Part shown: positions 1-64,000 of the stretch, one piece after another
How positions within the stretch are numbered: position 1 is the stretch's first letter
Layout: every line of letters starts with the position of its first letter
Assembly (NCBI GenBank): GCA_016868455.1
Contig: VGGV01000001.1
Coordinates: 62,001 to 126,000 of the forward strand
Direction of reading: 5' to 3'
Length of the DNA stretch: 64,000 nucleotides
Origin: Bacteroidota bacterium
GTDB lineage: Bacteria; Bacteroidota; Bacteroidia; Chitinophagales; Chitinophagaceae
Notes under the pieces: generated by a model
What the model was told of the DNA's origin: nothing
Database searches by the model: none
Seen by the model: the letters and a program-made list of their open reading frames with translations, nothing else
Program-made: the position numbers and the translations under genes

Positions 1-1
1 A

Positions 2-532
2 AAACTACTTGTGTCTTTGTTTGCAGTTGTCGGGGCAACTGCTATTGTGCTGATTGCCTGTTCAAAAAATGGCTCCCGAAGTGGCTCCGGTGAAGAAAAG
101 CCCACTACACTGAAAATCCATATGACGGATAACCCCATCAATGCCGAAGAGGTGAATGTGGATTTGCTTCAGGTCAGGGTGAACTTCCGGAACGACTCAA
201 CCGGCTGGGTTGACCTGAACACCAATGCCGGTATATATGACCTCCTGGGCCTGCAAAACGGAGTGGATACCCTGATTGCCAGCGGCCCTATACCTTCCAA
301 TGCAGTAAAGGAAATAAGACTGGTTCTGGGGCCCAACAACAGCATCAAAATAAGTGGCGTGATGCACCCCCTGATGGTGCCCAGCGGCCAGCAATCTGGT
401 TTTAAGATATAGGTGGACAGGCAACTAACCGCCCCGCTTGATTCCATAATGATTGATTTTGATGCAGCCCTCTCTGTTATCAAGGCCGGGCCTGTAAAAT
501 ACATTCTGAAACCTGTTATCAGGGTATTGTAA
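2..532 (+). pseudogene. DUF4382-type lipoprotein, 5' end outside window, interrupted by in-frame TAG
   Basis: The frame is open from the window edge and reads KLLVSLF followed by a hydrophobic stretch and a lipobox-like VLIAC, so the true start lies just upstream. After a Gly/Ser/Glu-rich linker comes KIHMTDNP, typical of the start of a DUF4382 domain, a presumed extracytoplasmic beta-sandwich of unknown function in Bacteroidota. At 410-412 a TAG interrupts the frame. In the same frame, coding continues for 39 more residues (DFDAALSVIKAG, then YILKPVIRVL) to a TAA at 530-532, and this matches how DUF4382 proteins normally end. The simplest reading is one nonsense substitution in an otherwise intact gene. 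A terminator follows at once. Confidence 0.75.
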
Positions 533-554
533 GATTCAATTTCTGTGAGGGATA

Positions 555-585
555 AGCAGCACTCCTAAGGGAGGCTGCTTTTTTT
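555..585 (+). terminator. Rho-independent terminator after the DUF4382 gene
   Basis: An AGCAG-CTCC arm pairs with GGAG-CTGCT across a short loop and is followed by a run of seven T. It lies 22 bases after the TAA of the lipoprotein gene and touches the end of the convergent ROK gene. Confidence 0.75.
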
Positions 586-1540
586 ATTCCGTTACCAAAG
601 CGCTGGCGCCCAGTATAGCGGCATCGGCTTCCTGCAGGTCGCTGAATAATAATTTTATTTTTCCCTTGTATATCTGGATGAGGTTAGCCTCCATGGCCTG
701 CCGGGTCGGGTTCATAATTAAATCGCCGGTCTTGGTTAGCCCGCCAAACAGTATAATGGCTTCCGGTGAGGAGAACATAACAAAGTTCGCCAGCGCCTCA
801 CCCAGTATCTGCCCGGTAAATTCAAACACTTCATTGGCGATTTTATCGCCTTTGGCGGCGCACTCATAAACCGTTTGGCTTGTAATCAGGTCATTAATAC
901 TGTAATCCCGAAGCAGGCTTTCCACATCCGGATTTTGCGTCAGCATTTCAATGGCGGTTTCCCTTACACCCGTAGCGGAGGCATATGCTTCCAGAGAGCC
1001 GCGGATACCGGTTCCTTTGTGCAGTCTGCCGCCGGGCCTCACAATAACATGGCCCAGTTCGCCGGCAAAGCCATCATGTCCCAGTACAATTTTGCCATCA
1101 ATAACAATACCGCTGCCCACACCCGTGCCAAGGGTGATGACGATAAAATGCTTCATCCCTTTGGCGCAGCCGTACATCATTTCACCCACGGCAGCAGCGT
1201 TGGCATCGTTGGTAAGCCTCACCTTCATTCCGAACTTTTCTGACACCATTTTGGCCAAGGGGATAATGCCCCGCCATTTCAGGTTAGCTGCATATTCAAT
1301 ATTGCCGGTGTAGTAGTTACCGTTGGGGGCGCCGATACCGATCCCGGTAAACTGCTCCGGCCCGCCGGCCCCGGTTATCATCGGCGCCAGTTTTTCATGC
1401 AGCTCTGCAATAAAATCCTGCACCATTTCATGTTTGTTGGTCAGCAGCCGGTCCTGCCGCAGGATATTGCCGTGTTTATCTACTACCCCAAACTTGGTGT
1501 TGGTGCCGCCGATGTCAATGCCGATAGCATATTTTGCCAT
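584..1540 (-). CDS. ROK family sugar kinase (glucokinase-like)
   Basis: A 318-residue cytoplasmic protein that starts with the ASKHA phosphate-binding motif DIGGTNTKFG (residues about 9-18). A glycine-rich LGTGVGSGI segment and the ROK GELGH motif follow. ROK kinases phosphorylate glucose, fructose or N-acetylhexosamines with ATP. The usual zinc motif with three cysteines after GELGH is absent: here the segment reads RPGGRLHKGTGIRGSLEAY, a cysteine-less form that I believe is common in Chitinophagaceae. The gene is divergent from a FucP-type sugar transporter at 1666, so uptake followed by phosphorylation of one hexose is a reasonable inference. The exact substrate cannot be read from the sequence. 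Confidence 0.88.
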   Translation of the reverse strand: MAKYAIGIDIGGTNTKFGVVDKHGNILRQDRLLTNKHEMVQDFIAELHEKLAPMITGAGGPEQFTGIGIGAPNGNYYTGNIEYAANLKWRGIIPLAKMVSEKFGMKVRLTNDANAAAVGEMMYGCAKGMKHFIVITLGTGVGSGIVIDGKIVLGHDGFAGELGHVIVRPGGRLHKGTGIRGSLEAYASATGVRETAIEMLTQNPDVESLLRDYSINDLITSQTVYECAAKGDKIANEVFEFTGQILGEALANFVMFSSPEAIILFGGLTKTGDLIMNPTRQAMEANLIQIYKGKIKLLFSDLQEADAAILGASALVTE

Positions 1541-1665
1541 AAAAGAGAATTCGGTTATGCGCCTAAATTACAATTTTAAGCAGGAACAATGTTTCTGCTT
1601 TTCTTATTAAAATAGTTTATGGCAATTACCGATTCTTCATTAAGTTCGGGAAACATTTAAATAAA

Positions 1666-2940
1666 ATGAACAATACCCAGACTCTACCTGGTCAGCGGAT
1701 AAGTTACTTGCTGCCTTTAACTGTAATCGGTGCTTTGTTTTTCATTTTCGGTTTTGTAACCTGGGCCAACAGCCAGTTGATTCCCTATTTAAAAATAGCA
1801 TGCGAATTAACCGATACCCAGTCGTTCCTGGTGGCAACTGCTTTTTTTGCAGCTTATTTTGTTATGGCCATTCCTTCTTCTGTTATTTTAAAAAAAACCG
1901 GATTTCAAAAAGGAATGTCTCTGGGCCTGCTGGTAATGGCAGCGGGAGCGTTGTTGTTTGTTCCCGCTGCAAATGCAAGAAGCTATCCCCTGTTTCTTAC
2001 AGGCCTGTTTATTATCGGTACAGGCCTTGCATTGCTGCAAACAGCTTCCAATCCCTATGTAACTGTGCTGGGTCCCATTGAAAGTGCAGCGCAGCGTATC
2101 AGCATCATGGGTATCTGCAATAAACTGGCAGGTATTATTGCTGTTTATATTTTAAGTGCTATTGTGTTGAAAGATGTGGATGCACTGAAGGCAAAACTGC
2201 GTACACTCAGCCCCGCAGACAAGGCTGCTGAACTGGATGTACTGGCTTCCAGGGTAATCAACCCCTATGTTACCATTGCAATAGTGCTGACTGTTCTTGC
2301 CATCGGCGTTTTTTTTATCAGGCTGCCAAAAATAGAAGAAGAAAAGGAAGGCACGGAGATGACCCACTCCGAAGAAAAAACAAGTATTTTCCAGTTTCCT
2401 CATCTTATACTAGGAGCTGTGGCTATTTTCTTTTATGTGGGGGCTGAAGTGATCAGTTATGATACTTTTGCAGGGTACGGCGAATCATTGGGGTACCCGC
2501 TGGAAAAGGCATCCACCTTTGCCACCTACACCGGCTATGCCTTATTGCTTGGATATATTCTGGGCATCATATTGATTCCAAAATTTATTACACAGCAAAA
2601 AGCCCTTGTTGCCAATACCCTGTTAAGTATGGTGCTTGTTTTACTGGCCATATTTATGAAAGGCATAGTAGCAGTTGTTTGTTTTGCATTACTCGGTTTT
2701 TCCAATGCCATTATGTGGCCTGCTATCTGGCCATTGGCCATTGAGGGCCTGGGGAAATTTACCAAGACAGGGGCAGCACTGCTGATCATGGGTATTGTAG
2801 GCGGCGCTTTACTTCCTTTATTATACGGAGAACTTTCAAAGTACTTTGGTTCCAGGCAGGAAGGTTATTGGTTGCTGATACCCTGCTACCTTTTTATTCT
2901 TTATTATGCAACAAAGGGACATATGGCCGGGAAAAAATAG
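1666..2940 (+). CDS. FucP/GluP-type sugar:H+ symporter (MFS)
   Basis: A 424-residue inner-membrane protein with about 12 hydrophobic segments. The N-terminal half carries FGFVTWANSQLIPYLK and the TASNPYVTVLGP motif, both typical of the fucose/glucose-galactose symporters of the FHS subfamily. These import L-fucose, glucose or galactose with protons. A charged cytoplasmic loop (EEEKEGTEM, about residues 225-240) separates the two six-helix halves. The ATG at 1666 follows an AT-rich gap of about 125 bases shared with the divergent ROK kinase gene, so the two are probably co-regulated. The gene ends in TAG, showing that TAG is a normal stop here. A glgA fragment starts three bases later. Confidence 0.9.
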   Translation: MNNTQTLPGQRISYLLPLTVIGALFFIFGFVTWANSQLIPYLKIACELTDTQSFLVATAFFAAYFVMAIPSSVILKKTGFQKGMSLGLLVMAAGALLFVPAANARSYPLFLTGLFIIGTGLALLQTASNPYVTVLGPIESAAQRISIMGICNKLAGIIAVYILSAIVLKDVDALKAKLRTLSPADKAAELDVLASRVINPYVTIAIVLTVLAIGVFFIRLPKIEEEKEGTEMTHSEEKTSIFQFPHLILGAVAIFFYVGAEVISYDTFAGYGESLGYPLEKASTFATYTGYALLLGYILGIILIPKFITQQKALVANTLLSMVLVLLAIFMKGIVAVVCFALLGFSNAIMWPAIWPLAIEGLGKFTKTGAALLIMGIVGGALLPLLYGELSKYFGSRQEGYWLLIPCYLFILYYATKGHMAGKK

Positions 2941-2943
2941 TGT

Positions 2944-3153
2944 ATGGGGATTCTTCATGTAGCGGCTGAATGTTACCCCATGGCCAAAGCAGGTGGTTTG
3001 GGCGATGTGGTCGGGGCCCTGCCCGGGTACCAGGCGCAGCTCGGCCATGTGGCCAAAGTAGTGATGCCCATGTACCACACCAAATTTTTGTATGCAAACC
3101 AGTGGGACCTGGTGCATGAAGGAGCACAGCATATCGGCCCGCATTATACATGA
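2944..3153 (+). pseudogene. glgA: glgA 5' fragment (glycogen synthase N-terminus only)
   Basis: The frame encodes 69 residues that match the N-terminus of bacterial glycogen synthases of the GT5 family. The pattern ILHVAAECYP...KAGGLGDVVGALP contains the KxGGL ADP-glucose-binding motif, and the segment VVMPMYHTKFLY also fits. A complete enzyme is about 480-500 residues, so about 85 percent is missing. Homology stops near 3140-3150, where a different coding frame (a TPR protein tail) takes over. This is the left side of a deletion or rearrangement junction. The product cannot be an active glycogen synthase. Confidence 0.8.
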
Positions 3154-3284
3154 TCGGTATGTGCTACCAGAAAAAGGGCGGCAAAGAGAATATGGAAAAA
3201 GGCACCCGCCTTTGCGATAAAGCCATTGAAATGGACCCCTCACTGGCCGGCCTGAAACAAAAGAAGCTGATGGCGGGGTTCTGA
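3138..3284 (+). pseudogene. C-terminal fragment of a TPR-type protein
   Basis: From about 3138 the third frame reads ALYMIGMCYQKKGG, then KAIEMDPSLAGLKQKK, and ends in TGA at 3282-3284. A helix-turn-helix pattern with AIEMDPSL is the usual last repeat of a tetratricopeptide protein. It has no start codon of its own that makes sense (the ATG at 3150 falls mid-repeat), and its frame differs from that of the glgA fragment it abuts. It is the right side of the same junction. A hairpin terminator follows at 3331, presumably the original terminator of the TPR gene. Confidence 0.65.
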
Positions 3285-3330
3285 TTCGGTAGCCGGTAGT
3301 TCTTAGTCTGTAGTCAATACCAAAATAATT

Positions 3331-3366
3331 GAAGCGATCATGATTTTCATGGTCGCTTTCTTTTTG
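3331..3366 (+). terminator. Rho-independent terminator
   Basis: GAAGCGATCATG pairs with CATGGTCGCTTTC (one mismatch) around an ATTTT loop and is followed by TTTTT. It lies between the TPR fragment and the convergent argS gene. The complementary strand has fewer Ts, so it serves mainly the plus strand. Confidence 0.65.
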
Positions 3367-3383
3367 CTGTAACCAACGAATGG

Positions 3384-5162
3384 CTACATTCTTTCCGGCG
3401 CTCTGATTCCCAGCAGCCCCATCCCGGAGGCAATTACATTCGCCGTCATTTCAGAAAGCTGAAGTCGCAGTTGCTTCTTTTCTTCTGATTCGGCATTCAT
3501 CACTGAATGTTCGGTGTAGAAAGTATTAAAGGATTTCGCCAGGTTGAAAACATAGATAGCAATCACCGATGGATTATGTTCCGTCACCGCTTGTTCGATG
3601 ATGACCGGGTATTGCTCCAGCATAATAATAAGTTCTCTTTCCAGTTTAAGCAAACTGCTTCCTTCTTGTCCCTTGTGCCTTATCCCCTGTGCCTTGCGGA
3701 GTATTGACTTGATCCTTGCATGGGTGTACTGCACAAACGGCCCGGTGAAACCATGAAAGTCTATTGATTCTTCAGGATTAAAGATCATTCTTTTCTTCGG
3801 ATCCACCCGAAGCAGGAAGAATTTTAAAGCGCCAAGGGCAATAGTATCATACAGTTCTTTCAATTCTTCGGCTGTAAAATCTTTCACTTTGCCCAGTTCT
3901 TCTGTTTTTGCCTTTGCCACATTCACCATTTCTTCTACCATATCATCCGCATCCACCACGGTACCTTCACGGCTTTTCATCCGGCCACTGGGTAATTCCA
4001 CCATCCCATAGCTTAAATGATAAAGCCCGTCAGCATAGGGCTTATTCATTTTTTTCAGGATCAGCTTCAGGGCTTTCATGTGATAGTTTTGCTCATCAGC
4101 GATCACATAAATGCTCTGGTCATAATGGAACTGCTCATATTTGTTCTGTGCCAGCCCCAGGTCCTGTGTCATATACACGGATGTGCCGTCTTTTCGCAAC
4201 ACTAGTTTTTCATCCAGGCCGTCTTCAGTCAGGTCGGCCCAAACGCTTCCATCCTCTTTTCTTTTAAATACACCGGCAGCCAATCCTTCATCTACAGATT
4301 TTTTCCCAAGCAGATACGTATCGCTTTCATAATAGATTTTCTGAAAGTCGGCGCCAATTCTTTTATAGGTAATATCAAAGCCTTCGTAAACCCAGCCGTT
4401 CATTTTCTTCCACAGTTCTATTACTTCAGGCTTGCCGGCCTCCCAGTCAAGCAACATTTGCTGGGTTGCTTTCATCATCGGCGCTTCTTTTTCTGCTTCC
4501 TCCTTTTTCATACCGCTGGCCAGCAACTCATCTAATTCTTTTTTGTATGCATCGTTGAATTTTACATAGTATTCACCCACAAAATGGTCGCCCTTTGTGC
4601 CGGTTGACTGTGGCGTGACCCCGTTGGCAAATCGTAGCCAGGCGATCATGCTTTTGCAGATATGGATGCCCCTGTCATTAACAATACAGCTTTTGATCAC
4701 CTCATAACCGCATTCCTTTAAAATCTGTGCAATGCTCCAGCCTAAAAAAATATTCCGCAGGTGGCCAAGGTGCAGCGGTTTGTTGGTGTTGGGGGAGGAG
4801 TATTCCACCATCACTTTTTGGCCATTGGGCGGCTTAAACCCGAATTTTGATTCGTTGTAATTCTTTTGCAGAAAATTAATCCAGTAGTTATCGGAAACTG
4901 TGAGGTTTAAAAAACCTTTAATAACATTAAAGGAAGTGAATAGGGAAGGATTATTTTTTACAAGGTCTTCACCCATCTCATTTCCCAGTTGCTCCGGTGA
5001 TTTCTTCAGTTGCTTTACAAAAGAGAATAATACCAGCGTATAATCACCTTCAAACTCAGGTTTGGTGGAGTTGATGGTCAGCTCTGCTTCCGTTGTCTCA
5101 TAGCCATACAATTTTTTCAGCGATTGTATTACCAGCGGCTTTATTTCATTAACGATACTCAT
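3384..5162 (-). CDS. argS: Arginyl-tRNA synthetase
   Basis: A 592-residue class I aminoacyl-tRNA synthetase that charges tRNA-Arg with arginine. Visible parts, in order: an N-terminal Add1-type tRNA-binding domain (about 1-95); the HIGH signature as HLGH (residues 131-134) after SSPNTNKPL; the arginine-specific VNDRG block; a KMSKS-equivalent GRMKSREGT around residue 395; and a C-terminal helical anticodon-binding domain that ends RAPERM, as ArgS proteins normally do. The length is normal for the family and the frame is unbroken. It is a single-copy housekeeping gene. Its upstream region contains an octamer tandem repeat. Confidence 0.97.
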   Translation of the reverse strand: MSIVNEIKPLVIQSLKKLYGYETTEAELTINSTKPEFEGDYTLVLFSFVKQLKKSPEQLGNEMGEDLVKNNPSLFTSFNVIKGFLNLTVSDNYWINFLQKNYNESKFGFKPPNGQKVMVEYSSPNTNKPLHLGHLRNIFLGWSIAQILKECGYEVIKSCIVNDRGIHICKSMIAWLRFANGVTPQSTGTKGDHFVGEYYVKFNDAYKKELDELLASGMKKEEAEKEAPMMKATQQMLLDWEAGKPEVIELWKKMNGWVYEGFDITYKRIGADFQKIYYESDTYLLGKKSVDEGLAAGVFKRKEDGSVWADLTEDGLDEKLVLRKDGTSVYMTQDLGLAQNKYEQFHYDQSIYVIADEQNYHMKALKLILKKMNKPYADGLYHLSYGMVELPSGRMKSREGTVVDADDMVEEMVNVAKAKTEELGKVKDFTAEELKELYDTIALGALKFFLLRVDPKKRMIFNPEESIDFHGFTGPFVQYTHARIKSILRKAQGIRHKGQEGSSLLKLERELIIMLEQYPVIIEQAVTEHNPSVIAIYVFNLAKSFNTFYTEHSVMNAESEEKKQLRLQLSEMTANVIASGMGLLGIRAPERM

Positions 5163-5212
5163 CCGGCCGATTGTTTAGCGGGCAAATTTACGAAAGGAAC
5201 GCCCCAATCCCT

Positions 5213-5252
5213 AATTAACCAATTAACCAATTAACCAATTAACCAATTAACC
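5213..5252. repeat. Tandem octamer AATTAACC, five perfect copies
   Basis: Five head-to-tail copies of AATTAACC run from 5213 to 5252, and a degenerate sixth (AATTACCA) follows. They fill the gap between the divergent argS and gtrA-like genes, just upstream of the plus-strand minus-7 element at 5271. The copy number could vary by slippage. Confidence 0.9.
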
Positions 5253-5270
5253 AATTACCAATTCCTCTAT

Positions 5271-5278
5271 TACCTTTG
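5271..5278 (+). promoter_or_regulatory. Bacteroidota-type minus-7 element TACCTTTG
   Basis: TACCTTTG fits the TAnnTTTG consensus of the Bacteroidota primary sigma factor and lies 7 bases before the ATG at 5285. No clear TTG minus-33 element is visible, because the repeat occupies that position. Transcription would begin at or next to the start codon, giving an almost leaderless message. Confidence 0.5.
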
Positions 5279-5284
5279 CCCGCA

Positions 5285-5797
5285 ATGCGCCGCCACATCC
5301 ATAGCGCCAGGGATTTTCTGCTCTCCATTATTGATTTCTTTTATCCGCCCTTTAAACGGCTGATGAATATCCAGACCTTCCGGTATGCCGCTTCCGGCGG
5401 GGGAAATACATTGCTGGGCCTGATTAGTTACTATATCAGCTATAAGTACATCTTTGCCGAAAAAACATTTGATATCGGCTTCTTTGCTTTCAAGGGCCAT
5501 ATTGCCGCCCTGATCTTGTCTTTTTGTGTCACTTTCCCGGTAGGTTTCTTTATGTCGAAGTACGTAGTGTTCAGCGATTCGAACATGAAAGGCCGCATCC
5601 AGCTGTTCCGCTACCTGATGGTTTGCCTTTTTAACCTGGCACTGAATTATATCCTGCTGAAAGTGTTTGTAGAATTGCTGTATATCTACCCGGTTATCGC
5701 CCAGGTCATTACCATTTGCATTGTCGTGGTGTTCAGCTATATCGCCCAGCGGAATTATTCGTTTAAAATCGCACAGGGTGAAGAAGCTAAAGGCTGA
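5285..5797 (+). CDS. GtrA family membrane protein
   Basis: A 170-residue protein with four hydrophobic segments and the pattern FRYAASGGGNTLLGLISYYI near residue 33, typical of GtrA-like proteins. These small membrane proteins are thought to help move undecaprenyl-linked or other lipid-linked sugars across the inner membrane. The start is ATG at 5285; an in-frame TTG nine bases upstream overlaps the predicted promoter and is less likely. The 3' end overlaps the end of the convergent DUF4403 gene by 11 bases. No glycosyltransferase partner is adjacent, so the substrate is unknown. Confidence 0.8.
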   Translation: MRRHIHSARDFLLSIIDFFYPPFKRLMNIQTFRYAASGGGNTLLGLISYYISYKYIFAEKTFDIGFFAFKGHIAALILSFCVTFPVGFFMSKYVVFSDSNMKGRIQLFRYLMVCLFNLALNYILLKVFVELLYIYPVIAQVITICIVVVFSYIAQRNYSFKIAQGEEAKG

Positions 5798-7217
5798 AAT
5801 CAATGGATTCCACTTTCACGGCTAAATTTCCTTCACAGTTACTCCGGATGATCAGGTGCTGCTGCAGGGGATAAATACCGGCCAGTTTAATCTCCCGGAT
5901 ATTGCCATAGCTGCGAATACCACGGGTCAGTTCCCCGTTCAGTTCCTGGTTCAGGGCGGTTTTAGCGGAATCAATGTACCCTCCCAGTTCAAAACGGGCA
6001 TACCGGCTGATCTCTTTGGTGATCTTTTTATCAAACAGCCAGTCGGCCGAACCCAGCAGTATGTTTTTTGATTTGATGTCGAAATCAATATCCTTTACTT
6101 CTATCATCCTTTTGTCGTTATCATACACCGGCCGGCCTGTAAGGTAAAAGATGCCGGTGTTGGTGCCGGAGAAATTCACTTTAATGACCAGTTTGTCAAA
6201 ACCACCGCCGTATACCTTACAGCTGTCGAGTATGAATTTCTTTTTTACAAAACCTTTTTTAAAATCAAATTGTTTTCCCGCAATCTTCTGGTTCATGATC
6301 CTGCCCAGTGAATCATAGTTCAGCACGGCATCCAAAAAAATGGAAAAGCCCTGCCGGCTGCCAGTGCTTCCCATATTGGGTACCCAGGAACTTTTTTCCG
6401 CCGGGTTTTCAAAACTCACAATGGGTTTGGCTGCAAGCCCCAAATGGATATTTAGCGAATCCTTCAGTATAAAAAGATTATTGATGCGGAATTGCTGCGG
6501 GTTGATCTGCAGCCAGCCCAGGCCATACAGGCTGTACACTTTGTTCAGTTGGTCCCATACCTGCTGAAAACGGGATTTAAGGTCCACCGTACCGTAATTC
6601 TTATCAAGTTCCTTTTTGGAAGCATCCAGTTCGGTGGTCAGGCCTTTCATCACCTGTTTGGTAATATCCTGTCCCCAGAAGCACACTTCGCATTTATCCA
6701 GCGGCTGGGGGTCGTTTCTTTTGATGTAGATTTTTACTTTATAATCCGGCTGCACACTCATGGCGCTGGTAAAGGAAACGTTTACTCTTCTTTCAGGTTC
6801 GTTGAAGCCGCAACGGCAGGCCGGCGTCCAGGGAGATACAACGGTGCCGTTCACACACAGCCGGGTAGAGCCTACAATTTTATAGTAGCCGGTAAAACCT
6901 AAAGTGAGGGTATTGCCCACACCTGTCATTTTCAGCGGGCTGCGGCGGAAAGAATATTTATAGCGGATATCACAGCCTTCCTGCACCCATTCATCAGGAT
7001 ATTTGGGAGAAGTAAAAAGAGTGTCCACACTTTTCTCCGCCATGACAAACAACGGTTTCAGGTTTACCTGTATGGGAATATTGATCTCCGAATCGGGCAA
7101 TGAGTCCATCCGGAAATTTTCCGGCGACATATCCGGCCGGGCCGGATTGATTTTTTGGGAAAAAGAAAAAATACTGATTAATAGCCCTGCTGAAAAAAGA
7201 ATTCCTTGTCGGTTCAT
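5787..7217 (-). CDS. DUF4403 family secreted protein
   Basis: A 476-residue protein with an N-terminal signal peptide (hydrophobic core about residues 6-20, cleavage near FSQ). DUF4403 is widespread in Bacteroidota; members look like TULIP/lipid-binding-type periplasmic proteins, but no biochemical role is established. The composition alternates beta-strands with two-domain symmetry, and the C-terminal portion has the YGNIREIKLAGIYP pattern often seen near the end. Several cysteines (CRCGF, CEVCF) could form disulphides. The start is the ATG at 7217, which gives a proper signal peptide. It stands alone between the convergent GtrA gene and the VOC gene. Confidence 0.75.
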   Translation of the reverse strand: MNRQGILFSAGLLISIFSFSQKINPARPDMSPENFRMDSLPDSEINIPIQVNLKPLFVMAEKSVDTLFTSPKYPDEWVQEGCDIRYKYSFRRSPLKMTGVGNTLTLGFTGYYKIVGSTRLCVNGTVVSPWTPACRCGFNEPERRVNVSFTSAMSVQPDYKVKIYIKRNDPQPLDKCEVCFWGQDITKQVMKGLTTELDASKKELDKNYGTVDLKSRFQQVWDQLNKVYSLYGLGWLQINPQQFRINNLFILKDSLNIHLGLAAKPIVSFENPAEKSSWVPNMGSTGSRQGFSIFLDAVLNYDSLGRIMNQKIAGKQFDFKKGFVKKKFILDSCKVYGGGFDKLVIKVNFSGTNTGIFYLTGRPVYDNDKRMIEVKDIDFDIKSKNILLGSADWLFDKKITKEISRYARFELGGYIDSAKTALNQELNGELTRGIRSYGNIREIKLAGIYPLQQHLIIRSNCEGNLAVKVESIDFSL

Positions 7218-7307
7218 TCGGTTGATTAACGGTCAAAAATAGCCAAACAAAGGAAAAGGAATTGTGAAGAAATGGCGGATGCAACTGCCTTCCCCCGCCA
7301 CCATCGG

Positions 7308-7757
7308 TTATTGTTTCATTTCCTTCGGCTGTGTCATGCTGAACCAGTTGCCGCATCCGTCGTACATCACGGCTTCAATGCCGAAGAATTGCTCTTTGGG
7401 CTCACCCCTGAATTTCACACCTTTTGCTTTTAATTCTTCATAAGTGGCCCGGCAATCGGTAGTGTTAAACACCCCGCATCCCATCACTCCTTTTTCTAAA
7501 GCTAATTTAATAGCGTCTATTGCATCCTGGTCAATTCCATCAGGCATTTCCGCCGATTTCTTCATGCTCTCATGCAGGATGGGCATTAATACGATTTCAA
7601 AATCAGGTGCATCCGGTGCTGTTACAGTAAGCCAGCGAAAACCATTGGGCATGGTGGCATCGGTATGCACTTTAAAGCCGAGTTTATTGACATAAAAATC
7701 ATAAGCCCTGTCCTGGTCAAGAACAAAAAGGGTGCTGTGCGACATATGCGTTATCAT
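7308..7757 (-). CDS. VOC family (glyoxalase/bleomycin-resistance fold) protein
   Basis: About 149 residues. The N-terminal half holds DQDRAYDFYVNKLGFKV, the classic first beta-alpha-beta unit of vicinal-oxygen-chelate proteins. The second half has TYEELKAKGVKFRGEP and ends with DGCGNWFSMTQP. Such proteins bind a divalent metal and act on small electrophiles or serve as binding proteins; the specific role is unknown. The ATG at 7757 gives MITHMSHSTLFV; an in-frame TTG seven codons upstream overlaps a promoter-like motif and is rejected. The gene lies 47 bases after an AraC-type regulator gene and is probably in its operon. Confidence 0.82.
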   Translation of the reverse strand: MITHMSHSTLFVLDQDRAYDFYVNKLGFKVHTDATMPNGFRWLTVTAPDAPDFEIVLMPILHESMKKSAEMPDGIDQDAIDAIKLALEKGVMGCGVFNTTDCRATYEELKAKGVKFRGEPKEQFFGIEAVMYDGCGNWFSMTQPKEMKQ

Positions 7758-7775
7758 AAAAAATATGTTTAGGAC

Positions 7776-7783
7776 CAAAAGTA
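7776..7783 (-). promoter_or_regulatory. Candidate minus-7 element TACTTTTG
   Basis: Read on the minus strand, TACTTTTG fits TAnnTTTG and lies 18 bases before the ATG of the VOC gene, suggesting an internal promoter inside the operon. No convincing minus-33 element is visible. Confidence 0.4.
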
Positions 7784-7804
7784 AATCCCTGCTGGTAAAG
7801 GGGT

Positions 7805-8233
7805 TTATTGATTATTGCTATTCTTGTCCAGGCGGTATTGTTCAATAAAACAATGCGGAATGGCTTTCTTGGGCTGTGCCTGCTGCTCCATCTTCTTTTT
7901 ATAGGCCATATTACGATAATACTGCGGCGGAAAACCAATTTCTTTCTTGAATAATGCGCTGAAGGATCCCAGGCTTTCAAACCCCACTTCGTTGCAAACA
8001 TCGGTTACCGGTTTGTTTTCTGACAGCATATCTTTTGCTTTATCCAGCCTCTTTTGAGTAATGTATTGCAACGGTGTTTTCCTGTAAATCCTCCTGAACA
8101 GCCGGTGAAAATGAAAGCGGGATAAGAAAGCCTGTTTTGATATTTGTTCAAGGTCTAAATCTTCATGATCATTATCGTCAATATAAACCTTGGCAGCCAC
8201 GAGGCGTTGGTTTATGTCGGTGGTCAGTTGCAT
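7805..8233 (-). CDS. AraC family transcriptional regulator (DNA-binding domain only)
   Basis: A 142-residue protein made up almost entirely of the two helix-turn-helix motifs of AraC/XylS regulators. The first runs DLEQISKQAFLSRFHFHRLF, and the second includes VTDVCNEVGFESLGSFSALFKKEIG. No ligand-binding domain is present, as in other short AraC proteins, so it may be controlled by its own level or by a partner. It starts 9 bases after the GNAT gene stop and precedes the VOC gene, forming a three-gene operon GNAT-AraC-VOC. Confidence 0.85.
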   Translation of the reverse strand: MQLTTDINQRLVAAKVYIDDNDHEDLDLEQISKQAFLSRFHFHRLFRRIYRKTPLQYITQKRLDKAKDMLSENKPVTDVCNEVGFESLGSFSALFKKEIGFPPQYYRNMAYKKKMEQQAQPKKAIPHCFIEQYRLDKNSNNQ

Positions 8234-8242
8234 TTGCAGATA

Positions 8243-8695
8243 CTAAACTAATTCTTTTTTCATACAGATACTTGTTTCCATACCGCTGTACTGGTCGTAG
8301 TTGGGGATAACAGTATAACCCATCTTTTGATAGAGATGCAAAGCCTCCGGTTGGTTATTGCCTGTCTCAAGCACTATCGAGGCAACCTTTAATTCAGCCG
8401 CCCATTTCTCCAGTTCAGCAAGTATGGCGGCGCCAATTCCTTTTCCTCTTTCTTCAGGGGATACATACATTCTTTTAACCTCTACGGAGCCATCGTCAAA
8501 TTGCTTGAAACAACCGCAACCAACAGGCTGCCCGTCATAATAGGCCATCACCACAGCCGGCAGGTCTTTAATACTGTTGAACCGGCTGTAATAATCCTGC
8601 AAGGCGCCATACCTGTCCAGCAGGTCTTTGTCAAGCTTCGACACTAATAAATGAAAATCCGTATTGTCGCTATTTGTTCTTTTGATTGTTAGCAT
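8243..8695 (-). CDS. GNAT family N-acetyltransferase
   Basis: A 150-residue acetyl-CoA-dependent acetyltransferase. Motif A reads VKRMYVSPEERGKGIGAAILAEL (about residues 73-95) with the acetyl-CoA pyrophosphate-binding RGKGIG. The C-terminal half has VLETGNNQPEALHLYQKMGY, the usual motif B. The substrate cannot be deduced. It is the first gene of a minus-strand operon with an AraC regulator and a VOC protein. A palindromic repeat lies just upstream at 8716. Confidence 0.85.
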   Translation of the reverse strand: MLTIKRTNSDNTDFHLLVSKLDKDLLDRYGALQDYYSRFNSIKDLPAVVMAYYDGQPVGCGCFKQFDDGSVEVKRMYVSPEERGKGIGAAILAELEKWAAELKVASIVLETGNNQPEALHLYQKMGYTVIPNYDQYSGMETSICMKKELV

Positions 8696-8715
8696 CGTTT
8701 CCTGTTTCTTGCTTG

Positions 8716-8741
8716 TCTGCCGTAGCTTCAGCGAAGGCAGA
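8716..8741. repeat. REP-like imperfect palindrome
   Basis: TCTGCC and GGCAGA arms flank an inner GTAGCTTCAGCGAA core, between the GNAT gene and the end of the YdeI-like pseudogene. Similar intergenic palindromes are common in Bacteroidota genomes. It could fold into a hairpin in either transcript. Confidence 0.5.
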
Positions 8742-8764
8742 TGCTTGTACCTTGTTCCCTTGTC

Positions 8765-9427
8765 TCATATATTCCTCGGATTCTTCCATTGCTTGCCAAG
8801 TCTTTCAATCGTTCCTGCAATTCTTTCATTTCTCGTTTCTTCTCTTTTAGCGGTAACAATCCACTCGATGTATTCTTTCTTATTGGTGAACGAAAGCGAA
8901 TCAAAGAAAGCGGCTTCTTTTTTGTTTTTCTTAAGCGATGCTGAAAGATCATCCGGCAGCTTCACTTCTTTGGTTTTGGGGTTCACCCAATTGAATATCT
9001 CCCGTTCCGGTGTGCCTTTGGCTTCTTTCTTTTTATCCGCTTCTGTTTTCGCCCGGAAACCAAATGTACTCCACGTATCATTGAATGAAATCAGGCTGAT
9101 CCATGTCAGTTTATCGCTTTCAGCCAGCAGGCAATCTCAGCCTTTGTCCCGGGTAAGATCTGTTTGTATTTTGGATGTTCCCTTGGGGTAATACACCCAT
9201 ACCGTCACTTCCGGTTTTACCAGTTTCATCACTCTGCTCATTTCTTTTTCCAGTTGCGCCCGGTTCAATACAAACCAGTGCACCTGGTTATAAGTGCTCC
9301 CGGAATCTGTAATCGTAACACCGGCAGGCAGCTTGCCCAGCCCTTTTTTAAAATCAGCCGGGGCATTCAGCGTAAGCAGGGTGAAATTGGGTTTGATGCG
9401 GAGCTTATCTGCAATAGCATTGGCCAT
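8765..9427 (-). pseudogene. YdeI/OmpD-associated family protein, split by in-frame TGA
   Basis: A frame of 221 codons starts at the ATG at 9427 (MANAIADKL) and runs to the stop at 8765, interrupted once by TGA at 9137-9139. Before it the sequence reads VTVWVYYPKGTSKIQTDLTRDKG. Directly after it, in the same frame, come LLAESDKLTWISLISFNDTW and a C-terminal OmdA/YdeI-type domain (LPDDLSASLKK, then EYIEWIVTAKREETRNERI). Tryptophan (KGWD) at the stop position would join the two halves naturally, so a TGG to TGA change is the simplest explanation. The family is annotated as bacteriocin-protection or OmpD-associated, with poorly defined function. A partial protein could be made from a GTG at 8986. 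Confidence 0.75.
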
Positions 9428-9903
9428 ATATTGGTTTTGTTTGAATAAAAGTAAGACGGATTGAAGAATCGGGGTTCTTGAATCTTGCTGAGGCGGATGC
9501 CTAACCCCACCTTTTGAAGATTTCTTTGTGCGGGAAGATTGCCGCCCCTCCCGGGCGGGGATGAAGGTTGTTTCAGTTCGTAGAGTGAGAGACGAACCGC
9601 TTTCGGGTACATCCCCTCCGGAGGAGGGGAGAAATGAAGAAAGGTTACTGCTTTGGTAAGTTGGGGTGGGTCTGATGAGCAGCATACAGGACCTGCCTGC
9701 CTACCTACGGTAGGTAAACCGGCAGGCAGGCGATGAACCCGATAGCTATCGGGTGTGACACCCGCCTCCACTTCGTTTTGGTCGGGCAGGCGCAACAGGC
9801 GATGCCATAAGCACTGAAGCCGGTTGCATAACCTGCCAATTTTTCACCCTCCCGCCACACGGCATAATCGTTGATAATCAAATAAGGACAAAAAAATTTT
9901 ACT
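9428..9903. other. Gene-free stretch of 476 bases rich in hairpins
   Basis: No reading frame here looks like a protein. The right end must hold the dnaK promoter and leader, but I see no clear TAnnTTTG match or CIRCE-type repeat there. The rest is dominated by at least six inverted repeats (listed as a separate entry). Confidence 0.7.
9542..9763. repeat. Cluster of REP-like palindromes
   Basis: Separate hairpins lie at 9542-9558 (CCGCCC/GGGCGG), 9576-9597 (GTTCGT/ACGAAC), 9613-9629 (CCCCTC/GAGGGG), 9692-9730 (CCTGCCTGCC/GGCAGGCAGG, with an inner CCTAC/GTAGG), 9738-9753 (CCCGATAGCTATCGGG, perfect) and 9751-9763 (GGGTGT/ACACCC). The types differ from one another, so this is a hot spot where several intergenic repeat families have accumulated rather than one tandem array. 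Confidence 0.75.
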
Positions 9904-11820
9904 ATGGCAAAGATTATAGGAATTGACCTTGGAACCACCAACAGTTGCGTATCCGTAATGGAGGGCAACGAGCCGGTGGTTATAGCAAATGATGAGGGCC
10001 GCCGTACAACTCCCTCAGTTGTAGCGTTTTTGAAGAACGGCGAACGTAAGGTGGGCGATCCGGCCAAGCGCCAGGCCATTACCAACCCGCATAATACCAT
10101 TGCTTCGGTAAAACGTTTTATGGGCCGACGCTTTGATGAAGTAGGCGAGGAAATTACCCACTGGAGCTACAAGGTGGTAAAAGGCGACAATAATACAGTC
10201 CGCATTGACATAGATGGCAGGCTGTACACCCCGCAGGAAATATCTGCGATGGTGCTGCAGAAAATGAAGAAAACAGCCGAAGATTACCTCGGCCATGAGG
10301 TAACTGAAGCGGTAATTACCGTGCCTGCCTACTTTAACGATGCACAGCGCCAGGCTACCAAAGAAGCCGGTGAAATTGCGGGACTGAATGTTCGCCGCAT
10401 TGTGAACGAACCCACAGCTGCTGCGCTGGCTTATGGTTTGGATAAAGACAAACATGACCACAAGATCGCCGTGTTTGACCTTGGCGGCGGTACGTTTGAT
10501 ATCTCTGTGCTGGAACTGGGCGATGGTGTGTTTGAAGTAAAAAGCACCAATGGTGATACCCACCTGGGCGGTGATGATTTTGATAAAGTAGTGATGGATT
10601 GGCTGGCTGAAGAATTTAAAAAAGATGAAGCCATTGACCTGCGCAAAGACCCGATGGCTTTGCAGCGTTTGAAAGATGCTGCTGAAAAAGCCAAGATCGA
10701 ACTTTCCTCTTCCAGCGAAACGGAAGTAAACCTTCCTTATATCACGGCTGTTGATGGTGTGCCCAAGCACCTGGTAAAAAAACTGAGCCGTGCAAAATTT
10801 GAAGCATTGGCGGATAGTTTGTTTGCAAGATGCCTGAAGCCCTGCGAGCAGGCGCTAAAGGATGCCGGCATGAAGCCTTCAGACATAAACGAAGTGATAC
10901 TGGTGGGCGGAAGCACCAGGATACCTAAAGTGCAGGAAATAGTAGAAAAATTCTTTGGCAAAAAACCCCATAAAGGTGTGAACCCGGATGAAGTGGTGGC
11001 CGTAGGCGCAGCCATACAGGGCGCTGTGCTGACCGGTGAAGTAAAAGATGTATTGTTACTGGATGTAACACCGCTTACACTCGGCATTGAAACACTTGGT
11101 GGTGTATTAACTCCGTTGATTCCTTCTAATACGACCATTCCTACCAAAAAATCAGAAGTGTTCAGCACGGCCAGCGATAACCAGCCCGGTGTGCAGATAC
11201 ATGTGATACAGGGAGAGAGAAGCATGGCTAAGGACAATAAGAGCCTTGGCATATTTAATTTGGATGGCATACCGCCTGCACCAAGAGGCATACCGCAGAT
11301 AGAAGTAACCTTTGATATTGATGCCAACGGCATACTGCATGTAACTGCAAAAGATAAAGGCACCGGCAAAGAACAAAAGATACATATTGAAGCCGGCAGT
11401 GGCTTAAGCAAAGAAGAAGTGGAAAAGATGAAAGCCGAAGCAAAAGCCAATGAAGCAACTGATAAAGCGGAGAAAGAAAAAGTGGAGAAACTGAATATGG
11501 CCGACAGTCTCGTATTCCAGACAGAAAAACAATTAAAAGAATACGGGGAAAAAATACCCGCTGAAAAGAAAACAGCCATTGAACAGGCTGCCGAAAAATT
11601 AAAAGAGGCACATAAGGCGCAGGACTTAGCCGCTATTGATACAGCGATGGCCGCATTGAATGCTGCATGGACAGCGGCGAGTGAGGATATGTATAAGGCT
11701 ACGCAGGAACAGCCGCAAGCTTCAAGTGAGCAAGCTGCAAGCGGACAAGGGCAACCTGAGGGTGCAGCGGCGGGAGGAACCGACAATGTTACCGACGTTC
11801 CTTATGAAGAAGTCAAGTAA
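9904..11820 (+). CDS. dnaK: Chaperone protein DnaK (Hsp70)
   Basis: A 638-residue ATP-dependent chaperone. The N-terminal ATPase domain begins [16 protein letters not shown] and contains [17 protein letters not shown], the phosphate-2 loop [13 protein letters not shown] and the adenosine motif [10 protein letters not shown]. The [11 protein letters not shown] linker leads to the substrate-binding domain (about 390-500), then a helical lid rich in Ala, Glu and Lys and a Gln/Gly-rich disordered tail ending PYEEVK. Length and order are normal. The tail PYEEVK is repeated downstream of the stop in the same frame with different codons. No grpE or dnaJ is adjacent. Confidence 0.98.
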
Positions 11821-11838
11821 CGAAACTCAGACTCTGTT

Positions 11839-11858
11839 CCCTCTCCTTCAGGAGAGGG
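11839..11858. repeat. REP-like palindrome CCCTCTCC/GGAGAGGG
   Basis: CCCTCTCC and GGAGAGGG arms with a TTCA loop lie between the dnaK stop and the duplicated tail. The following AGGGAGAGG repeats part of the right arm. The hairpin lacks a T-tract, so it is not a clear terminator. Confidence 0.65.
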
Positions 11859-11871
11859 TTAGGGAGAGGCT

Positions 11872-11904
11872 GTGACGGATGTGCCATATGAGGAGGTGAA
11901 GTAA
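11872..11904 (+). other. In-frame relic duplicate of the DnaK C-terminal tail
   Basis: These 33 bases encode [10 protein letters not shown] and a TAA stop, exactly the last ten residues and stop of DnaK (11788-11820). They lie 84 bases further on, in the same frame. The two copies differ at eight positions, all of them synonymous third codon positions. A TAA and a TAG separate them, so the second copy should not be translated as part of DnaK. Selection at the protein level must have acted on both lineages, which suggests recombination with a diverged dnaK allele rather than a recent local duplication. Confidence 0.7.
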
Positions 11905-11994
11905 TTTTTTGTAATACTTCATGTTAGAAGTGATTCTTGTTACAGGTTAACTAAAATTTAATCAGATTTTTCATTTCATATTAAACTGAAACTC

Positions 11995-12177
11995 ATGATT
12001 GACACAATTCATTTACCTACTGAGGACTTTAAAAGAGAGAGAATTGAAATTCACCTAGAGTTTCAAAAACAGGTTGCCTATAGACCGAAGCCAATTGTTC
12101 CCTATGTCTATGGCATTATAAATAATGTAAATACAAACGATTTTAATGGAAGTGCAAGGCTTGTAACCGGTAAGTAA
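11995..12177 (+). CDS. Small hypothetical protein, uncertain
   Basis: A 60-codon frame from ATG in an AT-rich region unlike its neighbours in base composition. It has no signal peptide, membrane segment or motif I recognise. It could be a fragment, because homology-like features stop abruptly at the end and the neighbouring minus-strand gene is also broken. There is no evident ribosome-binding site or promoter. Reality as a gene is doubtful. Confidence 0.25.
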   Translation: MIDTIHLPTEDFKRERIEIHLEFQKQVAYRPKPIVPYVYGIINNVNTNDFNGSARLVTGK

Positions 12178-12203
12178 ATACTTTAGAGGATAGTAATAAC
12201 TAT

Positions 12204-12675
12204 TCATTTCTCTTTTAATCGAAATATTACTACAAATTTATTTTCCTGTTTTATGTAATTGGCTTCTACTTTTAACTGAGTATCATAGTAGTTCATTTCC
12301 CAAGTATTTTCTTTTATAAATTTAAAATTGTCCTTTATGAAGGATAAATAATGGTTTGCATATTGAATGCTTCCATAAATCATTTGGTCGGTACAATATT
12401 CTTTTTTGTCGGTGCGCTGAAATATGCAAGTGATATTTAAGCATTTGAAGAAATACTCATCCATTAAGCCAAAATCTGCTGAAAGCATTAAATCTCCATC
12501 ATTGGTAGTTGAACGTTCGATACCAAAATTTGGATTTGGTTTTTCTGAATTAATACCCTTAAATGCGGTTACAATATTACTATCGCTCTTGCCAACTAAG
12601 ATAAAAAACTGTATTTATTTGAGCTTGCGCATATTGGCATAGTAAAAAACATGCCCCTACTATTAAATTTATCAT
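12204..12675 (-). pseudogene. Secreted hypothetical protein with a frameshift in a T6 run
   Basis: An ATG at 12675 opens a frame that encodes a good signal peptide (NLIVGACFLLCQYAQAQ). After QINTVF it reaches the T6 run (A6 at 12603-12608 on the plus strand) and would soon stop. Removing one T joins it to a second open frame reading ILVGKSDSNIVTAFKGIN, which continues to the stop at 12204 (last residues VVIFRLKEK). The joined protein would be about 156 residues, exported, with three cysteines in the middle. I do not recognise the family. The single-base slip in a homopolymer is either a real mutation or a sequence error. Confidence 0.55.
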
Positions 12676-12823
12676 ATTGAGTATGTTTTATTGGGAAAAT
12701 ATAAGGGAAATTTAATATAAAGAATGAGATCCAACAATTTTCTTTTTTATACCGTTCCCCAGTTCTCCTGAGTCTTCCAACTCAATAAAGAAAATAAAAA
12801 TATAGGAAAGCTATGCTGAGTCT

Positions 12824-12839
12824 CCCGCATGTGTGCGGG
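12824..12839. repeat. Small hairpin CCCGCA/TGCGGG
   Basis: Six-base arms around a TGTG loop lie 22 bases from the end of the RRM gene. On the minus strand it could help end that transcript, but there is no T-run. Confidence 0.4.
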
Positions 12840-12861
12840 ACAGGTGCAACGAATCAGCGGC

Positions 12862-13158
12862 TCAATACCTCCTCCGGTCAAATCCGGTACCCGGCTTTTT
12901 ATACCCACCGCCGCCGGGTTTATCATCGGCAGCTTTTACCACCAATGGTTTTTTGCCCAGCGAAATATCCTTGAGGTGTTCAATTGCGTCTTTGGCATCA
13001 GATTCTTTTTCCATTTCAACAAAGCCGAATCCGCGGCTTTTGCCTGTTTCCCTGTCAATAGAAACTTTGGCGGAAATGACCGCACCGAATTTTTCAAAAA
13101 TTTCTTCCAGTTCTGCGTCATCAAGGTCGTAAGGAAGGCCTGCAACAAAAAGTTTCAT
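12862..13158 (-). CDS. RRM-type RNA-binding protein
   Basis: A 98-residue protein with one RNA-recognition motif. RNP2 is LFVAGLPY (residues 3-10) and RNP1 is RGFGFVEM (about residues 42-49), both with the aromatic residues that stack on RNA. A Gly/Lys/Arg-rich tail (GGGGYKKPGTGFDRRRY) follows. Such glycine-tailed RRM proteins are common in Bacteroidota and are thought to act as global RNA-binding or cold-adaptation proteins, although targets are not known for most. It is monocistronic. Confidence 0.9.
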   Translation of the reverse strand: MKLFVAGLPYDLDDAELEEIFEKFGAVISAKVSIDRETGKSRGFGFVEMEKESDAKDAIEHLKDISLGKKPLVVKAADDKPGGGGYKKPGTGFDRRRY

Positions 13159-13404
13159 GTAAAATTTTTATGAAGATAGTATTGCTTCGGGAATTTTGGT
13201 TTATATCTTTCCCACCCGTGTATCAGGGCTACTTATTTACCTGAAAGTCCCAAGCCATCCATACCTGATATAAATAAACAAACCTGCAGGCTACCTGATC
13301 ACTGATCCGGGCCTTAAGCCAAACGCTGAGAGCAGTAAATTTTACTGATGCTATACTCTTTTGGTAAGTATTTAACCTCTTGGTATATTGGGTACTGATA
13401 CAAA

Positions 13405-13764
13405 ATAACTGGAATAGACTTAGAAAGAGTTTACAGAATTTTATTTTCCAGCGTTTATCCCCTGTATATAAAAAAGGCGGAGGCAAAAGGACGTACAAAG
13501 GAAGAAGTAGATACCATTATTTTCTGGCTGACCGGCTATGATAAAAAGACGCTGCAAAAGCAGCTTGATAAAAAAGTTGATTTTAAAACTTTTTTTGAGC
13601 AGGCGCCACAAATTAATCCCAATGTTTCAAAAATTACAGGGACAATATGCGGCTACCGGGTTGAAGAAATCAAAGACGAACTTTACCAGAAAATGAGGTA
13701 CTTGGATAAGTTAATAGATGAACTGGCAAAAGGCAGGAAAATGGAGAAGATACTGAGAACATAG
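13405..13764 (+). CDS. DUF2200 family protein lacking a standard start codon
   Basis: The frame between the TGA at 13396-13398 and the TAG at 13762-13764 matches DUF2200. [20 protein letters not shown] corresponds to its usual start, followed by [30 protein letters not shown] and GYRVEEI, and it ends [13 protein letters not shown]. The normal length is about 115-120 residues, which would place the start at the ATA at 13405 (ATA-ACT-GGA); no ATG, GTG or TTG lies upstream in frame. An ATG to ATA mutation, a rare start codon or a sequence error are all possible. The function of DUF2200 is unknown; it is a small cytoplasmic protein. Confidence 0.7.
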
Positions 13765-13804
13765 GTGCAGGTAAAGTTTACGGCCGTTAAGCCGTTTTCT
13801 CCAA

Positions 13805-13831
13805 CCCTGTTCGTGCCGGCACGAACCAGGG
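13805..13831. repeat. REP-like palindrome centred on TTCGTGCCGGCACGAA
   Basis: A perfect 16-base palindrome (13810-13825) is extended by CCCTG and CAGGG arms, giving a strong hairpin between the DUF2200 gene and the CPBP protease gene. It may also act as a bidirectional transcription block, but no T-run follows. Confidence 0.65.
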
Positions 13832-13885
13832 CAGTGACAAAAGGGCAGACAAACCACAGATCAAAGTCATACAGGAAGTAAAGAA

Positions 13886-14617
13886 ATGGAGAATTTTCCG
13901 CTTTGGGCTGATCATATTCTTGCTTTTATATTTGGCATAACGCTGCCTGTTTTTGCTGCTTATAATAGACCCAAAAGTTCTGCAGGAGCAGGGTTTAGCA
14001 GTACAGAAAAGAAGCAGGTATATGTGTCGGTTAGTTTTTCACTCTTTTTAATGGCGGCCATTATAATTGTCGTGTGGCTTTTGTTCAGCCGGCCACTGAC
14101 GGCGCTCGGTTTCATCCGGCCCGGCCCGCTGCAATCATGGGGGTGGGTTGTTGCGCTTTTTATGGCACTTTATATTGCCGATACCATTTCAGTAATTGGT
14201 TCGGAAACAAGGCTTGAAAAAGCGAGAAGGGAATGGCTGAAAACGATCCCTTTTACACCCACCCGGCGGCAAGAGTTTCCGCTTTACCTGGTGATGTGTT
14301 TCAGCGCCGGTGTTTTTGAAGAAATAATTTTCAGGGGCTTCCTGATTAATTATTGCCTCGGATTATTTGCAGGCTGGGGCCATACAGAGCTATGGGCGGT
14401 ATTGATTCCCGGTGTTGCTTTCAGCATGGGGCATTATTACCAGGGGGGAAGGGCCCTGATCAAAATACTCATCTTGTCTTTTTTATTTGGTTTTTTGTTT
14501 ATTCGCTCCGGTTCCTTACTGACCGTAATGCTGCTGCATTTCCTGGTTGATGCAGCCGGCGGATTACTGACTTTAAAATATATGTCTGAACAAAAAAAGA
14601 CCCCTCTTGATGAATAA
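13886..14617 (+). CDS. CPBP family intramembrane metalloprotease
   Basis: A 243-residue polytopic membrane protein with about seven hydrophobic segments. The Abi/CPBP active-site motifs are present: EEIIFR (about residues 145-150, the EExxxR motif), a histidine in FSMGHYYQG (about 182) and a final HFLVD near residue 220. The family includes CAAX prenyl endopeptidases and bacterial bacteriocin-immunity or maturation proteases; the substrate here is unknown. The ATG at 13886 is preceded by AGGAAG. It is monocistronic, flanked by a palindrome and a convergent RNA ligase-like gene. Confidence 0.88.
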   Translation: MENFPLWADHILAFIFGITLPVFAAYNRPKSSAGAGFSSTEKKQVYVSVSFSLFLMAAIIIVVWLLFSRPLTALGFIRPGPLQSWGWVVALFMALYIADTISVIGSETRLEKARREWLKTIPFTPTRRQEFPLYLVMCFSAGVFEEIIFRGFLINYCLGLFAGWGHTELWAVLIPGVAFSMGHYYQGGRALIKILILSFLFGFLFIRSGSLLTVMLLHFLVDAAGGLLTLKYMSEQKKTPLDE

Positions 14618-14721
14618 GCTATTTTTCAGGCCGGTGTCTTGAACTCAGTTTTTTCCGACCCTCCCGGTTGCTATTAGATCGCTGTTGGTTAAATTATTTT
14701 CCGGTTCCGGTGGTTGGCCAG

Positions 14722-15297
14722 TCAATCAAAAAGATTCTTCTGCACCTGCCAATCCTTTTCACCTGGTACATTCCATTTTCCATCGCCGAGTTTGAGAAGA
14801 GAAATAGTCTTTGTCGTAAAAGTTTCATCAAATTTATGTCTGGAAAAATATTCCCAGGCTTTTTCAAAATGGGAGGGTTTCATGTCACGGGTGGCAATGG
14901 TTACATGCGGATGAAAGGGCCGGTCATCTTTCTTTATACTTTGGGCAAATGCGGATGTGAAATGCCCTTCCGTTTCATTTTTGATCCGGTTCAGATTAAA
15001 ATTTTCCGGTACACCGATAAACAATACCCTTTTCCCGAAATGACTAAATCCATAAAGGTGAATTTCCAGGTGGTTTATTACACTGGTAAACGACTGAAGT
15101 GTTTGCAGCAATTCATTTTCTTTTGCGGTTTCAAACCAGAAAGGAGGTACAAGGGTAATATGTGCCGGCGACTTTAAAGCTGCTGTACAGCCAAATTGTT
15201 CCTTCATCCATTGCTTGTACTGCAATACCTTATCATTGATCTGTGCGGGGCAGATAATGGCTGCATAATACATGCTATGGGTTGAAGAAGGGTTCAT
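14722..15297 (-). CDS. 2'-5' RNA ligase/2H phosphoesterase family protein
   Basis: A 191-residue cytoplasmic protein with the two HxT-type motifs of the 2H phosphoesterase superfamily: HITLVPPF (His46) and HVTIAT (His130). These histidines act on 2',3'-cyclic phosphate or 2'-5' linked RNA ends. Members (LigT/ThpR) can cleave 2',3'-cyclic phosphates in tRNA fragments; the natural role in Bacteroidota is not clear. The ATG at 15297 is used here, but an internal ATG nine codons on (MYYAAIICPAQ) would also give a full domain. It is convergent with the CPBP gene. Confidence 0.85.
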   Translation of the reverse strand: MNPSSTHSMYYAAIICPAQINDKVLQYKQWMKEQFGCTAALKSPAHITLVPPFWFETAKENELLQTLQSFTSVINHLEIHLYGFSHFGKRVLFIGVPENFNLNRIKNETEGHFTSAFAQSIKKDDRPFHPHVTIATRDMKPSHFEKAWEYFSRHKFDETFTTKTISLLKLGDGKWNVPGEKDWQVQKNLFD

Positions 15298-15496
15298 CGG
15301 GTATTAAAGTAGCAACTAAGGAACCTGAATCTATCTGCAGGCTATCACAATACCTGTTAAAATTACCAAACCGGCCCTGTTTATGGTTCAGTTCCGATTC
15401 ATGTTGGCTCGAACCGTGGCGATATGCAATTGCAATTATCTTTATGTCCGAACCGGAAATTATTTCTACCGTTTACCCCCTAAAAAACAAACCAAC

Positions 15497-16009
15497 ATGA
15501 AAAAGTTTTTATTCATTCTTCCGGCTGCTGTAGTTTTTTCCCTTCTTTCCTGCGGTGGCGGCGGTATGTCGGCCACAGCCAAAAAGAAAAAAGAAGTAAA
15601 TGCTGCTATTATGAAGGCCTATGAGGCAGGTGAGTTCAGTAAAATGGGGGATTACATTGCCAAAGATGCCGTGGACCATGGCGGCGAAACCGGCGATGTG
15701 GTGGGGCTTGACAATATCATCAGCGAAATGAAGCGGTACCGGGCCATGATGCCGGATATGAAAGCAACCGCAGCGCATGAAATGGCCGATGATGACTATG
15801 TGATGACATGGGCCACTATGTCCGGCACAATGAACGGCAAACCTGTCACCATGACCAGTGTGGATTTATCCAGGTTTAAAGATGGAAAAGCCGTAGAGCA
15901 TTGGGTGTTTATGGACCCGAAAGAACTGACGCAAATGATGCAGCCCGCATCACAAAACCCGGCTGCGGACCAAACAGCGCCTGCAGCAGATACAACCAAA
16001 CAGCCATAA
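15497..16009 (+). CDS. SnoaL/NTF2-like lipoprotein
   Basis: A 170-residue lipoprotein: MKKFLFILPAAVVFSLLSC gives a signal with the lipobox cysteine at residue 19. The mature part is an NTF2/SnoaL-like alpha+beta barrel (KEVNAAIMKAYEAGEFSKM; VGLDNIISEMKRYRAMMPDM; DYVMTWATMSGTMNG; HWVFMDPKELTQMM), followed by an Ala/Pro-rich tail. Such domains bind or isomerise small ligands, but no specific reaction can be assigned. The ATG at 15497 was chosen because it starts the signal peptide; an in-frame GTG 38 codons upstream gives no sensible leader. A strong terminator follows. Confidence 0.8.
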   Translation: MKKFLFILPAAVVFSLLSCGGGGMSATAKKKKEVNAAIMKAYEAGEFSKMGDYIAKDAVDHGGETGDVVGLDNIISEMKRYRAMMPDMKATAAHEMADDDYVMTWATMSGTMNGKPVTMTSVDLSRFKDGKAVEHWVFMDPKELTQMMQPASQNPAADQTAPAADTTKQP

Positions 16010-16050
16010 ACACATCACGGCAGTTTTTGGATATAATAGTAAACTCACCG

Positions 16051-16087
16051 CAGGGAGAAACGTTTTCATCGTTCTCCCTGTTTTTTT
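16051..16087 (+). terminator. Rho-independent terminator after the SnoaL-like gene
   Basis: CAGGGAGAAACG pairs with CGTTCTCCCTG (one bulged A) and is followed by seven T. It lies 41 bases after the stop. Confidence 0.85.
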
Positions 16088-16138
16088 GTTTGCGCTAAGG
16101 GCCATTTAGATTTCAGCTCTTTAGTATCTTGCCCTTTC

Positions 16139-17317
16139 ATGAACAAGCTCATCTTTACCGAGGAATTTTGCCAGCCGGAGAACCTGCACCCCTTTACGCT
16201 GACAAGGCAGATACAGGATATACGGGTGGGTATACTCACCATCCGGGAAAAATGGGAGCGGATGACAGGGCTGCCTTCCTACGATAAAAAAGAAGACGAT
16301 TATAAAGACCTGGAACGTTCAGTGAACATTGATGAAGCGATTGGCGAAGGAGTGTGTTTTATGATTCATGGCAATGTGCTGCCCTCCCGGCGGCTGGTGA
16401 AGGCGGTGATGAAACTGAAAGACGGCGAATTTACGGCCACCCCATCGGGCAACGGTGTGGTATACCGCATTACCAAAAATGAAATCATTGACCGCTACAA
16501 GATAAAAGTGGGGCAGGCTGTTACGCTGAAAGAACCCGTGAAACAAATACAATACCCATGGGATATTTTTCAGCTGAATGATTGGGCCATCCGGCAGGAT
16601 TTTGAATTACTGACAAGAGGACGCAAATCACAGTCTATATCCAAAACAAACCGGGTAATAAAGCCAGGGCAGGTATTTATTGAAAAAGGAGCCCGGGTTG
16701 AGCATTGCATCATTAATGCAGCTACAGGCCCGGTATACATTGGTAAAAATGCCGAAGTGATGGAAGGCTGCATCATCCGCGGGCCCTTTGCGATGGGTGA
16801 AGCCGGTTGCCTGAAGATGGGAGCGAAAGTATATGGCGCCACCACACTGGGTCCTTACTGTGTGGCAGGGGGTGAAATAAAAAATTCGGTTTTGTTTGGT
16901 TGCAGCAACAAAGCCCATGATGGTTATCTTGGCGATTCGGTAATAGGCGAATGGTGCAACCTGGGCGCCGGCACCACCAACAGCAATATGAAAAATAACG
17001 CCAGCGATGTGCGGATATGGACGCCGCAGGGAGAAATGAATGCCGGAAAAAAATGCGGAATGCTGATGGGCGACTTTTGCAGAACCGCTGTGAACACGGC
17101 TGTGAACACCGGTACAGTGATAGGTGTGTGCTGCAATGTATTTGGCAGCGGGCTTACACCAAAATACATTCCCAGTTTCAGCTGGGGCAGTGATGGGCTG
17201 CAGCGGTATGATTTTGAAAAAGCCCTGCTGGATATTGCTGACTGGAAAAAATTAAAGAACCAGGTATTGAGTGAGGATGAAAGAAGTGTGCTGAAGTATG
17301 TATTTGATAAGTTTTGA
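16139..17317 (+). CDS. GlmU-like sugar-nucleotidyltransferase/left-handed beta-helix protein
   Basis: A 392-residue protein with an N-terminal part (about 1-190) like the Bacteroidota GlmU-family proteins, and a C-terminal left-handed beta-helix of hexapeptide repeats (GPVYIGKNAEVMEGCIIRGP; LGAGTTNSNMKNN). The helix resembles the acetyltransferase half of GlmU. The GxGTRM-type nucleotide-binding loop of true pyrophosphorylases is not visible at the N-terminus, so the uridylyltransferase activity may be absent or use another motif. A role in UDP-N-acetylglucosamine or related sugar activation is only inferred. It starts two bases after a CTTTC stretch; a DUF4177 relic and tpiA follow on the same strand. 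Confidence 0.8.
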   Translation: MNKLIFTEEFCQPENLHPFTLTRQIQDIRVGILTIREKWERMTGLPSYDKKEDDYKDLERSVNIDEAIGEGVCFMIHGNVLPSRRLVKAVMKLKDGEFTATPSGNGVVYRITKNEIIDRYKIKVGQAVTLKEPVKQIQYPWDIFQLNDWAIRQDFELLTRGRKSQSISKTNRVIKPGQVFIEKGARVEHCIINAATGPVYIGKNAEVMEGCIIRGPFAMGEAGCLKMGAKVYGATTLGPYCVAGGEIKNSVLFGCSNKAHDGYLGDSVIGEWCNLGAGTTNSNMKNNASDVRIWTPQGEMNAGKKCGMLMGDFCRTAVNTAVNTGTVIGVCCNVFGSGLTPKYIPSFSWGSDGLQRYDFEKALLDIADWKKLKNQVLSEDERSVLKYVFDKF

Positions 17318-17382
17318 AGCAGGGGTTAGACAATTGATACCGGAGTAATGTGAAACGCAGATTAGGTAATACCCTTTTTATT

Positions 17383-17594
17383 ATGCAGAAGTTTGAATAC
17401 AAATTGTTACAGGTATCAGCTAAAGGAGCATCTGGAGCAGGGGCGGCAAGGTGGATTTTGAATTGCTGAATGAAAAACTAAACGAATTGGGTCGGGAAGG
17501 CTGGGAGGTAGTTAACGCTACCGATGTGAATATGCACCTGGGTGAGACCAGGGACGTAATGATTATTCTAAAAAGACCTTTAAACGATAATTGA
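17383..17594 (+). pseudogene. DUF4177 family protein with a frameshift
   Basis: The ATG at 17383 opens MQKFEYKLLQVSAKG, the usual beginning of DUF4177 proteins. The matching continuation GGKVDFELLNEKLNELGREGW, then MIILKRP, lies in another frame from about 17428 to the TGA at 17592-17594. One missing base near 17425-17430 would restore a protein of about 70 residues. As written, the first frame stops after 28 codons. The stop is five bases before the tpiA ATG, so the two were probably translated from one message. Function is unknown; DUF4177 is a small cytoplasmic domain. Confidence 0.7.
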
Positions 17595-17599
17595 TAAAC

Positions 17600-18370
17600 A
17601 TGAGAAAACAAATAGCCGCTGCCAACTGGAAGATGAACCTGACCTATCAGCAAGCTGAAAAACTGCTCGACGAAATATTGGGTGCTGATATCGTATTAAA
17701 GAACCATCAGCTTACTATTTTTTCCGTTCCCTATCCTTACCTGCTGATGACCCGCAGTGAAGTGGAAGAGGAATTCAACGGCAACTATAAAGTAGCGGCG
17801 CAAAACTGCCATCACAAAAAAAACGGGGCCTATACCGGCGAAGTGTCGGCAGAAATGCTGCATTCCCTGAACATTAACTACTGCATCATCGGCCACAGTG
17901 AGCGGAGGGAGTACAATGCCGAGAGCAACGCCCTGCTGGCAGAAAAAGTAAATATTTGCCTGGATCATTTCATCACCCCCATTTTTTGCTGTGGCGAGCC
18001 ACTGCAGGCACGGGAAGCCGGAGTACAAAATGATTATGTGGCCGTGCAGCTGAGGGAATCCCTGTTTCATCTGCCGGCCGATAAGATAAGAACCATTATT
18101 ATTGCCTATGAGCCCATCTGGGCCATTGGCACCGGTAAAACAGCCACCACAGAGCAGGCACAAGAAATACACCGGCATTTGCGTTCTGTAATAGCAGCAC
18201 ATTATGGCGCTGCAGTGGCAGATGAAATTCCTGTTCTGTACGGCGGCAGTGTGAAGGCAAACAATGCCAAAGAACTGTTCAGTTGCCCCGATGTGGACGG
18301 GGGGCTGGTGGGCGGGGCCGCCCTGGTGGCGGCTGATTTTATTGAGATCATTAAGGCGCTGAAGCAGTGA
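17600..18370 (+). CDS. tpiA: Triosephosphate isomerase
   Basis: A 256-residue TIM-barrel enzyme that interconverts dihydroxyacetone phosphate and glyceraldehyde 3-phosphate in glycolysis. Catalytic features are all present: ANWKMN with the substrate lysine (residue about 12), GHSERR with the electrophilic histidine (about 98), YEPIWAIGTGKTAT with the catalytic glutamate and flexible loop (about 171-184), and the phosphate-binding YGGSVK and GGLVGGAAL near the end. The start is ATG at 17600; an in-frame TTG nine bases upstream is less likely. It follows the DUF4177 relic closely. Confidence 0.97.
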   Translation: MRKQIAAANWKMNLTYQQAEKLLDEILGADIVLKNHQLTIFSVPYPYLLMTRSEVEEEFNGNYKVAAQNCHHKKNGAYTGEVSAEMLHSLNINYCIIGHSERREYNAESNALLAEKVNICLDHFITPIFCCGEPLQAREAGVQNDYVAVQLRESLFHLPADKIRTIIIAYEPIWAIGTGKTATTEQAQEIHRHLRSVIAAHYGAAVADEIPVLYGGSVKANNAKELFSCPDVDGGLVGGAALVAADFIEIIKALKQ

Positions 18371-18485
18371 GTAGTGATTGATGATGGAAAGACCCGGTGT
18401 TTACCACCCTGCCACTGATAACTGATTAACCTGTTAACCAATCAACCAGTTTCCCTTTCATATAGTACTGCAGCGAAAGAACCAG

Positions 18486-18860
18486 GTGTTGCTGAGCTTT
18501 CTGAAGATAAGGGCTGTGGTGAATGGCCGTGAGATTTATCCTTTGCAGAATACCAGGCCTGTAGTTATTCCCGTGGCTGAAAACAACCCGAGGATTGTTA
18601 TCACCGATGGTTATCATATTACACAGCCGTTGAAACTGGTGTATAAAGACATTCACACCTATTGCTTTAAGGTAGTTTGCGCCATCAGCGATCTGCAACT
18701 GGGGGCAGGGTTTGCCTTACTTGCAGGGTTATATCTTGGCGGGCTTTATAGCGGACAGCTCATCCTGAAGGTCTTCAGTTTTCTTCCGCTGGTTTACCTG
18801 CTGATGTTTTACTATATGAACCGGAAAGATTTTCTGAAACTGGTGCCAGTTCTTCAATAG
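18486..18860 (+). CDS. Hypothetical membrane protein, start uncertain
   Basis: The first part is soluble and beta-rich (VNGREIYPLQNTRPVVIPV; NPRIVITDGYHITQPLKLVY). The last 50 residues form two hydrophobic segments (GFALLAGLYLGGLY; VFSFLPLVYLLMFYYM) with a short charged end, NRKDFLKLVP. The frame is open from 18438, and LQRKNQVLLSFLKIR looks like coding before the GTG at 18486, but no ATG is available, so the true start is unclear or mutated. I do not recognise a named family. It lies between tpiA and a glycosyltransferase gene on the same strand. Confidence 0.5.
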   Translation: MLLSFLKIRAVVNGREIYPLQNTRPVVIPVAENNPRIVITDGYHITQPLKLVYKDIHTYCFKVVCAISDLQLGAGFALLAGLYLGGLYSGQLILKVFSFLPLVYLLMFYYMNRKDFLKLVPVLQ

Positions 18861-18906
18861 CGCTTTCTGGACAGATTGCTGACTGATATTTGTACTTTTA
18901 GCTTTT

Positions 18907-20069
18907 ATGACCCGGAAAAAAAATCTCTGGCTCTGCAACTGGTATCCCAATAAGCCGGAACCGTTCAACGGCGATTTTATTCAGCGACATGCCCGTGCCG
19001 CTGCGCTGTATAACGATATACATGTGATACACCTGGCCGCCGATACCACGGGAGAAACAAAAGAAAAAGTTGTGAGCATCCGCACAGCAGGCGGCCTGAC
19101 AGAGCAAATCATTTATTACAGGAAGCAAACTTCTGCCTGGGGCAGGTTCCGGGCACATTACAGATGGTTATTTTTATACCGGCAGGCGCTCCGCAATTAT
19201 GTAGTTATAAACGGGAAGCCCTCGCTTGTACATGTGCAGGTGCCTGTGAAAGCGGGAATCATGGCAGTATGGTTCAAGCGGCGGTACAAAGTGCCTTTTG
19301 TGGTTACAGAACATTGGGGTATTTACAATGATGTGGTTGATGACAACTATGCGAACAGGAGCAGGTTCTTTAAGAGGTTTACCCGGCAGGTTTTTGAGGA
19401 GGTATCAGATTTCATCAGCGTAAGCAAATACCTGGCAGAGGGAGTGAACAGGTTTGTGCAAAAAAAAACTACAGGATAATACCCAATGTAACGGATACCC
19501 GGTTATTCTGTTATAAAGAAAATCCTTCCCCGGTTTTTCGTTTTATCCATGTATCCAATATGGTTGCACTGAAGAATGCAGAGGGAATTTTGCGGGCATT
19601 TGCAAAACTGCATGTTCATCATAATAATACAGAGTTGATAATGGTGGGGGATACAGATCCTGCCATCCGGCAATATGCAGCCAAATTTCAAATTGCGGAT
19701 GGAGCTATTTCATTCAGGGGTGAAGTGCCTTATGAACAGGTGGCAAAGGAAATGCAGCAGGCCCATTGCCTGGTGCTGTTCAGTAATATCGAGAATTCGC
19801 CCTGTGTGATTGGTGAGGCATTCTGCTGCGGCCTGCCGGTAATAGCTACGAATGTGGGCGGAATTCCCGAACTGGTTAACACCAGCAACAGTGTGTTGGT
19901 GCAGCCGGGAGATGAAGCAGAACTGATGGAGGCGATGCTGGAAGTCATGCAAAGTTATGCCCACTTTGACCGCAAATCCATTGCAGCAGATGCCGCAGAG
20001 CGGTTCAGTCCTGACATCATTGGGAAACAAATAAATTCAGTCTATGAAACGCTACTGAGGGATGTCTAA
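18907..20069 (+). pseudogene. GT4-type glycosyltransferase, frame broken at an A9 run
   Basis: The ATG at 18907 starts KKNLWLCNWYPNKPEPFNGDF, typical of the donor-side domain start of GT4 enzymes (WYP, GDFIQRHA). The frame runs to VQKK at the A9 tract (19460-19468) and stops at 19479. One additional A would continue into YRIIPNVTDTRLFCYKEN and the C-terminal GT-B domain, with the nucleotide-sugar motif ENSPCVIGEAFCCGLPVIAT (two glutamates seven residues apart) and GGIPELV, ending at 20069. The intact enzyme would be about 388 residues and would transfer a sugar in cell-surface glycan synthesis. The slip site makes phase-variable expression possible. A 4-base overlap links its end to the convergent acyl-CoA-binding gene. 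Confidence 0.75.
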
Positions 20070-20323
20070 CCCTTCAGCTTATTCACCAGGTTTATATACT
20101 CCTGCATGGCATCCTGCTGCGGTTTGCCTTTCAGCCCGGCCCAGGCTTCGTATTTGGCCTTGTTCACAAAATCGAAAGGGTTAGAGGGAGGGTCAGTGTT
20201 TACATCACCCATGCTACCCTGCTTGTAAAGTGAATAGAGTTGCAGCAGCACTTCGTTAGAAGGCTTTTCAGAAAGACTTTTACTGTCAGCAGCTGCCTGC
20301 TCAAATTGTGCTTTTAATTCCAT
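20066..20323 (-). CDS. Acyl-CoA-binding protein
   Basis: An 85-residue four-helix protein with all the landmarks of the ACBP fold: FEQAAADSKSLSEKP in helix 1, LLQLYSLYKQGSMGDVN with the acyl-CoA-binding Tyr and Lys, then DFVNKAKYEAWAGLKG and a final AMQEYINLVNKL. It binds medium- to long-chain acyl-CoA in the cytosol and buffers the pool. It is common in Bacteroidota as a stand-alone gene. A secreted protein gene follows 11 bases upstream on the same strand (ending at 20335), so they may be co-transcribed. Confidence 0.93.
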   Translation of the reverse strand: MELKAQFEQAAADSKSLSEKPSNEVLLQLYSLYKQGSMGDVNTDPPSNPFDFVNKAKYEAWAGLKGKPQQDAMQEYINLVNKLKG

Positions 20324-20334
20324 AGTATGTTGTA

Positions 20335-21363
20335 TTAACTGCTTCTTGCGTTATCAATAAATACCGACTTTACTTCACTGCGGTTTTCGATCATCTGAAA
20401 AAAATCATCAAGGTACCGGATCATGTTGTTGCGTACCCTTTCACCCAGCAGCGTAAAGTTTTTGACCAAAGAGCGGATGGTTTCTTTTTTTGCCCTGAAG
20501 GCATCCAGGACGGTCTGTAGCTCATCCATTTTGCGGGGAAAACCACGGTACACCCTTTCTGTTACTTTTTCTGTACCGATGATTTCATTGGGGATTGCAT
20601 AAGATGCATCCACCAGTCCGCAGTAATCAAAATCATAAGGAACGGAAAAGGGCAGTAATGCCGGATTTTCACGGCTGAAGATCAGTTCGATGTTATGATC
20701 ATTGGGCACCGACCAGTCCGTATTGCCGATCATATACTCAAAGATCGCCACCATCGTCATGGTCGCCCTGTCTGTAGATTCCGTCAGCACCTGACCGTGA
20801 GTTCTTTTTTTGCAGCCGTTTCGCCGGGCCATATCGCCGTCATCTTCCAGCATAAATGCATATTGGGTAAAAGATTTGATCTTGCCGCGGCTGTCATTAT
20901 AGGTAGTTTTCATCAGCCGTACCCGGAAGCTCATATCCGTAAGCTGGTTGTAGATTTTGTATACAAGGAATTCTTTCAGCAACAGTTCTTCATCGGCAGT
21001 AGCGGCGCCGCAGGCAATCACCAATTTGAGTTTGCCCAGCGATGCGAACCTGGGGGATGAAGCGTTCCTGAATTGCATCATGATGGGAGGGATACGGCAA
21101 TAGCCACGACGAAATTTTCCACGGGCCCCCACCTGTACCGGTTCTTCAATCTCAGTGCCGTCAGGAAATTTCATTTTGGCTGTGGCGGGCTGAAACACAT
21201 CCTGGTCGCTTTCATTTTGCAGGCCCCTGATGTCGGTGGTCAGTGTCAGTTCAACAGGCTGTTCGTCTGTAAAAAACTTAATGCTGTCAACCTGCTGTGC
21301 CTTGGCAATACCCGCAGTAATAAACAGGATAACCACAACAACAAAATTCTTTATCCTTTTCAT
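20335..21363 (-). CDS. Secreted hypothetical protein, weakly CotH-like
   Basis: A 342-residue protein with a signal peptide (KRIKNFVVVVILFITAGIAKAQ). The ATG at 21363 is chosen over an upstream ATG because it starts that leader. The middle has VGARGKFRRGYCRIPPIMMQF, KLKLVIACG, EFLVYKIYNQLTDMSFRVRL and FMLEDDGDMARR. This order (RGx, small-residue strand, LLxxFLxYKxxN, RLxxxTY) resembles CotH-kinase-like proteins, but I cannot confirm catalytic residues, so the assignment is tentative. The C-terminal 80 residues are helical. It lies between the acyl-CoA-binding gene and the phosphatase gene on the same strand. Confidence 0.5.
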   Translation of the reverse strand: MKRIKNFVVVVILFITAGIAKAQQVDSIKFFTDEQPVELTLTTDIRGLQNESDQDVFQPATAKMKFPDGTEIEEPVQVGARGKFRRGYCRIPPIMMQFRNASSPRFASLGKLKLVIACGAATADEELLLKEFLVYKIYNQLTDMSFRVRLMKTTYNDSRGKIKSFTQYAFMLEDDGDMARRNGCKKRTHGQVLTESTDRATMTMVAIFEYMIGNTDWSVPNDHNIELIFSRENPALLPFSVPYDFDYCGLVDASYAIPNEIIGTEKVTERVYRGFPRKMDELQTVLDAFRAKKETIRSLVKNFTLLGERVRNNMIRYLDDFFQMIENRSEVKSVFIDNARSS

Positions 21364-21428
21364 AGATGATTCTTTTGGCTTAATGGATATAATTGAATGC
21401 ACAAAAATTTCATTGTCTGCTGCATCAT

Positions 21429-23048
21429 CTATTTTAGTACTTCTTCAATTACCCTGCCGGTACACCCGTTGGGCATCTGTATTTTCAGCAGGGCCGCTAG
21501 GGTAGGGGCAATATCGGTCATCAGCACTTCCCGGTTGGTTTTTCCTTTTTGGATGCCCCAGCCGTACCAGAGCAGCGGAATATGTGCATCATAAGGGTTC
21601 CATAATCCATGCGTGGTGCCGGTATTGCTCCACGACTCGGTATACCCCGGTTTAAACAGCAGTTGTATGTCGCCGCTTCTTTTTGGATGGTAGCCATTGT
21701 TCAGCGCCGTTCGAACGGAAGCAGGCAAGGGCGTCTCATTCAGGTCTTCAAGGGCAAACACCCTGTCTATTCCGGGTTCGTTCCGTAGCCTTTTTATCAG
21801 CCATTCCGTTATTTCTTCTTCATCCAGCTTTGCTGAATCAATGGCCCGGTGGTTGAGGTGCAACTGGTAATTATCGTCTGACACAATGAGGGGATTGATT
21901 TTATATTTTTCAGACAGTTCTTTATTCAGATTGGTTGTCAGGGTGCCCATCATTACCCTGCCGCCGGGAAGTTTGTTTTCAATGCTGAACTCAGGGATAT
22001 GCGCTACTCCATGATCGGCAGAAAGGAAAACGGTGGATTGTCCTTTTCCCACTTTCAGGTCAAGAAAATCGAGCAGAGTGCCTAATTCCCTGTCCAGCCG
22101 CAAAAAGCCATCCTCTGCTTCAATGGAGTTGGGGCCAAATGAATGCCCGATGTAATCCGGCGAAGAAAAACTGATGGCCAGGAAATCGGTTATGTTATCG
22201 GCGCCCAGTTGCTCTCCCATTAGTGCGGCTTTGGCAAACTCAGCGGTCATGGTATTGCCCATAGGAGTGGTGGAAACTTTCCCGTAGTCTTTACCAATGA
22301 ATTGTTTCAGATCATAGGGAAATGTATTGCCGAAAGGTTTGGCCTCATACTCTTTTGCATCTGCCGTGCTTTGCAGGTAAGTGCCGGCTGGGTAAAGCAG
22401 GTTCCATCCCTGCTGGTAGTACTGGGTCACCAGTTGCTTTGCATTAAAATCATTTACCCATTTGGGCAATTCATTCATATAATAGGTAGAGCTGATCCAG
22501 TTGCCGCTGCTGATGTCGTACCAATAAGCGGCATTGGCGCTGTGCCCTGCAGCCAAAATGCCTCCCCGGTCTTTAATGGCCACACCAATTACCTTACTCT
22601 TAAAATTGGTCGCAAGCCTAAGCTCATCACAGATGCTGGTCACCAGCATATTTCTCGGGCTCTGCTGTCCCCGGGATGAGGCGCTGCCTGTTGTATTAAC
22701 CGTTTTATCTTCTGTACAGTAAACGCTGCGCATCAGCTCGCTGTCCCACCAGGCATTACCGGTAATGCCGCTGACAGCGGGTACAGCGCCGGTATAGATA
22801 CAACTGAGTCCGCAGGCAGTAACCGAGGGGGCATAAGGTATCATGGTATTTTCGCAGGTAAAACCCTGGCTCAGCATCCGCTTAAAACCGCCATTGGGTG
22901 CATACCGGTCGTAGTACCGGTAAAGATAGTCCCACCGCATCTGGTCAATAACAAGCCCCACTATCAGCCTGGGCCGCTGAACGGTTGACTGAGTAAAAGC
23001 TCCGAATGAAATAGTTAGCAGAAACGGTATTATCAGCATCTTTCGCAT
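21429..23048 (-). CDS. PafA-like alkaline phosphatase family protein
   Basis: A 539-residue exported protein; the start is placed at the ATG at 23048 (MRKMLIIPFLL), which gives a signal peptide. It follows the metal-dependent alkaline phosphatase/phosphodiesterase plan: VIDQM with a metal aspartate (Asp35), PSVTACG with the threonine nucleophile (Thr77), TGNAWW, KDRG, then SFSSPDYIGHSFG and SADHG with metal ligands, and a late THGL histidine. The order matches PafA, a calcium-independent phosphate-scavenging phosphatase secreted to the periplasm or outer membrane of Bacteroidota. It may release phosphate from organic phosphates. No Pho-box-like site is visible. Downstream genes run in the same direction. 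Confidence 0.88.
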   Translation of the reverse strand: MRKMLIIPFLLTISFGAFTQSTVQRPRLIVGLVIDQMRWDYLYRYYDRYAPNGGFKRMLSQGFTCENTMIPYAPSVTACGLSCIYTGAVPAVSGITGNAWWDSELMRSVYCTEDKTVNTTGSASSRGQQSPRNMLVTSICDELRLATNFKSKVIGVAIKDRGGILAAGHSANAAYWYDISSGNWISSTYYMNELPKWVNDFNAKQLVTQYYQQGWNLLYPAGTYLQSTADAKEYEAKPFGNTFPYDLKQFIGKDYGKVSTTPMGNTMTAEFAKAALMGEQLGADNITDFLAISFSSPDYIGHSFGPNSIEAEDGFLRLDRELGTLLDFLDLKVGKGQSTVFLSADHGVAHIPEFSIENKLPGGRVMMGTLTTNLNKELSEKYKINPLIVSDDNYQLHLNHRAIDSAKLDEEEITEWLIKRLRNEPGIDRVFALEDLNETPLPASVRTALNNGYHPKRSGDIQLLFKPGYTESWSNTGTTHGLWNPYDAHIPLLWYGWGIQKGKTNREVLMTDIAPTLAALLKIQMPNGCTGRVIEEVLK

Positions 23049-23152
23049 GAAAATAATTTTGGGCAAAAGTAAGGCTTTGAATATTTCAGAACTGATGCCG
23101 TACCGGATGAAAAGCGACTGCATGAATCGGCGGCGGCCGGGTCAATCCGGCA

Positions 23153-23696
23153 TCAGTCTTTCAATCGGCGAAATGCAAGGGCAGTTACAAAACAAAGGCC
23201 GCCCACCACCCACCACAATGCTTTAAATCCACCGTATTCCGCCAATTGTGCGGCAAATAAAGCAGTAATGAGAATAAAATACATGAAGGCCTTATCCCGG
23301 TAAGCAGGCGAAGCGGGTGAAAGTTTTAGAGCTTCGGGGTGAACCGGGATATGTTGGGCAGGTTTCAGCAGCAACCAGAGCAAAAGGGCTGCGGCCGAGA
23401 ATAATGAACAATATTCCGCCCCCGGTAAGAGTGATAAGTTGTACCGGGTAAAAACCAATTTTGTCGGTGAGTTTTCCCCCCAGCCAGGCACCGCTGAAAG
23501 CCCCGGCGCCGAATAACCCAAACACAATTCCTGCCTCACCAACGGTATATCCCATTTTCTGGGTGAGGTAAAGTGTCATGAACGGCACTACCATCGTACC
23601 GCTCCGGTTGATCAGTATAATAAGGGAGAGCAGCCAGGTTTCCCGGGAAATACCTGAATAGGCATTGCGGTAGGTGCGGGCTGTTGCATGTAACAT
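23153..23696 (-). pseudogene. MFS transporter reduced to fragments by internal deletions
   Basis: The first frame (start 23696) encodes RTYRNAYSGISRETWLLSL and about three transmembrane segments to GGGILFIIL, typical of an MFS drug/sugar-type N-terminus. The frame then breaks near 23400. In another frame the coding resumes as AAALLLWLLLKP (end of the first half) and SPAYRDKAFMYFILITALFA (start of helix 7). It then jumps directly to AEYGGFKALWWVVGGLCFVTAL, the last helix. Most helices 4-6 and 7-11 are missing. The remaining pieces total about 180 residues of an expected 400 or so. This is a decayed gene with at least two deletions. Confidence 0.7.
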
Positions 23697-23821
23697 AGAA
23701 GGGACAAATTTATCTTAACATGGCCAGAAGCGGGCAACCGGTTATAGATGGGAAGCGATGTGATAACCGGTGCTCCACACCGCATATTTTTACTTATATT
23801 TCGCTTTAAAACATAACCAAT

Positions 23822-24175
23822 ATGAAGCAACTATTTGTTCTGGCTCTTATTGGCTCCGCGATGCTTGTGTTAACCAACTGCGACCCCTCCAAAAAAGCAG
23901 CGGCCACACCGGTTCCCAAAATGACATATGCTGCCAACCTGCAGACTTTGATTGCGGACAACTGCTCACCCTGTCATATTCCTGCCAATGGGGGGAATAA
24001 AAAACCTTATGACAATTTTGATAATGTAAAAACAGACATTGATGAAATCATCCGCCGGATAGAGCTAAACCCCGGCGAAAAAGGTTTTATGCCGTTTAAG
24101 AAAACTGCCAAGCTCAGCGACAGTACCATTAATATTTTTAAGCAATGGAGAACCGACGGGCTGCTGGAAAAATAG
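23822..24175 (+). CDS. Small c-type cytochrome-like lipoprotein
   Basis: A 117-residue lipoprotein with lipobox cysteine 20 (VLTNC). It carries one CxxCH haem motif, CSPCH (residues 48-52), after a short linker. It also has GGNKKPYDNFDNV and FMPFKKTAKLSDSTINIFKQW, which resemble the distal methionine-ligand part of small cytochrome c domains (Met in GFMPF). It is probably an electron carrier facing the periplasm. The ATG at 23822 gives a proper lipoprotein signal. An upstream TATATTTC lies near the expected minus-7 position. It is monocistronic. Confidence 0.75.
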   Translation: MKQLFVLALIGSAMLVLTNCDPSKKAAATPVPKMTYAANLQTLIADNCSPCHIPANGGNKKPYDNFDNVKTDIDEIIRRIELNPGEKGFMPFKKTAKLSDSTINIFKQWRTDGLLEK

Positions 24176-24206
24176 GCCCCCGGGAAAAAAAGATACCCCC
24201 GTTCAG

Positions 24207-24668
24207 TCAGTCTTTAATCAGTAAATCATAAAGCTCCTTTGTCCACTGTGTTTTAAAAAGGATAAAAGAATATTCATTAGCTTCTGCGGGCAGTTCGAGC
24301 AGCAACTGGTATTCAAATGCGGAAACGTACTGGTTCTCGTTTATCTTTTTCCAGCGGTATACATTCTGATCAAGCAGGGTTTTAAGATACTTTTTGTAGC
24401 AGGAGTCACAACTGGCCTTTGTTTGCTGGTAATTGCATTTACCGGTGGTTCTGTCAAAGCCGTAAACAAATGATGCCGGCTGCGACTGTTCTGTAACCGA
24501 TAAAACCAGGGTACTGTCGGTTTCTGTTAATGCAGGCCGGAGCTGACTGTTGGCTGCCACATATTTTCCCAGTTCTTTCTTTACTTCTTCCTTTGTTTTA
24601 TCTAAATGCTTTTGTGAAAAAGCGTTTATGGGAAAGCAAAGCAGCAGGCAAAGGCTAATCCGCAACAT
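24207..24668 (-). CDS. Secreted hypothetical protein
   Basis: A 153-residue protein with a signal peptide (LRISLCLLLCFPINAFSQ) and a mature domain containing three clustered cysteines (TTGKCNYQQTKASCDSCYKKY). Composition is mixed alpha/beta with many Lys and Gln. I do not recognise the family. The gene is convergent with the cytochrome gene and downstream of a methyltransferase gene on the same strand, 69 bases away. Confidence 0.55.
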   Translation of the reverse strand: MLRISLCLLLCFPINAFSQKHLDKTKEEVKKELGKYVAANSQLRPALTETDSTLVLSVTEQSQPASFVYGFDRTTGKCNYQQTKASCDSCYKKYLKTLLDQNVYRWKKINENQYVSAFEYQLLLELPAEANEYSFILFKTQWTKELYDLLIKD

Positions 24669-24737
24669 GTGTTATTCTTTTTATGATACAAGATGCTGCA
24701 AACATACATCATCTTTGCACGGAAGGCGCAGTACCCT

Positions 24738-25565
24738 TTATTTTTCTGCACTGATAACAAGGGCTGATGCGTCTATTGCCACTTCACCCGGATAACGCCG
24801 GGCAACCACTTCAAAAACTTCCCGCCTGATTTTTTCTTTCATGGCCACATCAGCTTTGCTGAGCGCCGCCACTATGGGTGCGCCTACTTCCGTCATCATA
24901 TTCCAGTACGTTTCAACAGTCCCGCTTCTGAGCAGGGAAGGAACTGTTGTTTCAGTAACGTTTTTAAAACCGGCCGCCTCAAAAATTTCTTTCATCAAAC
25001 CGGGTTTACAGCAGCGAAACATACCCGGGGCGCCGGGGGGATTGGGTGGCAGTTCCATATTCCGCTGGATAGTGCCCATGGTGGCAGTAACCCAAAAGTT
25101 TTTTTCAGGAACATTCCATACCGAAGTGGCCATCCGACCGCCGGGATTAAGCACTCTGAACATCTCCCGGGCCGCCAGTTCCATATCGGGAAAGAACATA
25201 AACTCAAACCGGCAACTGATGGCATCAAAATGGTTATCGGCAAATGGCAGATCACAAACATCACATGCCTTTGTTTCAATATTGCTGATGCGTCGCCGGG
25301 CCGCATTTTCAACGGCTACCTTCAGCATATCTTCTGCCAGATCGGTAATAACTACTTTTCCGCGGGGGATCATGGCCGCAATGGTAAGCCCCGGTTCTCC
25401 GGTACCGGCAGCAATATCCAGTATTCTTTCGCCGTCGGCAGGCCGGATACGCCGTACAATTTCATCTCCCATCGGTCCGAGAACATCCAGAACCAGATTA
25501 TCCCATTTTTTCCAAGCCACCTGAAAATTTGTTCCAGGATTCTTTTTGCTGTTCCCTGATTTCAA
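24738..25565 (-). CDS. Class I SAM-dependent methyltransferase (UbiE-like)
   Basis: A 275-residue cytoplasmic enzyme. Motif I reads ERILDIAAGTGEPGLTIA (about residues 48-65), motif II/III includes FADNHFDAISCRFEFMFFPD, and NPGGRMATSVW follows. The pattern is that of the UbiE/COQ5 and related small-molecule methyltransferases that use S-adenosylmethionine. The substrate is not deducible. Minus-strand neighbours are a secreted protein (downstream) and a small membrane protein (upstream), with no clear functional link. The start is ATG at 25565. Confidence 0.85.
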   Translation of the reverse strand: MKSGNSKKNPGTNFQVAWKKWDNLVLDVLGPMGDEIVRRIRPADGERILDIAAGTGEPGLTIAAMIPRGKVVITDLAEDMLKVAVENAARRRISNIETKACDVCDLPFADNHFDAISCRFEFMFFPDMELAAREMFRVLNPGGRMATSVWNVPEKNFWVTATMGTIQRNMELPPNPPGAPGMFRCCKPGLMKEIFEAAGFKNVTETTVPSLLRSGTVETYWNMMTEVGAPIVAALSKADVAMKEKIRREVFEVVARRYPGEVAIDASALVISAEK

Positions 25566-25757
25566 TTTGTTGTTGGTGCATGTGCATTGATTTTAAGTGA
25601 GTAAAAAATACAGGGCCGGTGTCAATGCTGATCTGTTATTTCCACAGGATCTGGACAATTTCTGTCAATGATCATGCAGAGCTGATATGAAGAACCTGCA
25701 AAAAATATAATTTCAACAACATACGGCCGGGGTGCCTTTCAGCATAGTTATGTGTTA

Positions 25758-26096
25758 TTACCATCCAAGGAGATCGATCATGCCTTTAATGGTAAAGACA
25801 AGGCCGATACCGGTAAGACCGTACATCACCGGCCTGATGTTGCTGCTGCTGTTGTAAAGCAGAAATGTAAACATACAACCGGCGATCAGAAAAAAAATAC
25901 CAATGCCGCAAAAAATAAACCCTAATTTCTTTTTTTTGCTGCTTCGTAACTTTTTCACCTGCCAGATGATTTCCTGCAGCATCGTTTCAGCAACCCCTTT
26001 TTCACGAAGCTGCATGGATACCTCCTCATCGTTAAACCCTTTGCGGCACAGTGAACGGGCCATTTGTACCCATTCCGCCTGATGAAGCAAACTCAT
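25758..26096 (-). CDS. Small two-TM hypothetical protein
   Basis: A 112-residue protein. Residues 1-55 are soluble and helical (HQAEWVQMARSLCRKGFNDEEV; a KKLRSSKKKK basic patch). The rest forms two transmembrane segments (LGFIFCGIGIFFLIAGCMFTFLLY and PVMYGLTGIGLVFTIKGMIDLLGW). The basic stretch before the first helix predicts a cytoplasmic N-terminus. Similar small proteins occur in Bacteroidota without assigned function. It stands alone. Confidence 0.6.
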   Translation of the reverse strand: MSLLHQAEWVQMARSLCRKGFNDEEVSMQLREKGVAETMLQEIIWQVKKLRSSKKKKLGFIFCGIGIFFLIAGCMFTFLLYNSSSNIRPVMYGLTGIGLVFTIKGMIDLLGW

Positions 26097-26244
26097 ATGG
26101 CAAGCTTTGTGTTAAGATACGATTTAGCTGTGACAAATTTTTAATTTATATGAACCAAAACATTTCCGGGCAGAATTTTATCAGCTGAAACCTGCCGGTT
26201 TTTCTGCATTAAAAAAATCAATGGTTGCCGGGTCTTAACTTTTG

Positions 26245-26253
26245 TATCTTTTG
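26245..26253 (+). promoter_or_regulatory. Candidate minus-7 element TATCTTTTG
   Basis: TATCTTTTG, preceded by a similar TAACTTTTG at 26236-26244, lies 15 bases before the ATG of the DUF1028 gene. Both deviate by one T from TAnnTTTG. No obvious minus-33 element is seen. Confidence 0.35.
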
Positions 26254-26267
26254 TCCCAAAAAGCTAA

Positions 26268-27254
26268 ATGAAAAGAATATTTACTGTAGTTGCATCTGTT
26301 TTGCTCTGCTTGTCTGTATCATCACAGGCATTTGACAAGGAACACCCCTTAGCCAATACCTATTCTATGGTGGCCCGTGACCCTGAAACCGGGGAAATGG
26401 GTGTGGCAGTACAAAGTCACTGGTTTTCCGTGGGCACCGTGGTAAGCTGGGCTGAAGCAGGAGTAGGAGCAATAGCCACCCAATCCTTCGTGAATAAATC
26501 ATTTGGCATACGGGGACTTGCTTTATTAAAAGAAGGGCTTACAGCAAGGCAGGCACTTGATTCTTTGCTGAAAGACGACCCCGCCCGTGAAGTTCGGCAA
26601 CTGGCCATTGTGGATGTAAACGGCAATGTGGCGGTACATACCGGCAGCTCCTGCATACAGTATGCCACGCATATCGCAGGAAACCAGTTTTCGGTGCAGG
26701 CAAACATGATGCTGAATGGCAAAGTACCGGGAGCTATGTATACTGCATTTGAAAGGGGCAAAGGCAAACCCCTTGCTGAAAGAATGCTGACAGCACTGGA
26801 TGCAGCACAGGCGGCAGGCGGCGATATCCGGGGTAAACAGTCAGCCGCTATATTGGTAGTGCCGGCCAGGTCTTCAGGCAAACCCTGGGATGAGCGAACC
26901 GTAGACCTGCGGGTGGATGACAACAAAGAACCATTGAAAGAACTGCGCCGCCTTTATTCTGTTCATCTGGCCTATGAACATATGAACAAAGGCGACCTTG
27001 CGGTGGAAAAGAATGATATGACTGCCGCCATAAACGAATACAATGCGGCAATGAAAATGTTTCCTGAAAACCTGGAGATGCAATACTGGACGGCGATTAC
27101 ACTGGCCAATAACAAACAGGTGGCAAAAGCTTTGCCCATGCTGAAAAAAATTTTTACAAAGGACCCCAACTGGAAGGAATTGACAAGGCGGCTGCCGGCA
27201 GTGAATCTGTTGACAGTAACCGCTGATGAGTTGAAGAAAATACTTGCTTTGTAA
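26268..27254 (+). CDS. DUF1028 family protein with C-terminal TPR-like region
   Basis: A 328-residue exported protein: signal peptide to about residue 21, then the Ntn-hydrolase-like DUF1028 domain (ANTYSMVARDPETGEMGVAV; FSVGTVVSWAEAGVGAIATQ; GIRGLALLKEGLTARQALD) to about residue 215. A helical stretch with YEHMNKGDLAVEKNDMTAAINEY and MFPENLEMQYW resembles a tetratricopeptide segment. DUF1028 proteins are thought to be Ntn-type amidohydrolases or binding proteins, but this is unproven. Upstream promoter-like elements suggest its own transcription unit. Confidence 0.8.
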   Translation: MKRIFTVVASVLLCLSVSSQAFDKEHPLANTYSMVARDPETGEMGVAVQSHWFSVGTVVSWAEAGVGAIATQSFVNKSFGIRGLALLKEGLTARQALDSLLKDDPAREVRQLAIVDVNGNVAVHTGSSCIQYATHIAGNQFSVQANMMLNGKVPGAMYTAFERGKGKPLAERMLTALDAAQAAGGDIRGKQSAAILVVPARSSGKPWDERTVDLRVDDNKEPLKELRRLYSVHLAYEHMNKGDLAVEKNDMTAAINEYNAAMKMFPENLEMQYWTAITLANNKQVAKALPMLKKIFTKDPNWKELTRRLPAVNLLTVTADELKKILAL

Positions 27255-27346
27255 TTCTGCAAAGGCTGCCCAAAAGAAAAGATCTGAGCACCCGGCATTT
27301 TACCCGATAATTATGAGGAGATGAAAGCATCGGGTGTGCGGACCCA

Positions 27347-27372
27347 ACAAAAAAGCCCCGCATTACGGGGCT
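27347..27372 (-). terminator. Rho-independent terminator of ahcY
   Basis: On the minus strand AGCCCCG-TAATG-CGGGGCT is followed by TTTTTTG. It lies 21 bases after the ahcY stop. Confidence 0.88.
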
Positions 27373-27392
27373 GAATATGCTGTAGTCAGTTT

Positions 27393-28718
27393 TTAATACC
27401 TGTAATGTTCAGCTTTGAAAGGCCCGTTTTGGGGAATACCGAGGTAATCGGCCTGTTCTTTGGTAAGTTCATCCAGTTCCACTCCAATTTTGCCAAGGTG
27501 CAGCCTTGCTACTTTTTCATCAAGATGTTTGGGCAGCACATACACTTTGTTCTCGTAATTTTTGTGGTTATTCCATAACTCGATCTGAGCGAGGGTCTGA
27601 TTGCTGAATGAGTTGCTCATCACAAACGAAGGGTGTCCTGTGGCACAGCCCAGGTTCACCAGGCGGCCTTCAGCCAGCAGGATGATTTCTTTACCATCCA
27701 TATTATACAGGTCAACCTGAGGCTTGATGGTATCCCGGGTATGGCCATAATTGTTGTTGAGCCATGCCACATCAATTTCAATATCAAAGTGGCCGATATT
27801 ACAAACAATGGCTTTATCTTTCATCAGCCGGAAATGTTTTTCCGTAATCAGGTCGCGGCAGCCGCTTGCAGTTACAATAATATCCGCCTCCTTTACCGCA
27901 TCTGCCATTTTCTTCACAGCATAGCCATCCATGGCGGCCTGCAGGGCGCAGATGGGGTCAATTTCGGTTACAATTACCCTGCAACCGGCGCCGCGGAGGG
28001 ATGCGGCGGAGCCCTTGCCTACATCACCATATCCGCCAACCACAGCCACTTTACCGGCAAGCATAACATCCGTGGCACGGCGGATCGCATCCACTAATGA
28101 TTCTTTGCAGCCATACTTATTATCAAACTTGGATTTGGTAACTGAATCGTTAACGTTGATGGCCGGCATGGACAGGCTGCCTTTTGCCACCCTTTCATAC
28201 AGGCGGTGAACGCCGGTAGTGGTTTCTTCGGTTATCCCTTTTACATGTTGTACCAATTCAGGATAAGTATCCAGCACCATATTAGTAAGATCGCCGCCAT
28301 CATCGAGAATCATATTCAGAGGGCGGTCTTTACTGCCAAAGAACAAAGTTTGTTCAATGCACCAGTCGGCTTCTTCGAGTGTCTGGCCTTTCCAGGCAAA
28401 TACACCCGTTCCGGCAGCGGCTACGGCAGCAGCTGCATGGTCCTGTGTAGAAAAGATGTTACAGGAACTCCATTTTACTTCTGCGCCAAGGGCGGTAAGT
28501 GTTTCAATCAGCACAGCGGTTTGAATGGTCATGTGCAGGCAGCCGGAAATGCGGGCACCTTTTAAGGGTTGTGACGGGCCATATTCTTTCCGGATACTCA
28601 TCAGACCGGGCATTTCTGCTTCGGCCAGTCTTATTTCCTTACGGCCCCATTCAGCAAGGGATATGTCTGCCACTTTGTAAGGCAGGCTAAAGTCAATGGA
28701 TTTTGTTACTGTTGACAT
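27393..28718 (-). CDS. ahcY: Adenosylhomocysteinase
   Basis: A 441-residue NAD-dependent enzyme that hydrolyses S-adenosylhomocysteine to adenosine and homocysteine, clearing the product of methyl transfer. The substrate-binding region has [14 protein letters not shown] near residue 85; the NAD-binding Rossmann loop reads [30 protein letters not shown] and the C-terminal KAEHYRY end are as in the family. The length is normal for the bacterial form. It starts at ATG 28718 with a TACCTTTG element upstream. No SAH riboswitch is evident in the short leader. Confidence 0.97.
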
Positions 28719-28735
28719 AGTTTGTATTTCGGCGG

Positions 28736-28743
28736 CAAAGGTA
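28736..28743 (-). promoter_or_regulatory. Minus-7 element TACCTTTG for ahcY
   Basis: Read on the minus strand, TACCTTTG matches TAnnTTTG and lies 17 bases before the ahcY ATG. No convincing TTG minus-33 element at normal spacing was found. Confidence 0.5.
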
Positions 28744-28881
28744 CTGTTTATGCAACAATAACAGATGAATGTGCAGGCTTAATTTATTATCCTGTAAGAA
28801 TATGTTATGCACATTTCTGCGGCTTTCAACCTGCCGGCATTAAATAAATAGGGATAATTTTGAATTCTTAAAAAGGGGAAA

Positions 28882-29181
28882 ATGTTCACCTACGATACAA
28901 TTACCGAAGCTGTAAATGGATTGCGAAAGAGGGGGTATGAACTGGATTTTAATCTGGAGGAAAATTGCCTGGTGTGCCATGATGACCGGTTGAATATTGA
29001 GGATTTTGAGATCACTGAATTGCACCGGTTTGAGGGGGATACTGATCCTTCGGACCAGGCCGTTGTTTACGCTGTTGAGTCAAATGACGGCAAAAAAGGA
29101 ATACTGGTAAGCGGTTACGGCATTTCCGCCGAAGGCATGAGTGCTGAAATGGTTAAGAAATTGCATCTTGACCGGAACTAA
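28882..29181 (+). CDS. Small conserved Bacteroidota protein (often labelled phosphoribosylpyrophosphate synthetase)
   Basis: A 99-residue cytoplasmic protein: YDTITEAVNGLRKRGYELDFN, then ENCLVCHDDRLNIEDFEI, HRFEGDTDPSDQAVVYA and KKGILVSGYGI. I recognise this as a small conserved family frequently labelled phosphoribosylpyrophosphate synthetase in Bacteroidota genomes. It lacks the PRPP-binding loop and is far too short for that enzyme, so the name is probably wrong. The CxxC-like pair C-x2-C (CLVC) might bind a metal. Function is unknown. It is monocistronic, 163 bases from the divergent ahcY gene. Confidence 0.65.
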   Translation: MFTYDTITEAVNGLRKRGYELDFNLEENCLVCHDDRLNIEDFEITELHRFEGDTDPSDQAVVYAVESNDGKKGILVSGYGISAEGMSAEMVKKLHLDRN

Positions 29182-29228
29182 TTATTGCCCGGCTTCGTCT
29201 TACAGATAGTTTTTTGTAAATTGTATGT

Positions 29229-29699
29229 ATGAAAGCAATGGTTAAGGCCCTTTTGCCTGCAATGATCTTTTTGGGTTCACTGAAAGGAATGGCACAGAAC
29301 AATTCTTTTCCGATGCCCTGTCCCCTGAACGAAGCTACTGTAGTACCTCCTCCGAAAAATGCAGTGAAATTTGATGAACCTGATTTATGTATTGTTTTGA
29401 TGAGTATGCCTGATTCCGTGGTGAAGTCAGTAGGTACGGGCAGGATCACCAATACAGAGAATACAGAGGAAAGCGGCTACGGGGTTGTTCTGTTTGCCAA
29501 GGTTAATGGCAAAGAGTATTATTTCTGGTACACCGGCATGAACAAACTGCTGGTAAAAAGAAACGATGTGGTGCAGCCGGGGTAGCCGATCGGGTACCTG
29601 AGCCCGGGAAGCAGGGTAGAACTGACCATGTATGAATTTGAAACGCCTGTTGACCCGCTTCAATTCCTGGATTGTAAAGGAGTGCTGAAAGGTTTTTAG
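29229..29699 (+). pseudogene. Exported degenerate LytM/M23-like protein, interrupted by in-frame TAG
   Basis: The ATG at 29229 starts a signal peptide (LLPAMIFLGSLKGMAQ). The frame continues to VKRNDVVQPG and then meets TAG at 29583-29585. Without a frame change it goes on as PIGYLSPGSRVELTMYEF, then DPLQFLDCKG, and stops with TAG at 29697-29699. The passage VKRNDVVQPG-x-PIGYL is the hybrid-like motif of M23/LytM domains, in which a glutamine (PGQPIG) is expected at the stop, so CAG to TAG explains it. No catalytic HxH is present, so it would be a non-enzymatic relative. Its 3' end overlaps the convergent PrsW-GNAT gene by four bases. Confidence 0.65.
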
Positions 29700-30913
29700 G
29701 TAATTACAGAACTGATTTTTTTCTCCATCACATAATCATTCATAAAGTACCCGTTCCCTATATCAATATCTTCTTCCCCGACAATTTCGAAACCGAGTTT
29801 AATGTAAAAATCTTTTGCTGTATTGTTCCGGTTCACATTTAACCGGAGCGCCCTGCCGCTTTTGCGGGCAATGGCTTTCAGAATTTCGCCGATAACAAAC
29901 CTTCCGGCCCCTTTGCCCTGCAGCGAGGGGAGGATATAAATTTTGTGGAGTTTGTATACACCAGGCTCAGTAAGACTGAAGGAGGCAAACCCCACCGGTT
30001 CCTTACCGTCATTTACAAGAATAAACTCATGTTTATCTTTCATCTCCTTTGCCAGCGATTGCTCGCTGTACATCATGTTGAGCATATAGCTGATCTGTTC
30101 CGGTGACAGGATGGTGGAATAGGTCTGGGGCCACACTTTCAGGCTAAGGTCCCGGATGAGAGGAATATCTTTTTCATAAGCTTTTTGCAGGGAAAGCCCC
30201 GCTCCGGGTCGGAAAGTGCGCTGGGAAAGCAACCGGTGCCTCGCAATCAGTTTGAGGCTAAGCCGCAAGGCAACAATAAAAGAAACAACGGCGCCCAAAA
30301 CGAGCAACAGGTTGGAAACATAAGGTTTTATTTCAGGCGAGTGTTGCCAGAAAAGAAAACTGTCGTAAGCCCCGTGAAAAAGCACCGCCCAGAAAACCCC
30401 TAACGCCATCAGCCTGGCTGAATGCTTCGGCTCAAATTTAGCCCTCCCTGCATGGTAGCCCATCAGCACACCAAATGTGGCATGTGCCGGAACGGCCAAA
30501 AACATCCTCAGCAAGGCTACCTGGTAACCCTGTCCCATATCAGCATAGCGGGTTACATACACAATATTTTCCAGGGTGGCAAAGCCCATGCTGGCCATTA
30601 CACTGTATACAATACCGTCCAATGGTTCGTCAAAACTTTTTTGCCTGTAAGAATAAAACCGGAGGACGGCAAATTTGCACAACTCTTCGGTGAGGGCTAC
30701 GGCAATAAACGCTTTAAGAGCCTGATCGCCAATACGGCTGGAGAAATTGTTTACAAAAGCAGATTCAATAAAAAAAGCAGGAATAATGCTAACGGCTCCG
30801 AAGAAAAAGCTGACGATAAGGTTGAGCTTGGGTTCCCTGTTATATGCATCACGGTGAAAAATAAACAGGCAGATGGCCAGACCGGGGGCTATAGCAAGGG
30901 CTATATAATCCAT
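29696..30913 (-). CDS. PrsW-type intramembrane protease fused to a GNAT acetyltransferase
   Basis: A 405-residue two-domain protein. Residues 1 to about 235 form a multi-pass PrsW domain with the glutamic-protease signatures EE (Glu76-Glu77 in ALTEELCKF), AHATFG (His144) and a third histidine in FHGAYDS (His180). Residues about 255-400 are a GNAT domain with HKIYILPSLQGKGAGRFVIG (acetyl-CoA loop QGKGAG) and NVNRNNTAKDFYIKLGFEIVG. PrsW enzymes cleave membrane substrates such as anti-sigma factors. The fused GNAT domain would lie in the cytoplasm. A single start codon and continuous frame support a real fusion. Confidence 0.85.
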   Translation of the reverse strand: MDYIALAIAPGLAICLFIFHRDAYNREPKLNLIVSFFFGAVSIIPAFFIESAFVNNFSSRIGDQALKAFIAVALTEELCKFAVLRFYSYRQKSFDEPLDGIVYSVMASMGFATLENIVYVTRYADMGQGYQVALLRMFLAVPAHATFGVLMGYHAGRAKFEPKHSARLMALGVFWAVLFHGAYDSFLFWQHSPEIKPYVSNLLLVLGAVVSFIVALRLSLKLIARHRLLSQRTFRPGAGLSLQKAYEKDIPLIRDLSLKVWPQTYSTILSPEQISYMLNMMYSEQSLAKEMKDKHEFILVNDGKEPVGFASFSLTEPGVYKLHKIYILPSLQGKGAGRFVIGEILKAIARKSGRALRLNVNRNNTAKDFYIKLGFEIVGEEDIDIGNGYFMNDYVMEKKISSVIT

Positions 30914-30987
30914 GCAAAGACTTTAAGCGGGGGCAACATACAAAAAAGGCGCTGATACATGCACCGCTTTCTGCTGCTTGCTCGGAC

Positions 30988-33411
30988 TTAGTTATTTTTT
31001 TTACCCAAGATCTTTTTCAGCAGCCCTTTTTTCTTTTCGGGTTTTTTTACCGGCGAGCCGATAGGCACACCATCATCTTCTTTTTTTATAGCCGGGGTTT
31101 TGGCAGCCACTGTACCGGTATCCTTTTTCGGTTTTTTATCGCCATTTTCCTCTACCGGTTTTGATTCAGGGCCGAGTATATCGCCTCCGGAATCATACTC
31201 ATTGTAATCGTCTTGTGTTCCCACACCCTGGTCAACACCTTCGCCTGCCGGGTTGGGGTCAGTGTCACTGATAATAATGTCGGCGCTGAACATTTCATTA
31301 TCCATTTCTGCAGGGCGGATGAATTTGGCGTCTTTTTCAATGCCCAGTTTCTTATCGGCCAGTACTTTTTTAAAGAAGTATTCCGTAATAGGGCGGGCAA
31401 TGGTATTTCCGTCGCTGGTATTGCGCATAAAATTATATTCAAACCCTACCCAGGAACCGGCCAGTAACTGCGGGGTGTATCCAATAAACCATGCATCGGC
31501 ATTATCATCAGTGGTTCCGGTTTTACCGCCCATTTCGGCAGCGCCAACTCTTGACCGCATTCCCCTTGCAGTACCCTTATCCACAGTTCCCTGCATCATG
31601 CGGGTCATGATGTATGCTGTAATTTCACTCACCACCTCCTTGCGGTTTACACTGTAGTCAAATCTTTTTATCACATTGCCGTTCCGGTCTTCAATGCGGC
31701 TGATGGCATATGGTTTTGCAGAAAAACCCCTGCCGGCAAAAATGGTGTAACCCCACAGCATTTCATACAGTGAAAGGTCACAGGTGCCAAGGCATATGGA
31801 AGGGAATGGCTTAACCGGTGTGGGTATATTGATTCGGGAAAGAAAATCGGCAAATTGTCTGGGCCCAACCTGTTTCATGATATAAGCCGTCGCACAGTTC
31901 TTGGAATAAGCCAGGGCATTGGCCATGGTCATGGTACCGCCGCCGCAACGCCGGCCGGCCGGCACCCAACCGGAACCGGGAAAAAACTGGGCAGTGTTTT
32001 CACAATCCGTTTCCGGGGTAAAGCCTCTTTCTTCCATTGCCTGGGTATAAAGAAATGGCTTGATGGTGGAACCAACCTGTCTTTTTGTTTTCAGGTTGAC
32101 ATGGTCGTTTTTATATGTTTTGAAATGTATGCCGCCCACCCATGCTTTTACTTCGCCGGTTACAGGGTCCATAGCCATAAAGGCGGCCTGTTCCATCTGC
32201 AAATGGTATTTAATGGAATCCAGGGGGGTCATTACCGTATCTTTTTCCCTCCGGCTGTTCCAGGCGAATACTTTCATCGGCACCTTTACATCAAAACTGG
32301 CCCTGATTTCTTTATCGCTGAGCCCGTCTTCTTCTCCGTTCTTCCAGCGGTCTGATTCACGGGCTGCTTTTTCCAGTATTTTTTCATGGTTTTTCCAGAT
32401 TGAGCCCGTCTTCATATCCGTTCTGTAATTAATAATACGTTGCAGCATGGCCATATGCTGGGCCATGCCTTCTTCAGCATTTTCCTGCATCTGCAGGTTG
32501 ATGGTGGTGTAAATTTTCAGCCCGTCATTATAAATATTATAAGGGTTGCCGTTGGGCTTTTCAATGTCTTTCAGCGCCTCCTTAATTTCTGTTTTAAGTA
32601 CTTCCCTGAAATAAGGGGCATAGCCGGTGTTTTCATCCAGTTTTCTATAGTTGAGTTTAATGGGCAGGGCTTTCAGGCGGGCTGCTTCGGCTGCAGTGAT
32701 TTTTCCATTGACCTCCATTTGGCCCAGTACCACATTGCGCCGGTCAAGCGCTGCTTTGGGATTTCGCCGCGGATTATAAGTGTAGTTCGCTTTCAGCATA
32801 CCCACCAGCACGGCAGCTTCTTCGGTGTTCAGCCGGTCCGGTTCTTTCTGAAAAAATGTTCTGGATGCATTGCGGATACCATAAATATTATCACCAAACG
32901 GGACAATATTCAGATAAAGTGTGAGTATTTCTTCCTTGGTAAAATTTTTTTCCAGTTTGATGGCCACTATCCATTCTTTCAGCTTTTCAATTACCCGCCA
33001 GGCTTTGTTGGTGCTGCCCTGGTCAAGCAATGCTTTGGCAAGCTGCTGGGTAATGGTACTGCCTCCGCCCAGGGCGCCCAGTGTAAAAACCGCCCTGAGT
33101 GTGGATTTAAAATCAATACCGCTGTGTTTATAAAACCGCTCGTCTTCAGTGGCCACCAGCGCATCAATGACATGAATGGAAATGTCGCGGTATTTTACAT
33201 TGCTGCGGTTTCCCCTTTCCGTGTAATATTTACCCATCAGGGTACCGTCTTCTGCATAGAGTTCTGATGCCTGAATGATGGAAGGATTTTCCAGTTCAGC
33301 CAGGGAGGGCATTTTGCCAAATACACCGAAATTGGCCAGCAGGATGAGCAGGCTCAAAGCGGCAAAACCCGCAAGAAAAATGCGCCAGAAAATACGAACG
33401 GATTTTTTCAT
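30988..33411 (-). CDS. Penicillin-binding protein 1A (bifunctional peptidoglycan synthase)
   Basis: An 807-residue inner-membrane protein with one N-terminal anchor (about residues 8-30). The GT51 transglycosylase domain has ATEDERFYKHSG with catalytic Glu89 and GGSTITQQLAK. The transpeptidase domain has the SxxK serine in STIKPFLY (about residue 460), SxN (SKNCA) and KTGT. It polymerises and cross-links peptidoglycan. The C-terminus is a long low-complexity Lys/Asp/Pro-rich tail (about 730-807), as in many Bacteroidota class A PBPs. It is monocistronic with SprE next upstream on the same strand. Confidence 0.95.
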   Translation of the reverse strand: MKKSVRIFWRIFLAGFAALSLLILLANFGVFGKMPSLAELENPSIIQASELYAEDGTLMGKYYTERGNRSNVKYRDISIHVIDALVATEDERFYKHSGIDFKSTLRAVFTLGALGGGSTITQQLAKALLDQGSTNKAWRVIEKLKEWIVAIKLEKNFTKEEILTLYLNIVPFGDNIYGIRNASRTFFQKEPDRLNTEEAAVLVGMLKANYTYNPRRNPKAALDRRNVVLGQMEVNGKITAAEAARLKALPIKLNYRKLDENTGYAPYFREVLKTEIKEALKDIEKPNGNPYNIYNDGLKIYTTINLQMQENAEEGMAQHMAMLQRIINYRTDMKTGSIWKNHEKILEKAARESDRWKNGEEDGLSDKEIRASFDVKVPMKVFAWNSRREKDTVMTPLDSIKYHLQMEQAAFMAMDPVTGEVKAWVGGIHFKTYKNDHVNLKTKRQVGSTIKPFLYTQAMEERGFTPETDCENTAQFFPGSGWVPAGRRCGGGTMTMANALAYSKNCATAYIMKQVGPRQFADFLSRINIPTPVKPFPSICLGTCDLSLYEMLWGYTIFAGRGFSAKPYAISRIEDRNGNVIKRFDYSVNRKEVVSEITAYIMTRMMQGTVDKGTARGMRSRVGAAEMGGKTGTTDDNADAWFIGYTPQLLAGSWVGFEYNFMRNTSDGNTIARPITEYFFKKVLADKKLGIEKDAKFIRPAEMDNEMFSADIIISDTDPNPAGEGVDQGVGTQDDYNEYDSGGDILGPESKPVEENGDKKPKKDTGTVAAKTPAIKKEDDGVPIGSPVKKPEKKKGLLKKILGKKNN

Positions 33412-33521
33412 AAGAGAGATGGGTTATGATGAAAAGCAGAAAGCTAAACCAATCCCGAAAATAAGAAAAAGGCCGGCGGCGGTAAACCGGAATGGATTAA
33501 TTTTTTCACAAAAGAAGACTG

Positions 33522-36446
33522 CTAAAATTTTCCGGGCCAGTGCTGGTTCAGAAAGGATTTATAAGCTTCTATATCAAGGTTAAATTTCAACTGGTCGAAA
33601 TTACCGTCAGTCATTATCAGAAAACTGTATTTGCCGCCTTTCAGCCAGGGTAGAATTTCGGAAGCTGTACGGGGCCGGGTGGCATCCACGTATTTTATTG
33701 CATCCTGCGCATTGGCAAACGGTGCAATCAACAGCAAGCGGTTATCCGGATCCAGTTGAAAGAGGTCAACAGAGTAGGTTTTGTTGTAGTAAGTGTCTTT
33801 GTTGTACCGTATAAAAGCATTCCTGGCCTCATTCACAAAAACAGGATCCACTTTATTCAACGCCAGCACCACATAATGCGCTTCGTTGGGGCTGTAACTA
33901 TATGGTGATGCATTTTTTGGTTGTGCGGCGGTACTGTCTTTTCCCGGTTTCGGGGGTGTTACCGCTGTTAGTGGCGGGTTGGCAACCGTTGTATCTTTCT
34001 TTTGTATGTATACCACCGGCGGCTGGATAGTTGTTACGCCTGTCGTAGAATCGCTGGCCCGGACAACTACCATGTTTCGCAGTTCTTCTTCAATTTGTGT
34101 TCTTCGTTTCAGTACATCCATCAGGTTTTGCGCTTTCAGAGCCAATGGAGAGCCTGCAAACTGGTTGACAATATTATCCAGTACCCGCATGGCCATACTG
34201 TCCTGCCGCTGTTTTATGTAATACACAGCTTCAATGTAAAGTAACTGGGGGGTCCAGTAGTGCTTCCCGTATTTTTCATCAGCAGTTTTCTTTTCAGCAA
34301 GGGCCTGGTCAAATTTTCCTTCGATAAACAGGTCGTAAATGCCTTCGTAGGTTTTAGTGGCTACTTCTTTTTCTGTAAGCATCGGATTCTTCCCGGTGGC
34401 CACAATGGCAGTAAACCGGCCTGCAGCATATTTTTCAGTCATTAATTTTTTTATGGCTGCAGCTTTAGCTGTTTCGCCGTTTTTATTGTAGCAATAATAT
34501 AGGTTAAACAGCACTTCTTCCATGGGCTCAAAACCTGCAAACCGGTTGCGCAGTTGTTCCAGGGTTTCGGTGCCCAACTGGCAATCCTCAATTTCCTGAA
34601 TATAGGCTTTGCCCAGTTGGTACAATGCCTGCTGCAATGAGTCGTTCGACTGTTTAAGCTGCGTCTCGGTAATAGGAAGGTTGGCGTAAAGCGCATCAAA
34701 TGTCAGCTCACTGCTTCCCGCTGCAGGATTTCCTGCTGATGCCTTGGTATTGCCGGCTTGCCCAGCCGGATTAACAGCAACACCAATGATGGCGGCGCTG
34801 CGGCGCCAGTTATCCACATGGGGCCTGTTGCCCCATCTGGCTTTAAACTCATTCAGCCCCCTTGCTTTGGAAGCGGCGTTATAAAAATACCATTCACCTT
34901 TTGACTGGCCGGCGGGAAACAAATTGTTATTGGGGGCTGTATTAGCCAGTGGGGAAACTGCCGCGGAGCTCTCATCTTTCAGGCCTTGTTGTTTACGTAA
35001 CTCCTTTACCAGCTTTTTTACAAAATCCTTTCTTTCCTGTTCGGGCAGGGCGGCAATGCGCTGCAAACTATCCTGCCGTAAAACGATTTCATAATTGGTG
35101 GCAATTATCCCGAGTGATTTTTTTCTTGATGTAATCGCATCGGGGTTTTTAATGGATGGATCGCTGAGGTTTACACTGTCGTAATAGTTAAATGCCTGGC
35201 GGTACATTTTTCTGGCAAAGGAAAGCTCGGCCAGTTGCAGAAAAGCCTTGTTACGCTGCGAAGGGTCGTTGCCGGGAAATTGGGTGCTTTTTATTAGGAG
35301 GGCCATGGCATCATCCGTCTTTCCGGCATCGAGCATCATTTGTGCAGCCATATAATAAATTATGTCACGGTAGTCTTCATATTTATCCCGCTTTGCCATA
35401 CGCAGCAGCTCTTCCACATTCTTTTCAACGCTTTTTTCACCCCCGTCTTTATTTGTGCGGATGGTGGCCAGCCGGGCATAAATTTCAAGAATAAGATCAG
35501 TGGTGTGGCCGATAACTTTATTGTAATATTTTTCGGCTTCTTTATGATTGCCGCCGAGTTCAAACATTTGTGCCGCGAGGTATTCCCATCTTGCTTTTTC
35601 CTGAAGGGTAGGGGCATTGCCCAGCCCCTGGGTAAGGTGGGTGGCGGCGCTGTCCCACATGTTGTTCTTATAAAACCAGTAAGCCTGCACTTCATGCAGG
35701 TCGTTTTGCAGTCGTTTTGGAAAAACAGGATCATCCCGCAATGTTACTATCAAACTGGCGGCTTCGGCAAACTGGTCCTGCACAAGGAAATTCCTGATCT
35801 GCCAGATAAATGCATCATTACGGCTGGGCGGTTCGGACAGTAACCGCTTGAGCAAACTGTTTTTTTCTTTGGTGGAAATGCTTAAGGCCGAGTTCCCGTC
35901 CCGCCCGCTGCCGATAGTTAGATAATACCCGTCTTTTTCCTTCGGGGCAAATGCATAATTGATGAACTGAAACATCAGGTAGGCCGAATCAAATTTCTTT
36001 TGCAGGTAAAAAGATGCGCCCCAGAGCAGGTAGAGGTTGTCCACCCAGTCGCCCCGCAGGTCATGCAGGGCAATGCCGGTGGAGGATTTGTAGGTAATGG
36101 AATCAAGCTGGATGGAATCTGCTGCCGTAACATCCAGCGAATAATTGTAAAAGGCCAACAGTTTGGAGTAATCATCTTTAAAAACCTCTTTGGCCCTTGC
36201 CAGCACTTCATTCAGTTTATTATTTGCATTGAAATAATAGTTGAAGTGGGTCACCGTATTCTGAATAAATCTTTTGGGCAAACCAAATTTTCCCTGGTCT
36301 GACTTTTCTGACCTCAGCACCCTTTCGTCATATTCCTTGGGTTTTTTGATGTCAAACGCAAAGCCCAGCTGTCCAAAACTGCGGAGGCTTGTCTGGCAGA
36401 GGATAAGGCAAAGTACAGCAGTTACCGTATTTCGGATGGGTCGCAT
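33522..36446 (-). CDS. SprE/PorW-like TPR lipoprotein of type IX secretion
   Basis: A 974-residue exported protein rich in tetratricopeptide-type helices (for example ARWEYLAAQMFELGGNHKEAEKYYNKV and YYMAAQMMLDAGKTDDAMALL). The start has a signal with a possible lipobox ending LILC (Cys17). Order, length and local motifs (YNYSLDVTAADS; FNYYFNANNKLNEVL) match SprE/PorW, a lipoprotein that links the type IX secretion core and gliding machinery in Bacteroidota. A C-terminal domain after a Pro/Thr-rich linker (about 830-870) ends HYVVLALNKVDPVFVNEARNAF and beyond. The assignment is by pattern; no other T9SS gene is in the window. Confidence 0.75.
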   Translation of the reverse strand: MRPIRNTVTAVLCLILCQTSLRSFGQLGFAFDIKKPKEYDERVLRSEKSDQGKFGLPKRFIQNTVTHFNYYFNANNKLNEVLARAKEVFKDDYSKLLAFYNYSLDVTAADSIQLDSITYKSSTGIALHDLRGDWVDNLYLLWGASFYLQKKFDSAYLMFQFINYAFAPKEKDGYYLTIGSGRDGNSALSISTKEKNSLLKRLLSEPPSRNDAFIWQIRNFLVQDQFAEAASLIVTLRDDPVFPKRLQNDLHEVQAYWFYKNNMWDSAATHLTQGLGNAPTLQEKARWEYLAAQMFELGGNHKEAEKYYNKVIGHTTDLILEIYARLATIRTNKDGGEKSVEKNVEELLRMAKRDKYEDYRDIIYYMAAQMMLDAGKTDDAMALLIKSTQFPGNDPSQRNKAFLQLAELSFARKMYRQAFNYYDSVNLSDPSIKNPDAITSRKKSLGIIATNYEIVLRQDSLQRIAALPEQERKDFVKKLVKELRKQQGLKDESSAAVSPLANTAPNNNLFPAGQSKGEWYFYNAASKARGLNEFKARWGNRPHVDNWRRSAAIIGVAVNPAGQAGNTKASAGNPAAGSSELTFDALYANLPITETQLKQSNDSLQQALYQLGKAYIQEIEDCQLGTETLEQLRNRFAGFEPMEEVLFNLYYCYNKNGETAKAAAIKKLMTEKYAAGRFTAIVATGKNPMLTEKEVATKTYEGIYDLFIEGKFDQALAEKKTADEKYGKHYWTPQLLYIEAVYYIKQRQDSMAMRVLDNIVNQFAGSPLALKAQNLMDVLKRRTQIEEELRNMVVVRASDSTTGVTTIQPPVVYIQKKDTTVANPPLTAVTPPKPGKDSTAAQPKNASPYSYSPNEAHYVVLALNKVDPVFVNEARNAFIRYNKDTYYNKTYSVDLFQLDPDNRLLLIAPFANAQDAIKYVDATRPRTASEILPWLKGGKYSFLIMTDGNFDQLKFNLDIEAYKSFLNQHWPGKF

Positions 36447-36590
36447 TTTCCGGCGGAATCTAAAAGCTTATTAACTGAAATTCAAATATTTTAGTATAAA
36501 ACTAAGGCAATTTTTATTTCCGTTTTAAACCCGCAACTGCTGGCAAAAACAATCTTCATTGCTTACCTTTAAACCTCTTAAACATTGGTT

Positions 36591-36989
36591 ATGGTAAAAT
36601 TAGATGCCGGCGCCACGCTGAAGCGGCTGCGCAACCGCTACCGGCTGGTGGTGATGAATGATGATACCTATGAGGAAGTAGTGACTTTTAAGTTATCCAG
36701 ACTGAGCGTTTATATCATGCTCAGCACAATTTTTGTTGTACTGGTAGGCCTTACAGTCGCCCTCATCGTATTCACACCTCTGAAATATTATATACCCGGT
36801 TCAGGCACCAGTTATCAGTCCGTGGCTGAGCTGAAACAACTGAAATACCGGGTGGATGAACTGGAAAAGCAAAATGCCTATAATGCGCAATATATTGAGG
36901 GTTTAAAAAAAGCATTGGGCAGCGGCGAAACTGTGAAGCTGGATACCACCAGCCTGACAATTCCGCCGGCTGAAATATCCAACGATTAA
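36591..36989 (+). CDS. Membrane-anchored coiled-coil protein, resembles the N-terminus of M23 peptidases
   Basis: A 132-residue protein: an N-terminal basic part (LKRLRNRYRLVVMNDDTYEE), one transmembrane segment (SVYIMLSTIFVVLVGLTVALIVF) and a coiled coil (VAELKQLKYRVDELEKQNAYNAQYIEGLKKALG). In related Bacteroidota, such a start usually belongs to a longer M23 metallopeptidase located just before bactofilin. Here no peptidase domain follows and the protein ends PPAEISND. It is either a stand-alone short form or a truncated one. The ATG at 36591 is chosen; an in-frame TTG six bases earlier is weaker. A TACCTTTA element lies 20 bases upstream. The bactofilin gene starts 11 bases later. Confidence 0.6.
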   Translation: MVKLDAGATLKRLRNRYRLVVMNDDTYEEVVTFKLSRLSVYIMLSTIFVVLVGLTVALIVFTPLKYYIPGSGTSYQSVAELKQLKYRVDELEKQNAYNAQYIEGLKKALGSGETVKLDTTSLTIPPAEISND

Positions 36990-37000
36990 AACACAAACCT

Positions 37001-37414
37001 ATGTTTAACGCTAAAAACAAAACCGAAATGCCAAACCAAACAACACCCGCCGGAAACGGCACCACACTGATAAGCGCAGGAACCCAGGTAAAAGGCGACA
37101 TCAACAGTAACGGAGACTTACGTATTGACGGAACCATTATTGGAAACATCACCAGCGCTGCCAAGATCATTATCGGCGCCAGCGGTGTGGTGGAAGGAGA
37201 TATTTCGGGCAACCAGGCCGATATTGTAGGCAAAGTATCCGGCAATATCCGGGCTAAGGAATTGCTTCAGTTAAGAGGAGAATCTGTTGTTACTGGTAAC
37301 CTGTATGCAGGCAAACTGCAGGTGGAGCCTTCGGCTACATTTAACGGCCAATGCCACATGGGGGCCAATGTGGTGGAGATGAACAACAATGAGCAGCAAG
37401 CCGCCGCCAGATAG
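37001..37414 (+). CDS. Bactofilin (polymer-forming cytoskeletal protein)
   Basis: A 137-residue protein with the right-handed beta-helix core of bactofilins: GTQVKGDINSNGDLRIDGTI, IIGNITSAAKIIIGASGVVEGDI and GKVSGNIRAKELLQLRGES. Flanking ends are disordered (Asn/Thr-rich N-terminus, NNNEQQAAAR C-terminus). Bactofilins polymerise without nucleotide and often position peptidoglycan-modifying enzymes. The upstream neighbour is a membrane coiled-coil protein; the downstream AtpI-like gene overlaps by 26 bases, indicating a tight operon. Confidence 0.92.
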   Translation: MFNAKNKTEMPNQTTPAGNGTTLISAGTQVKGDINSNGDLRIDGTIIGNITSAAKIIIGASGVVEGDISGNQADIVGKVSGNIRAKELLQLRGESVVTGNLYAGKLQVEPSATFNGQCHMGANVVEMNNNEQQAAAR

Positions 37415-37616
37415 CAACCGGCGTTTTTTAATGCGCTACGCCGCCCTCGGCACCCAATTGCTGGTGGCCATCGGGCTAAGTGTGTTTATCGGCCTGAAAG
37501 CAGATAAATGGCTGCATACATCACCATTGCTGGCCTGTGTATTACCTTTGTTCGTCCTGTCGGCCATTTTTTACAGGCTGTTCAGGGAAACAAGCAGAAA
37601 AAATACAGATGAATAA
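37389..37616 (+). CDS. AtpZ/AtpI-family small membrane protein
   Basis: A 75-residue protein with two membrane segments (AALGTQLLVAIGLSVFIGLKAD and ACVLPLFVLSAIFYRLF) and the GLKADKW motif after the first, typical of AtpI/AtpZ assembly factors of the F1F0 ATP synthase. It overlaps the bactofilin gene by 26 bases and the next gene by 8 bases (GATGAATAA), indicating translational coupling. In many Bacteroidota this arrangement leads into the atp genes, but here no F0 or F1 subunit gene follows. Confidence 0.78.
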   Translation: MSSKPPPDSNRRFLMRYAALGTQLLVAIGLSVFIGLKADKWLHTSPLLACVLPLFVLSAIFYRLFRETSRKNTDE

Positions 37617-38010
37617 AACTTCGCTTCAGCAAATAAGGCCGCTGCTTTTCATTTTTGTTTTTATTACTGCATTTTGTATTACCGGCAGGAACTGGCTGGT
37701 GAAAAACGGGATAAGCCAGGAGTTGGTGCTGTTTGGTAACCTCATTTTGTTTGCGGTGAGCCTGCTGGCGTACTATATTTATATCCGTGCACTCCGGTCT
37801 TCCAATCCCCAGTCATCTGTAAGGGCCATGTTTGGCAGTTTTATGATCAGGTTTTTTGTGCTGGCAATGGCGGCATTTATATATATCATGATTGCAAAAA
37901 AGAATGTGAACAAACCCGGTTTGATGATCTGTGCCGGTTTGTACATTTTGTATACTGCTTTTGAAACAAAAGCGCTTATGCAACTGGCGAAGCAAAAAAA
38001 GAATGCCTAA
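37609..38010 (+). CDS. Polytopic membrane protein near AtpI, function unknown
   Basis: A 133-residue protein with four hydrophobic segments (LLFIFVFITAFCITG; LVLFGNLILFAVSLLAYYIYI; FMIRFFVLAMAAFIYIMIA; ICAGLYILYTAFETK). In other Bacteroidota a similar four-helix protein sits between AtpI and AtpB, so a role in ATP synthase assembly is possible but only inferred from position. The start at 37609 overlaps the AtpI-like gene by 8 bases, and its end overlaps the SprT-like gene by 8 bases. Confidence 0.6.
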   Translation: MNKTSLQQIRPLLFIFVFITAFCITGRNWLVKNGISQELVLFGNLILFAVSLLAYYIYIRALRSSNPQSSVRAMFGSFMIRFFVLAMAAFIYIMIAKKNVNKPGLMICAGLYILYTAFETKALMQLAKQKKNA

Positions 38011-38626
38011 AAAAGAAGTTCCCGTTGATCATTTACAGCATTACCTGCCCGATGGCACAGGGCCCGTAATATTGGACTACCTGCATCAGTACAAAGTGCA
38101 CCTTACCATAACCCGTGAAAGAAAAAGTATTTTAGGCGATTACCGGCACCGCACCAATTATCATAACCACCGCATCAGTGTAAACGGCAACCTCAATAAA
38201 TTTTCATTCCTCATTACTTTGCTGCATGAACTGGCACACCTGCTTACATTTGAAAGATATACGAATAAAGCGGCGCCGCATGGAAGAGAATGGAAGAATA
38301 TTTACGGTCAGTTATTGAAACAATTTTTAGAACATAAGATTTTTCCTGTTGATATAGAAAATGAGTTAATACGTTCACTGCATCGCCCTGCTGCCGGCAG
38401 TTGTGCGGAGGATGGCCTGCTGCGGGTGCTTAAAAAATATGATAGCAGAAAGGAGGGATATCATTTTCTGGAGGAATTGTCAAGAGGTTCAGTTTTCAGG
38501 ATCAGTGATGGCCGGGTTTTTGAAAAAGGGGAGAAGCTGCGTAAGCGGTTTAAATGCGTTGAAGTGAAAACTGGAAAGATGTATTTGTTCAGCCCTGTGT
38601 ACGAAGTAGAGGAAGTCAGTCGTTAG
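38003..38626 (+). CDS. SprT-like zinc metallopeptidase
   Basis: A 207-residue protein with the zinc motif HELAH (residues 75-79) inside TLLHELAHLLTFERYT, and HGREWKNIYGQLL after it, the typical third-ligand region of SprT/Spartan-type proteins. The C-terminal 70 residues are a small beta domain (SRGSVFRISDGRVFEKGEKL; CVEVKTGKMYLFSPVYEV). SprT-like domains are thought to act on DNA-linked or damaged proteins, but in bacteria this is unproven. ATG at 38003 overlaps the preceding gene by 8 bases and is last in the bactofilin/AtpI operon. Confidence 0.85.
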   Translation: MPKKEVPVDHLQHYLPDGTGPVILDYLHQYKVHLTITRERKSILGDYRHRTNYHNHRISVNGNLNKFSFLITLLHELAHLLTFERYTNKAAPHGREWKNIYGQLLKQFLEHKIFPVDIENELIRSLHRPAAGSCAEDGLLRVLKKYDSRKEGYHFLEELSRGSVFRISDGRVFEKGEKLRKRFKCVEVKTGKMYLFSPVYEVEEVSR

Positions 38627-38677
38627 TCAAAGGTCAATAGGCTATAGTCATGGTTGTGAAATAAATAAATTGTTTGA

Positions 38678-39172
38678 CTATAGATTATCAACTTTCTTCA
38701 TCATCCACAAACTGCAGCCGGTATGCCCGCTGTTGCCCATAGGGCCTTTTAAATATTCAAACCCGAACCTTGCATAGATTTTCAGCGCCTGCTTCAGTTC
38801 GGGCATGGATTCGAGGTAAATATTCTTATAGCCCAGTTCTTTTGCCCTGGCAATGCATTTTTCAATCAGGGTTCTGCCAAGCCCGGTACCTCTTGCATGC
38901 GGTAATAAATACATCTTTACCAGCTCACAGGTATCATGCGGAAGGCCATCGGTAGGGTAGATGCCGCCGCCACCAACAATCTCACCATCCATCTCTGCTG
39001 TAAAGTAGGCAGATCTTTCTTTTTGAAATACTTCATATAATGTATCCGTTGTCGGGTCATAATAAACTGTATTGGGATGGTTGGCGCCGAATTCAGCTAA
39101 GGTATATTTTACAATTTTGGAAAGGATGGGATTATCGGAAGGTTTAATTGACCGGATGATCACTTTTTCCAT
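38678..39172 (-). CDS. GNAT family N-acetyltransferase
   Basis: A 164-residue acetyltransferase. Motif A is CELVKMYLLPHARGTGLGRTLIEKC (acetyl-CoA loop RGTGLG), followed by YKNIYLESMPELKQALKIYARFGF as motif B. The N-terminal half has FGANHPNTVYYDPTTDTLYE. It is likely to be of the PaiA or YjdJ-like broad group; the substrate is unknown. It is convergent with the SprT-like gene and lies 172 bases from the sucC stop on the same strand. Confidence 0.85.
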   Translation of the reverse strand: MEKVIIRSIKPSDNPILSKIVKYTLAEFGANHPNTVYYDPTTDTLYEVFQKERSAYFTAEMDGEIVGGGGIYPTDGLPHDTCELVKMYLLPHARGTGLGRTLIEKCIARAKELGYKNIYLESMPELKQALKIYARFGFEYLKGPMGNSGHTGCSLWMMKKVDNL

Positions 39173-39279
39173 GGTATAAAAGTAAATAAAAACTCCTGAC
39201 GCTCCGGCCGGGGGAAAACCATCATTAAATATGAAACCCTTGCCCTGGCTGGATGCATCTGAAGAAGGGATTACATAAC

Positions 39280-39305
39280 AAAAAATCCCGGTTTTTAACC
39301 AGGAT
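39280..39305 (-). terminator. Rho-independent terminator of sucC
   Basis: On the minus strand ATCC-GGTT pairs with AACC-GGAT and is followed by TTTTT. It lies about 40 bases after the sucC stop. Confidence 0.65.
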
Positions 39306-39331
39306 CAGATTCTTCGCTTCGCTCAGAATAT
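39306..39331. repeat. REP-like motif with ATTCT/AGAAT arms
   Basis: ATTCT and AGAAT arms flank TCGCTTCGCTC, next to the sucC terminator. I have the impression that this core recurs in many Bacteroidota intergenic regions, but only one copy is visible in this window. Confidence 0.35.
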
Positions 39332-39344
39332 CAATTTACAAAGT

Positions 39345-40556
39345 TTATGCTACCGCCTTTTTTACCAGTTCAGCCGCCTCACTCAGCAAAATAGCTGACT
39401 GAACCTTCAACCCGCTTTCATCAATCAGTTTTTTTGCTTCTGCCGCATTGGTTCCCTGCAGGCGAACAATGATCGGTACATGAATGTTGCCGATGTTCTT
39501 ATAAGCATCAATCACACCCTGTGCCACCCGGTCGCAACGGACAATACCGCCAAAAATATTAATGAGTATGGCCTTTACATTGGGATCTTTCAGTATAATC
39601 TTGAAACCGGCCTCCACGGTTTGCGCATTGGCAGTGCCACCCACATCCAGAAAGTTGGCGGGCTCGCCCCCGCTGAGTTTGATCATATCCATTGTGGCCA
39701 TGGCCAGTCCGGCGCCGTTAACCATACATCCCACATTGCCATCCAGCTTTACAAAATTCAGGTTATGTTTTCCTGCTTCCACTTCTGTAGGGTCTTCTTC
39801 TGTAATATCCCGCAGCGAAGCAAGGTCAGGATGCCGCATCAGTGCGTTTTCATCAAGATTCATTTTACAGTCCACGGCAATGATTTTGTCATCGGCTGCT
39901 TTAAAAAGCGGGTTGATCTCCAGCATGGAGCAATCCAAACCTGTATAGGCATTATAAAGATTGGTGACGAACCTGATACAGTTTTTAAAAGCCTCTCCGC
40001 TTAATCCCAGGTTAAAAGCAATTTTTCTTGCCTGGAAAGGTTGTAAACCGCCTGAGGGGTGCACCCGTTCTTTAAAAATTTTTTCGGGACTGGCATGGGC
40101 CACATCTTCAATATTCATTCCGCCTTCCGGGCTGTACATAATCACATTTTGCCCTTTTGAGCGGTCAAGCAGGATGGAGAGATAAAATTCTTTTCTTTCA
40201 CTTGGGCCATCATAGTACATATCCTGGGCTACAAATATTTTGTTGACAATTTTGCCTGCGGGGCCTGTCTGTATGGTTACCAGGGTACCTCCCAGCATTT
40301 TGCTCGCAAACTCCTGTACATCTTCCAGAGATTTAGCCACTTTTACCCCGTTGATGCCATTTTCCTTTATAGTGCCTTTTCCCCTGCCGCCGGCATGTAT
40401 TTGTGCTTTAATGATTCCAAACCTGCTGCCGGTTTGTGTTTTTATCTGCCGGTAGGCATCCTCTGCTTCCTGTACCGTGGTGCAGGCATATCCTTCCTGA
40501 ACGGAAACATTGTATTTCTTCAGTAATTCCTTGGCCTGGTATTCATGGAGGTTCAT
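39345..40556 (-). CDS. sucC: ADP-forming succinate-CoA ligase subunit beta
   Basis: A 403-residue ATP-grasp-type subunit that, with SucD, converts succinyl-CoA to succinate with formation of ATP or GTP in the TCA cycle. Signatures visible: [19 protein letters not shown] start, [11 protein letters not shown] phosphate-binding loop, [41 protein letters not shown] and [16 protein letters not shown]. The length is as expected. SucD is not in this window. A candidate minus-7 element (TATCTTCG on the minus strand, 40572-40579) precedes the ATG at 40556. The terminator is at 39280. Confidence 0.97.
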
Positions 40557-40656
40557 GCTGAAAATTTGCGGCGAAGATAGTAAAGGTGATTTGCTTGCCC
40601 AACGAAGCCCTGGCGAAGCCGGATGAATTGTGAATGGGAATTTTTGGCAGATGGAC

Positions 40657-40664
40657 TATCTTTC
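40657..40664 (+). promoter_or_regulatory. Candidate minus-7 element TATCTTTC
   Basis: TATCTTTC differs by one base from TAnnTTTG and lies 5 bases before the ATG at 40669, supporting that start and implying an almost leaderless transcript. It also lies inside the alternative 5' extension from 40651. Confidence 0.35.
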
Positions 40665-40668
40665 AACT

Positions 40669-41472
40669 ATGTGGCGGCTTTTCGGGTTATGCGTCTTTCT
40701 TTTTTCCTGCCAGTCTGTTAAACGAATGAACTGGCCGGGGAGATTTTCTTCTTTGACCGGAACTGAGTTTTATAAAGCGGCAGCAGCATTGAACTGGTCA
40801 GCGAGGGATTCTTTTGTTGTAAAAGAGGTGATGGCAGGGAATGTTCCTGCATTTCTGAAGAAATTTGTTGCTGTTCCTGTTTCAGTAACTGATTCATCAA
40901 CCGGTAAAACAATAAAGGCTGTTTATTATGTAACGCCTGATTATCTCAGTATCGGAACAAACGATGACTGGGCAAGGATTAACCTTACCCCGCTGGCTGC
41001 ACAGCGGATCGCTGATACACTTCATTGCTTTTTACCCACCCGCAAAATGGCGGATGATATTTATAAGGCGGCCAAACTAAGACCGGAGCCTGTACCGATG
41101 TATGCCTTCCGCGACAGCACACCCACTATGTGGCAGCATCACCTGATTATAGAGGGGCAGCGAAAGGGAAGGAGGGGTTTGATAGCCGGGATCAAAAAAG
41201 ATGTGGTCATCAGCGGAAAGATCTCCAGAGATAACAAACCTGGCCGTGTGGCTATTTATGGCTGGCACCGGCAAGATGGCAAACCTATACAGCCACTTTA
41301 TACCGGCCATGTTTACTGGTGGGTTGATTACAGCCAGGGCATACGGCTGGTGTACAGAAAAATAAAAGTAAAGGGACGGTGGATGGATTATATTGATGTA
41401 TTAAAAGACAAAATCCTGCAGCGTTTATTGTGTGACGAAGAGTTTTGCGATTTTTACAGGTATAATTATTAG
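40669..41472 (+). CDS. Hypothetical lipoprotein, conserved
   Basis: A 267-residue protein with lipobox cysteine at about residue 14 (FLFSC, after WRLFGLCV). The mature part has NDDWARINLTPLAAQRIADTL, LPTRKMADDIYKAA, PTMWQHHLIIEGQRKGR, DVVISGKI and GHVYWWVDYSQGIRLVY. I recognise the pattern (GRVAIYGWH, YSxGIRL) from uncharacterised proteins in several phyla but no function is assigned. A longer version from 40651 exists; the shorter start is favoured because the promoter-like TATCTTTC lies just before it. It is monocistronic and divergent from sucC. Confidence 0.6.
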   Translation: MWRLFGLCVFLFSCQSVKRMNWPGRFSSLTGTEFYKAAAALNWSARDSFVVKEVMAGNVPAFLKKFVAVPVSVTDSSTGKTIKAVYYVTPDYLSIGTNDDWARINLTPLAAQRIADTLHCFLPTRKMADDIYKAAKLRPEPVPMYAFRDSTPTMWQHHLIIEGQRKGRRGLIAGIKKDVVISGKISRDNKPGRVAIYGWHRQDGKPIQPLYTGHVYWWVDYSQGIRLVYRKIKVKGRWMDYIDVLKDKILQRLLCDEEFCDFYRYNY

Positions 41473-41561
41473 GCTGAAGGATTGTTTTGCTGCAGTGTTT
41501 GACGGTTTTACCGGGGAGTTATCCCCTTAGTTATTTAACGCTGCGTTTTGACAGGGGATTA

Positions 41562-41569
41562 TATCTTTG
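41562..41569 (+). promoter_or_regulatory. Minus-7 element TATCTTTG before the putative porin gene
   Basis: TATCTTTG is an exact TAnnTTTG match. It places the transcription start near 41575, downstream of the in-frame TTG at 41567, so the coding start must be later (41582 or beyond). No good minus-33 element is seen. Confidence 0.5.
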
Positions 41570-41581
41570 TTTGCTTATTGG

Positions 41582-43654
41582 TTGTTTCAATTAAACAAAG
41601 ACTGCCTGGTAAAAAAATATTCATATTTACTTTTGCTGTTCATCGCCCTGCTTCATGCGTCATTATCCGTAAATGCGCAGGAACCCAATCCCGGCAATAT
41701 CGGGAACCGCATACAACAGCGGGTGGGCGGCATTCGCCGTTCAGTAGGCGGTACTGATACAAATGACAGCCTCCGCCGCCGTAATAAACATGAGGACTCC
41801 ATTACCATCAGTTTCCGTTACCTTGATTCTACCCGTAATTACTGGCTGGATTCATCTGTCAATGATTTTACAAGGCGTTACCCTGTGCCAGCCACACATA
41901 TCTATCTTGGCAACACCGGCACAGCTTCCCGTTCCCTCTTGTTTTCACCGGTAATGCAGGCCGGGTTTGATAATGGCTTTCATGCTTTTGATGTTTATAA
42001 ATGGAAATTGGAAAGTGTAAGGTTCTTTAACACGACCCGACCCTATTCCGAGCTTAATTATTTTCTGGGCAGCCGGGTGGAGCAGATCATTGAAGTGATG
42101 CATACCCAAAATATCAAACCCTCCTGGAATTTTGCTTTTCAGTACCGGCTGATTAATTCACCCGGGTTTTTTCAAAACCAGCGTACCAATCATAACAATT
42201 ATTTGTTCACATCGAAATTTCAATCCAGAAACCTCCGGTATAACAATTATGTTGTTTTACTGGGAAACAAGATGCTGGCTTCAGAAAACGGGGGTATCAT
42301 TGATACTGCGAATATCCTGGACGACCCGATTTATAAGGAAAGATTTAATATCAGAACATATCTGGGCGGTGACAATCCATTTACCTCTGACTTTTTTGGC
42401 TCCAGAATAAATACCGGTAACCGGAATAATGAGTTTACTGTACTGCTGCGACAGCAGTACGACCTGGGTAAAAAAGATTCCATAGTTACGGATTCTACCG
42501 TCATCCCGCTGTTTTATCCCCGGCTGCGTTTTGAGCATACCTTCCGGTTCGATAAAAACAAATATGTATTCCAGGACTATGTGGCTGATTCAGCATATTA
42601 TAAAAAGTATTATGATACAGCATTGCGGAAACCGCTTGATTCCCTGGTCCTGATAGAAAAGTGGCGCATTATTACTAATGATTTTTCCATATACCAGTAT
42701 CCGGATGCCAGAAACCTGCACCAGTTTATTAAGCTCGGTCTTACCGTACAGAATATTACCGGGGAGCTTTCTTCGGGGCAAAAAACTTTCTTTAATACCC
42801 TGGGTCATGCGGAGTACCGGAACAGGAGTCGTAACCAGCAATGGGATATTGAGGCCAATGGAAAATTATTCTTCACCGGTTTCAATGCCGGTGATTTTGA
42901 TGCCCACATCAGCCTGCAGCGCCTGCTGGGAAAAAAACTCGGCTACCTTCAATTAGGGTTTGAGAACACCAGCCGCACTCCCTCTTTTGTTTTCGATAAC
43001 CGGAGCAGTTTTTATTTGCAGAAAACTCCGGCCAATCTTAAAAAAGAAAATAGCTCCCACCTGTTTGCATCGTATTTTTTGCCTTCGTTCCGGTTCCGGC
43101 TTACAGGGCATTATTACCTGGTGAACAACTATACCTATTTTACGGATTTCATTAAGGTGAACCAGGAAACCTCCCTGTTCAACCTGCTGCAAATAGCTGT
43201 GCATAAAACCATCAAACTTGGTAAAAGGTGGAACTGGCATACCGATATTTATTTCCAGCAAAAAGTGGGCGCCGCTCCATTGAATGTGCCTTTTATATAT
43301 ACCCGCAACAGGTTTGCTTATGAGGGTAACCTTGGTTTCAAAAACCTTGATATAGCCATGGGGGCCGAACTTCGCTATCGGGCAGCTTACAAAGCGGATA
43401 ATTATTCTCCTGCGTCGGGACAGTTTTTCTACCAGGACAGTATTACCATACGAAATGATCTCCCGGATATTTCAGCCTATGTGCACTTCCGCATCAGGCC
43501 GTTTAAGGCATTTATAAGGGCCGAAAACCTGAATGCAGCCCGGAAACTGCCCAATGGAGGCTTTGGGTTTACCAATAATAACCTGGTGGCTCCGGGGTAT
43601 GCTTTGCCTGGTCTTCAGATAAGAGTGGGGGTGTGGTGGAGCTTTGTTAACTGA
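41582..43654 (+). CDS. Putative outer-membrane porin
   Basis: A protein of about 690 residues: N-terminal signal (KKYSYLLLLFIALLHASLSVNAQ), a low-complexity linker, then alternating amphipathic strands typical of a large barrel, with terminal GLQIRVGVWWSFVN ending in aromatic residues as outer-membrane barrels do. The pattern matches the Bacteroidota putative porin family. No ATG fits: the frame has TTG at 41567 and 41582 and a CTG at 41606 that would start closest to the KKYSYLLLL leader. I list TTG 41582 because it lies after the predicted transcription start. It is monocistronic. Confidence 0.7.
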   Translation: MFQLNKDCLVKKYSYLLLLFIALLHASLSVNAQEPNPGNIGNRIQQRVGGIRRSVGGTDTNDSLRRRNKHEDSITISFRYLDSTRNYWLDSSVNDFTRRYPVPATHIYLGNTGTASRSLLFSPVMQAGFDNGFHAFDVYKWKLESVRFFNTTRPYSELNYFLGSRVEQIIEVMHTQNIKPSWNFAFQYRLINSPGFFQNQRTNHNNYLFTSKFQSRNLRYNNYVVLLGNKMLASENGGIIDTANILDDPIYKERFNIRTYLGGDNPFTSDFFGSRINTGNRNNEFTVLLRQQYDLGKKDSIVTDSTVIPLFYPRLRFEHTFRFDKNKYVFQDYVADSAYYKKYYDTALRKPLDSLVLIEKWRIITNDFSIYQYPDARNLHQFIKLGLTVQNITGELSSGQKTFFNTLGHAEYRNRSRNQQWDIEANGKLFFTGFNAGDFDAHISLQRLLGKKLGYLQLGFENTSRTPSFVFDNRSSFYLQKTPANLKKENSSHLFASYFLPSFRFRLTGHYYLVNNYTYFTDFIKVNQETSLFNLLQIAVHKTIKLGKRWNWHTDIYFQQKVGAAPLNVPFIYTRNRFAYEGNLGFKNLDIAMGAELRYRAAYKADNYSPASGQFFYQDSITIRNDLPDISAYVHFRIRPFKAFIRAENLNAARKLPNGGFGFTNNNLVAPGYALPGLQIRVGVWWSFVN

Positions 43655-43686
43655 TTCTCAAAAAAGTAGAATTGATCCTTCTCATT

Positions 43687-43716
43687 TTTGGAAATAGCCA
43701 ACAGATGCTATCTTTG
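43687..43716 (+). promoter_or_regulatory. Promoter TTTG-N18-TATCTTTG before the HYC_CC_PP gene
   Basis: A TTTG minus-33 element at 43687-43690 and an exact TAnnTTTG (TATCTTTG) at 43709-43716 are spaced by 18 bases, close to the Bacteroidota consensus. The predicted start of transcription is about 5 bases before the ATG at 43727, leaving a very short leader. It may serve the whole metal-handling operon that follows. Confidence 0.6.
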
Positions 43717-43726
43717 CATCTGGTTC

Positions 43727-44119
43727 ATGAAAACATTTATAGCTGCCATATCATTTATCCTCTATTTTGCTGCCACCAGCGGTATTGTGATCAATTCACA
43801 TTATTGCATGAAAAAACTGGTGTCGGTTCGCCTTTTTGAAACCAAGGCCAAAATGTGCGGGCAGTGCGGTATGGATCTGCATGATAACGGCGGCTGCTGT
43901 ACTGATGAAACAAAAGTGCTGAAACTGGTACAGGATCAGGTAAAGATTCCTGTTACCACTTTTCAACTGCCCTCTTTGGATGTTTTTACCACCGAAGTTT
44001 CTGATTTTTTTGCAACTTCTGTTTATAAGGTGAACGGTAAAACACATTTCAATAATCACTCCCCCCCTTTGTTATCTGCACAGGATACTTACCTGCAGAT
44101 CAGTGTTTTCAGGATTTGA
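43727..44119 (+). CDS. HYC_CC_PP-type secreted protein
   Basis: A 130-residue exported protein with an N-terminal hydrophobic leader, HYC (residues 25-27), a CxxC (CGQC, 44-47), a CC pair (57-58) and a late PP (in HSPPLLS). This is the cysteine/proline signature after which the family is named. Members occur beside copper or other metal-resistance genes in Bacteroidota and are likely metal-binding or thiol-active periplasmic proteins. The start at 43727 is preferred because the promoter excludes the longer reading from 43688. The HMA-domain genes follow on the same strand. Confidence 0.78.
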   Translation: MKTFIAAISFILYFAATSGIVINSHYCMKKLVSVRLFETKAKMCGQCGMDLHDNGGCCTDETKVLKLVQDQVKIPVTTFQLPSLDVFTTEVSDFFATSVYKVNGKTHFNNHSPPLLSAQDTYLQISVFRI

Positions 44120-44213
44120 GATAATACCCTTTTGCGCAGAAGGTCAATAGTCATTGGCCGTTGAACCATATTTTTCTTTATTAATCATTATCTCAAATTT
44201 TAAATTGATTACA

Positions 44214-44750
44214 ATGAAATCTTTAAAAATATTTTCCCTGGCAGTATTCATGCTGGGACTTTCAGCAAATGTTATTGCCCAGTCAAAGACTGAAACATTC
44301 AATGTTTCCGGGAACTGCGGAATGTGCAAATCAAAGATTGAAAAAGCCGCCAAAGATGCCGGCGCCAAAGAAGCCAGTTGGAACAAGGATACAAAAGAAC
44401 TGACTGTAACATATAAAAGCAGTTCTACCAACACAGCAAAGATCCAGCAGAAAATAGCAGATGTTGGATATGACAATGCCGGCTTTAAATCCACTACAGA
44501 AGCCTATAATAAACTTCATGGATGCTGCAAATACGACCGTGAAGAAGCCGCCGCTGAAGAAATGGATTGCTGCAAGGACGGTAAATGCACCAAAGAAGGA
44601 CATAACGGGAAAGATTGCTGCAAAGAAGGCAGCAAATGCTCCAAAGAGGGCCACGACGGCAAGGATTGCTGCAAGAAAAGCGGCAAATGCTCCAAAGAAG
44701 GCCACGACGGCAAGGATTGCTGCAAGAAAGAGGATAAAGGTCATCATTAA
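44214..44750 (+). CDS. Secreted HMA-domain protein with Cys/His-rich repeat tail
   Basis: A 178-residue exported protein with signal peptide (SLKIFSLAVFMLGLSANVIAQ), an HMA domain with the metal-binding CGMC (residues 35-38) and a family-specific HGCCKY extension (residues 102-107). The last 60 residues consist of four repeats of about 17 residues, each starting DCCK and three containing KCxKEGHxGK (118-133, 134-150, 151-167, 168-178). The tail thus offers many cysteines and histidines for metal. HMA domains bind Cu(I) or similar soft metals. The start at 44214 was chosen for its signal peptide. It is followed by a second HMA protein and lies inside the metal locus. Confidence 0.82.
   Translation: MKSLKIFSLAVFMLGLSANVIAQSKTETFNVSGNCGMCKSKIEKAAKDAGAKEASWNKDTKELTVTYKSSSTNTAKIQQKIADVGYDNAGFKSTTEAYNKLHGCCKYDREEAAAEEMDCCKDGKCTKEGHNGKDCCKEGSKCSKEGHDGKDCCKKSGKCSKEGHDGKDCCKKEDKGHH
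44565..44747 (+). repeat. Intragenic tandem repeats (51-bp unit) coding for DCC...KCxKEGHxGK
   Basis: Units of about 48-51 bases are repeated three times plus a partial fourth at the end of the HMA-domain gene. Units two and three are nearly identical in DNA, so copy number may change by recombination or slippage. Confidence 0.75.
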
Positions 44751-44771
44751 TCAGCAACAAACTTTTTTAAA

Positions 44772-45317
44772 TTGAAAAAGCTATTGTTAGGGGCCATGGT
44801 ATGCCTTGGAGTATTGAAGGGTGAAGCCCAGTTTACGAAAGCAAACCTGCAGGCAACAGGTCTCACCTGTGCCTTGTGCAGTAATGCCATTAATAAAGCA
44901 TTGCAGAAAGTTTCTTTTGTTGAATCGGTTAAATCAGATATCAAAAACTCGGCTTTCAGCATTGTATTCAAAGAAGGAAGTAAAGTGGAGATTGACGCCC
45001 TGAAGAATGCAGTGGAAGATGCAGGTTTTTCAGTGGGCAGTTTGAAACTGACCGGTACCTTCAGTGAAGTGAAAGTCGAAAAAGACAGGCATATTAAAAT
45101 CGGCGGTGATAATTTTCACTTCCTGAACGGAGATGGGCAGTTGTTGAAAGGCGAACAGGAAATAACGGTTGTAGACAGGAATTTTGTTGCTGAGAAGCAA
45201 TTCAAAAAACTTTCTTCCGCCTCAAAATTGAACTGTGTGCAAAGCGGTAAAGCTTCATCCTGCTGTGTAAAAGAGGGGATAGCAGAAGGTGAAAGGATAT
45301 ACCATATCATTATTTGA
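44772..45317 (+). CDS. Second secreted HMA-domain protein, TTG start
   Basis: A 181-residue exported protein with signal peptide (KKLLLGAMVCLGVLKGEAQ), an HMA domain with CALC (residues 33-36) and SDIKNSAFSIVFKEG, then a C-terminal domain of unknown type with several cysteines (LNCVQSGKASSCCV). The start codon is TTG at 44772 (TTG-AAA-AAG), the only one that gives a proper leader; no ribosome-binding site is evident. It is the third gene of the metal locus and ends at a strong terminator. Confidence 0.75.
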   Translation: MKKLLLGAMVCLGVLKGEAQFTKANLQATGLTCALCSNAINKALQKVSFVESVKSDIKNSAFSIVFKEGSKVEIDALKNAVEDAGFSVGSLKLTGTFSEVKVEKDRHIKIGGDNFHFLNGDGQLLKGEQEITVVDRNFVAEKQFKKLSSASKLNCVQSGKASSCCVKEGIAEGERIYHIII

Positions 45318-45324
45318 TTGCAAT

Positions 45325-45360
45325 AAGTCGCTTCCCTGCCGGTTCAGGGAAGTGACTTTT
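45325..45360 (+). terminator. Strong Rho-independent terminator
   Basis: AAGTCGCTTCCCTG pairs with CAGGGAAGTGACTT (one G-T pair) around CCGGTT, followed by TT. It sits 8 bases after the second HMA gene and probably separates the two halves of the metal locus. Confidence 0.85.
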
Positions 45361-45371
45361 AAATTTTAGCT

Positions 45372-45863
45372 ATGATAAACTGCAAAAAATTATTAACCTT
45401 TTTTCTCAGCATATTTTTCTGTGCAGTACTTACGGCGCAGCCACGCCAGGGACAGTTGGCTGCAGAAATTGCCCTGCCTTCTGCCAGCGGCGATACGGTT
45501 AAACTGTCCTCATTGAGGGGTAAAGTGGGTTTGCTTGATTTTTGGGCATCGTGGTGCAGGCCCTGCAGGGTTGCGAATAAAGGGCTTGTAAAAATCTATT
45601 CCAGATTCAAAGCAAAAGGTTTCGAAATCTATAGCGTTTCGCTGGATGACAGGAAAGAAGACTGGCATAAGGCAGTAAAGAAAGACAAGATCACCTGGCT
45701 GCAGGTGATAGACCCCGGCGGGTGGGAAACACCCACCGCACAGCGCTGGGGTATTTATGCATTGCCAACCACTTACCTGATCGACAAAGAGGGTCGCCTT
45801 ATTGCTATGGACCTTGAGGGAAAAGATCTTGAGGATGCGCTGAAAGATTTGCTGGGAGACTAA
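45372..45863 (+). CDS. TlpA-like periplasmic thioredoxin
   Basis: A 163-residue exported protein with a signal peptide (LLTFFLSIFFCAVLTAQ) and a thioredoxin/AhpC-TSA fold containing the redox motif WCRPCR (Cys62 and Cys65) in FWASWCRPCRVANK, ALPTTYLIDKEG and SLDDRKEDW. TlpA proteins reduce disulphides and are linked to cytochrome or copper-site maturation. The ATG at 45372 follows the terminator by 11 bases; a barrel protein gene follows 12 bases after its stop. Confidence 0.88.
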   Translation: MINCKKLLTFFLSIFFCAVLTAQPRQGQLAAEIALPSASGDTVKLSSLRGKVGLLDFWASWCRPCRVANKGLVKIYSRFKAKGFEIYSVSLDDRKEDWHKAVKKDKITWLQVIDPGGWETPTAQRWGIYALPTTYLIDKEGRLIAMDLEGKDLEDALKDLLGD

Positions 45864-45875
45864 TAAAGACCGGAC

Positions 45876-46706
45876 ATGAAAAAAAATCTGCTGGGTTACC
45901 TGATGCTTATTGCCGCAAATGCCGCAGGGCAGGAGTTATACGTATTTTCTGAACCGGCTTCCAATATACCTGCTCAAACCATCAGCCTGAAGCTGACCGG
46001 CCATTTTGTTACCAGTGATAATATTAATAACCGCTTTTCGCACCGGTTAATGCCGCAGGTATATATCGGTCTTAATAAGAAAATTATGTTGACTGTCAGC
46101 GGCACCATTGCCAATATGCATACACCGGATTTCCGGTATGAATCAATAAATTTTTATACCAAGTACCGGTTTTTATCGAAAGATCAGTTGCACCGGCATT
46201 TCCGCATGGCCGTGTTTGCAGAAGTTTCAGCCACCCGTGCCCCTTTTCATTATGATGAAATTACTTTAATGGGCGATAAGGATGGGGTTGAATTGGGTAT
46301 TATCACCACACAGCTTTGGCACAAACTGGCTGTTTCAGGAACAATCAGTCACACCCAGGTGCTGGATAAATCGAGGTACAATAAAGTATTGTACATACCT
46401 GCCCGTAATTACCAGTCATTGAATTACTCTCTTTCCGCTGGCTATCTGCTGCTGCCTAAAGAATACACGGATTACAAGCAAACAAATCTGAACGTATATC
46501 TCGAAATGCTGGGACAACAAACATTTGACCGGAAAACATACTTCGTGGATATGGCGCCGGCGGTGCAACTGATATTCAACAGCAATGCCAAACTCAATTT
46601 TGGCTATCGCTTTCAGTTGGGAAGCACCATGCAGCGCATGACGAATAATAGCTGGCTGGTAAGTTTTGAAAGAACCTTCCTGGGGGCTTTGAAGAAAAAG
46701 AAATAA
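45876..46706 (+). CDS. Outer-membrane beta-barrel-like protein of the metal locus
   Basis: A 276-residue exported protein (KKNLLGYLMLIAANAAGQ leader). The rest alternates hydrophobic and polar residues as expected for beta-strands, with aromatic girdle residues and a terminal NNSWLVSFERTFLGA strand. I do not recognise a named family; similar barrels appear in metal loci of Bacteroidota. It is located between TlpA and the TonB receptor, 12 and 22 bases away, suggesting one operon. Confidence 0.6.
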   Translation: MKKNLLGYLMLIAANAAGQELYVFSEPASNIPAQTISLKLTGHFVTSDNINNRFSHRLMPQVYIGLNKKIMLTVSGTIANMHTPDFRYESINFYTKYRFLSKDQLHRHFRMAVFAEVSATRAPFHYDEITLMGDKDGVELGIITTQLWHKLAVSGTISHTQVLDKSRYNKVLYIPARNYQSLNYSLSAGYLLLPKEYTDYKQTNLNVYLEMLGQQTFDRKTYFVDMAPAVQLIFNSNAKLNFGYRFQLGSTMQRMTNNSWLVSFERTFLGALKKKK

Positions 46707-46728
46707 TATAGTTAGGTAAAACAGAAAA

Positions 46729-49308
46729 ATGTCAGTAAAAAAAATAAGTATCGTTTTTGTAACAGTGCTGATCTTTTCCGGCAGTAAACTGGTTGCACAG
46801 CCACCGAAAGATACCACGGCAGTTATCTATGTTGCCGGCGCCTGCGAGATGTGCAAGGAAAGAATTGAAAAAGCAGCCATGGAAAGAAAAGGGGTTAAGT
46901 CGGCTGTATGGAATTTGGATACAAGAAAATTGTCGCTTACCTATAACCCGGTTCTAACAAGCGTTGAAAAAATACAGTGCAGGATTGCCGACCGGGGACA
47001 TGATAACGATTTTGAAAATGCCAGGGATGCCGTGTATAATGCGTTGCCTGCCTGTTGCCGGTACAGGGATATAGTGCAGCCCCCACAGGCTAATACGGAT
47101 TCTTTTGCCATTAATCCGGTAAGCAGGGAACCGGGGTTGATAAAAGGAGTGGTGCTGGAAGCTGATGAACGGGGAAATTTCAAGCCACTTGCAGGTGCAT
47201 CCGTTGTTTGGCTGGGAATGAATTCAGGAACTATAACTGATACCTCAGGAACCTTTTCTGTCAGGCAGCCTAAAGATGTTTACAGGCTGGTCATCAGTTA
47301 TGCAGGATATACGCCTGATACCATTTCAACCATTAATGCCGCCGAACTGAAAATCATACTTGCATCCGGTAAGCAGCTGAATGAGGTCAGGGTTTCTTCA
47401 AGGCAGCGCTCCACTTATATTTCATCACTGAACACTATACGGACACAGGTGATGACAGGAAGGGAACTCTTCAAAGCCGCCTGCTGCAATTTGAGTGAAA
47501 GTTTTGAAACAAACCCTTCCGTGGACGTTTCTTACAATGATGCGGTTACCGGTTCTAAACAAATCCAGTTGCTGGGCTTAAGCGGTATTTACACACAGCT
47601 TACTGTAGAAAACCTGCCCGGGCCAAGGGGGCTAGCCTCGCCGTTTGGGTTGAATTTTATTCCCGGCCCGTTTGTGGAGTCCATCCAGCTGAATAAAGGA
47701 GTAGGTTCGGTGGCGAATGGATATGAAAGCATCGCAGGGCAGATCAATATTGAATTGAAAAAGCCACAGACAGCAGAGAAGCTGTACCTGAATGCTTATA
47801 TCAATGATATGTCCAAGACAGACCTGAACCTGGTGCTGACAGAAAAGTTTGGGGATAAGTGGAGCACAGCCTTGCTGCTGCATGATAATTTTCAGGCAAG
47901 AACAAAAGTTGATTTTAATAAAGATGGCTTCAGGGATATGACAACAGGCAATTTATTTACTGCTGTTAACCGCTGGAACTATAACGGAACGAAGGGACTG
48001 GAGTCGCAGTTGGGTTTTAAAATACTGTTAGACGATTTTACCGGCGGCCAAACGTCATTTGATCCGGAAAAGGACAAATTCTCTACCCGCAGCTATGGAC
48101 TTGGCATTAACACCAACCGGTATGAGGTATTTGCCAAAATGGGTTATGTGTTTCCTGAAAAGAAATATAAGAGTGCCGGCATCCAGTTATCTGCTTTCGA
48201 TCATAAACAGGATTCTTATTTTGGCATGACATCCTATTATGGAAGGCAAAAGAATTTTTATGCCAACCTGATTTACCAGTCTATTATCGGAACTACAGCC
48301 CACAAGTTCAGAACAGGGTTCAGTTTTTTGTCAGACAATTACAATGAGTTGTTTAATTCAAAAAGATACAGAAGGCAGGAGTCGGTGACCGGAGCTTTTT
48401 TTGAATATACATTTACCCCGGTTGAAAAATTCAGTGTGGTATCCGGTATCCGTGCTGATTACAACAGCCTCTTCGGCTGGTTTGCCACACCAAGGCTGCA
48501 TGCCCGTTATGAGCCGGTAAAAGGAACAGTTATCCGCCTGAGCGCAGGGCGGGGACAACGAACAGCGAACATCTTTGCTGAGAACAACAGTGTATTTGTA
48601 AGCGCCAGGCAAATCAATATCCTCTCTTCATCAGTGGGAAAGGCCTATGGGCTTAACCCCGAAGTAGCCTGGAATAAAGGAATAAGCATTGACCAGAAAT
48701 TCAAACTGTTTAAACGGGGCGCCAACCTTGCATTTGATTTTTTCAGAAATGATTTTCAGCAACAGGTAATCGTTGACCTGGAAGATGCAAGGCAGGTAAA
48801 ATTTTATAACCTGGATGGCCGTTCTTTTTCCAGCAGTTTCCAGGCGGAGATGAACCTGGAACCGGTGCAAAAATTTGAAGTAAGACTGGCTTACCGCTTT
48901 TTTGATGTAAAAGCAACTTACGGAAACAGTTTGCTGCAAAAACCATTTACTGCGAAACACAGGGCATTCACCAACCTGGCATATGAAGTGGAAGGATGGA
49001 AGTTTGATTACACCTTTAACTACAATGGCTCAAAACGCATTACCAATACTTCGGCCAATCCTTCCGTTTACCAGCGGCCGGCTGCATCCCCATCTTATGT
49101 GCTGATGAATGCGCAGGTAAGTAAAACAGTTGGGAAAAAGCGGCCCGTGGATATCTATATCGGCGGGGAAAACCTGACCAACTTCCTGCAGCGGGAAGCC
49201 ATTGTAAGTGCGGATCAGCCTTTTACCCCCTACTTTGACGCTTCGCTGATATGGGGTCCCGTTTCAGGCAGAATGTTTTATACAGGGATCAGGTATAAAA
49301 TAAAATAA
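46729..49308 (+). CDS. TonB-dependent receptor with an N-terminal HMA domain
   Basis: An 859-residue outer-membrane protein. After a signal peptide (about 1-23) comes an HMA domain with CEMC (residues 39-42), then PACCRY at about 107-112, matching the CC extension of the small HMA protein at 44214. A carboxypeptidase-regulatory-like domain follows (about 136-215), then the TonB-dependent plug (LNEVRVSSRQRS to NKGVGSVANGYESIAGQINIELK) and a long beta-barrel that ends FYTGIRYKIK. TonB receptors import large or scarce ligands with energy from the inner membrane; the HMA domain would handle a soft metal in the periplasm. A TonB-box-like stretch was not firmly identified. It ends the TlpA-barrel-receptor operon. 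Confidence 0.85.
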   Translation: MSVKKISIVFVTVLIFSGSKLVAQPPKDTTAVIYVAGACEMCKERIEKAAMERKGVKSAVWNLDTRKLSLTYNPVLTSVEKIQCRIADRGHDNDFENARDAVYNALPACCRYRDIVQPPQANTDSFAINPVSREPGLIKGVVLEADERGNFKPLAGASVVWLGMNSGTITDTSGTFSVRQPKDVYRLVISYAGYTPDTISTINAAELKIILASGKQLNEVRVSSRQRSTYISSLNTIRTQVMTGRELFKAACCNLSESFETNPSVDVSYNDAVTGSKQIQLLGLSGIYTQLTVENLPGPRGLASPFGLNFIPGPFVESIQLNKGVGSVANGYESIAGQINIELKKPQTAEKLYLNAYINDMSKTDLNLVLTEKFGDKWSTALLLHDNFQARTKVDFNKDGFRDMTTGNLFTAVNRWNYNGTKGLESQLGFKILLDDFTGGQTSFDPEKDKFSTRSYGLGINTNRYEVFAKMGYVFPEKKYKSAGIQLSAFDHKQDSYFGMTSYYGRQKNFYANLIYQSIIGTTAHKFRTGFSFLSDNYNELFNSKRYRRQESVTGAFFEYTFTPVEKFSVVSGIRADYNSLFGWFATPRLHARYEPVKGTVIRLSAGRGQRTANIFAENNSVFVSARQINILSSSVGKAYGLNPEVAWNKGISIDQKFKLFKRGANLAFDFFRNDFQQQVIVDLEDARQVKFYNLDGRSFSSSFQAEMNLEPVQKFEVRLAYRFFDVKATYGNSLLQKPFTAKHRAFTNLAYEVEGWKFDYTFNYNGSKRITNTSANPSVYQRPAASPSYVLMNAQVSKTVGKKRPVDIYIGGENLTNFLQREAIVSADQPFTPYFDASLIWGPVSGRMFYTGIRYKIK

Positions 49309-49385
49309 CCGGGGTTGTAAATATGTGTAAGCCAAAAGAGTAATTAGCCTTGTTATTTGATAATGAAATTCATTTAAAAGTATTT

Positions 49386-49393
49386 TATCTTTG
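49386..49393 (+). promoter_or_regulatory. Minus-7 element TATCTTTG
   Basis: An exact TAnnTTTG match 9 bases before the ATG of the His-rich secreted gene. A TTTG at 49356 lies 26 bases upstream, longer than ideal. Confidence 0.5.
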
Positions 49394-49401
49394 TTCAGGT
49401 A

Positions 49402-49914
49402 ATGAAATATTCCAGATCCATAAAAATTAAAGCACTCGTCCTTTCGGCAGTATTCTCATTGAATACTGTAGTTGGATTTGCATGCAGCATTGGTTTGGAC
49501 CTGGGATATAACAGCTCCCATCATAAAAAAGCAGTATTTGAGATCCCGGAACAAAGTCATGAGAATTCCTGCCATCATCAGCACAAGCCTGTTGCAGCTA
49601 AAAAAGCTACACATAGCCATGATGATGGTGTAGGACATGGTCATCACAATGATCTTCAAAATGAAGAAGCCGATTCTAATGATCTCCCCGCTGATGACTG
49701 TTGCAGTAATGAAGTTTACAAATTCAATGACCTGACCAAGAACATTACACAGGGAAAAACCGGAAATAAATTCCAGGTTTTATCAGCGACCCCAAACTCT
49801 CATTTTGGCCAGGTTGTATGGGTTATTAATGAAATTCCTCTTTTGCATTCTTCAAGGTTCTTATTTCCGCCTCCTCCTGACATACTTGTGTCCATTCAGA
49901 AATTCCAGATTTGA
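49402..49914 (+). CDS. His/Cys-rich secreted protein, probably metal binding
   Basis: A 170-residue exported protein with a leader (LVLSAVFSLNTVVGFACS), a histidine-rich linker (HENSCHHQHK, HSHDDGVGHGHHND) and a CC pair (DDCCSNEVYKF), then PPPPDILVSIQKFQI at the end. The combination of a CC pair and a terminal PPPP resembles HYC_CC_PP-type proteins, but the first HYC motif is missing. Histidine clusters are typical of metal buffering. It has its own promoter-like element and precedes the pump fragment. Confidence 0.65.
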   Translation: MKYSRSIKIKALVLSAVFSLNTVVGFACSIGLDLGYNSSHHKKAVFEIPEQSHENSCHHQHKPVAAKKATHSHDDGVGHGHHNDLQNEEADSNDLPADDCCSNEVYKFNDLTKNITQGKTGNKFQVLSATPNSHFGQVVWVINEIPLLHSSRFLFPPPPDILVSIQKFQI

Positions 49915-50007
49915 TTATTATAAAGCAGGTGAAGCCAGCATTGCTTTGCCACAATACGTTGTGCCCGTTGCAAACTGCAGGTATTTGTTTTACGATAATC
50001 TTTTTTT

Positions 50008-51636
50008 ATGTTCAGAATCATTTTTATAGTTTTTGTTTTTTGGCTTTCGTCATTTCCGGTAAATGCCCAGCAATTATTAACTGAAAGAGATGCTGTCAGT
50101 AAAGCTTTGGCGAACAGTAAAAATATACAAGCGGCATCGCTGCAGATCAAAGAACAGCAGCAATTAGTAAAATCTGCCATTAATTTACCCAACCCTGAAT
50201 TTTTCTGGGAAAGTCCCACTGGTAATTTTTACACAGGAAGTATAACGTAGTCCATTGAATTTCCATCCGTTTATACCCGGCAATATCGTTTACAAAAACA
50301 GCAGGTTGTTGTTGCTGTAAAAGAAAAACAGCTTACAGAAGCAGAAATCAAGTACCGGGTAAAACTATTATATCTTGAAGCACAGTTTGCTGATTCAATG
50401 GTGAGTCAATTATACATCCAGGACACTTTGTATGAGAAAATTAAATTATCAGCGATCAGACAGTTTGATGCGGGGCGGCCAATCTCTCACCGGCTTGATC
50501 ATTTATTGTCGGGTGTAAGGGCACAGGTTGCCGTAAAAATATTTGGCAATGATCTGATAACGCTTCGTTCAACAGCGGAACAATTAAAAACAGTTATTAC
50601 AGGTTTACCCGGCGTGGTAGATGTACAGGTAGAAAACCAGGTGATGGTTCCCCAACTCATGATCAGGCTTGACAGAATGGCGGTTCAGCGATACGGTTTG
50701 CAAGTGGGAAAGGTAGCCGATGAACTTGAAATATTTTATAATGGAAAAGTAGTGAGCCAGATTTTGGACGGACAAAAAAGTTTTGATATTGTGTTGAGAA
50801 CAGATGACAGTACAAGAAAAAATATTGATGCCATCCGCAATACCCAGATCGCAACATCTGATGGCTCATTGATACCATTGGAACAGATTGCAAAAATTGA
50901 ACTTGAAAACAATATCAATGCCGTGAATCATGAGAATACACAACGCCGTATTGTGGTTTCAGCAAATGTGCAGGGAAGAGATCTGGGAAGTACAGTAAAA
51001 GAAATGCAGGAAACGGTGAAGAAAGAAATGAAATTACAGGAAGGCTATTACCTGCAATGGGGTGGCCAGTTTGAAAGCCAGCAATCTGCATCTAAATTAA
51101 TTACCATACTCAGCATCTTTTCCATTGCAGGAATTTTCCTGGTACTGTTTAGTCATTTTAAAAGTTCAAGGATTGCTTTACAGATCATGCTGAATATTCC
51201 ACTGGCACTGATCGGCAGTGTGATCGCCGTACTACTTACGGGCGGTGTTTTCTCAATCGCTACTTTGGTTGGCTTTATTACATTAACAGGCATTGCATCC
51301 CGAAATGGCATTATGATGATCAGTCACTATATACATTTAGTACAGCATGAAGGAGAAGTGTTTGGCGATAAGATGATCATCCGCGGTTCACTGGAAAGAA
51401 TGGTGCCGGTGCTGATGACTGCATTGGTGGCTGCATTTGCACTGATCCCATTAACCATGGATGCAACCGCTCCGGGAAAAGAAATCTTATACCCGGTAGC
51501 AACAGTTATCCTGGGCGGATTGGTAAGTTCCACTTTACTGGATATGATCGTTACGCCGGTTGTATTTAAAATGTTTGGAGAAAAAGCGTTGAGAAAATAT
51601 ATTAAAGAGCAAAACAAAAAAGTATTTGATGAATAA
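50008..51636 (+). pseudogene. tolC'-cusA' chimera: remnant of an RND heavy-metal efflux pump
   Basis: One frame runs from the ATG at 50008 to 51636, broken only by TAG at 50248-50250. Residues before the join resemble a TolC/CzcC outer-membrane factor (signal peptide, EQQQLVKSAINLPNPEFFWESP, then after the stop IEFPSVYTRQYRLQKQQ). Near 50475 it switches without frame loss to the C-terminal half of a CusA/CzcA RND pump: PISHRLDHLLSGVRAQVAVK, LPGVVDVQVENQ, VGFITLTGIASRNGIM and ERMVPVLMTALVAAFALIPL. The first half of the pump, the membrane-fusion protein and most of TolC are gone. The chimera cannot form a working tripartite pump. Confidence 0.8.
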
Positions 51637-51683
51637 TAGTTGGGGATATAATTAAAAATTATTTCACATAAAAATTAAAAAAC

Positions 51684-52289
51684 ATGCCCGCAAAAATTAA
51701 ATTTATCCTTGGATCATTGGCACTTACATTTTTCATTCTTGCCTGTGGAAACAATAAAGACAAAACTACAGGAGAAAAAGCTGAAGAAAAAAAAACAGAT
51801 GAGGTTTGTTACAACCCTAACCTGGTAGTTGATACAAGTAAAAAAAGTATCAAATCAATGGCAGTGGCGGTGATCGGTGGTGAAAACATAAAAATATCTT
51901 ATCATTCTCCGGGTGTTCGTAAAAGAATTATCTGGGGCGGCCTGGTTCCTTATGATGAAGTATGGGTAACCGGTGCACATGATGCGACATCGCTGGAAAT
52001 GCCAAAAGCTTTTGTTGTAAACGGAAAGGGAATACCAGCGGGAAAGTATGCTTTCTTCACCATTCCCGGCGAAAAGGAATGGACGATTATTATTAACAAA
52101 AATTGGAAACAGCACCTGGCTTCTGAATATGATGAAAAGGATGATATAGTAAGATTAAAAGTAAAGCCATCAATAATTGAGCACACAGAACGGCTGCAGT
52201 ATTTTATAGAAATGAAGAACAATAATGAAGGTGTCATCGCCGTAGCATGAGAAAAACTAAGAATTGAAGCTTTGTTTTTATTGAAATAG
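51684..52289 (+). pseudogene. DUF2911 family lipoprotein, last part cut by in-frame TGA
   Basis: A lipoprotein (lipobox FILAC) with a charged linker and the DUF2911 domain: IKISYHSPGVRKRIIWGGLVPYDEVWVTGAHDATSL, GKYAFFTIPGEKEWTIIINKNW and LQYFIEMKNNNEGVIAVA. TGA at 52248-52250 then interrupts the frame, which continues as EKLRIEALFLLK to TAG at 52287-52289. DUF2911 proteins typically end with a W-E-K-type strand, so the stop is best explained as TGG to TGA. The 188-residue product as it stands lacks only the final strand and may still be made. Its function is unknown. Confidence 0.72.
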
Positions 52290-52346
52290 CAGCACAGATG
52301 TTTAAAATGAATGATTAACCGGAAAAGTAATTAAGTTTGACAGTTT

Positions 52347-52865
52347 ATGGCGAAACAATCATATATCCATTGTGTTATTTGCATATTATCAATTGCTTTG
52401 TACGGTTGTAATAACAGTGGAAAAAAGACCGAAGCAGCCCAGCCGGCTGCTTCAGACTTAGTATTCAAAAAAATAAAACTGAATAAACTGAGTGGTGAAC
52501 AATTTGATTTATCCGGCTATAAAGGAAAAACTGTGTTCGTTAATTTCTGGGCCACCTGGTGCAGGCCCTGTATAGAGGAGATGCCCTCAATTCAAAGAGC
52601 AATGGAAATTATAAAGCATGAGAATATTGAGTTTTTATTTGCAACGGATGAAACAGCAGGGCAGATAGAAAAATTCAAACAGCGGTATAATTTCCCGTTT
52701 CATTTTGTGCAGACCAATAATTACCAGGCATATGGTATTATGGTTTTACCCACTACCTTTATTTTTAATAAAGAGGGAAAACTTGTTTTCTCTGAAATGG
52801 GCTACCGCAAATGGGACAGTAAAAGCAATATTGATTTACTTAAAAGCATTATCAATCAGAAATGA
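52347..52865 (+). CDS. TlpA-family disulphide reductase lipoprotein
   Basis: A 172-residue lipoprotein (lipobox cysteine 21, IALYGC) with a thioredoxin fold: KLSGEQFDLSGYKGKTVFVNFWATWCRPCIEEMPSIQ with redox cysteines 72 and 75, then YGIMVLPTTFIFNKEGK. Such proteins reduce thiols in the periplasm. The last codons overlap the next gene by 4 bases (ATGA), showing translational coupling to the sialidase-fold lipoprotein. Confidence 0.88.
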   Translation: MAKQSYIHCVICILSIALYGCNNSGKKTEAAQPAASDLVFKKIKLNKLSGEQFDLSGYKGKTVFVNFWATWCRPCIEEMPSIQRAMEIIKHENIEFLFATDETAGQIEKFKQRYNFPFHFVQTNNYQAYGIMVLPTTFIFNKEGKLVFSEMGYRKWDSKSNIDLLKSIINQK

Positions 52866-54076
52866 AACGATTACTGACATTATTCATTCTTTCCTTCACC
52901 GTCATTTCCTGTAATGATACCGGAGATGAAAAGAAAGCAGATTTACCAGCCCGGGTAAAAACAGTGGATTCACCTGTCGCAGATTCCTGCGCTGAACCCT
53001 ATTTGTTTACGGATAAAAACGGAACTGTTTATCTGTCGTGGATTGAAAAGAGAAGTAAGGATGCTTCATTGAAGTTTTCATCATTTACAGACAATAAATG
53101 GACAGAACCGGTTACTGTCGCCTCCGGCAATAACTGGTTTGTGAACTGGGCGGATTATCCCGTAATTATGAGCGATGGCAATAGAAATTTCCTGGCTCAT
53201 TTTCTCGAAAAAAGCGATACGGCAAAATTTACCTACGATGTAAGAATTGTTTCTTCTGCCGATTCAGGCAAATCATGGAGTCAATCCAAAATTCTGCATC
53301 ATGATAATGTAAAAGCAGAACATGGATTTGTCTCAATGACTCCGTATCAGGATGGATTTTTTATATCCTGGCTGGACGGAAGAAAGACCGCAACGGAAGG
53401 AATAGAAGATCATCACGATGGCCATCATGGAGAAATGACCCTTCGGGGAGCTGTGCTCGATTTCAGCGGTAACAAAACAAGCGAATGGGAGCTGGATGGA
53501 AAAGTTTGTGATTGCTGCCAAACGGGAACTGCCGTCGCAGATAATGGCCCCGTCGTCGTTTATCGGGACCGTTCTGATGAAGAAGTGAGAGACATGTCAA
53601 TTGTTCGTTTTGTAAATGGCCAATGGACTTCACCCAAAACAATTTATGAGGATAACTGGAAAATTAAAGCTTGTCCGGTAAATGGCCCGAGAATCTCCTC
53701 TCTTGGCAATAACCTTGCGATAGCCTGGTTTGCTATGAAGGAAAAAAACGGCGAAGTGAAACTTGTTTTTTCAAAAGATGGCGGCGCTTCTTTCAGTAAA
53801 CCGGTGAAGATTGATGAAGGCAATACTATCGGCAGGGTGGGAGTGGTGATGCTTGATTCAGTTACCGCAATGGTAAGCTGGATGGAAGGATCAGATATAA
53901 AAGCAATCAAAGTTCATGCAGATGGTACAAAGGAAAAGTCAATTATGATTGCTTCATCTTCTGATAAACGTTCCAGTGGGTTTCCTCAAATGACAAAATC
54001 AGGAAACAGGATCATATTCGCCTGGACGGATGATAAGGCCAAAACAATCCGGCTGGCTCAGATTAGCGCTAGATAA
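52862..54076 (+). CDS. Sialidase-fold lipoprotein (BNR-like) with His-rich loop
   Basis: A 404-residue lipoprotein (lipobox cysteine 17, TVISC). It has repeated aspartate-box-like blades (SADSGKSWSQSK; SKDGGASFSKPVK) of the six-bladed sialidase/exo-alpha-sialidase fold. Catalytic sialidase residues are not evident, so a sugar-binding or other role is possible. A loop HHDGHHGE and a VCDCCQ motif could bind metal; the latter seems conserved in relatives. It is coupled to TlpA upstream and follows the metal region. Confidence 0.7.
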   Translation: MKRLLTLFILSFTVISCNDTGDEKKADLPARVKTVDSPVADSCAEPYLFTDKNGTVYLSWIEKRSKDASLKFSSFTDNKWTEPVTVASGNNWFVNWADYPVIMSDGNRNFLAHFLEKSDTAKFTYDVRIVSSADSGKSWSQSKILHHDNVKAEHGFVSMTPYQDGFFISWLDGRKTATEGIEDHHDGHHGEMTLRGAVLDFSGNKTSEWELDGKVCDCCQTGTAVADNGPVVVYRDRSDEEVRDMSIVRFVNGQWTSPKTIYEDNWKIKACPVNGPRISSLGNNLAIAWFAMKEKNGEVKLVFSKDGGASFSKPVKIDEGNTIGRVGVVMLDSVTAMVSWMEGSDIKAIKVHADGTKEKSIMIASSSDKRSSGFPQMTKSGNRIIFAWTDDKAKTIRLAQISAR

Positions 54077-54134
54077 TCTCTTTCAGGACAATCTGAGGGT
54101 TCCACATAATTTTTTCCGGTCTTCATTTTTTTAT

Positions 54135-54142
54135 TATATTTG
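54135..54142 (+). promoter_or_regulatory. Minus-7 element TATATTTG before the di-heme operon
   Basis: An exact TAnnTTTG match. No matching TTG was found at normal spacing. A 10-codon leader frame starts at 54162. Confidence 0.5.
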
Positions 54143-54161
54143 TCTAATAATATATTTAGCC

Positions 54162-54194
54162 ATGTCTAAAAAAATATTTAGAAGACTTGAATAA
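54162..54194 (+). CDS. Possible 10-residue leader peptide (MSKKIFRRLE)
   Basis: A short ATG frame ends in TAA, which shares one A with the ATG of the di-heme oxidoreductase gene (TAATG). Re-initiation or coupling could follow. It is too short to judge by homology and may be accidental. Confidence 0.25.
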   Translation: MSKKIFRRLE

Positions 54195-55384
54195 TGGGAA
54201 AATCAACCATCATACTTTTTTTGCTTACAGCAATGCTGGCCTGTAATAAATTGCTGCCGGATGCGCCTGCAGATGATGAGATACTGGATGGTCCCTTAGC
54301 CGGGCTAACCGGTGAGGAGAATGCCATATTTATTCGCGGCGATGTGGCGTTCAATGATGATGTGTTCACCTCAGCAAAAGGGCTTGGACCTTTGTTTGTA
54401 GCCACTTCCTGCGGCAGTTGTCATGCTGGTGATGGCAAAGGCCACCCGTTTACCACACTTACACGGTTTGGGCAAAGCGATACCGTCAACGGAAATGTTT
54501 TTTTGCATAGGGGCGGGCCCCAGCTGCAAAACAGGGCCATACCCGGATTTGTGCCTGAGCAAATTCCTGCCGGAGCGACCTCTTCAAAGTTCACGCCGCC
54601 TGCCAATACAGGACTTGGTTTTCTTGACGCAGTACCAGATGCCTCCATTCTTGCACTGGCAGATCCGAATGATGCCAACGGAGATGGAATTTCCGGAAGA
54701 CCTAATTGGATCACTCCTAAATCTTACTCTTCATTTCGGCCAAACAGCATCTCCCAGAATGGAAAGTATATCGGACGGTTTGGAAAGAAAGCAGCGACCT
54801 ATGATCTGCTGCAGCAAACTGCTACCGCCTACAACCAGGATATCGGCATCACATCTGTGTATGAACCGGTAGACACATATAGCGGACAGGATATTGGCGC
54901 AGAAGTAAGCGAACAAACGGTATTGGATGTTGTTTTTTATTTACAGACGCTGAAGGCGCCTGTTCAACGAAACCCAAACGATGCAGATGTAATAGCAGGG
55001 AAACAACTTTTTCTGAACATCGGGTGTGATAAATGTCATACTCCCCGGCTTACCAGCGGCCCGTCTACTATTGCTGCATTATCCAACAAAACATTTTTCC
55101 CTTACACCGATCTTTTATTGCACGATATGGGGAGCGGATTGAATGACGGGTATACGGAAGGAATCGCTTTGCCCCAGGAATGGAGGACGCCTCCATTGTG
55201 GGGATTGGGGTTGTCAAAGAATTCGCAGGGAGGCAGTTATTTTTTATTGCATGATGGAAGGGCCCGTAGTATTGAGGAGGCCATCCTGTTGCACGGTGGT
55301 GAAGGTGTCCAAAGCCGAACAGCCTTTCAGCAACTGAATACTTCTGATAAAAGCAAACTGATCAAATTTCTTGAATCCCTGTAA
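54194..55384 (+). CDS. Di-heme oxidoreductase family lipoprotein
   Basis: A 396-residue lipoprotein (lipobox cysteine 17, TAMLAC) of the DUF1111/thiol-oxidoreductase-like family. It carries two CxxCH haem motifs: CGSCH (residues 73-77, with AGDGKGHPF after it) and CDKCH (about 278-282, followed by TPRL). Between them is NTGLGFLDAVPDASILALADP and DANGDGISGRPNWI; near the end come TPPLWGLGLS and FLLHDGRARSIEEAILLHGGE. These enzymes are periplasmic electron-transfer proteins of unclear substrate. The operon continues with a Rieske protein three bases later and a porin. Confidence 0.88.
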   Translation: MGKSTIILFLLTAMLACNKLLPDAPADDEILDGPLAGLTGEENAIFIRGDVAFNDDVFTSAKGLGPLFVATSCGSCHAGDGKGHPFTTLTRFGQSDTVNGNVFLHRGGPQLQNRAIPGFVPEQIPAGATSSKFTPPANTGLGFLDAVPDASILALADPNDANGDGISGRPNWITPKSYSSFRPNSISQNGKYIGRFGKKAATYDLLQQTATAYNQDIGITSVYEPVDTYSGQDIGAEVSEQTVLDVVFYLQTLKAPVQRNPNDADVIAGKQLFLNIGCDKCHTPRLTSGPSTIAALSNKTFFPYTDLLLHDMGSGLNDGYTEGIALPQEWRTPPLWGLGLSKNSQGGSYFLLHDGRARSIEEAILLHGGEGVQSRTAFQQLNTSDKSKLIKFLESL

Positions 55385-55386
55385 TA

Positions 55387-55833
55387 ATGGACCGGAGAAA
55401 ATTCATACGGAACAGTTGCACCGCCTGTTTAACAGCTACTGCACTCGGCGGTATTTTATCTTCCTGCACGGCGACAAAATACATCAGCGGAAAATTAGGC
55501 AAGGATGGACTGTCTGTTGATATGACTGAGTTTGAGATAAAGCAAAAAGGCAAGACAGCTCATCGTTCGTTTATCATCATCAGGAACGATGCACTGCAAT
55601 ATCCCATTTGTGTTTACCGTATCAGCGAAAAGGAGTATTCTGCTTTATGGATGAGTTGCACGCACCAGGGTACCGAACTGCAGGCTTCCGGTGATTTTTT
55701 GCAATGCACAGCACATGGCAGCGAATTTGACAACAAAGGAACGGTAAAAAATGGTCCGGCCGACAGGAACCTTAGAAATTTTCCTGTTAGCATTTCCGGC
55801 AATCAATTATTTATTGACCTGAGAGCAATATGA
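55387..55833 (+). CDS. Rieske [2Fe-2S] protein, probably Tat-exported
   Basis: A 148-residue protein that starts with a twin-arginine-like DRRKFIR and a hydrophobic segment ending LSSC (Cys27, a possible lipobox). The Rieske cluster motifs are C-x-H (Cys91, His93 in CTHQGTEL) and C-x2-H (Cys107, His110 in CTAHGSEFD), with the GxV and PL strands around them. It would carry electrons in the periplasm. The stop codon overlaps the porin start by 4 bases (ATGA). Its partner is probably the adjacent di-heme oxidoreductase. Confidence 0.88.
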   Translation: MDRRKFIRNSCTACLTATALGGILSSCTATKYISGKLGKDGLSVDMTEFEIKQKGKTAHRSFIIIRNDALQYPICVYRISEKEYSALWMSCTHQGTELQASGDFLQCTAHGSEFDNKGTVKNGPADRNLRNFPVSISGNQLFIDLRAI

Positions 55834-57056
55834 GAAAAATAGTAGCCATAGTTTTTGTGTTAGTAATGACCGGTTCGGCAATCGGCCAGATTGATCCATC
55901 GCTGCTGCGCCGCATACCAAAAGATACCAGTGGTCTGCAGATGAACATGGATGCAGTGTACAACCGGCCTTTTCTGCAGGTAGGCAAATTGCCGGTAGCG
56001 CTGGGCGGATATGCAGAAGCAAATTACCAATACCTGCAACAGGATGGAGTGACCGAAGGGCACCAGTTCCAGATGCGGAGGGTATCGGTGTTCATTTCAT
56101 CTTCCATTGTCAACAGGATAAAATTTTTAAGCGAAATAGAATTTGAAGATGGCGCCAAAGAAATAGGAATTGAATTCGCTTCGCTGGATATTGAATTTAA
56201 CCCATTGCTGAACCTGCGGGGAGGCATTGTGTTGAATCCTATCGGGGCATTCAACCAGAATCATGACGGCCCCAAATGGGAATTTATAGACCGGCCTATT
56301 CCGGCTACACAAATGCTGCCTGCCACTTTCAGCAATGCAGGCTTTGGGTTTTATGGCAAAAAGTATAAAAAGGATTGGGTGTATGCTTATGAGGTTTATC
56401 TCACGAACGGATTTGACGACCAGATCATTTCAAATACGGAGAACAAAACTTTTTTACCCGCCAGCAAAGAAAACCCTGACCGGTTTGAAGAAAGTTTTAG
56501 CGGAAGTCCTTTGCTAACCGGAAAAGTAGCTGTGAGAAATAATAAAATAGGGGAGTTGGGCCTTTCCTATATGGGTGGCGTTTACAATAAGTTTGAAGAA
56601 GACGGACTGGTACTTGATAAAAAAAGAAGGGTGAATGTTTTTGCGGTTGATTTCAATACGACTGTTAATGCCAGCAAAACATTTATCAATGCAGAATGGG
56701 CTTTTGTAAAAGTGGATGTGCCAGATACCTACACCGAACAGTTTGGAGAGAAGCAACAGGGCGGCTTCATCGACTTTGTTCAGCCGCTTTTTACAAAAAA
56801 TATCTTCGGATTTGAAAAATCGGTAATCAACGCAGCGCTGAGACTTGAATATGTGGATTGGAACAAAGGCAATTTCATTTCAACCGGAGAAAATATTTCC
56901 GATTATATTTTTTCCATTGTTCCTGCAATCAGCTGGCGGCCAACAGCACAAACAGTGTTGCGGTTCAATTATCGCTACTACTGGCAAAAAGATATTTTGG
57001 GTAATCCACCTTCAAAGCTGGCGGGGTTTCAATTTGGAATTGCCACTTATTTCTGA
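55830..57056 (+). CDS. Outer-membrane porin-like protein (phosphate-selective-porin type)
   Basis: A 408-residue exported protein (KIVAIVFVLVMTGSAIGQ leader) with a barrel pattern: GGYAEANYQYLQQDGVTEGHQFQMRRVSVFIS, IEFEDGAKEIGIEFASLDIEF and QTVLRFNYRYYWQKDI. It ends GFQFGIATYF with the terminal aromatic residue of outer-membrane barrels. The pattern is that of the OprP/OprO-like family, which in Bacteroidota is broad. It could bring an electron donor or substrate to the Rieske/di-heme proteins. The gene overlaps the end of the convergent barrel gene by 10 bases. Confidence 0.75.
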   Translation: MRKIVAIVFVLVMTGSAIGQIDPSLLRRIPKDTSGLQMNMDAVYNRPFLQVGKLPVALGGYAEANYQYLQQDGVTEGHQFQMRRVSVFISSSIVNRIKFLSEIEFEDGAKEIGIEFASLDIEFNPLLNLRGGIVLNPIGAFNQNHDGPKWEFIDRPIPATQMLPATFSNAGFGFYGKKYKKDWVYAYEVYLTNGFDDQIISNTENKTFLPASKENPDRFEESFSGSPLLTGKVAVRNNKIGELGLSYMGGVYNKFEEDGLVLDKKRRVNVFAVDFNTTVNASKTFINAEWAFVKVDVPDTYTEQFGEKQQGGFIDFVQPLFTKNIFGFEKSVINAALRLEYVDWNKGNFISTGENISDYIFSIVPAISWRPTAQTVLRFNYRYYWQKDILGNPPSKLAGFQFGIATYF

Positions 57057-57814
57057 TTCTTTTTTGCCTTTCTTCTTCCCAGTAATATTTTCAGTACACG
57101 CTGATTGGAATTATCCGTAAGCCCGAACAGGAAACCGCCCTGCACTTCCCACATGGGATGGGTGTAAATATCTATAATGGGGCCAATAAGATGTTCCTGC
57201 AAATTGCCGGGCAAAATATCTTTAAAAGAACCCAGCCCGGCATAATATTCAAATCCGAGCCCCACTTTGCCATTGATGGTGTACACTGTTTTTAGTTGCG
57301 GCGCTATGCCCACACCTTTGTTGTTGCCGGTTACTGCAAAATCAATATTGGGGTTTAGTGCGAAATACCAATTCTTTATTGTTTTGTCAATAACAGGGCG
57401 GATTTCCCCCTGCCAGAAGAAAGCGGTGGTATCATCCGGGCGGAAGAAGCCAAACTCCAGTGAAAGGCTGGCGCCTACCTTCCATTTCCAGGACGCCGGA
57501 ACAGTAACCCTTGGCCTTATCTGGTTGCCGAGATACTGATAACCTCCGCCGGGAGCAATGCCGGCGAAAGTGTAAAAACCGATTTCAAAATTTTTTCCGA
57601 AACCATGCGTTATCTCCAGCGTGGTATTAAACCATTTGGCATCTTTTGGGCTGGACAGGTATTTGCTCCCTTTGAAGGTGTAGTTGCTGTGCAGTTCAAA
57701 GATGGTCCATTTATGCTGAATAGTGGGAGAGGCATATACCTGTATTTCATTATCGGCCTGTGCATACGCTGCAATTCCTGTCATAAGGGAAAAGAACAAA
57801 ATAACTTTTCTCAT
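57047..57814 (-). CDS. Beta-barrel-like secreted protein at the end of the amidotransferase operon
   Basis: A 255-residue exported protein (RKVILFFSLMTGIAAYAQ leader) that looks like an outer-membrane barrel: EIQVYASPTIQHKWTIFELHSNY, NFEIGFYTFAGIAPGGGYQYL and IRPVIDKTIKNWYFALNPNIDF. It ends KILLGRRKAKKNQK, a basic tail unusual for a barrel. No named family is recognised. The start codon follows directly after the stop of the cupin gene (TAG-ATG), so it is the last gene of a four-gene minus-strand operon. Confidence 0.6.
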   Translation of the reverse strand: MRKVILFFSLMTGIAAYAQADNEIQVYASPTIQHKWTIFELHSNYTFKGSKYLSSPKDAKWFNTTLEITHGFGKNFEIGFYTFAGIAPGGGYQYLGNQIRPRVTVPASWKWKVGASLSLEFGFFRPDDTTAFFWQGEIRPVIDKTIKNWYFALNPNIDFAVTGNNKGVGIAPQLKTVYTINGKVGLGFEYYAGLGSFKDILPGNLQEHLIGPIIDIYTHPMWEVQGGFLFGLTDNSNQRVLKILLGRRKAKKNQK

Positions 57815-58138
57815 CTATTGGTTTTTATAATCCTCTCTGACGGGGCTAAATGCATCAATGACCCTGCAATCCGTTTTTGCCACAGCCGAATGAGGTACGC
57901 CGGAGCCCATCACATAGTACATACCCGCAGTTAATAAACAGGGTTGCCCGCCAACCGTCATTTCCAGCTCACCTTCGAGAACATAAGTGATCTGTTCCTG
58001 CACATGACTGTGCCGTGGTATGGAGGTGGCTTTTTTCAATTCCACATAGCCGAAGGTCATGCTTTCGCCGTGGGCATAATAACCGGTGATGCCCGGAACA
58101 AGTTCTTTGCGTTTAATTTCTTTTATGTATTGCGGCAT
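57815..58138 (-). CDS. Cupin-domain protein
   Basis: A 107-residue single-domain cupin: motif 1 reads PRHSHVQEQITYVLEGELEM, with the metal ligands His, His, Glu in HSHxxxxxxxxxEGE, and motif 2 is VMGSGVPHSAVA. The fold binds a divalent metal and a small acid or alcohol; without further motifs the ligand cannot be named. It starts 3 bases after the ATP-grasp gene and abuts the barrel gene. Confidence 0.85.
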   Translation of the reverse strand: MPQYIKEIKRKELVPGITGYYAHGESMTFGYVELKKATSIPRHSHVQEQITYVLEGELEMTVGGQPCLLTAGMYYVMGSGVPHSAVAKTDCRVIDAFSPVREDYKNQ

Positions 58139-58141
58139 ATC

Positions 58142-59338
58142 TTACTTTTCAAAATAACAGAAATTTTCCCCCACCCATTCCTTGTCTTTATTATACCGTA
58201 CGCCAATCATCTTTCCCTTGCTCAGCCGGCTCAGGTTATTGGTGGCAACAGGTCTCGCATCACCATCTTTCCAGAAATAGAACATTCTGATCTCCGCCTT
58301 TGCAGGTACGTCGGGAGTTTGTATTACATCAGCATATTTTACTTTACGCTGCAGGATCCAGTTTTCCGGGTCGTTCACCTTGTCCATATCTTCCTGTTTT
58401 ACATCTATCACCACACCCTGTCCGGCAAAGGAGAACAACGGCTTTAGCACATAGTACTCCAGGTCAGCCGGTATTTGTTTCACTTCATTCAAATAATAAG
58501 TGGCAGGTACATAAGGATGTTTTATCAGCGGCAGGGTGTATTTACTGATGCGGTAAAACCAATTGGGGTGCGGGCACCATTCCACATCCAGGTTTTCAAA
58601 CAATATTTTTCCCTTTTCCTGTACTTCGGGGCTTTGCTGCTGAAGTTCATCAAAAATGATACGGTTGTAGATCCTTTGTATCGCCGTTAATTTTCCGTCT
58701 TTCCTATAAAGTAACTGATTGCCTTTTTTAATAAGTTCTGCCCGGCAAACCATTTGGATACCCAGGTAATCTTCGGTGCAGTAAAAATCAATTCTTGTTT
58801 TCTGCTGACGGGAAAAAATTTCAAGTAATATTACATTTTCGGGATTTTGGGCACCTACAATTATTTCTTTTAGCAACTGAATATAGCTTTCCCTGTTATA
58901 GCCGTTCAGGTAGCAGTCAAAATCCGGTGGCGGGGCAAAATGCTTCCCGAACACATCCTCCAGCAATACTTCGTAGGCAAACAAGGTGGGGAAGCCCTGC
59001 ATTTCTATCAGTTGCGGTTCATATTCCCCTGCTTCATTAATACAGATACCAAAATCAAAAGCAATGAAATGGGTATGCCCATTTTCACCCGGAACCCGCA
59101 GGTGCGGGGGGATGGCATTTTGGGTCAGGGCTTTGAAACCGGGATCAACAATGACATCCACAATACTTTCGCAGGCATCCAGCATTTTGTTCTTAAAATT
59201 TCTGGGGACAAAAACCGGTGTTTCTGCTACCCGGAATTCTATGGCGCCGGGATGGGCCTCGTTCAGTTCAGATAAAAAAGCCTCATATTTTTCTTTGCTG
59301 AATGCCTCGTTATAAGCCTTCCGCAATGCGGGGATCAT
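58142..59338 (-). CDS. ATP-grasp-like ligase of unknown substrate
   Basis: A 398-residue cytoplasmic protein with a circularly permuted ATP-grasp look: FDFGICINEAGEYEPQLIEMQ near residues 95-115; RIYNRIIFDELQ; DLEYYVLKPLFSFAGQGVVID, with the lysine and glycine-rich loop typical of ATP-grasp or glutathionylspermidine-synthase folds; RKVKYADVIQTP; and EIRMFYFWKDG. ATP-grasp enzymes join a carboxylate to an amine or thiol via an acyl phosphate. Its companions are an amidotransferase upstream and a cupin downstream, in one operon. The substrate is unknown and the call is by fold pattern only. Confidence 0.6.
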   Translation of the reverse strand: MIPALRKAYNEAFSKEKYEAFLSELNEAHPGAIEFRVAETPVFVPRNFKNKMLDACESIVDVIVDPGFKALTQNAIPPHLRVPGENGHTHFIAFDFGICINEAGEYEPQLIEMQGFPTLFAYEVLLEDVFGKHFAPPPDFDCYLNGYNRESYIQLLKEIIVGAQNPENVILLEIFSRQQKTRIDFYCTEDYLGIQMVCRAELIKKGNQLLYRKDGKLTAIQRIYNRIIFDELQQQSPEVQEKGKILFENLDVEWCPHPNWFYRISKYTLPLIKHPYVPATYYLNEVKQIPADLEYYVLKPLFSFAGQGVVIDVKQEDMDKVNDPENWILQRKVKYADVIQTPDVPAKAEIRMFYFWKDGDARPVATNNLSRLSKGKMIGVRYNKDKEWVGENFCYFEK

Positions 59339-59401
59339 ATCAGTTGGTTTAGCAACGGGAAGTTACAGAAGGAAGCCTGGGCAGCCAAAAAGCGAGGTCT
59401 T

Positions 59402-60247
59402 TTAAACCAATACGGGTTGTAATTGTTCGGCGGCCTGATTCAAAAAATTGGGCAGTATATGGGCATGTGTCCACATAATTTTATCGGGATCATTCAGGTG
59501 TTCAAGCATACTGTTGAGCTTTTCAATTCCATGACTTTCAATCACCGTTTTTCTTTTCTCTTCTGTTTGCAGGTACATACTCATTCCCGGAGCATCCGCT
59601 TCGGGATGAAACTGGGTGCCGATCATGTACTCATTGAAACGAATACCCATTAATGCCCTTTCGTAGGGAACATGTGGCCGGCTTTTTTCAATACAAAGAA
59701 TTTTGGCGCCCATTTCATTCAGCAGGTCATGATTGGGCTGGATGACCTGGTGTTTGCGGCTGTCAACAGCATAAAAAGGGTCTTTCAATCCTTCAAATAC
59801 CGGTTCGGTTTCCCCACCCTCCAGCATATGGACAGGAAATACTCCAAACGCCTCCGACTTTCTTTTACAAACAAGGCCTGCATTGAAGTAACGGCAGGCC
59901 AGCTGAAACGAATGGCAAATAAAGAAAACAAATTTCTTTTGCGTTGTATCGGGATTATTGTTCCATCTCTCCATTTCATCCAGCCAGTTGCACCAGTTGA
60001 TATCCCAGTCATCAAACCTTGTCAGGAGCGGATCACCAGGGCCTCCGCTGGAAATATAAATATCCCATGATGTGTCGGGCAGCTCATTTTTGAGGCGTAT
60101 ATCAAACTCCCGGGAGTGAATTTCAAGATTGCTTGTTTCGCTCCATTCTTTAATGATTTCACGGATACAGCGCATTCCCTGGTTAGGTACGCCTTCATAG
60201 AGGTCAAGGATTGCTACTTTAACCTGCCTTTTGTCAGACCAGTTCAT
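59402..60247 (-). CDS. Class I glutamine amidotransferase-like protein
   Basis: A 281-residue protein with the GATase1 triad visible: the nucleophile Cys111 in FFICHSFQLACRYF, and His214/Glu216 in GTQFHPEAD. The oxyanion-hole strand SSGGPGDPLL is near residues 67-75. It resembles GuaA-like or stand-alone GATases and probably hydrolyses glutamine to supply ammonia. It is the first gene of the operon; the ATP-grasp gene starts 63 bases later, a plausible acceptor of the ammonia. The C-terminal 40 residues (DKIMWTHAHILPNFL) extend beyond the GATase core. Confidence 0.82.
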   Translation of the reverse strand: MNWSDKRQVKVAILDLYEGVPNQGMRCIREIIKEWSETSNLEIHSREFDIRLKNELPDTSWDIYISSGGPGDPLLTRFDDWDINWCNWLDEMERWNNNPDTTQKKFVFFICHSFQLACRYFNAGLVCKRKSEAFGVFPVHMLEGGETEPVFEGLKDPFYAVDSRKHQVIQPNHDLLNEMGAKILCIEKSRPHVPYERALMGIRFNEYMIGTQFHPEADAPGMSMYLQTEEKRKTVIESHGIEKLNSMLEHLNDPDKIMWTHAHILPNFLNQAAEQLQPVLV

Positions 60248-60376
60248 TCAACAAACATAATAATTTATTGACGTACCTTTTAGTCGGTTGGTTTACAGAT
60301 TTACCCACAAATGTGGATTTTCCGGCAAGAAGCCCTCCGGAATATGATTAGAATAAAGTGGGTTTACGTTAACAGG

Positions 60377-62026
60377 TTATTTCTTTTCATAAACCTTTTC
60401 TCCGCCAACAAAAGTTTTCAGCACTGCCGTTTGCAGTATTTCATCAGCAGGTATTTTCATCAGGTCTTTATCCAGGATAACAAAATCGGCAAACTTTCCT
60501 GTTTCAAGGCTTCCTTTTTCATACTCTTCAAAATTGGCTTTGGCGGCCCAGATGGTCATGCCGCGGATGGCTTCTTCCCTTGACAGCGCATTTTCCATCT
60601 GGTAACCTCCGTTTGGAAATCCCTTTGCATCCTTGCGTATCACAGCTGCAAAAAATGTTTTAAAAGGGGAGATGTCTTCCACGGGAAAATCAGTACCAAG
60701 GGGCATCCAGCCATTTTGCTGCAGCAGTTGTTTGTAAGCATAAGCCCCCTTTTCCCTTTCCTTACCAAGCCTGTCTCCTGCCCAGTACATATCCGATGTG
60801 GCATGGGTAGGCTGCACCGATGGGATGATCGAGTTGGCGCCAAACAAATTGAAATCATTTTGATTTACCACCTGGGCATGTTCAATGCGCCAGCGCAGGT
60901 CGTTTTTTCCTTTCAGGTATCTGGCATAAATGTTCAGTATGGTTCGGTTGCCGCTGTCGCCAATGGCATGGGTACACATCTGGAAACCTTTTTGTGAAAT
61001 CCAGCCTGCCACTGAATCAAAATGCTCAGGTCTGCTCAGTAAAAAGCCATAGTGTCCCTGCTTATCGCTGTAGGGTTCCAGCAGGCAGGCGCCCCTTGAA
61101 CCCAGCGCCCCGTCGCCATATACTTTAAAGCTTCTTACATTCAGCCGGTCAGTTTTTATCTTTCCTGTTTTTTCCAGGTAATCATAGTTGGTTTTTTCAT
61201 CACTCAGCATAATATAGAGGCGCATTTTCAGTTCCCCGGTTTCCTGCAGTTTCTTAATCCCTTCGACCTGCGTATGACCGAGACCGCAATCATCAATGGT
61301 GGTAAGACCAACAGCAAAACAATTTTGCTCAGCTGCCTGCAGCGCTTTTTTGAATTGCACTTCGGTTTGCGCCGGGATTTTTGCTGACACAAGGTCAATC
61401 GCATTATCAATGAGGAGGCCGGTAAGCCTACCTTCCATTTCTTCAATTTCACCGCCGGTCAGCGTATCGCCCGGCTTCACCCCGGCAAGGTCAAGGGCTT
61501 TTTGGTTGGCGATGGCTGCATGGCCGTCTATTCTTGTTAGCAGCACAGGACGGTCAGGGAAAAGTTCATTCAGTTTTTCATTGGTTGGAAAGACTTTTAT
61601 TTCCCAGTCGTTCTGGTCCCACCCCCGGCCGGTAATCCAACCATCAGGGTTTTCTGCCGCAAACAACTTTACCTTTTCAACGGCTTCTTCCCAGCTTTGT
61701 GTGCCAACCAGGTTTACAGTGCGCAAACTGTTACCATACCCCACAAAATGTGCATGTGCATCAATGAAGCCCGGATAGATGAATTTACCACCGGCATCCA
61801 GCTTTTCCTTTACTTCATATTCTTTCAGCAGGCTGGCGGTATCACCGGTCGCCAGTATCTTCCCGTCTTTTATCAGCATGGCCTCAGCAGCGGAGCAGGC
61901 TGCATCAACTGTATAAATGGTTGCATTGTACACCAGCAGGTCGGCTTTTTCCTTCCTTTTATCCCTGTTGGTGCATGAAAAGTGAAAGATTGAAATAAGC
62001 ACAGGTAGTAAGATTATTCTTTTCAT
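60377..62026 (-). CDS. Amidohydrolase (YtcJ-type) lipoprotein
   Basis: A 549-residue lipoprotein; the start at 62026 gives a lipobox (Cys18 in FHFSC). The metal-dependent hydrolase fold is marked by GFIDAHAHFVGYG (the HxH metal pair), IDGHAAIANQKAL, THAIGDSGNRTIL, RIEHAQVVNQND and PLGTDFPVEDISPF near the end. It is of the YtcJ type (amidohydrolase-3 group), cleaving N-acyl or cyclic amide bonds; the substrate is unknown. Attached to the membrane on the outer face of the inner or outer membrane, it may degrade peptides or amides. It has no clear operon partner. Confidence 0.85.
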   Translation of the reverse strand: MKRIILLPVLISIFHFSCTNRDKRKEKADLLVYNATIYTVDAACSAAEAMLIKDGKILATGDTASLLKEYEVKEKLDAGGKFIYPGFIDAHAHFVGYGNSLRTVNLVGTQSWEEAVEKVKLFAAENPDGWITGRGWDQNDWEIKVFPTNEKLNELFPDRPVLLTRIDGHAAIANQKALDLAGVKPGDTLTGGEIEEMEGRLTGLLIDNAIDLVSAKIPAQTEVQFKKALQAAEQNCFAVGLTTIDDCGLGHTQVEGIKKLQETGELKMRLYIMLSDEKTNYDYLEKTGKIKTDRLNVRSFKVYGDGALGSRGACLLEPYSDKQGHYGFLLSRPEHFDSVAGWISQKGFQMCTHAIGDSGNRTILNIYARYLKGKNDLRWRIEHAQVVNQNDFNLFGANSIIPSVQPTHATSDMYWAGDRLGKEREKGAYAYKQLLQQNGWMPLGTDFPVEDISPFKTFFAAVIRKDAKGFPNGGYQMENALSREEAIRGMTIWAAKANFEEYEKGSLETGKFADFVILDKDLMKIPADEILQTAVLKTFVGGEKVYEKK

Positions 62027-62054
62027 TTGTATAGATATTGTTTTATGGTTCAAT

Positions 62055-62267
62055 TTATCCCGTGAAAGTACAGATTTGCCCAGCATGCTTTAAAAAAAGC
62101 AACTGCCGGGCGCCCCTTAACTTATCCGGGGTATGGTGAAAGCGGAACAGCAATAAATTTTTGTTAAGACCGGCTTTCGAAAGCTCCTCTATTGAGGGTA
62201 TATCCTGAATATTACGCTGAGGCAGTGCCAGCTTTTGGTTGCAGTTACCTATTAATCTTTCTCTCAT
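62055..62267 (-). CDS. Small hypothetical protein, uncertain
   Basis: A 70-codon frame between the amidohydrolase gene and the TamB promoter. It reads NCNQKLALPQRNIQDIPSIE, then SKAGLNKNLLLFRFHH, without a leader or transmembrane segment. The composition is protein-like, but I do not recognise the family, and the short length together with its position before a divergent gene makes it doubtful. Confidence 0.25.
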   Translation of the reverse strand: MRERLIGNCNQKLALPQRNIQDIPSIEELSKAGLNKNLLLFRFHHTPDKLRGARQLLFLKHAGQICTFTG

Positions 62268-62287
62268 TCCCGTTAATTGGTGCTGAA

Positions 62288-62319
62288 TTTGCCTAAAGGA
62301 TTCAATTGCAATACTTTTA
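62288..62319 (+). promoter_or_regulatory. Promoter TTTG-N20-TACTTTTA for tamB
   Basis: A TTTG minus-33 element at 62288-62291 and TACTTTTA (one base off TAnnTTTG) at 62312-62319 are spaced by 20 bases, fitting the Bacteroidota consensus. Transcription would start near 62325, about 11 bases before the likely coding start. Confidence 0.6.
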
Positions 62320-62335
62320 CGTAAAATAATAAGGC

Positions 62336-64000
62336 CTGAAACGGTTCAAGAAAATACTGAAGTGGTTCTTTCTTATCCTGCTTTTTTTGATAGCGGCTGC
62401 CTATATTTTTATTCAAACACCGTTTGGTCAAAACTGGATTGCCCGCCAGGTAACCCAAAGACTTTCAAAAGACCTGCAGACGAAAGTCAGGATTCAGCAT
62501 GTTGATTTTTCTCTTTTTAACCGGATGCACCTGGAAGGAGTGCTGATTGAAGACCAGCATGGGGATACTGTTTTATACGCCGGTGATGTGAAGGTGCGTA
62601 TTACTGACTGGTTTTTTATGAAAAAAAATGCGGAACTGAAATATATCGGACTGGAGAATGCACTCTTTAAATTTCAGCGGACAGATTCGGTATGGCGGCA
62701 GCAATTTCTTATTGACTATTTTTCTTCACCTTCCACCGGCAGCGCCCCGAAAAAAAAGGCGGGTATCCGGTTTCATTTAAAAAAACTGGAGATGAAGAAT
62801 GTCACCTTCCTGAAAAAAGACGAATGGAAAGGAGATGATCTGGCAATACAGCTTGGGACGCTTAACCTGGATGCGGATAAACTAAGCCTTTCGGGAAACA
62901 TATTTGAGGTGAATTCGCTGACGATAAAAGACCCTGTTGTTGCACTGAATAAATATCCAGGCCGCAGACCTCCCAAAAAAATCACTGCAGATGATGTAAT
63001 GGATGAGATCAGGCAAACCATTTCCTGGAATAAGGGGAATACTATAGTAAGGATAGGTAACCTGAAAATCTCCAACGGCATTTTTAAAGCCGATAAGCAG
63101 GGCAGGGAGCCGTTGGCTTATTTTGACGGAAAGCATATACTTTTTAGCGGCATCAATGGCGAGTGGGCACAGGCCAGCTTTACCGGTGATACCATTTTGG
63201 CCAAAGTGAAACTGGCGGCAAAGGAAAGAAGCGGGTTTGAAGTAAAAAATATGACAGCCGATGTGAAGATGACCCCGCAGGGGATGGCTTTCAGCAATAT
63301 GGAGATCATCACCAACCGGAGTGTGCTGCGGAATTATTACTCCATGTCGTACGACGATTTAAAGGATATGGACGATTATATCCACAAAGTGAAGATGGCA
63401 GCTGTCTTTGAAGATTCATATGTGGACAGTGATGATATTGCATTTTTTGCACCGGCACTTGGCAAATGGAAAAAAAATATTGTTCTGAAGGGCAAAGTAA
63501 GAGGTACGGTAGATGACCTGGCAGGAAGAGAAATGCTGGTTCAGGCCGGCAACGGTACTTTGCTGGACGGCGATATTTCCATGACGGGGTTGCCCGATAT
63601 CAACAAGACATTTATTGATTTCAAATCAAATGATTTCAGAACCACTTACCGTGATGCGGTAAGCATTGTGCCGGCAATGCATCGGGTGAGGGCCCCCGAC
63701 CTGCGAAAAATACAATACCTCCGTTTCAAAGGAAACTTTACCGGCTTTATACGGGACTTTGTAACCTTCGGCACTGTTGAAACCAACCTGGGTACGCTTA
63801 CTTCTGATCTCAATATGAAATTACCCGCCGGACAGGAGCCGGTTTATTCCGGCAACCTGGCTTCTGATGATTTCATGATCGGCGAATTGCTGGGCAACAG
63901 CCGGCTTGGCAATATCTCTTTTTCAGCCATCGTAAAAGGAACAGGGTTCAGTTCCAAAACCCGTAATACGACCTTAGATGGCGCCATTCATTACCTGGAC
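62336..64000 (+). CDS. Translocation and assembly module TamB-like protein, 3' end outside window
   Basis: The open frame runs from 62336 to the window end (555 codons so far) with no stop. It starts LKRFKKILKWFFLILLFLIAA, a single membrane anchor near the N-terminus. A large beta-rich domain follows (TPFGQNWIARQVTQRLSKDL, then VRIQHVDFSLFNRMHLEGVL, and IGNLKISNGIFKADKQG), as in TamB/DUF490 proteins that bridge the periplasm and help assemble outer-membrane proteins or carry lipids. Expected length is over 1200 residues. No ATG fits: a TAA precedes GGC-CTG-AAA-CGG, so CTG at 62336 is taken as the start, or the ATG has mutated. Confidence 0.8.
   Translation, partial: MKRFKKILKWFFLILLFLIAAAYIFIQTPFGQNWIARQVTQRLSKDLQTKVRIQHVDFSLFNRMHLEGVLIEDQHGDTVLYAGDVKVRITDWFFMKKNAELKYIGLENALFKFQRTDSVWRQQFLIDYFSSPSTGSAPKKKAGIRFHLKKLEMKNVTFLKKDEWKGDDLAIQLGTLNLDADKLSLSGNIFEVNSLTIKDPVVALNKYPGRRPPKKITADDVMDEIRQTISWNKGNTIVRIGNLKISNGIFKADKQGREPLAYFDGKHILFSGINGEWAQASFTGDTILAKVKLAAKERSGFEVKNMTADVKMTPQGMAFSNMEIITNRSVLRNYYSMSYDDLKDMDDYIHKVKMAAVFEDSYVDSDDIAFFAPALGKWKKNIVLKGKVRGTVDDLAGREMLVQAGNGTLLDGDISMTGLPDINKTFIDFKSNDFRTTYRDAVSIVPAMHRVRAPDLRKIQYLRFKGNFTGFIRDFVTFGTVETNLGTLTSDLNMKLPAGQEPVYSGNLASDDFMIGELLGNSRLGNISFSAIVKGTGFSSKTRNTTLDGAIHYLD

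Follow-up and report, generated by a model that had tools for sequence, protein, structure and literature searches.

The closest described systems to the locus that we analyzed appear to be CruR and CutF, which are nascent copper sensors of Proteobacteria. In Bordetella, cruR forms an operon with crtA (bfrG) and a PepSY_TM gene, and CrtA imports copper, according to two reports (PMC9426467, PMC12914433). The Cys motif of CruR lies at a spacing of 45 from Pro-Pro, constant within one or two residues, and RAPP is found three residues before the end (PMC9426467). CutF from Rhodobacter capsulatus is an exported nascent copper sensor with a C-terminal proline motif, and a stem-loop shields the start of the next gene; the accompanying survey counts members in Bacteroidota and gives TonB-like proteins as a frequent neighbor (PMC9973294), which means that TonB genes preceded by a leader are already known in general terms. 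In another survey, copper-related leader ORFs with RAPP or RGPP are missing in Bacteroidota, and TonB-related ones are reported in Gram-negatives generally (PMC12992588).

We describe a locus from a Bacteroidota genome that begins with a gene for HYC_CC_PP (hereafter HYC). HYC shares with CruR that it is a small predicted exported Cys protein with a C-terminal Pro-Pro, that it heads the operon of a TonB-dependent transporter, and that the spacing from the Cys motif to Pro-Pro is conserved. But CruR has DUF2946, CXXC, and RAPP, whereas HYC has CC and a Pro-Pro that is not RAPP. Rho termination across a 162-bp gap mediates the action of CruR, while here we predict a hairpin over the next start. 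The Bordetella operon has PepSY_TM; here there is an HMA partner, and we saw no PepSY_TM. Also, the published logo for CrtA is described as lacking conserved Cys, unlike the receptor here with its Cys pair in the plug (CrtA was compared by description only). CutF controls a multicopper oxidase and has its proline motif at the very end, whereas HYC heads a receptor operon and has Pro-Pro about 15 residues before the C-terminal end. And unlike CutF, HYC does not match DUF2946 (PF11162, the family of CruR and CutF). OprC from Pseudomonas aeruginosa is likewise a TonB-dependent copper receptor, with a CxxxM-HxM site as quoted in PMC11213822; the receptor here has instead the plug Cys pair, an HMA domain, and no conserved Met after residue 220. 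Finally, a second unit of the locus derives from the heavy-metal RND efflux system CusCBA, but is deleted and interrupted here.

Within the literature that we searched, HYC and a His-rich protein as leaders, the family-wide hairpin, and the HMA-partnered receptor appear to be new. We found no characterized TonB receptor of the HMA-partnered family, and we recognized no description of HMA-fused TonB receptors or of HYC_CC_PP in the open-licence full-text literature.

Two units at the locus

The genome is 2.64 Mb in 64 contigs and is estimated to be 100% complete. The window (the entire stretch analyzed, 64,000 nucleotides) spans positions 62001-126000 of contig C1. An initial annotation had proposed that seven consecutive exported proteins at 43687-49914 act as a single relay for copper. 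All seven open reading frames are present and the proteins look exported, with signal peptides judged by eye only. We divide them into two units:

43709-43716, plus strand: TATCTTTG box before HYC (motif match)
43727-44119, plus strand: HYC_CC_PP (NF047658), 130 amino acids, candidate nascent-chain metal sensor and putative leader of unit 1
44109-44208, plus strand: predicted hairpin, the end of the HYC frame (44109-44125) with 44187-44199 and 44205-44208
44214-44750, plus strand: HMA1, exported extended HMA protein with a 71-residue Cys/His tail
44772-45317, plus strand: HMA2, second HMA protein, TTG start at 44772 (PF00403, 38 bits)
45372-45863, plus strand: TlpA/ResA-like thiol-disulfide oxidoreductase (redoxin; family scan)
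45876-46706, plus strand: barrel-like exported protein of no family, 50% identical to a homolog in locus L042
46729-49308, plus strand: TonB-dependent receptor with N-terminal HMA (CxMC, CCxY), CarboxypepD_reg, and a plug Cys pair
49386-49393, plus strand: TATCTTTG box before the His-rich gene (motif match)
49402-49914, plus strand: His-rich exported protein (CC...PPPP...FQI), putative leader of the Cus remnant

Unit 1 comprises the six genes from HYC to the receptor (43727-49308, plus strand). The first gene probably starts at ATG 43727 rather than at 43687, and a TATCTTTG box lies at 43709. We take this motif, or more loosely TAnnTTTG, to be a Bacteroidota-type promoter box. The plus strand holds no further TAnnTTTG between the boxes at 43709 and 49386. 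We abandoned the seven-gene relay, with the His-rich protein as one of its parts, because the His-rich gene has a box of its own and because CusC lies downstream of it in relatives; it goes with the Cus remnant. There is counter-evidence to this split: in L203 the gene next after HYC and an HMA gene is a His-rich homolog, where the contig ends, and HYC is four genes away from a His-rich homolog in L242.

The earlier statement that the span holds no ATPase or regulator holds for recognizable protein domains, but HYC is a candidate regulator. The annotation had also missed the broken CusC/CusA remnant directly beyond the span, at 50008-51636. Its soft-metal theme is supported.

The search for the same gene order elsewhere in Bacteroidota, which the annotation had suggested, was successful. 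One other genome (L042, 42-67% identity) preserves the order of all six genes of unit 1, with two extra small genes between the barrel and the receptor. Other loci of the same taxonomic order have partial versions (HYC-HMA-TlpA-receptor, HYC-HMA-receptor, or HYC-receptor), and the HYC/HMA/receptor core was found again across Bacteroidota. Soil type strains that carry the operon include Segetibacter koreensis DSM 18137 and Flavisolibacter ginsengisoli DSM 18119. Since the same combination recurs in relatives, the adjacency of three HMA genes, HYC, and the receptor is not due to chance. Altogether we considered 131 distinct loci (137 minus 6 near-duplicates). A P-type ATPase is directly downstream of the receptor in 3 of the 131, and an AraC-type protein is encoded within 5 genes in 2 of the 131. 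The N-terminus of the AraC-type protein of L061 resembles HMA by eye, but Pfam has no HMA in it, and we rejected it as an HMA regulator.

A TonB-dependent receptor and its HMA partner

The genome has five HMA matches: three in the cluster and two in P-type ATPases. One of the ATPases is CopA-like (TIGR01511, 502.9 bits, cut-off 397), and the other (CcoI-like) adjoins cbb3 oxidase. The three cluster proteins match PF00403 with 33, 38, and 33.9 bits (cut-off 24.8). As the initial annotation had noticed, HMA1 and the HMA domain of the receptor share a CC motif; both fall into a single extended subfamily, marked by CxxC and by a CC farther along. Across 138 extended HMA sequences, fused and standalone, C42, C109, and C110 are conserved in 100% and C39 in 99%. 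The tail of HMA1, which had been described as a Cys-rich store, does look like one: it has 11 Cys and 5 His in 71 residues and is encoded by a 51-base repeat in 2.9 copies. The fourth protein is TlpA/ResA-like, as annotated, and the barrel protein did not reach any family in profile scans.

The receptor matches Plug (PF07715) with 27.2 bits (cut-off 23.9). Its structural model (pLDDT 83.5) resembles BtuB (1nqe; E = 7.5e-27, TMt 0.83). By its Plug domain and the modeled barrel fold, which is of the 22-strand type by overall match rather than by a count of strands, it is a TonB-dependent transporter, with uptake as its predicted function. Six cysteines (C39, C42, C109, C110, and C252 and C253 in the plug) are invariant in 35 HMA-fused receptors. 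The plug Cys pair is present in 132 of 132 receptors, and in 57 of 57 from a set that was not chosen by its CC pattern.

Receptors that lack the fused domain tend to have a standalone HMA gene (HMAx) nearby: this was so for 61 of 67 unfused receptors versus 9 of 64 fused ones in the 131 loci. A standalone gene was counted if it was codirectional with the receptor and at most four genes away; L042 has such a gene at a greater distance. Since 80 named loci had been found by patterns that include the plug Cys pair, and had been ranked by a match that includes HMA, we used only the 57 loci from genome searches where selection matters. These were picked from one ranked list, so they are not a random sample, and distant receptors were left out. 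Here the counts were 15 of 20 unfused versus 6 of 37 fused receptors (Fisher p = 2.4e-5, which is too good because the loci are related). On the receptor tree, the fusion state changes at least 4 times, with only 3 supported independent contrasts; the standalone gene was opposite in 2.8 of these on average (sign test, p = 0.25). Given the fused-or-neighboring pattern and the repeated changes of state, the receptor and the chaperone appear to be partners, with fusion or splitting on more than one occasion. The neighborhood is also seen in the three plasmid records that we examined, out of four with the receptor: two have a HYC-like gene before it and an HMA gene after it, and the third has an HMA-like gene before it.

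HYC_CC_PP has the signature of a leader

HYC matches NF047658 with E = 5.7e-13 (49.5 bits, cut-off 28), as do all 72 members of sequence set A2 at E = 0.001. The protein has a Cys pair, a late Pro-Pro, and an FRI end, and three cysteines (C27, C57, and C58) are invariant in the family. HYC is encoded within four genes of the receptor and on the same strand in 105 of the 131 loci, or 117 of 131 if DUF6660-like leaders are included. TAnnTTTG lies between -80 and +30 of the start in 65 of 105 HYC genes, 5 of 70 HMAx genes, and 2 of 131 receptor genes (0.054 per start are expected by chance).

Pro-Pro is found within the last 20 residues of 87 of 105 HYC proteins and of all 12 DUF6660-like leaders, whereas other ORFs with 90-200 codons have it there in 24 of 562 cases and HMAx proteins in 1 of 73; the other 18 HYC proteins lack Pro-Pro in this range. 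The residues that precede it in HYC are not RA. For the 63 sequences with a complete set of motifs, the distance from CC to PP has a median of 54 with a standard deviation of 1.8, while the distance before CC has a standard deviation of 6.1, and the stretch between CC and PP is the least conserved part of the protein. The DUF6660-like leaders are like CruR in this regard: the distance is 41 (IQR 40-42, n = 11), and PP is a median of 3 residues from the end. Two of them approach the DUF2946 profile without reaching its cut-off of 23.7 bits (20.3 for L062 and 22.2 for L080), and four others tested have no match.

Thus HYC has the signature of CruR/CutF-like leaders: it is first in the operon, and it has a Cys motif at a fixed distance from a late Pro-Pro. 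Judging from these features, HYC seems closer to a nascent sensor than to a component of a relay.

A predicted hairpin over the next gene's start

The predicted arm at the end of the HYC frame (44109-44125) spans the stop codon (44117-44119) and beyond, and its partner arm is just before the start of HMA1 at 44214. For the window's hairpin alone, z is -1.93, and 9 of 200 shuffles fold equally well; we put the weight on a family-wide test instead. (Rfam gave nothing at the gathering threshold within 43600-52400.) In the main test, we compared pairing of the HYC frame end with the RNA before the next start within each locus to pairing after the arms were swapped between loci. As the next start we took whichever ATG, GTG, or TTG codon comes first in a frame, and some of these are wrong.

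Pairing was stronger within loci than between them (-11.1 versus -7.4 kcal/mol, n = 84, p = 2.9e-10), and only 42% of loci ranked within the top 5% of swaps. A repeat with slightly different limits gave -10.6 versus -7.3 (p = 4.8e-10), and DUF6660-like leaders gave -14.0 versus -7.9 (n = 11, p = 0.005). The controls were null: 120 other gene pairs (-7.8 versus -7.8, p = 0.36, 7% in the top 5%), arms farther upstream in HYC (p = 0.55 and 0.15), an arm in the coding start of the next gene (p = 0.99), HMAx with its next gene (n = 23, p = 0.82), and the receptor with its next gene (n = 31, p = 0.78). Given these control sets, base composition is unlikely to be the cause of the pairing. Kinship among loci should weaken the contrast of within versus between, not create it.

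In the 57 loci whose duplex reaches -9 or better, the median gap between the end of the start-side arm and the next start is 5 bases (IQR 2-11). When the final 60 bases of HYC are folded together with the RNA up to base 20 of the next gene, the median z is -2.04 against shuffles (n = 96), versus -0.49 for other codirectional junctions in the same loci (n = 90; difference p = 1.1e-10). A hairpin over the next gene's start is therefore present as complementarity across the family.

HYC could instead be a working periplasmic accessory protein or chaperone, with a hairpin that only couples translation or protects the mRNA and with no sensing of metal. The three invariant cysteines, together with the N-terminal half that is modeled with confidence (pLDDT about 90 up to residue 60), could form a metal site, and the lack of a DUF2946 match would fit a stable protein as well, but a second half that varies in sequence at near-constant length and ends in Pro-Pro is what is expected of a nascent-chain device. 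We consider a stable accessory unlikely. The HYC model had no structural match at E = 0.001 or better.

A putative His-rich leader and the remnant of a Cus operon

From the end of the His-rich gene onward we found these features:

49901-50010, plus strand: predicted pairing (-15.4 kcal/mol) of the His-rich frame end (49901-49934) with 49966-50010, before the CusC start
50008-51636, plus strand: broken Cus operon, CusC fused in frame with the C-terminal portion of CusA
51684-52250, plus strand: DUF2911 gene
52347-54076, plus strand: second TlpA-like gene and BNR-repeat gene

The His-rich protein reached no family in profile scans and did not match DUF2946. (A weak match to CopL, 15.5 versus 40 bits, was not used.) Homologs are present in 23 of 244 genomes of the family, this one included. 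CusC is directly downstream in 9 of 29 other places with a homolog, given flanks of 1.5 kb, and six operons (L212-L216 and L240) have the genes for the His-rich protein, CusC, and a CusB-like protein, further genes, and CusA in this order. Three of these (L212, L216, and L240) contain an HMAx gene. Loci L219 and L220 were left out of the analysis. CC and a late PP, 55-60 residues apart, are found in 27 of 30 His-rich proteins. The window's pairing before CusC has a z of only -1.09 by itself; nine relatives have a pairing of their own at -17.8 to -22.4 kcal/mol. The swap test gave p = 0.13, and the nine relatives are too alike to separate own from swapped arms.

We did not find a complete CusCBA here: CusC and CusA are truncated, and CusB is absent between them. 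The surviving part of CusC (residues 1-157, interrupted by a premature stop at codon 81) has 71-76% identity to five relatives, and the C-terminal part of CusA is 77-91% identical to relatives, some of which have intact Cus copies. The genome has two further long RND permeases, with scores of 330.6 and 393.1 that are below the CusA/CzcA cut-off of 701.45. With Cus broken and these permeases under the cut-off, heavy-metal RND efflux seems to have been lost from this genome. An assembly error could mimic the deletion in Cus; the separate stop codon speaks against this. The DUF2911 gene follows CusA in L213, L240, and G417 (the L212 genome, overlapping stretch L239), the TlpA-like and BNR genes are neighbors in all 7 BNR regions that we fetched, and all three are in the same order in L244. 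The best reading of unit 2 is that it has the same kind of leader as unit 1, placed before a dead Cus efflux operon.

Alternatively, unit 1 might serve copper protection rather than nutrition. The receptor and the HMA proteins would then gather and sequester copper, and the operon would be on in excess copper, as CutF is for CutO. HMAx genes lie within Cus efflux operons, HMA1 has a metallothionein-like tail, there is a Cus remnant next door, and 7 of the 131 loci have a CusA homolog no more than 8 genes from the receptor, but most loci have no efflux gene nearby, and in this genome the operon is intact although Cus is broken. Also, TonB receptors of known function are generally known to import. 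We think that a protective role is improbable and that import is the better reading.

Copper is the favored metal

Several features of the related loci favor copper. An HMBD gene adjoins the receptor in L049, and the HMA1 homologs of L045 and L104 have HMBD-like tails. HMA-MauE membrane proteins are found in 8 of the 131 loci and P-type ATPases in 5 of the 131. Along with the HMAx genes of Cus operons and the type of leader, these point to copper as the probable substrate. The CxxxM-HxM motif of OprC is not conserved: no Met exceeds 85% after residue 220 in 132 receptors. The genome encodes NosZ and cbb3 oxidase, and we considered NosZ as the client for copper. Across 85 genomes of the family, with the receptor called present if its best E was below 1e-70, NosZ was found in 23 of 37 genomes with the receptor versus 28 of 48 without (p = 0.82), and we rejected this idea; no best E fell between 1.8e-114 and 9.8e-61.

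Another soft metal (Zn, Ag, Hg, or Ni) or a metal-thiol compound is less probable still: a CxxC motif leaves specificity open, HMA1 and HMA2 are matched by MerP models (all below cut-off), and His-only CutF-like proteins have been linked to Ni/Co (PMC9973294), but HMBD, Cus, the MauE and P-type ATPase context, and the likeness to copper leaders favor Cu(I).

A proposed mechanism

We give about an even chance to the proposal that unit 1 is a copper-import operon under the control of a leader and a hairpin, with metal passing from the receptor to the tethered HMA domain. The TonB-dependent receptor would take up copper, as the ion or a chelate, and would hand it to a metallochaperone that either forms part of the receptor's own periplasmic N-terminus, as it does here, or is the product of an adjacent gene. 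The chain would be extended in this genome by HMA1 with its Cys/His store, by HMA2, and by the thiol reductase; the receptor would deliver copper to its own HMA domain and then to HMA1.

HYC would be mainly a switch. Its Cys pair would test for copper during translation and export, while the late Pro-Pro and the conserved last residues would slow elongation. Stalled on the last codons of HYC, the ribosome would disrupt the hairpin arm formed there and free the start of the next gene. In a chain held there, PP would be about 15 residues and CC about 71 residues from the active center. A chain of about 71 residues could just reach the periplasm through the translocon, so this placement of CC would be suited to detecting copper in the periplasm. 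CruR turns an importer off in copper, and by that analogy we expect unit 1 to be off in excess copper. For the efflux leader of unit 2, the analogy is with CutF, and more expression with copper would be expected.

More tentatively, and at somewhat less than an even chance, Bacteroidota may have a phylum-wide class of nascent-chain metal sensors (HYC_CC_PP, His-rich, and DUF6660-like proteins) that control HMA-partnered TonB receptors. Such leaders would be exported, and their final codons would supply one side of a hairpin that covers the start of the following gene; copper would go from the outer-membrane channel to a bound chaperone and would never be free in the periplasm. We marked this broader reading down slightly because HYC does not match DUF2946 and because the window's own hairpins are weak when taken alone.

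Implications

Few copper-specific outer-membrane receptors have been identified (PMC12914433), and the passage of copper over the outer membrane and its next acceptor are poorly known. A receptor with a tethered or neighboring chaperone would make the hand-off directly testable. Leaders in Bacteroidota with another C-terminal motif and a hairpin would fill the reported gap in RAPP/RGPP leaders. And the leader reading would suggest a function for HYC_CC_PP, a family that has been named only after its motifs.

Genes flanking the candidate copper operon

The following features lie around the candidate copper operon:

41567-43654, Porin_10 gene, immediately 5' of the promoter of HYC (the HYC_CC_PP gene, a candidate leader)
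50008-51636, in-frame CusC-CusA remnant of a Cus heavy-metal efflux operon, with a premature stop inside
52347-54076, TlpA-like gene and BNR-repeat gene with a CDCC motif
54194-57056, consecutive genes for a di-haem oxidoreductase (DHOR), a Rieske protein and a porin-like protein

Because a homolog of Porin_10 is found at the equivalent position in several related loci, the operon seems to occupy a conserved chromosomal site. On the other side, relatives retain the complete Cus operon, and the window's copy is the remnant. In relatives, the TlpA-like/BNR-repeat pair is associated with genes for Cus components or P-type ATPases, and it is probably a piece of a larger copper island. In one related locus (L045), homologs of DHOR and of the porin-like gene are also close to the TonB-dependent receptor.

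Within the barrel of the window's own receptor (46729-49308), a DxNxDGxxD stretch at residues 395-403 is nearly invariant; by eye, it looks like a calcium-binding loop.

Other candidate leaders and a regulator in relatives

In locus L048, a small exported-looking protein that ends in QPPR (11373-11768) precedes a CusA-CusC fusion gene. The same arrangement is found in L054 and L057, and these small proteins are possibly another leader family. Locus L061 encodes an AraC-type regulator (7579-8136) 5' of HYC and the receptor; it has an N-terminal CxxC stretch, and Pfam identified no HMA domain in it.

Probable copper users

On contig C7 of the window's genome (loci L078 and L218), a NosZ gene is located close to the genes for a cbb3 oxidase. 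The cbb3 oxidase and NosZ are likely the organism's main copper users.
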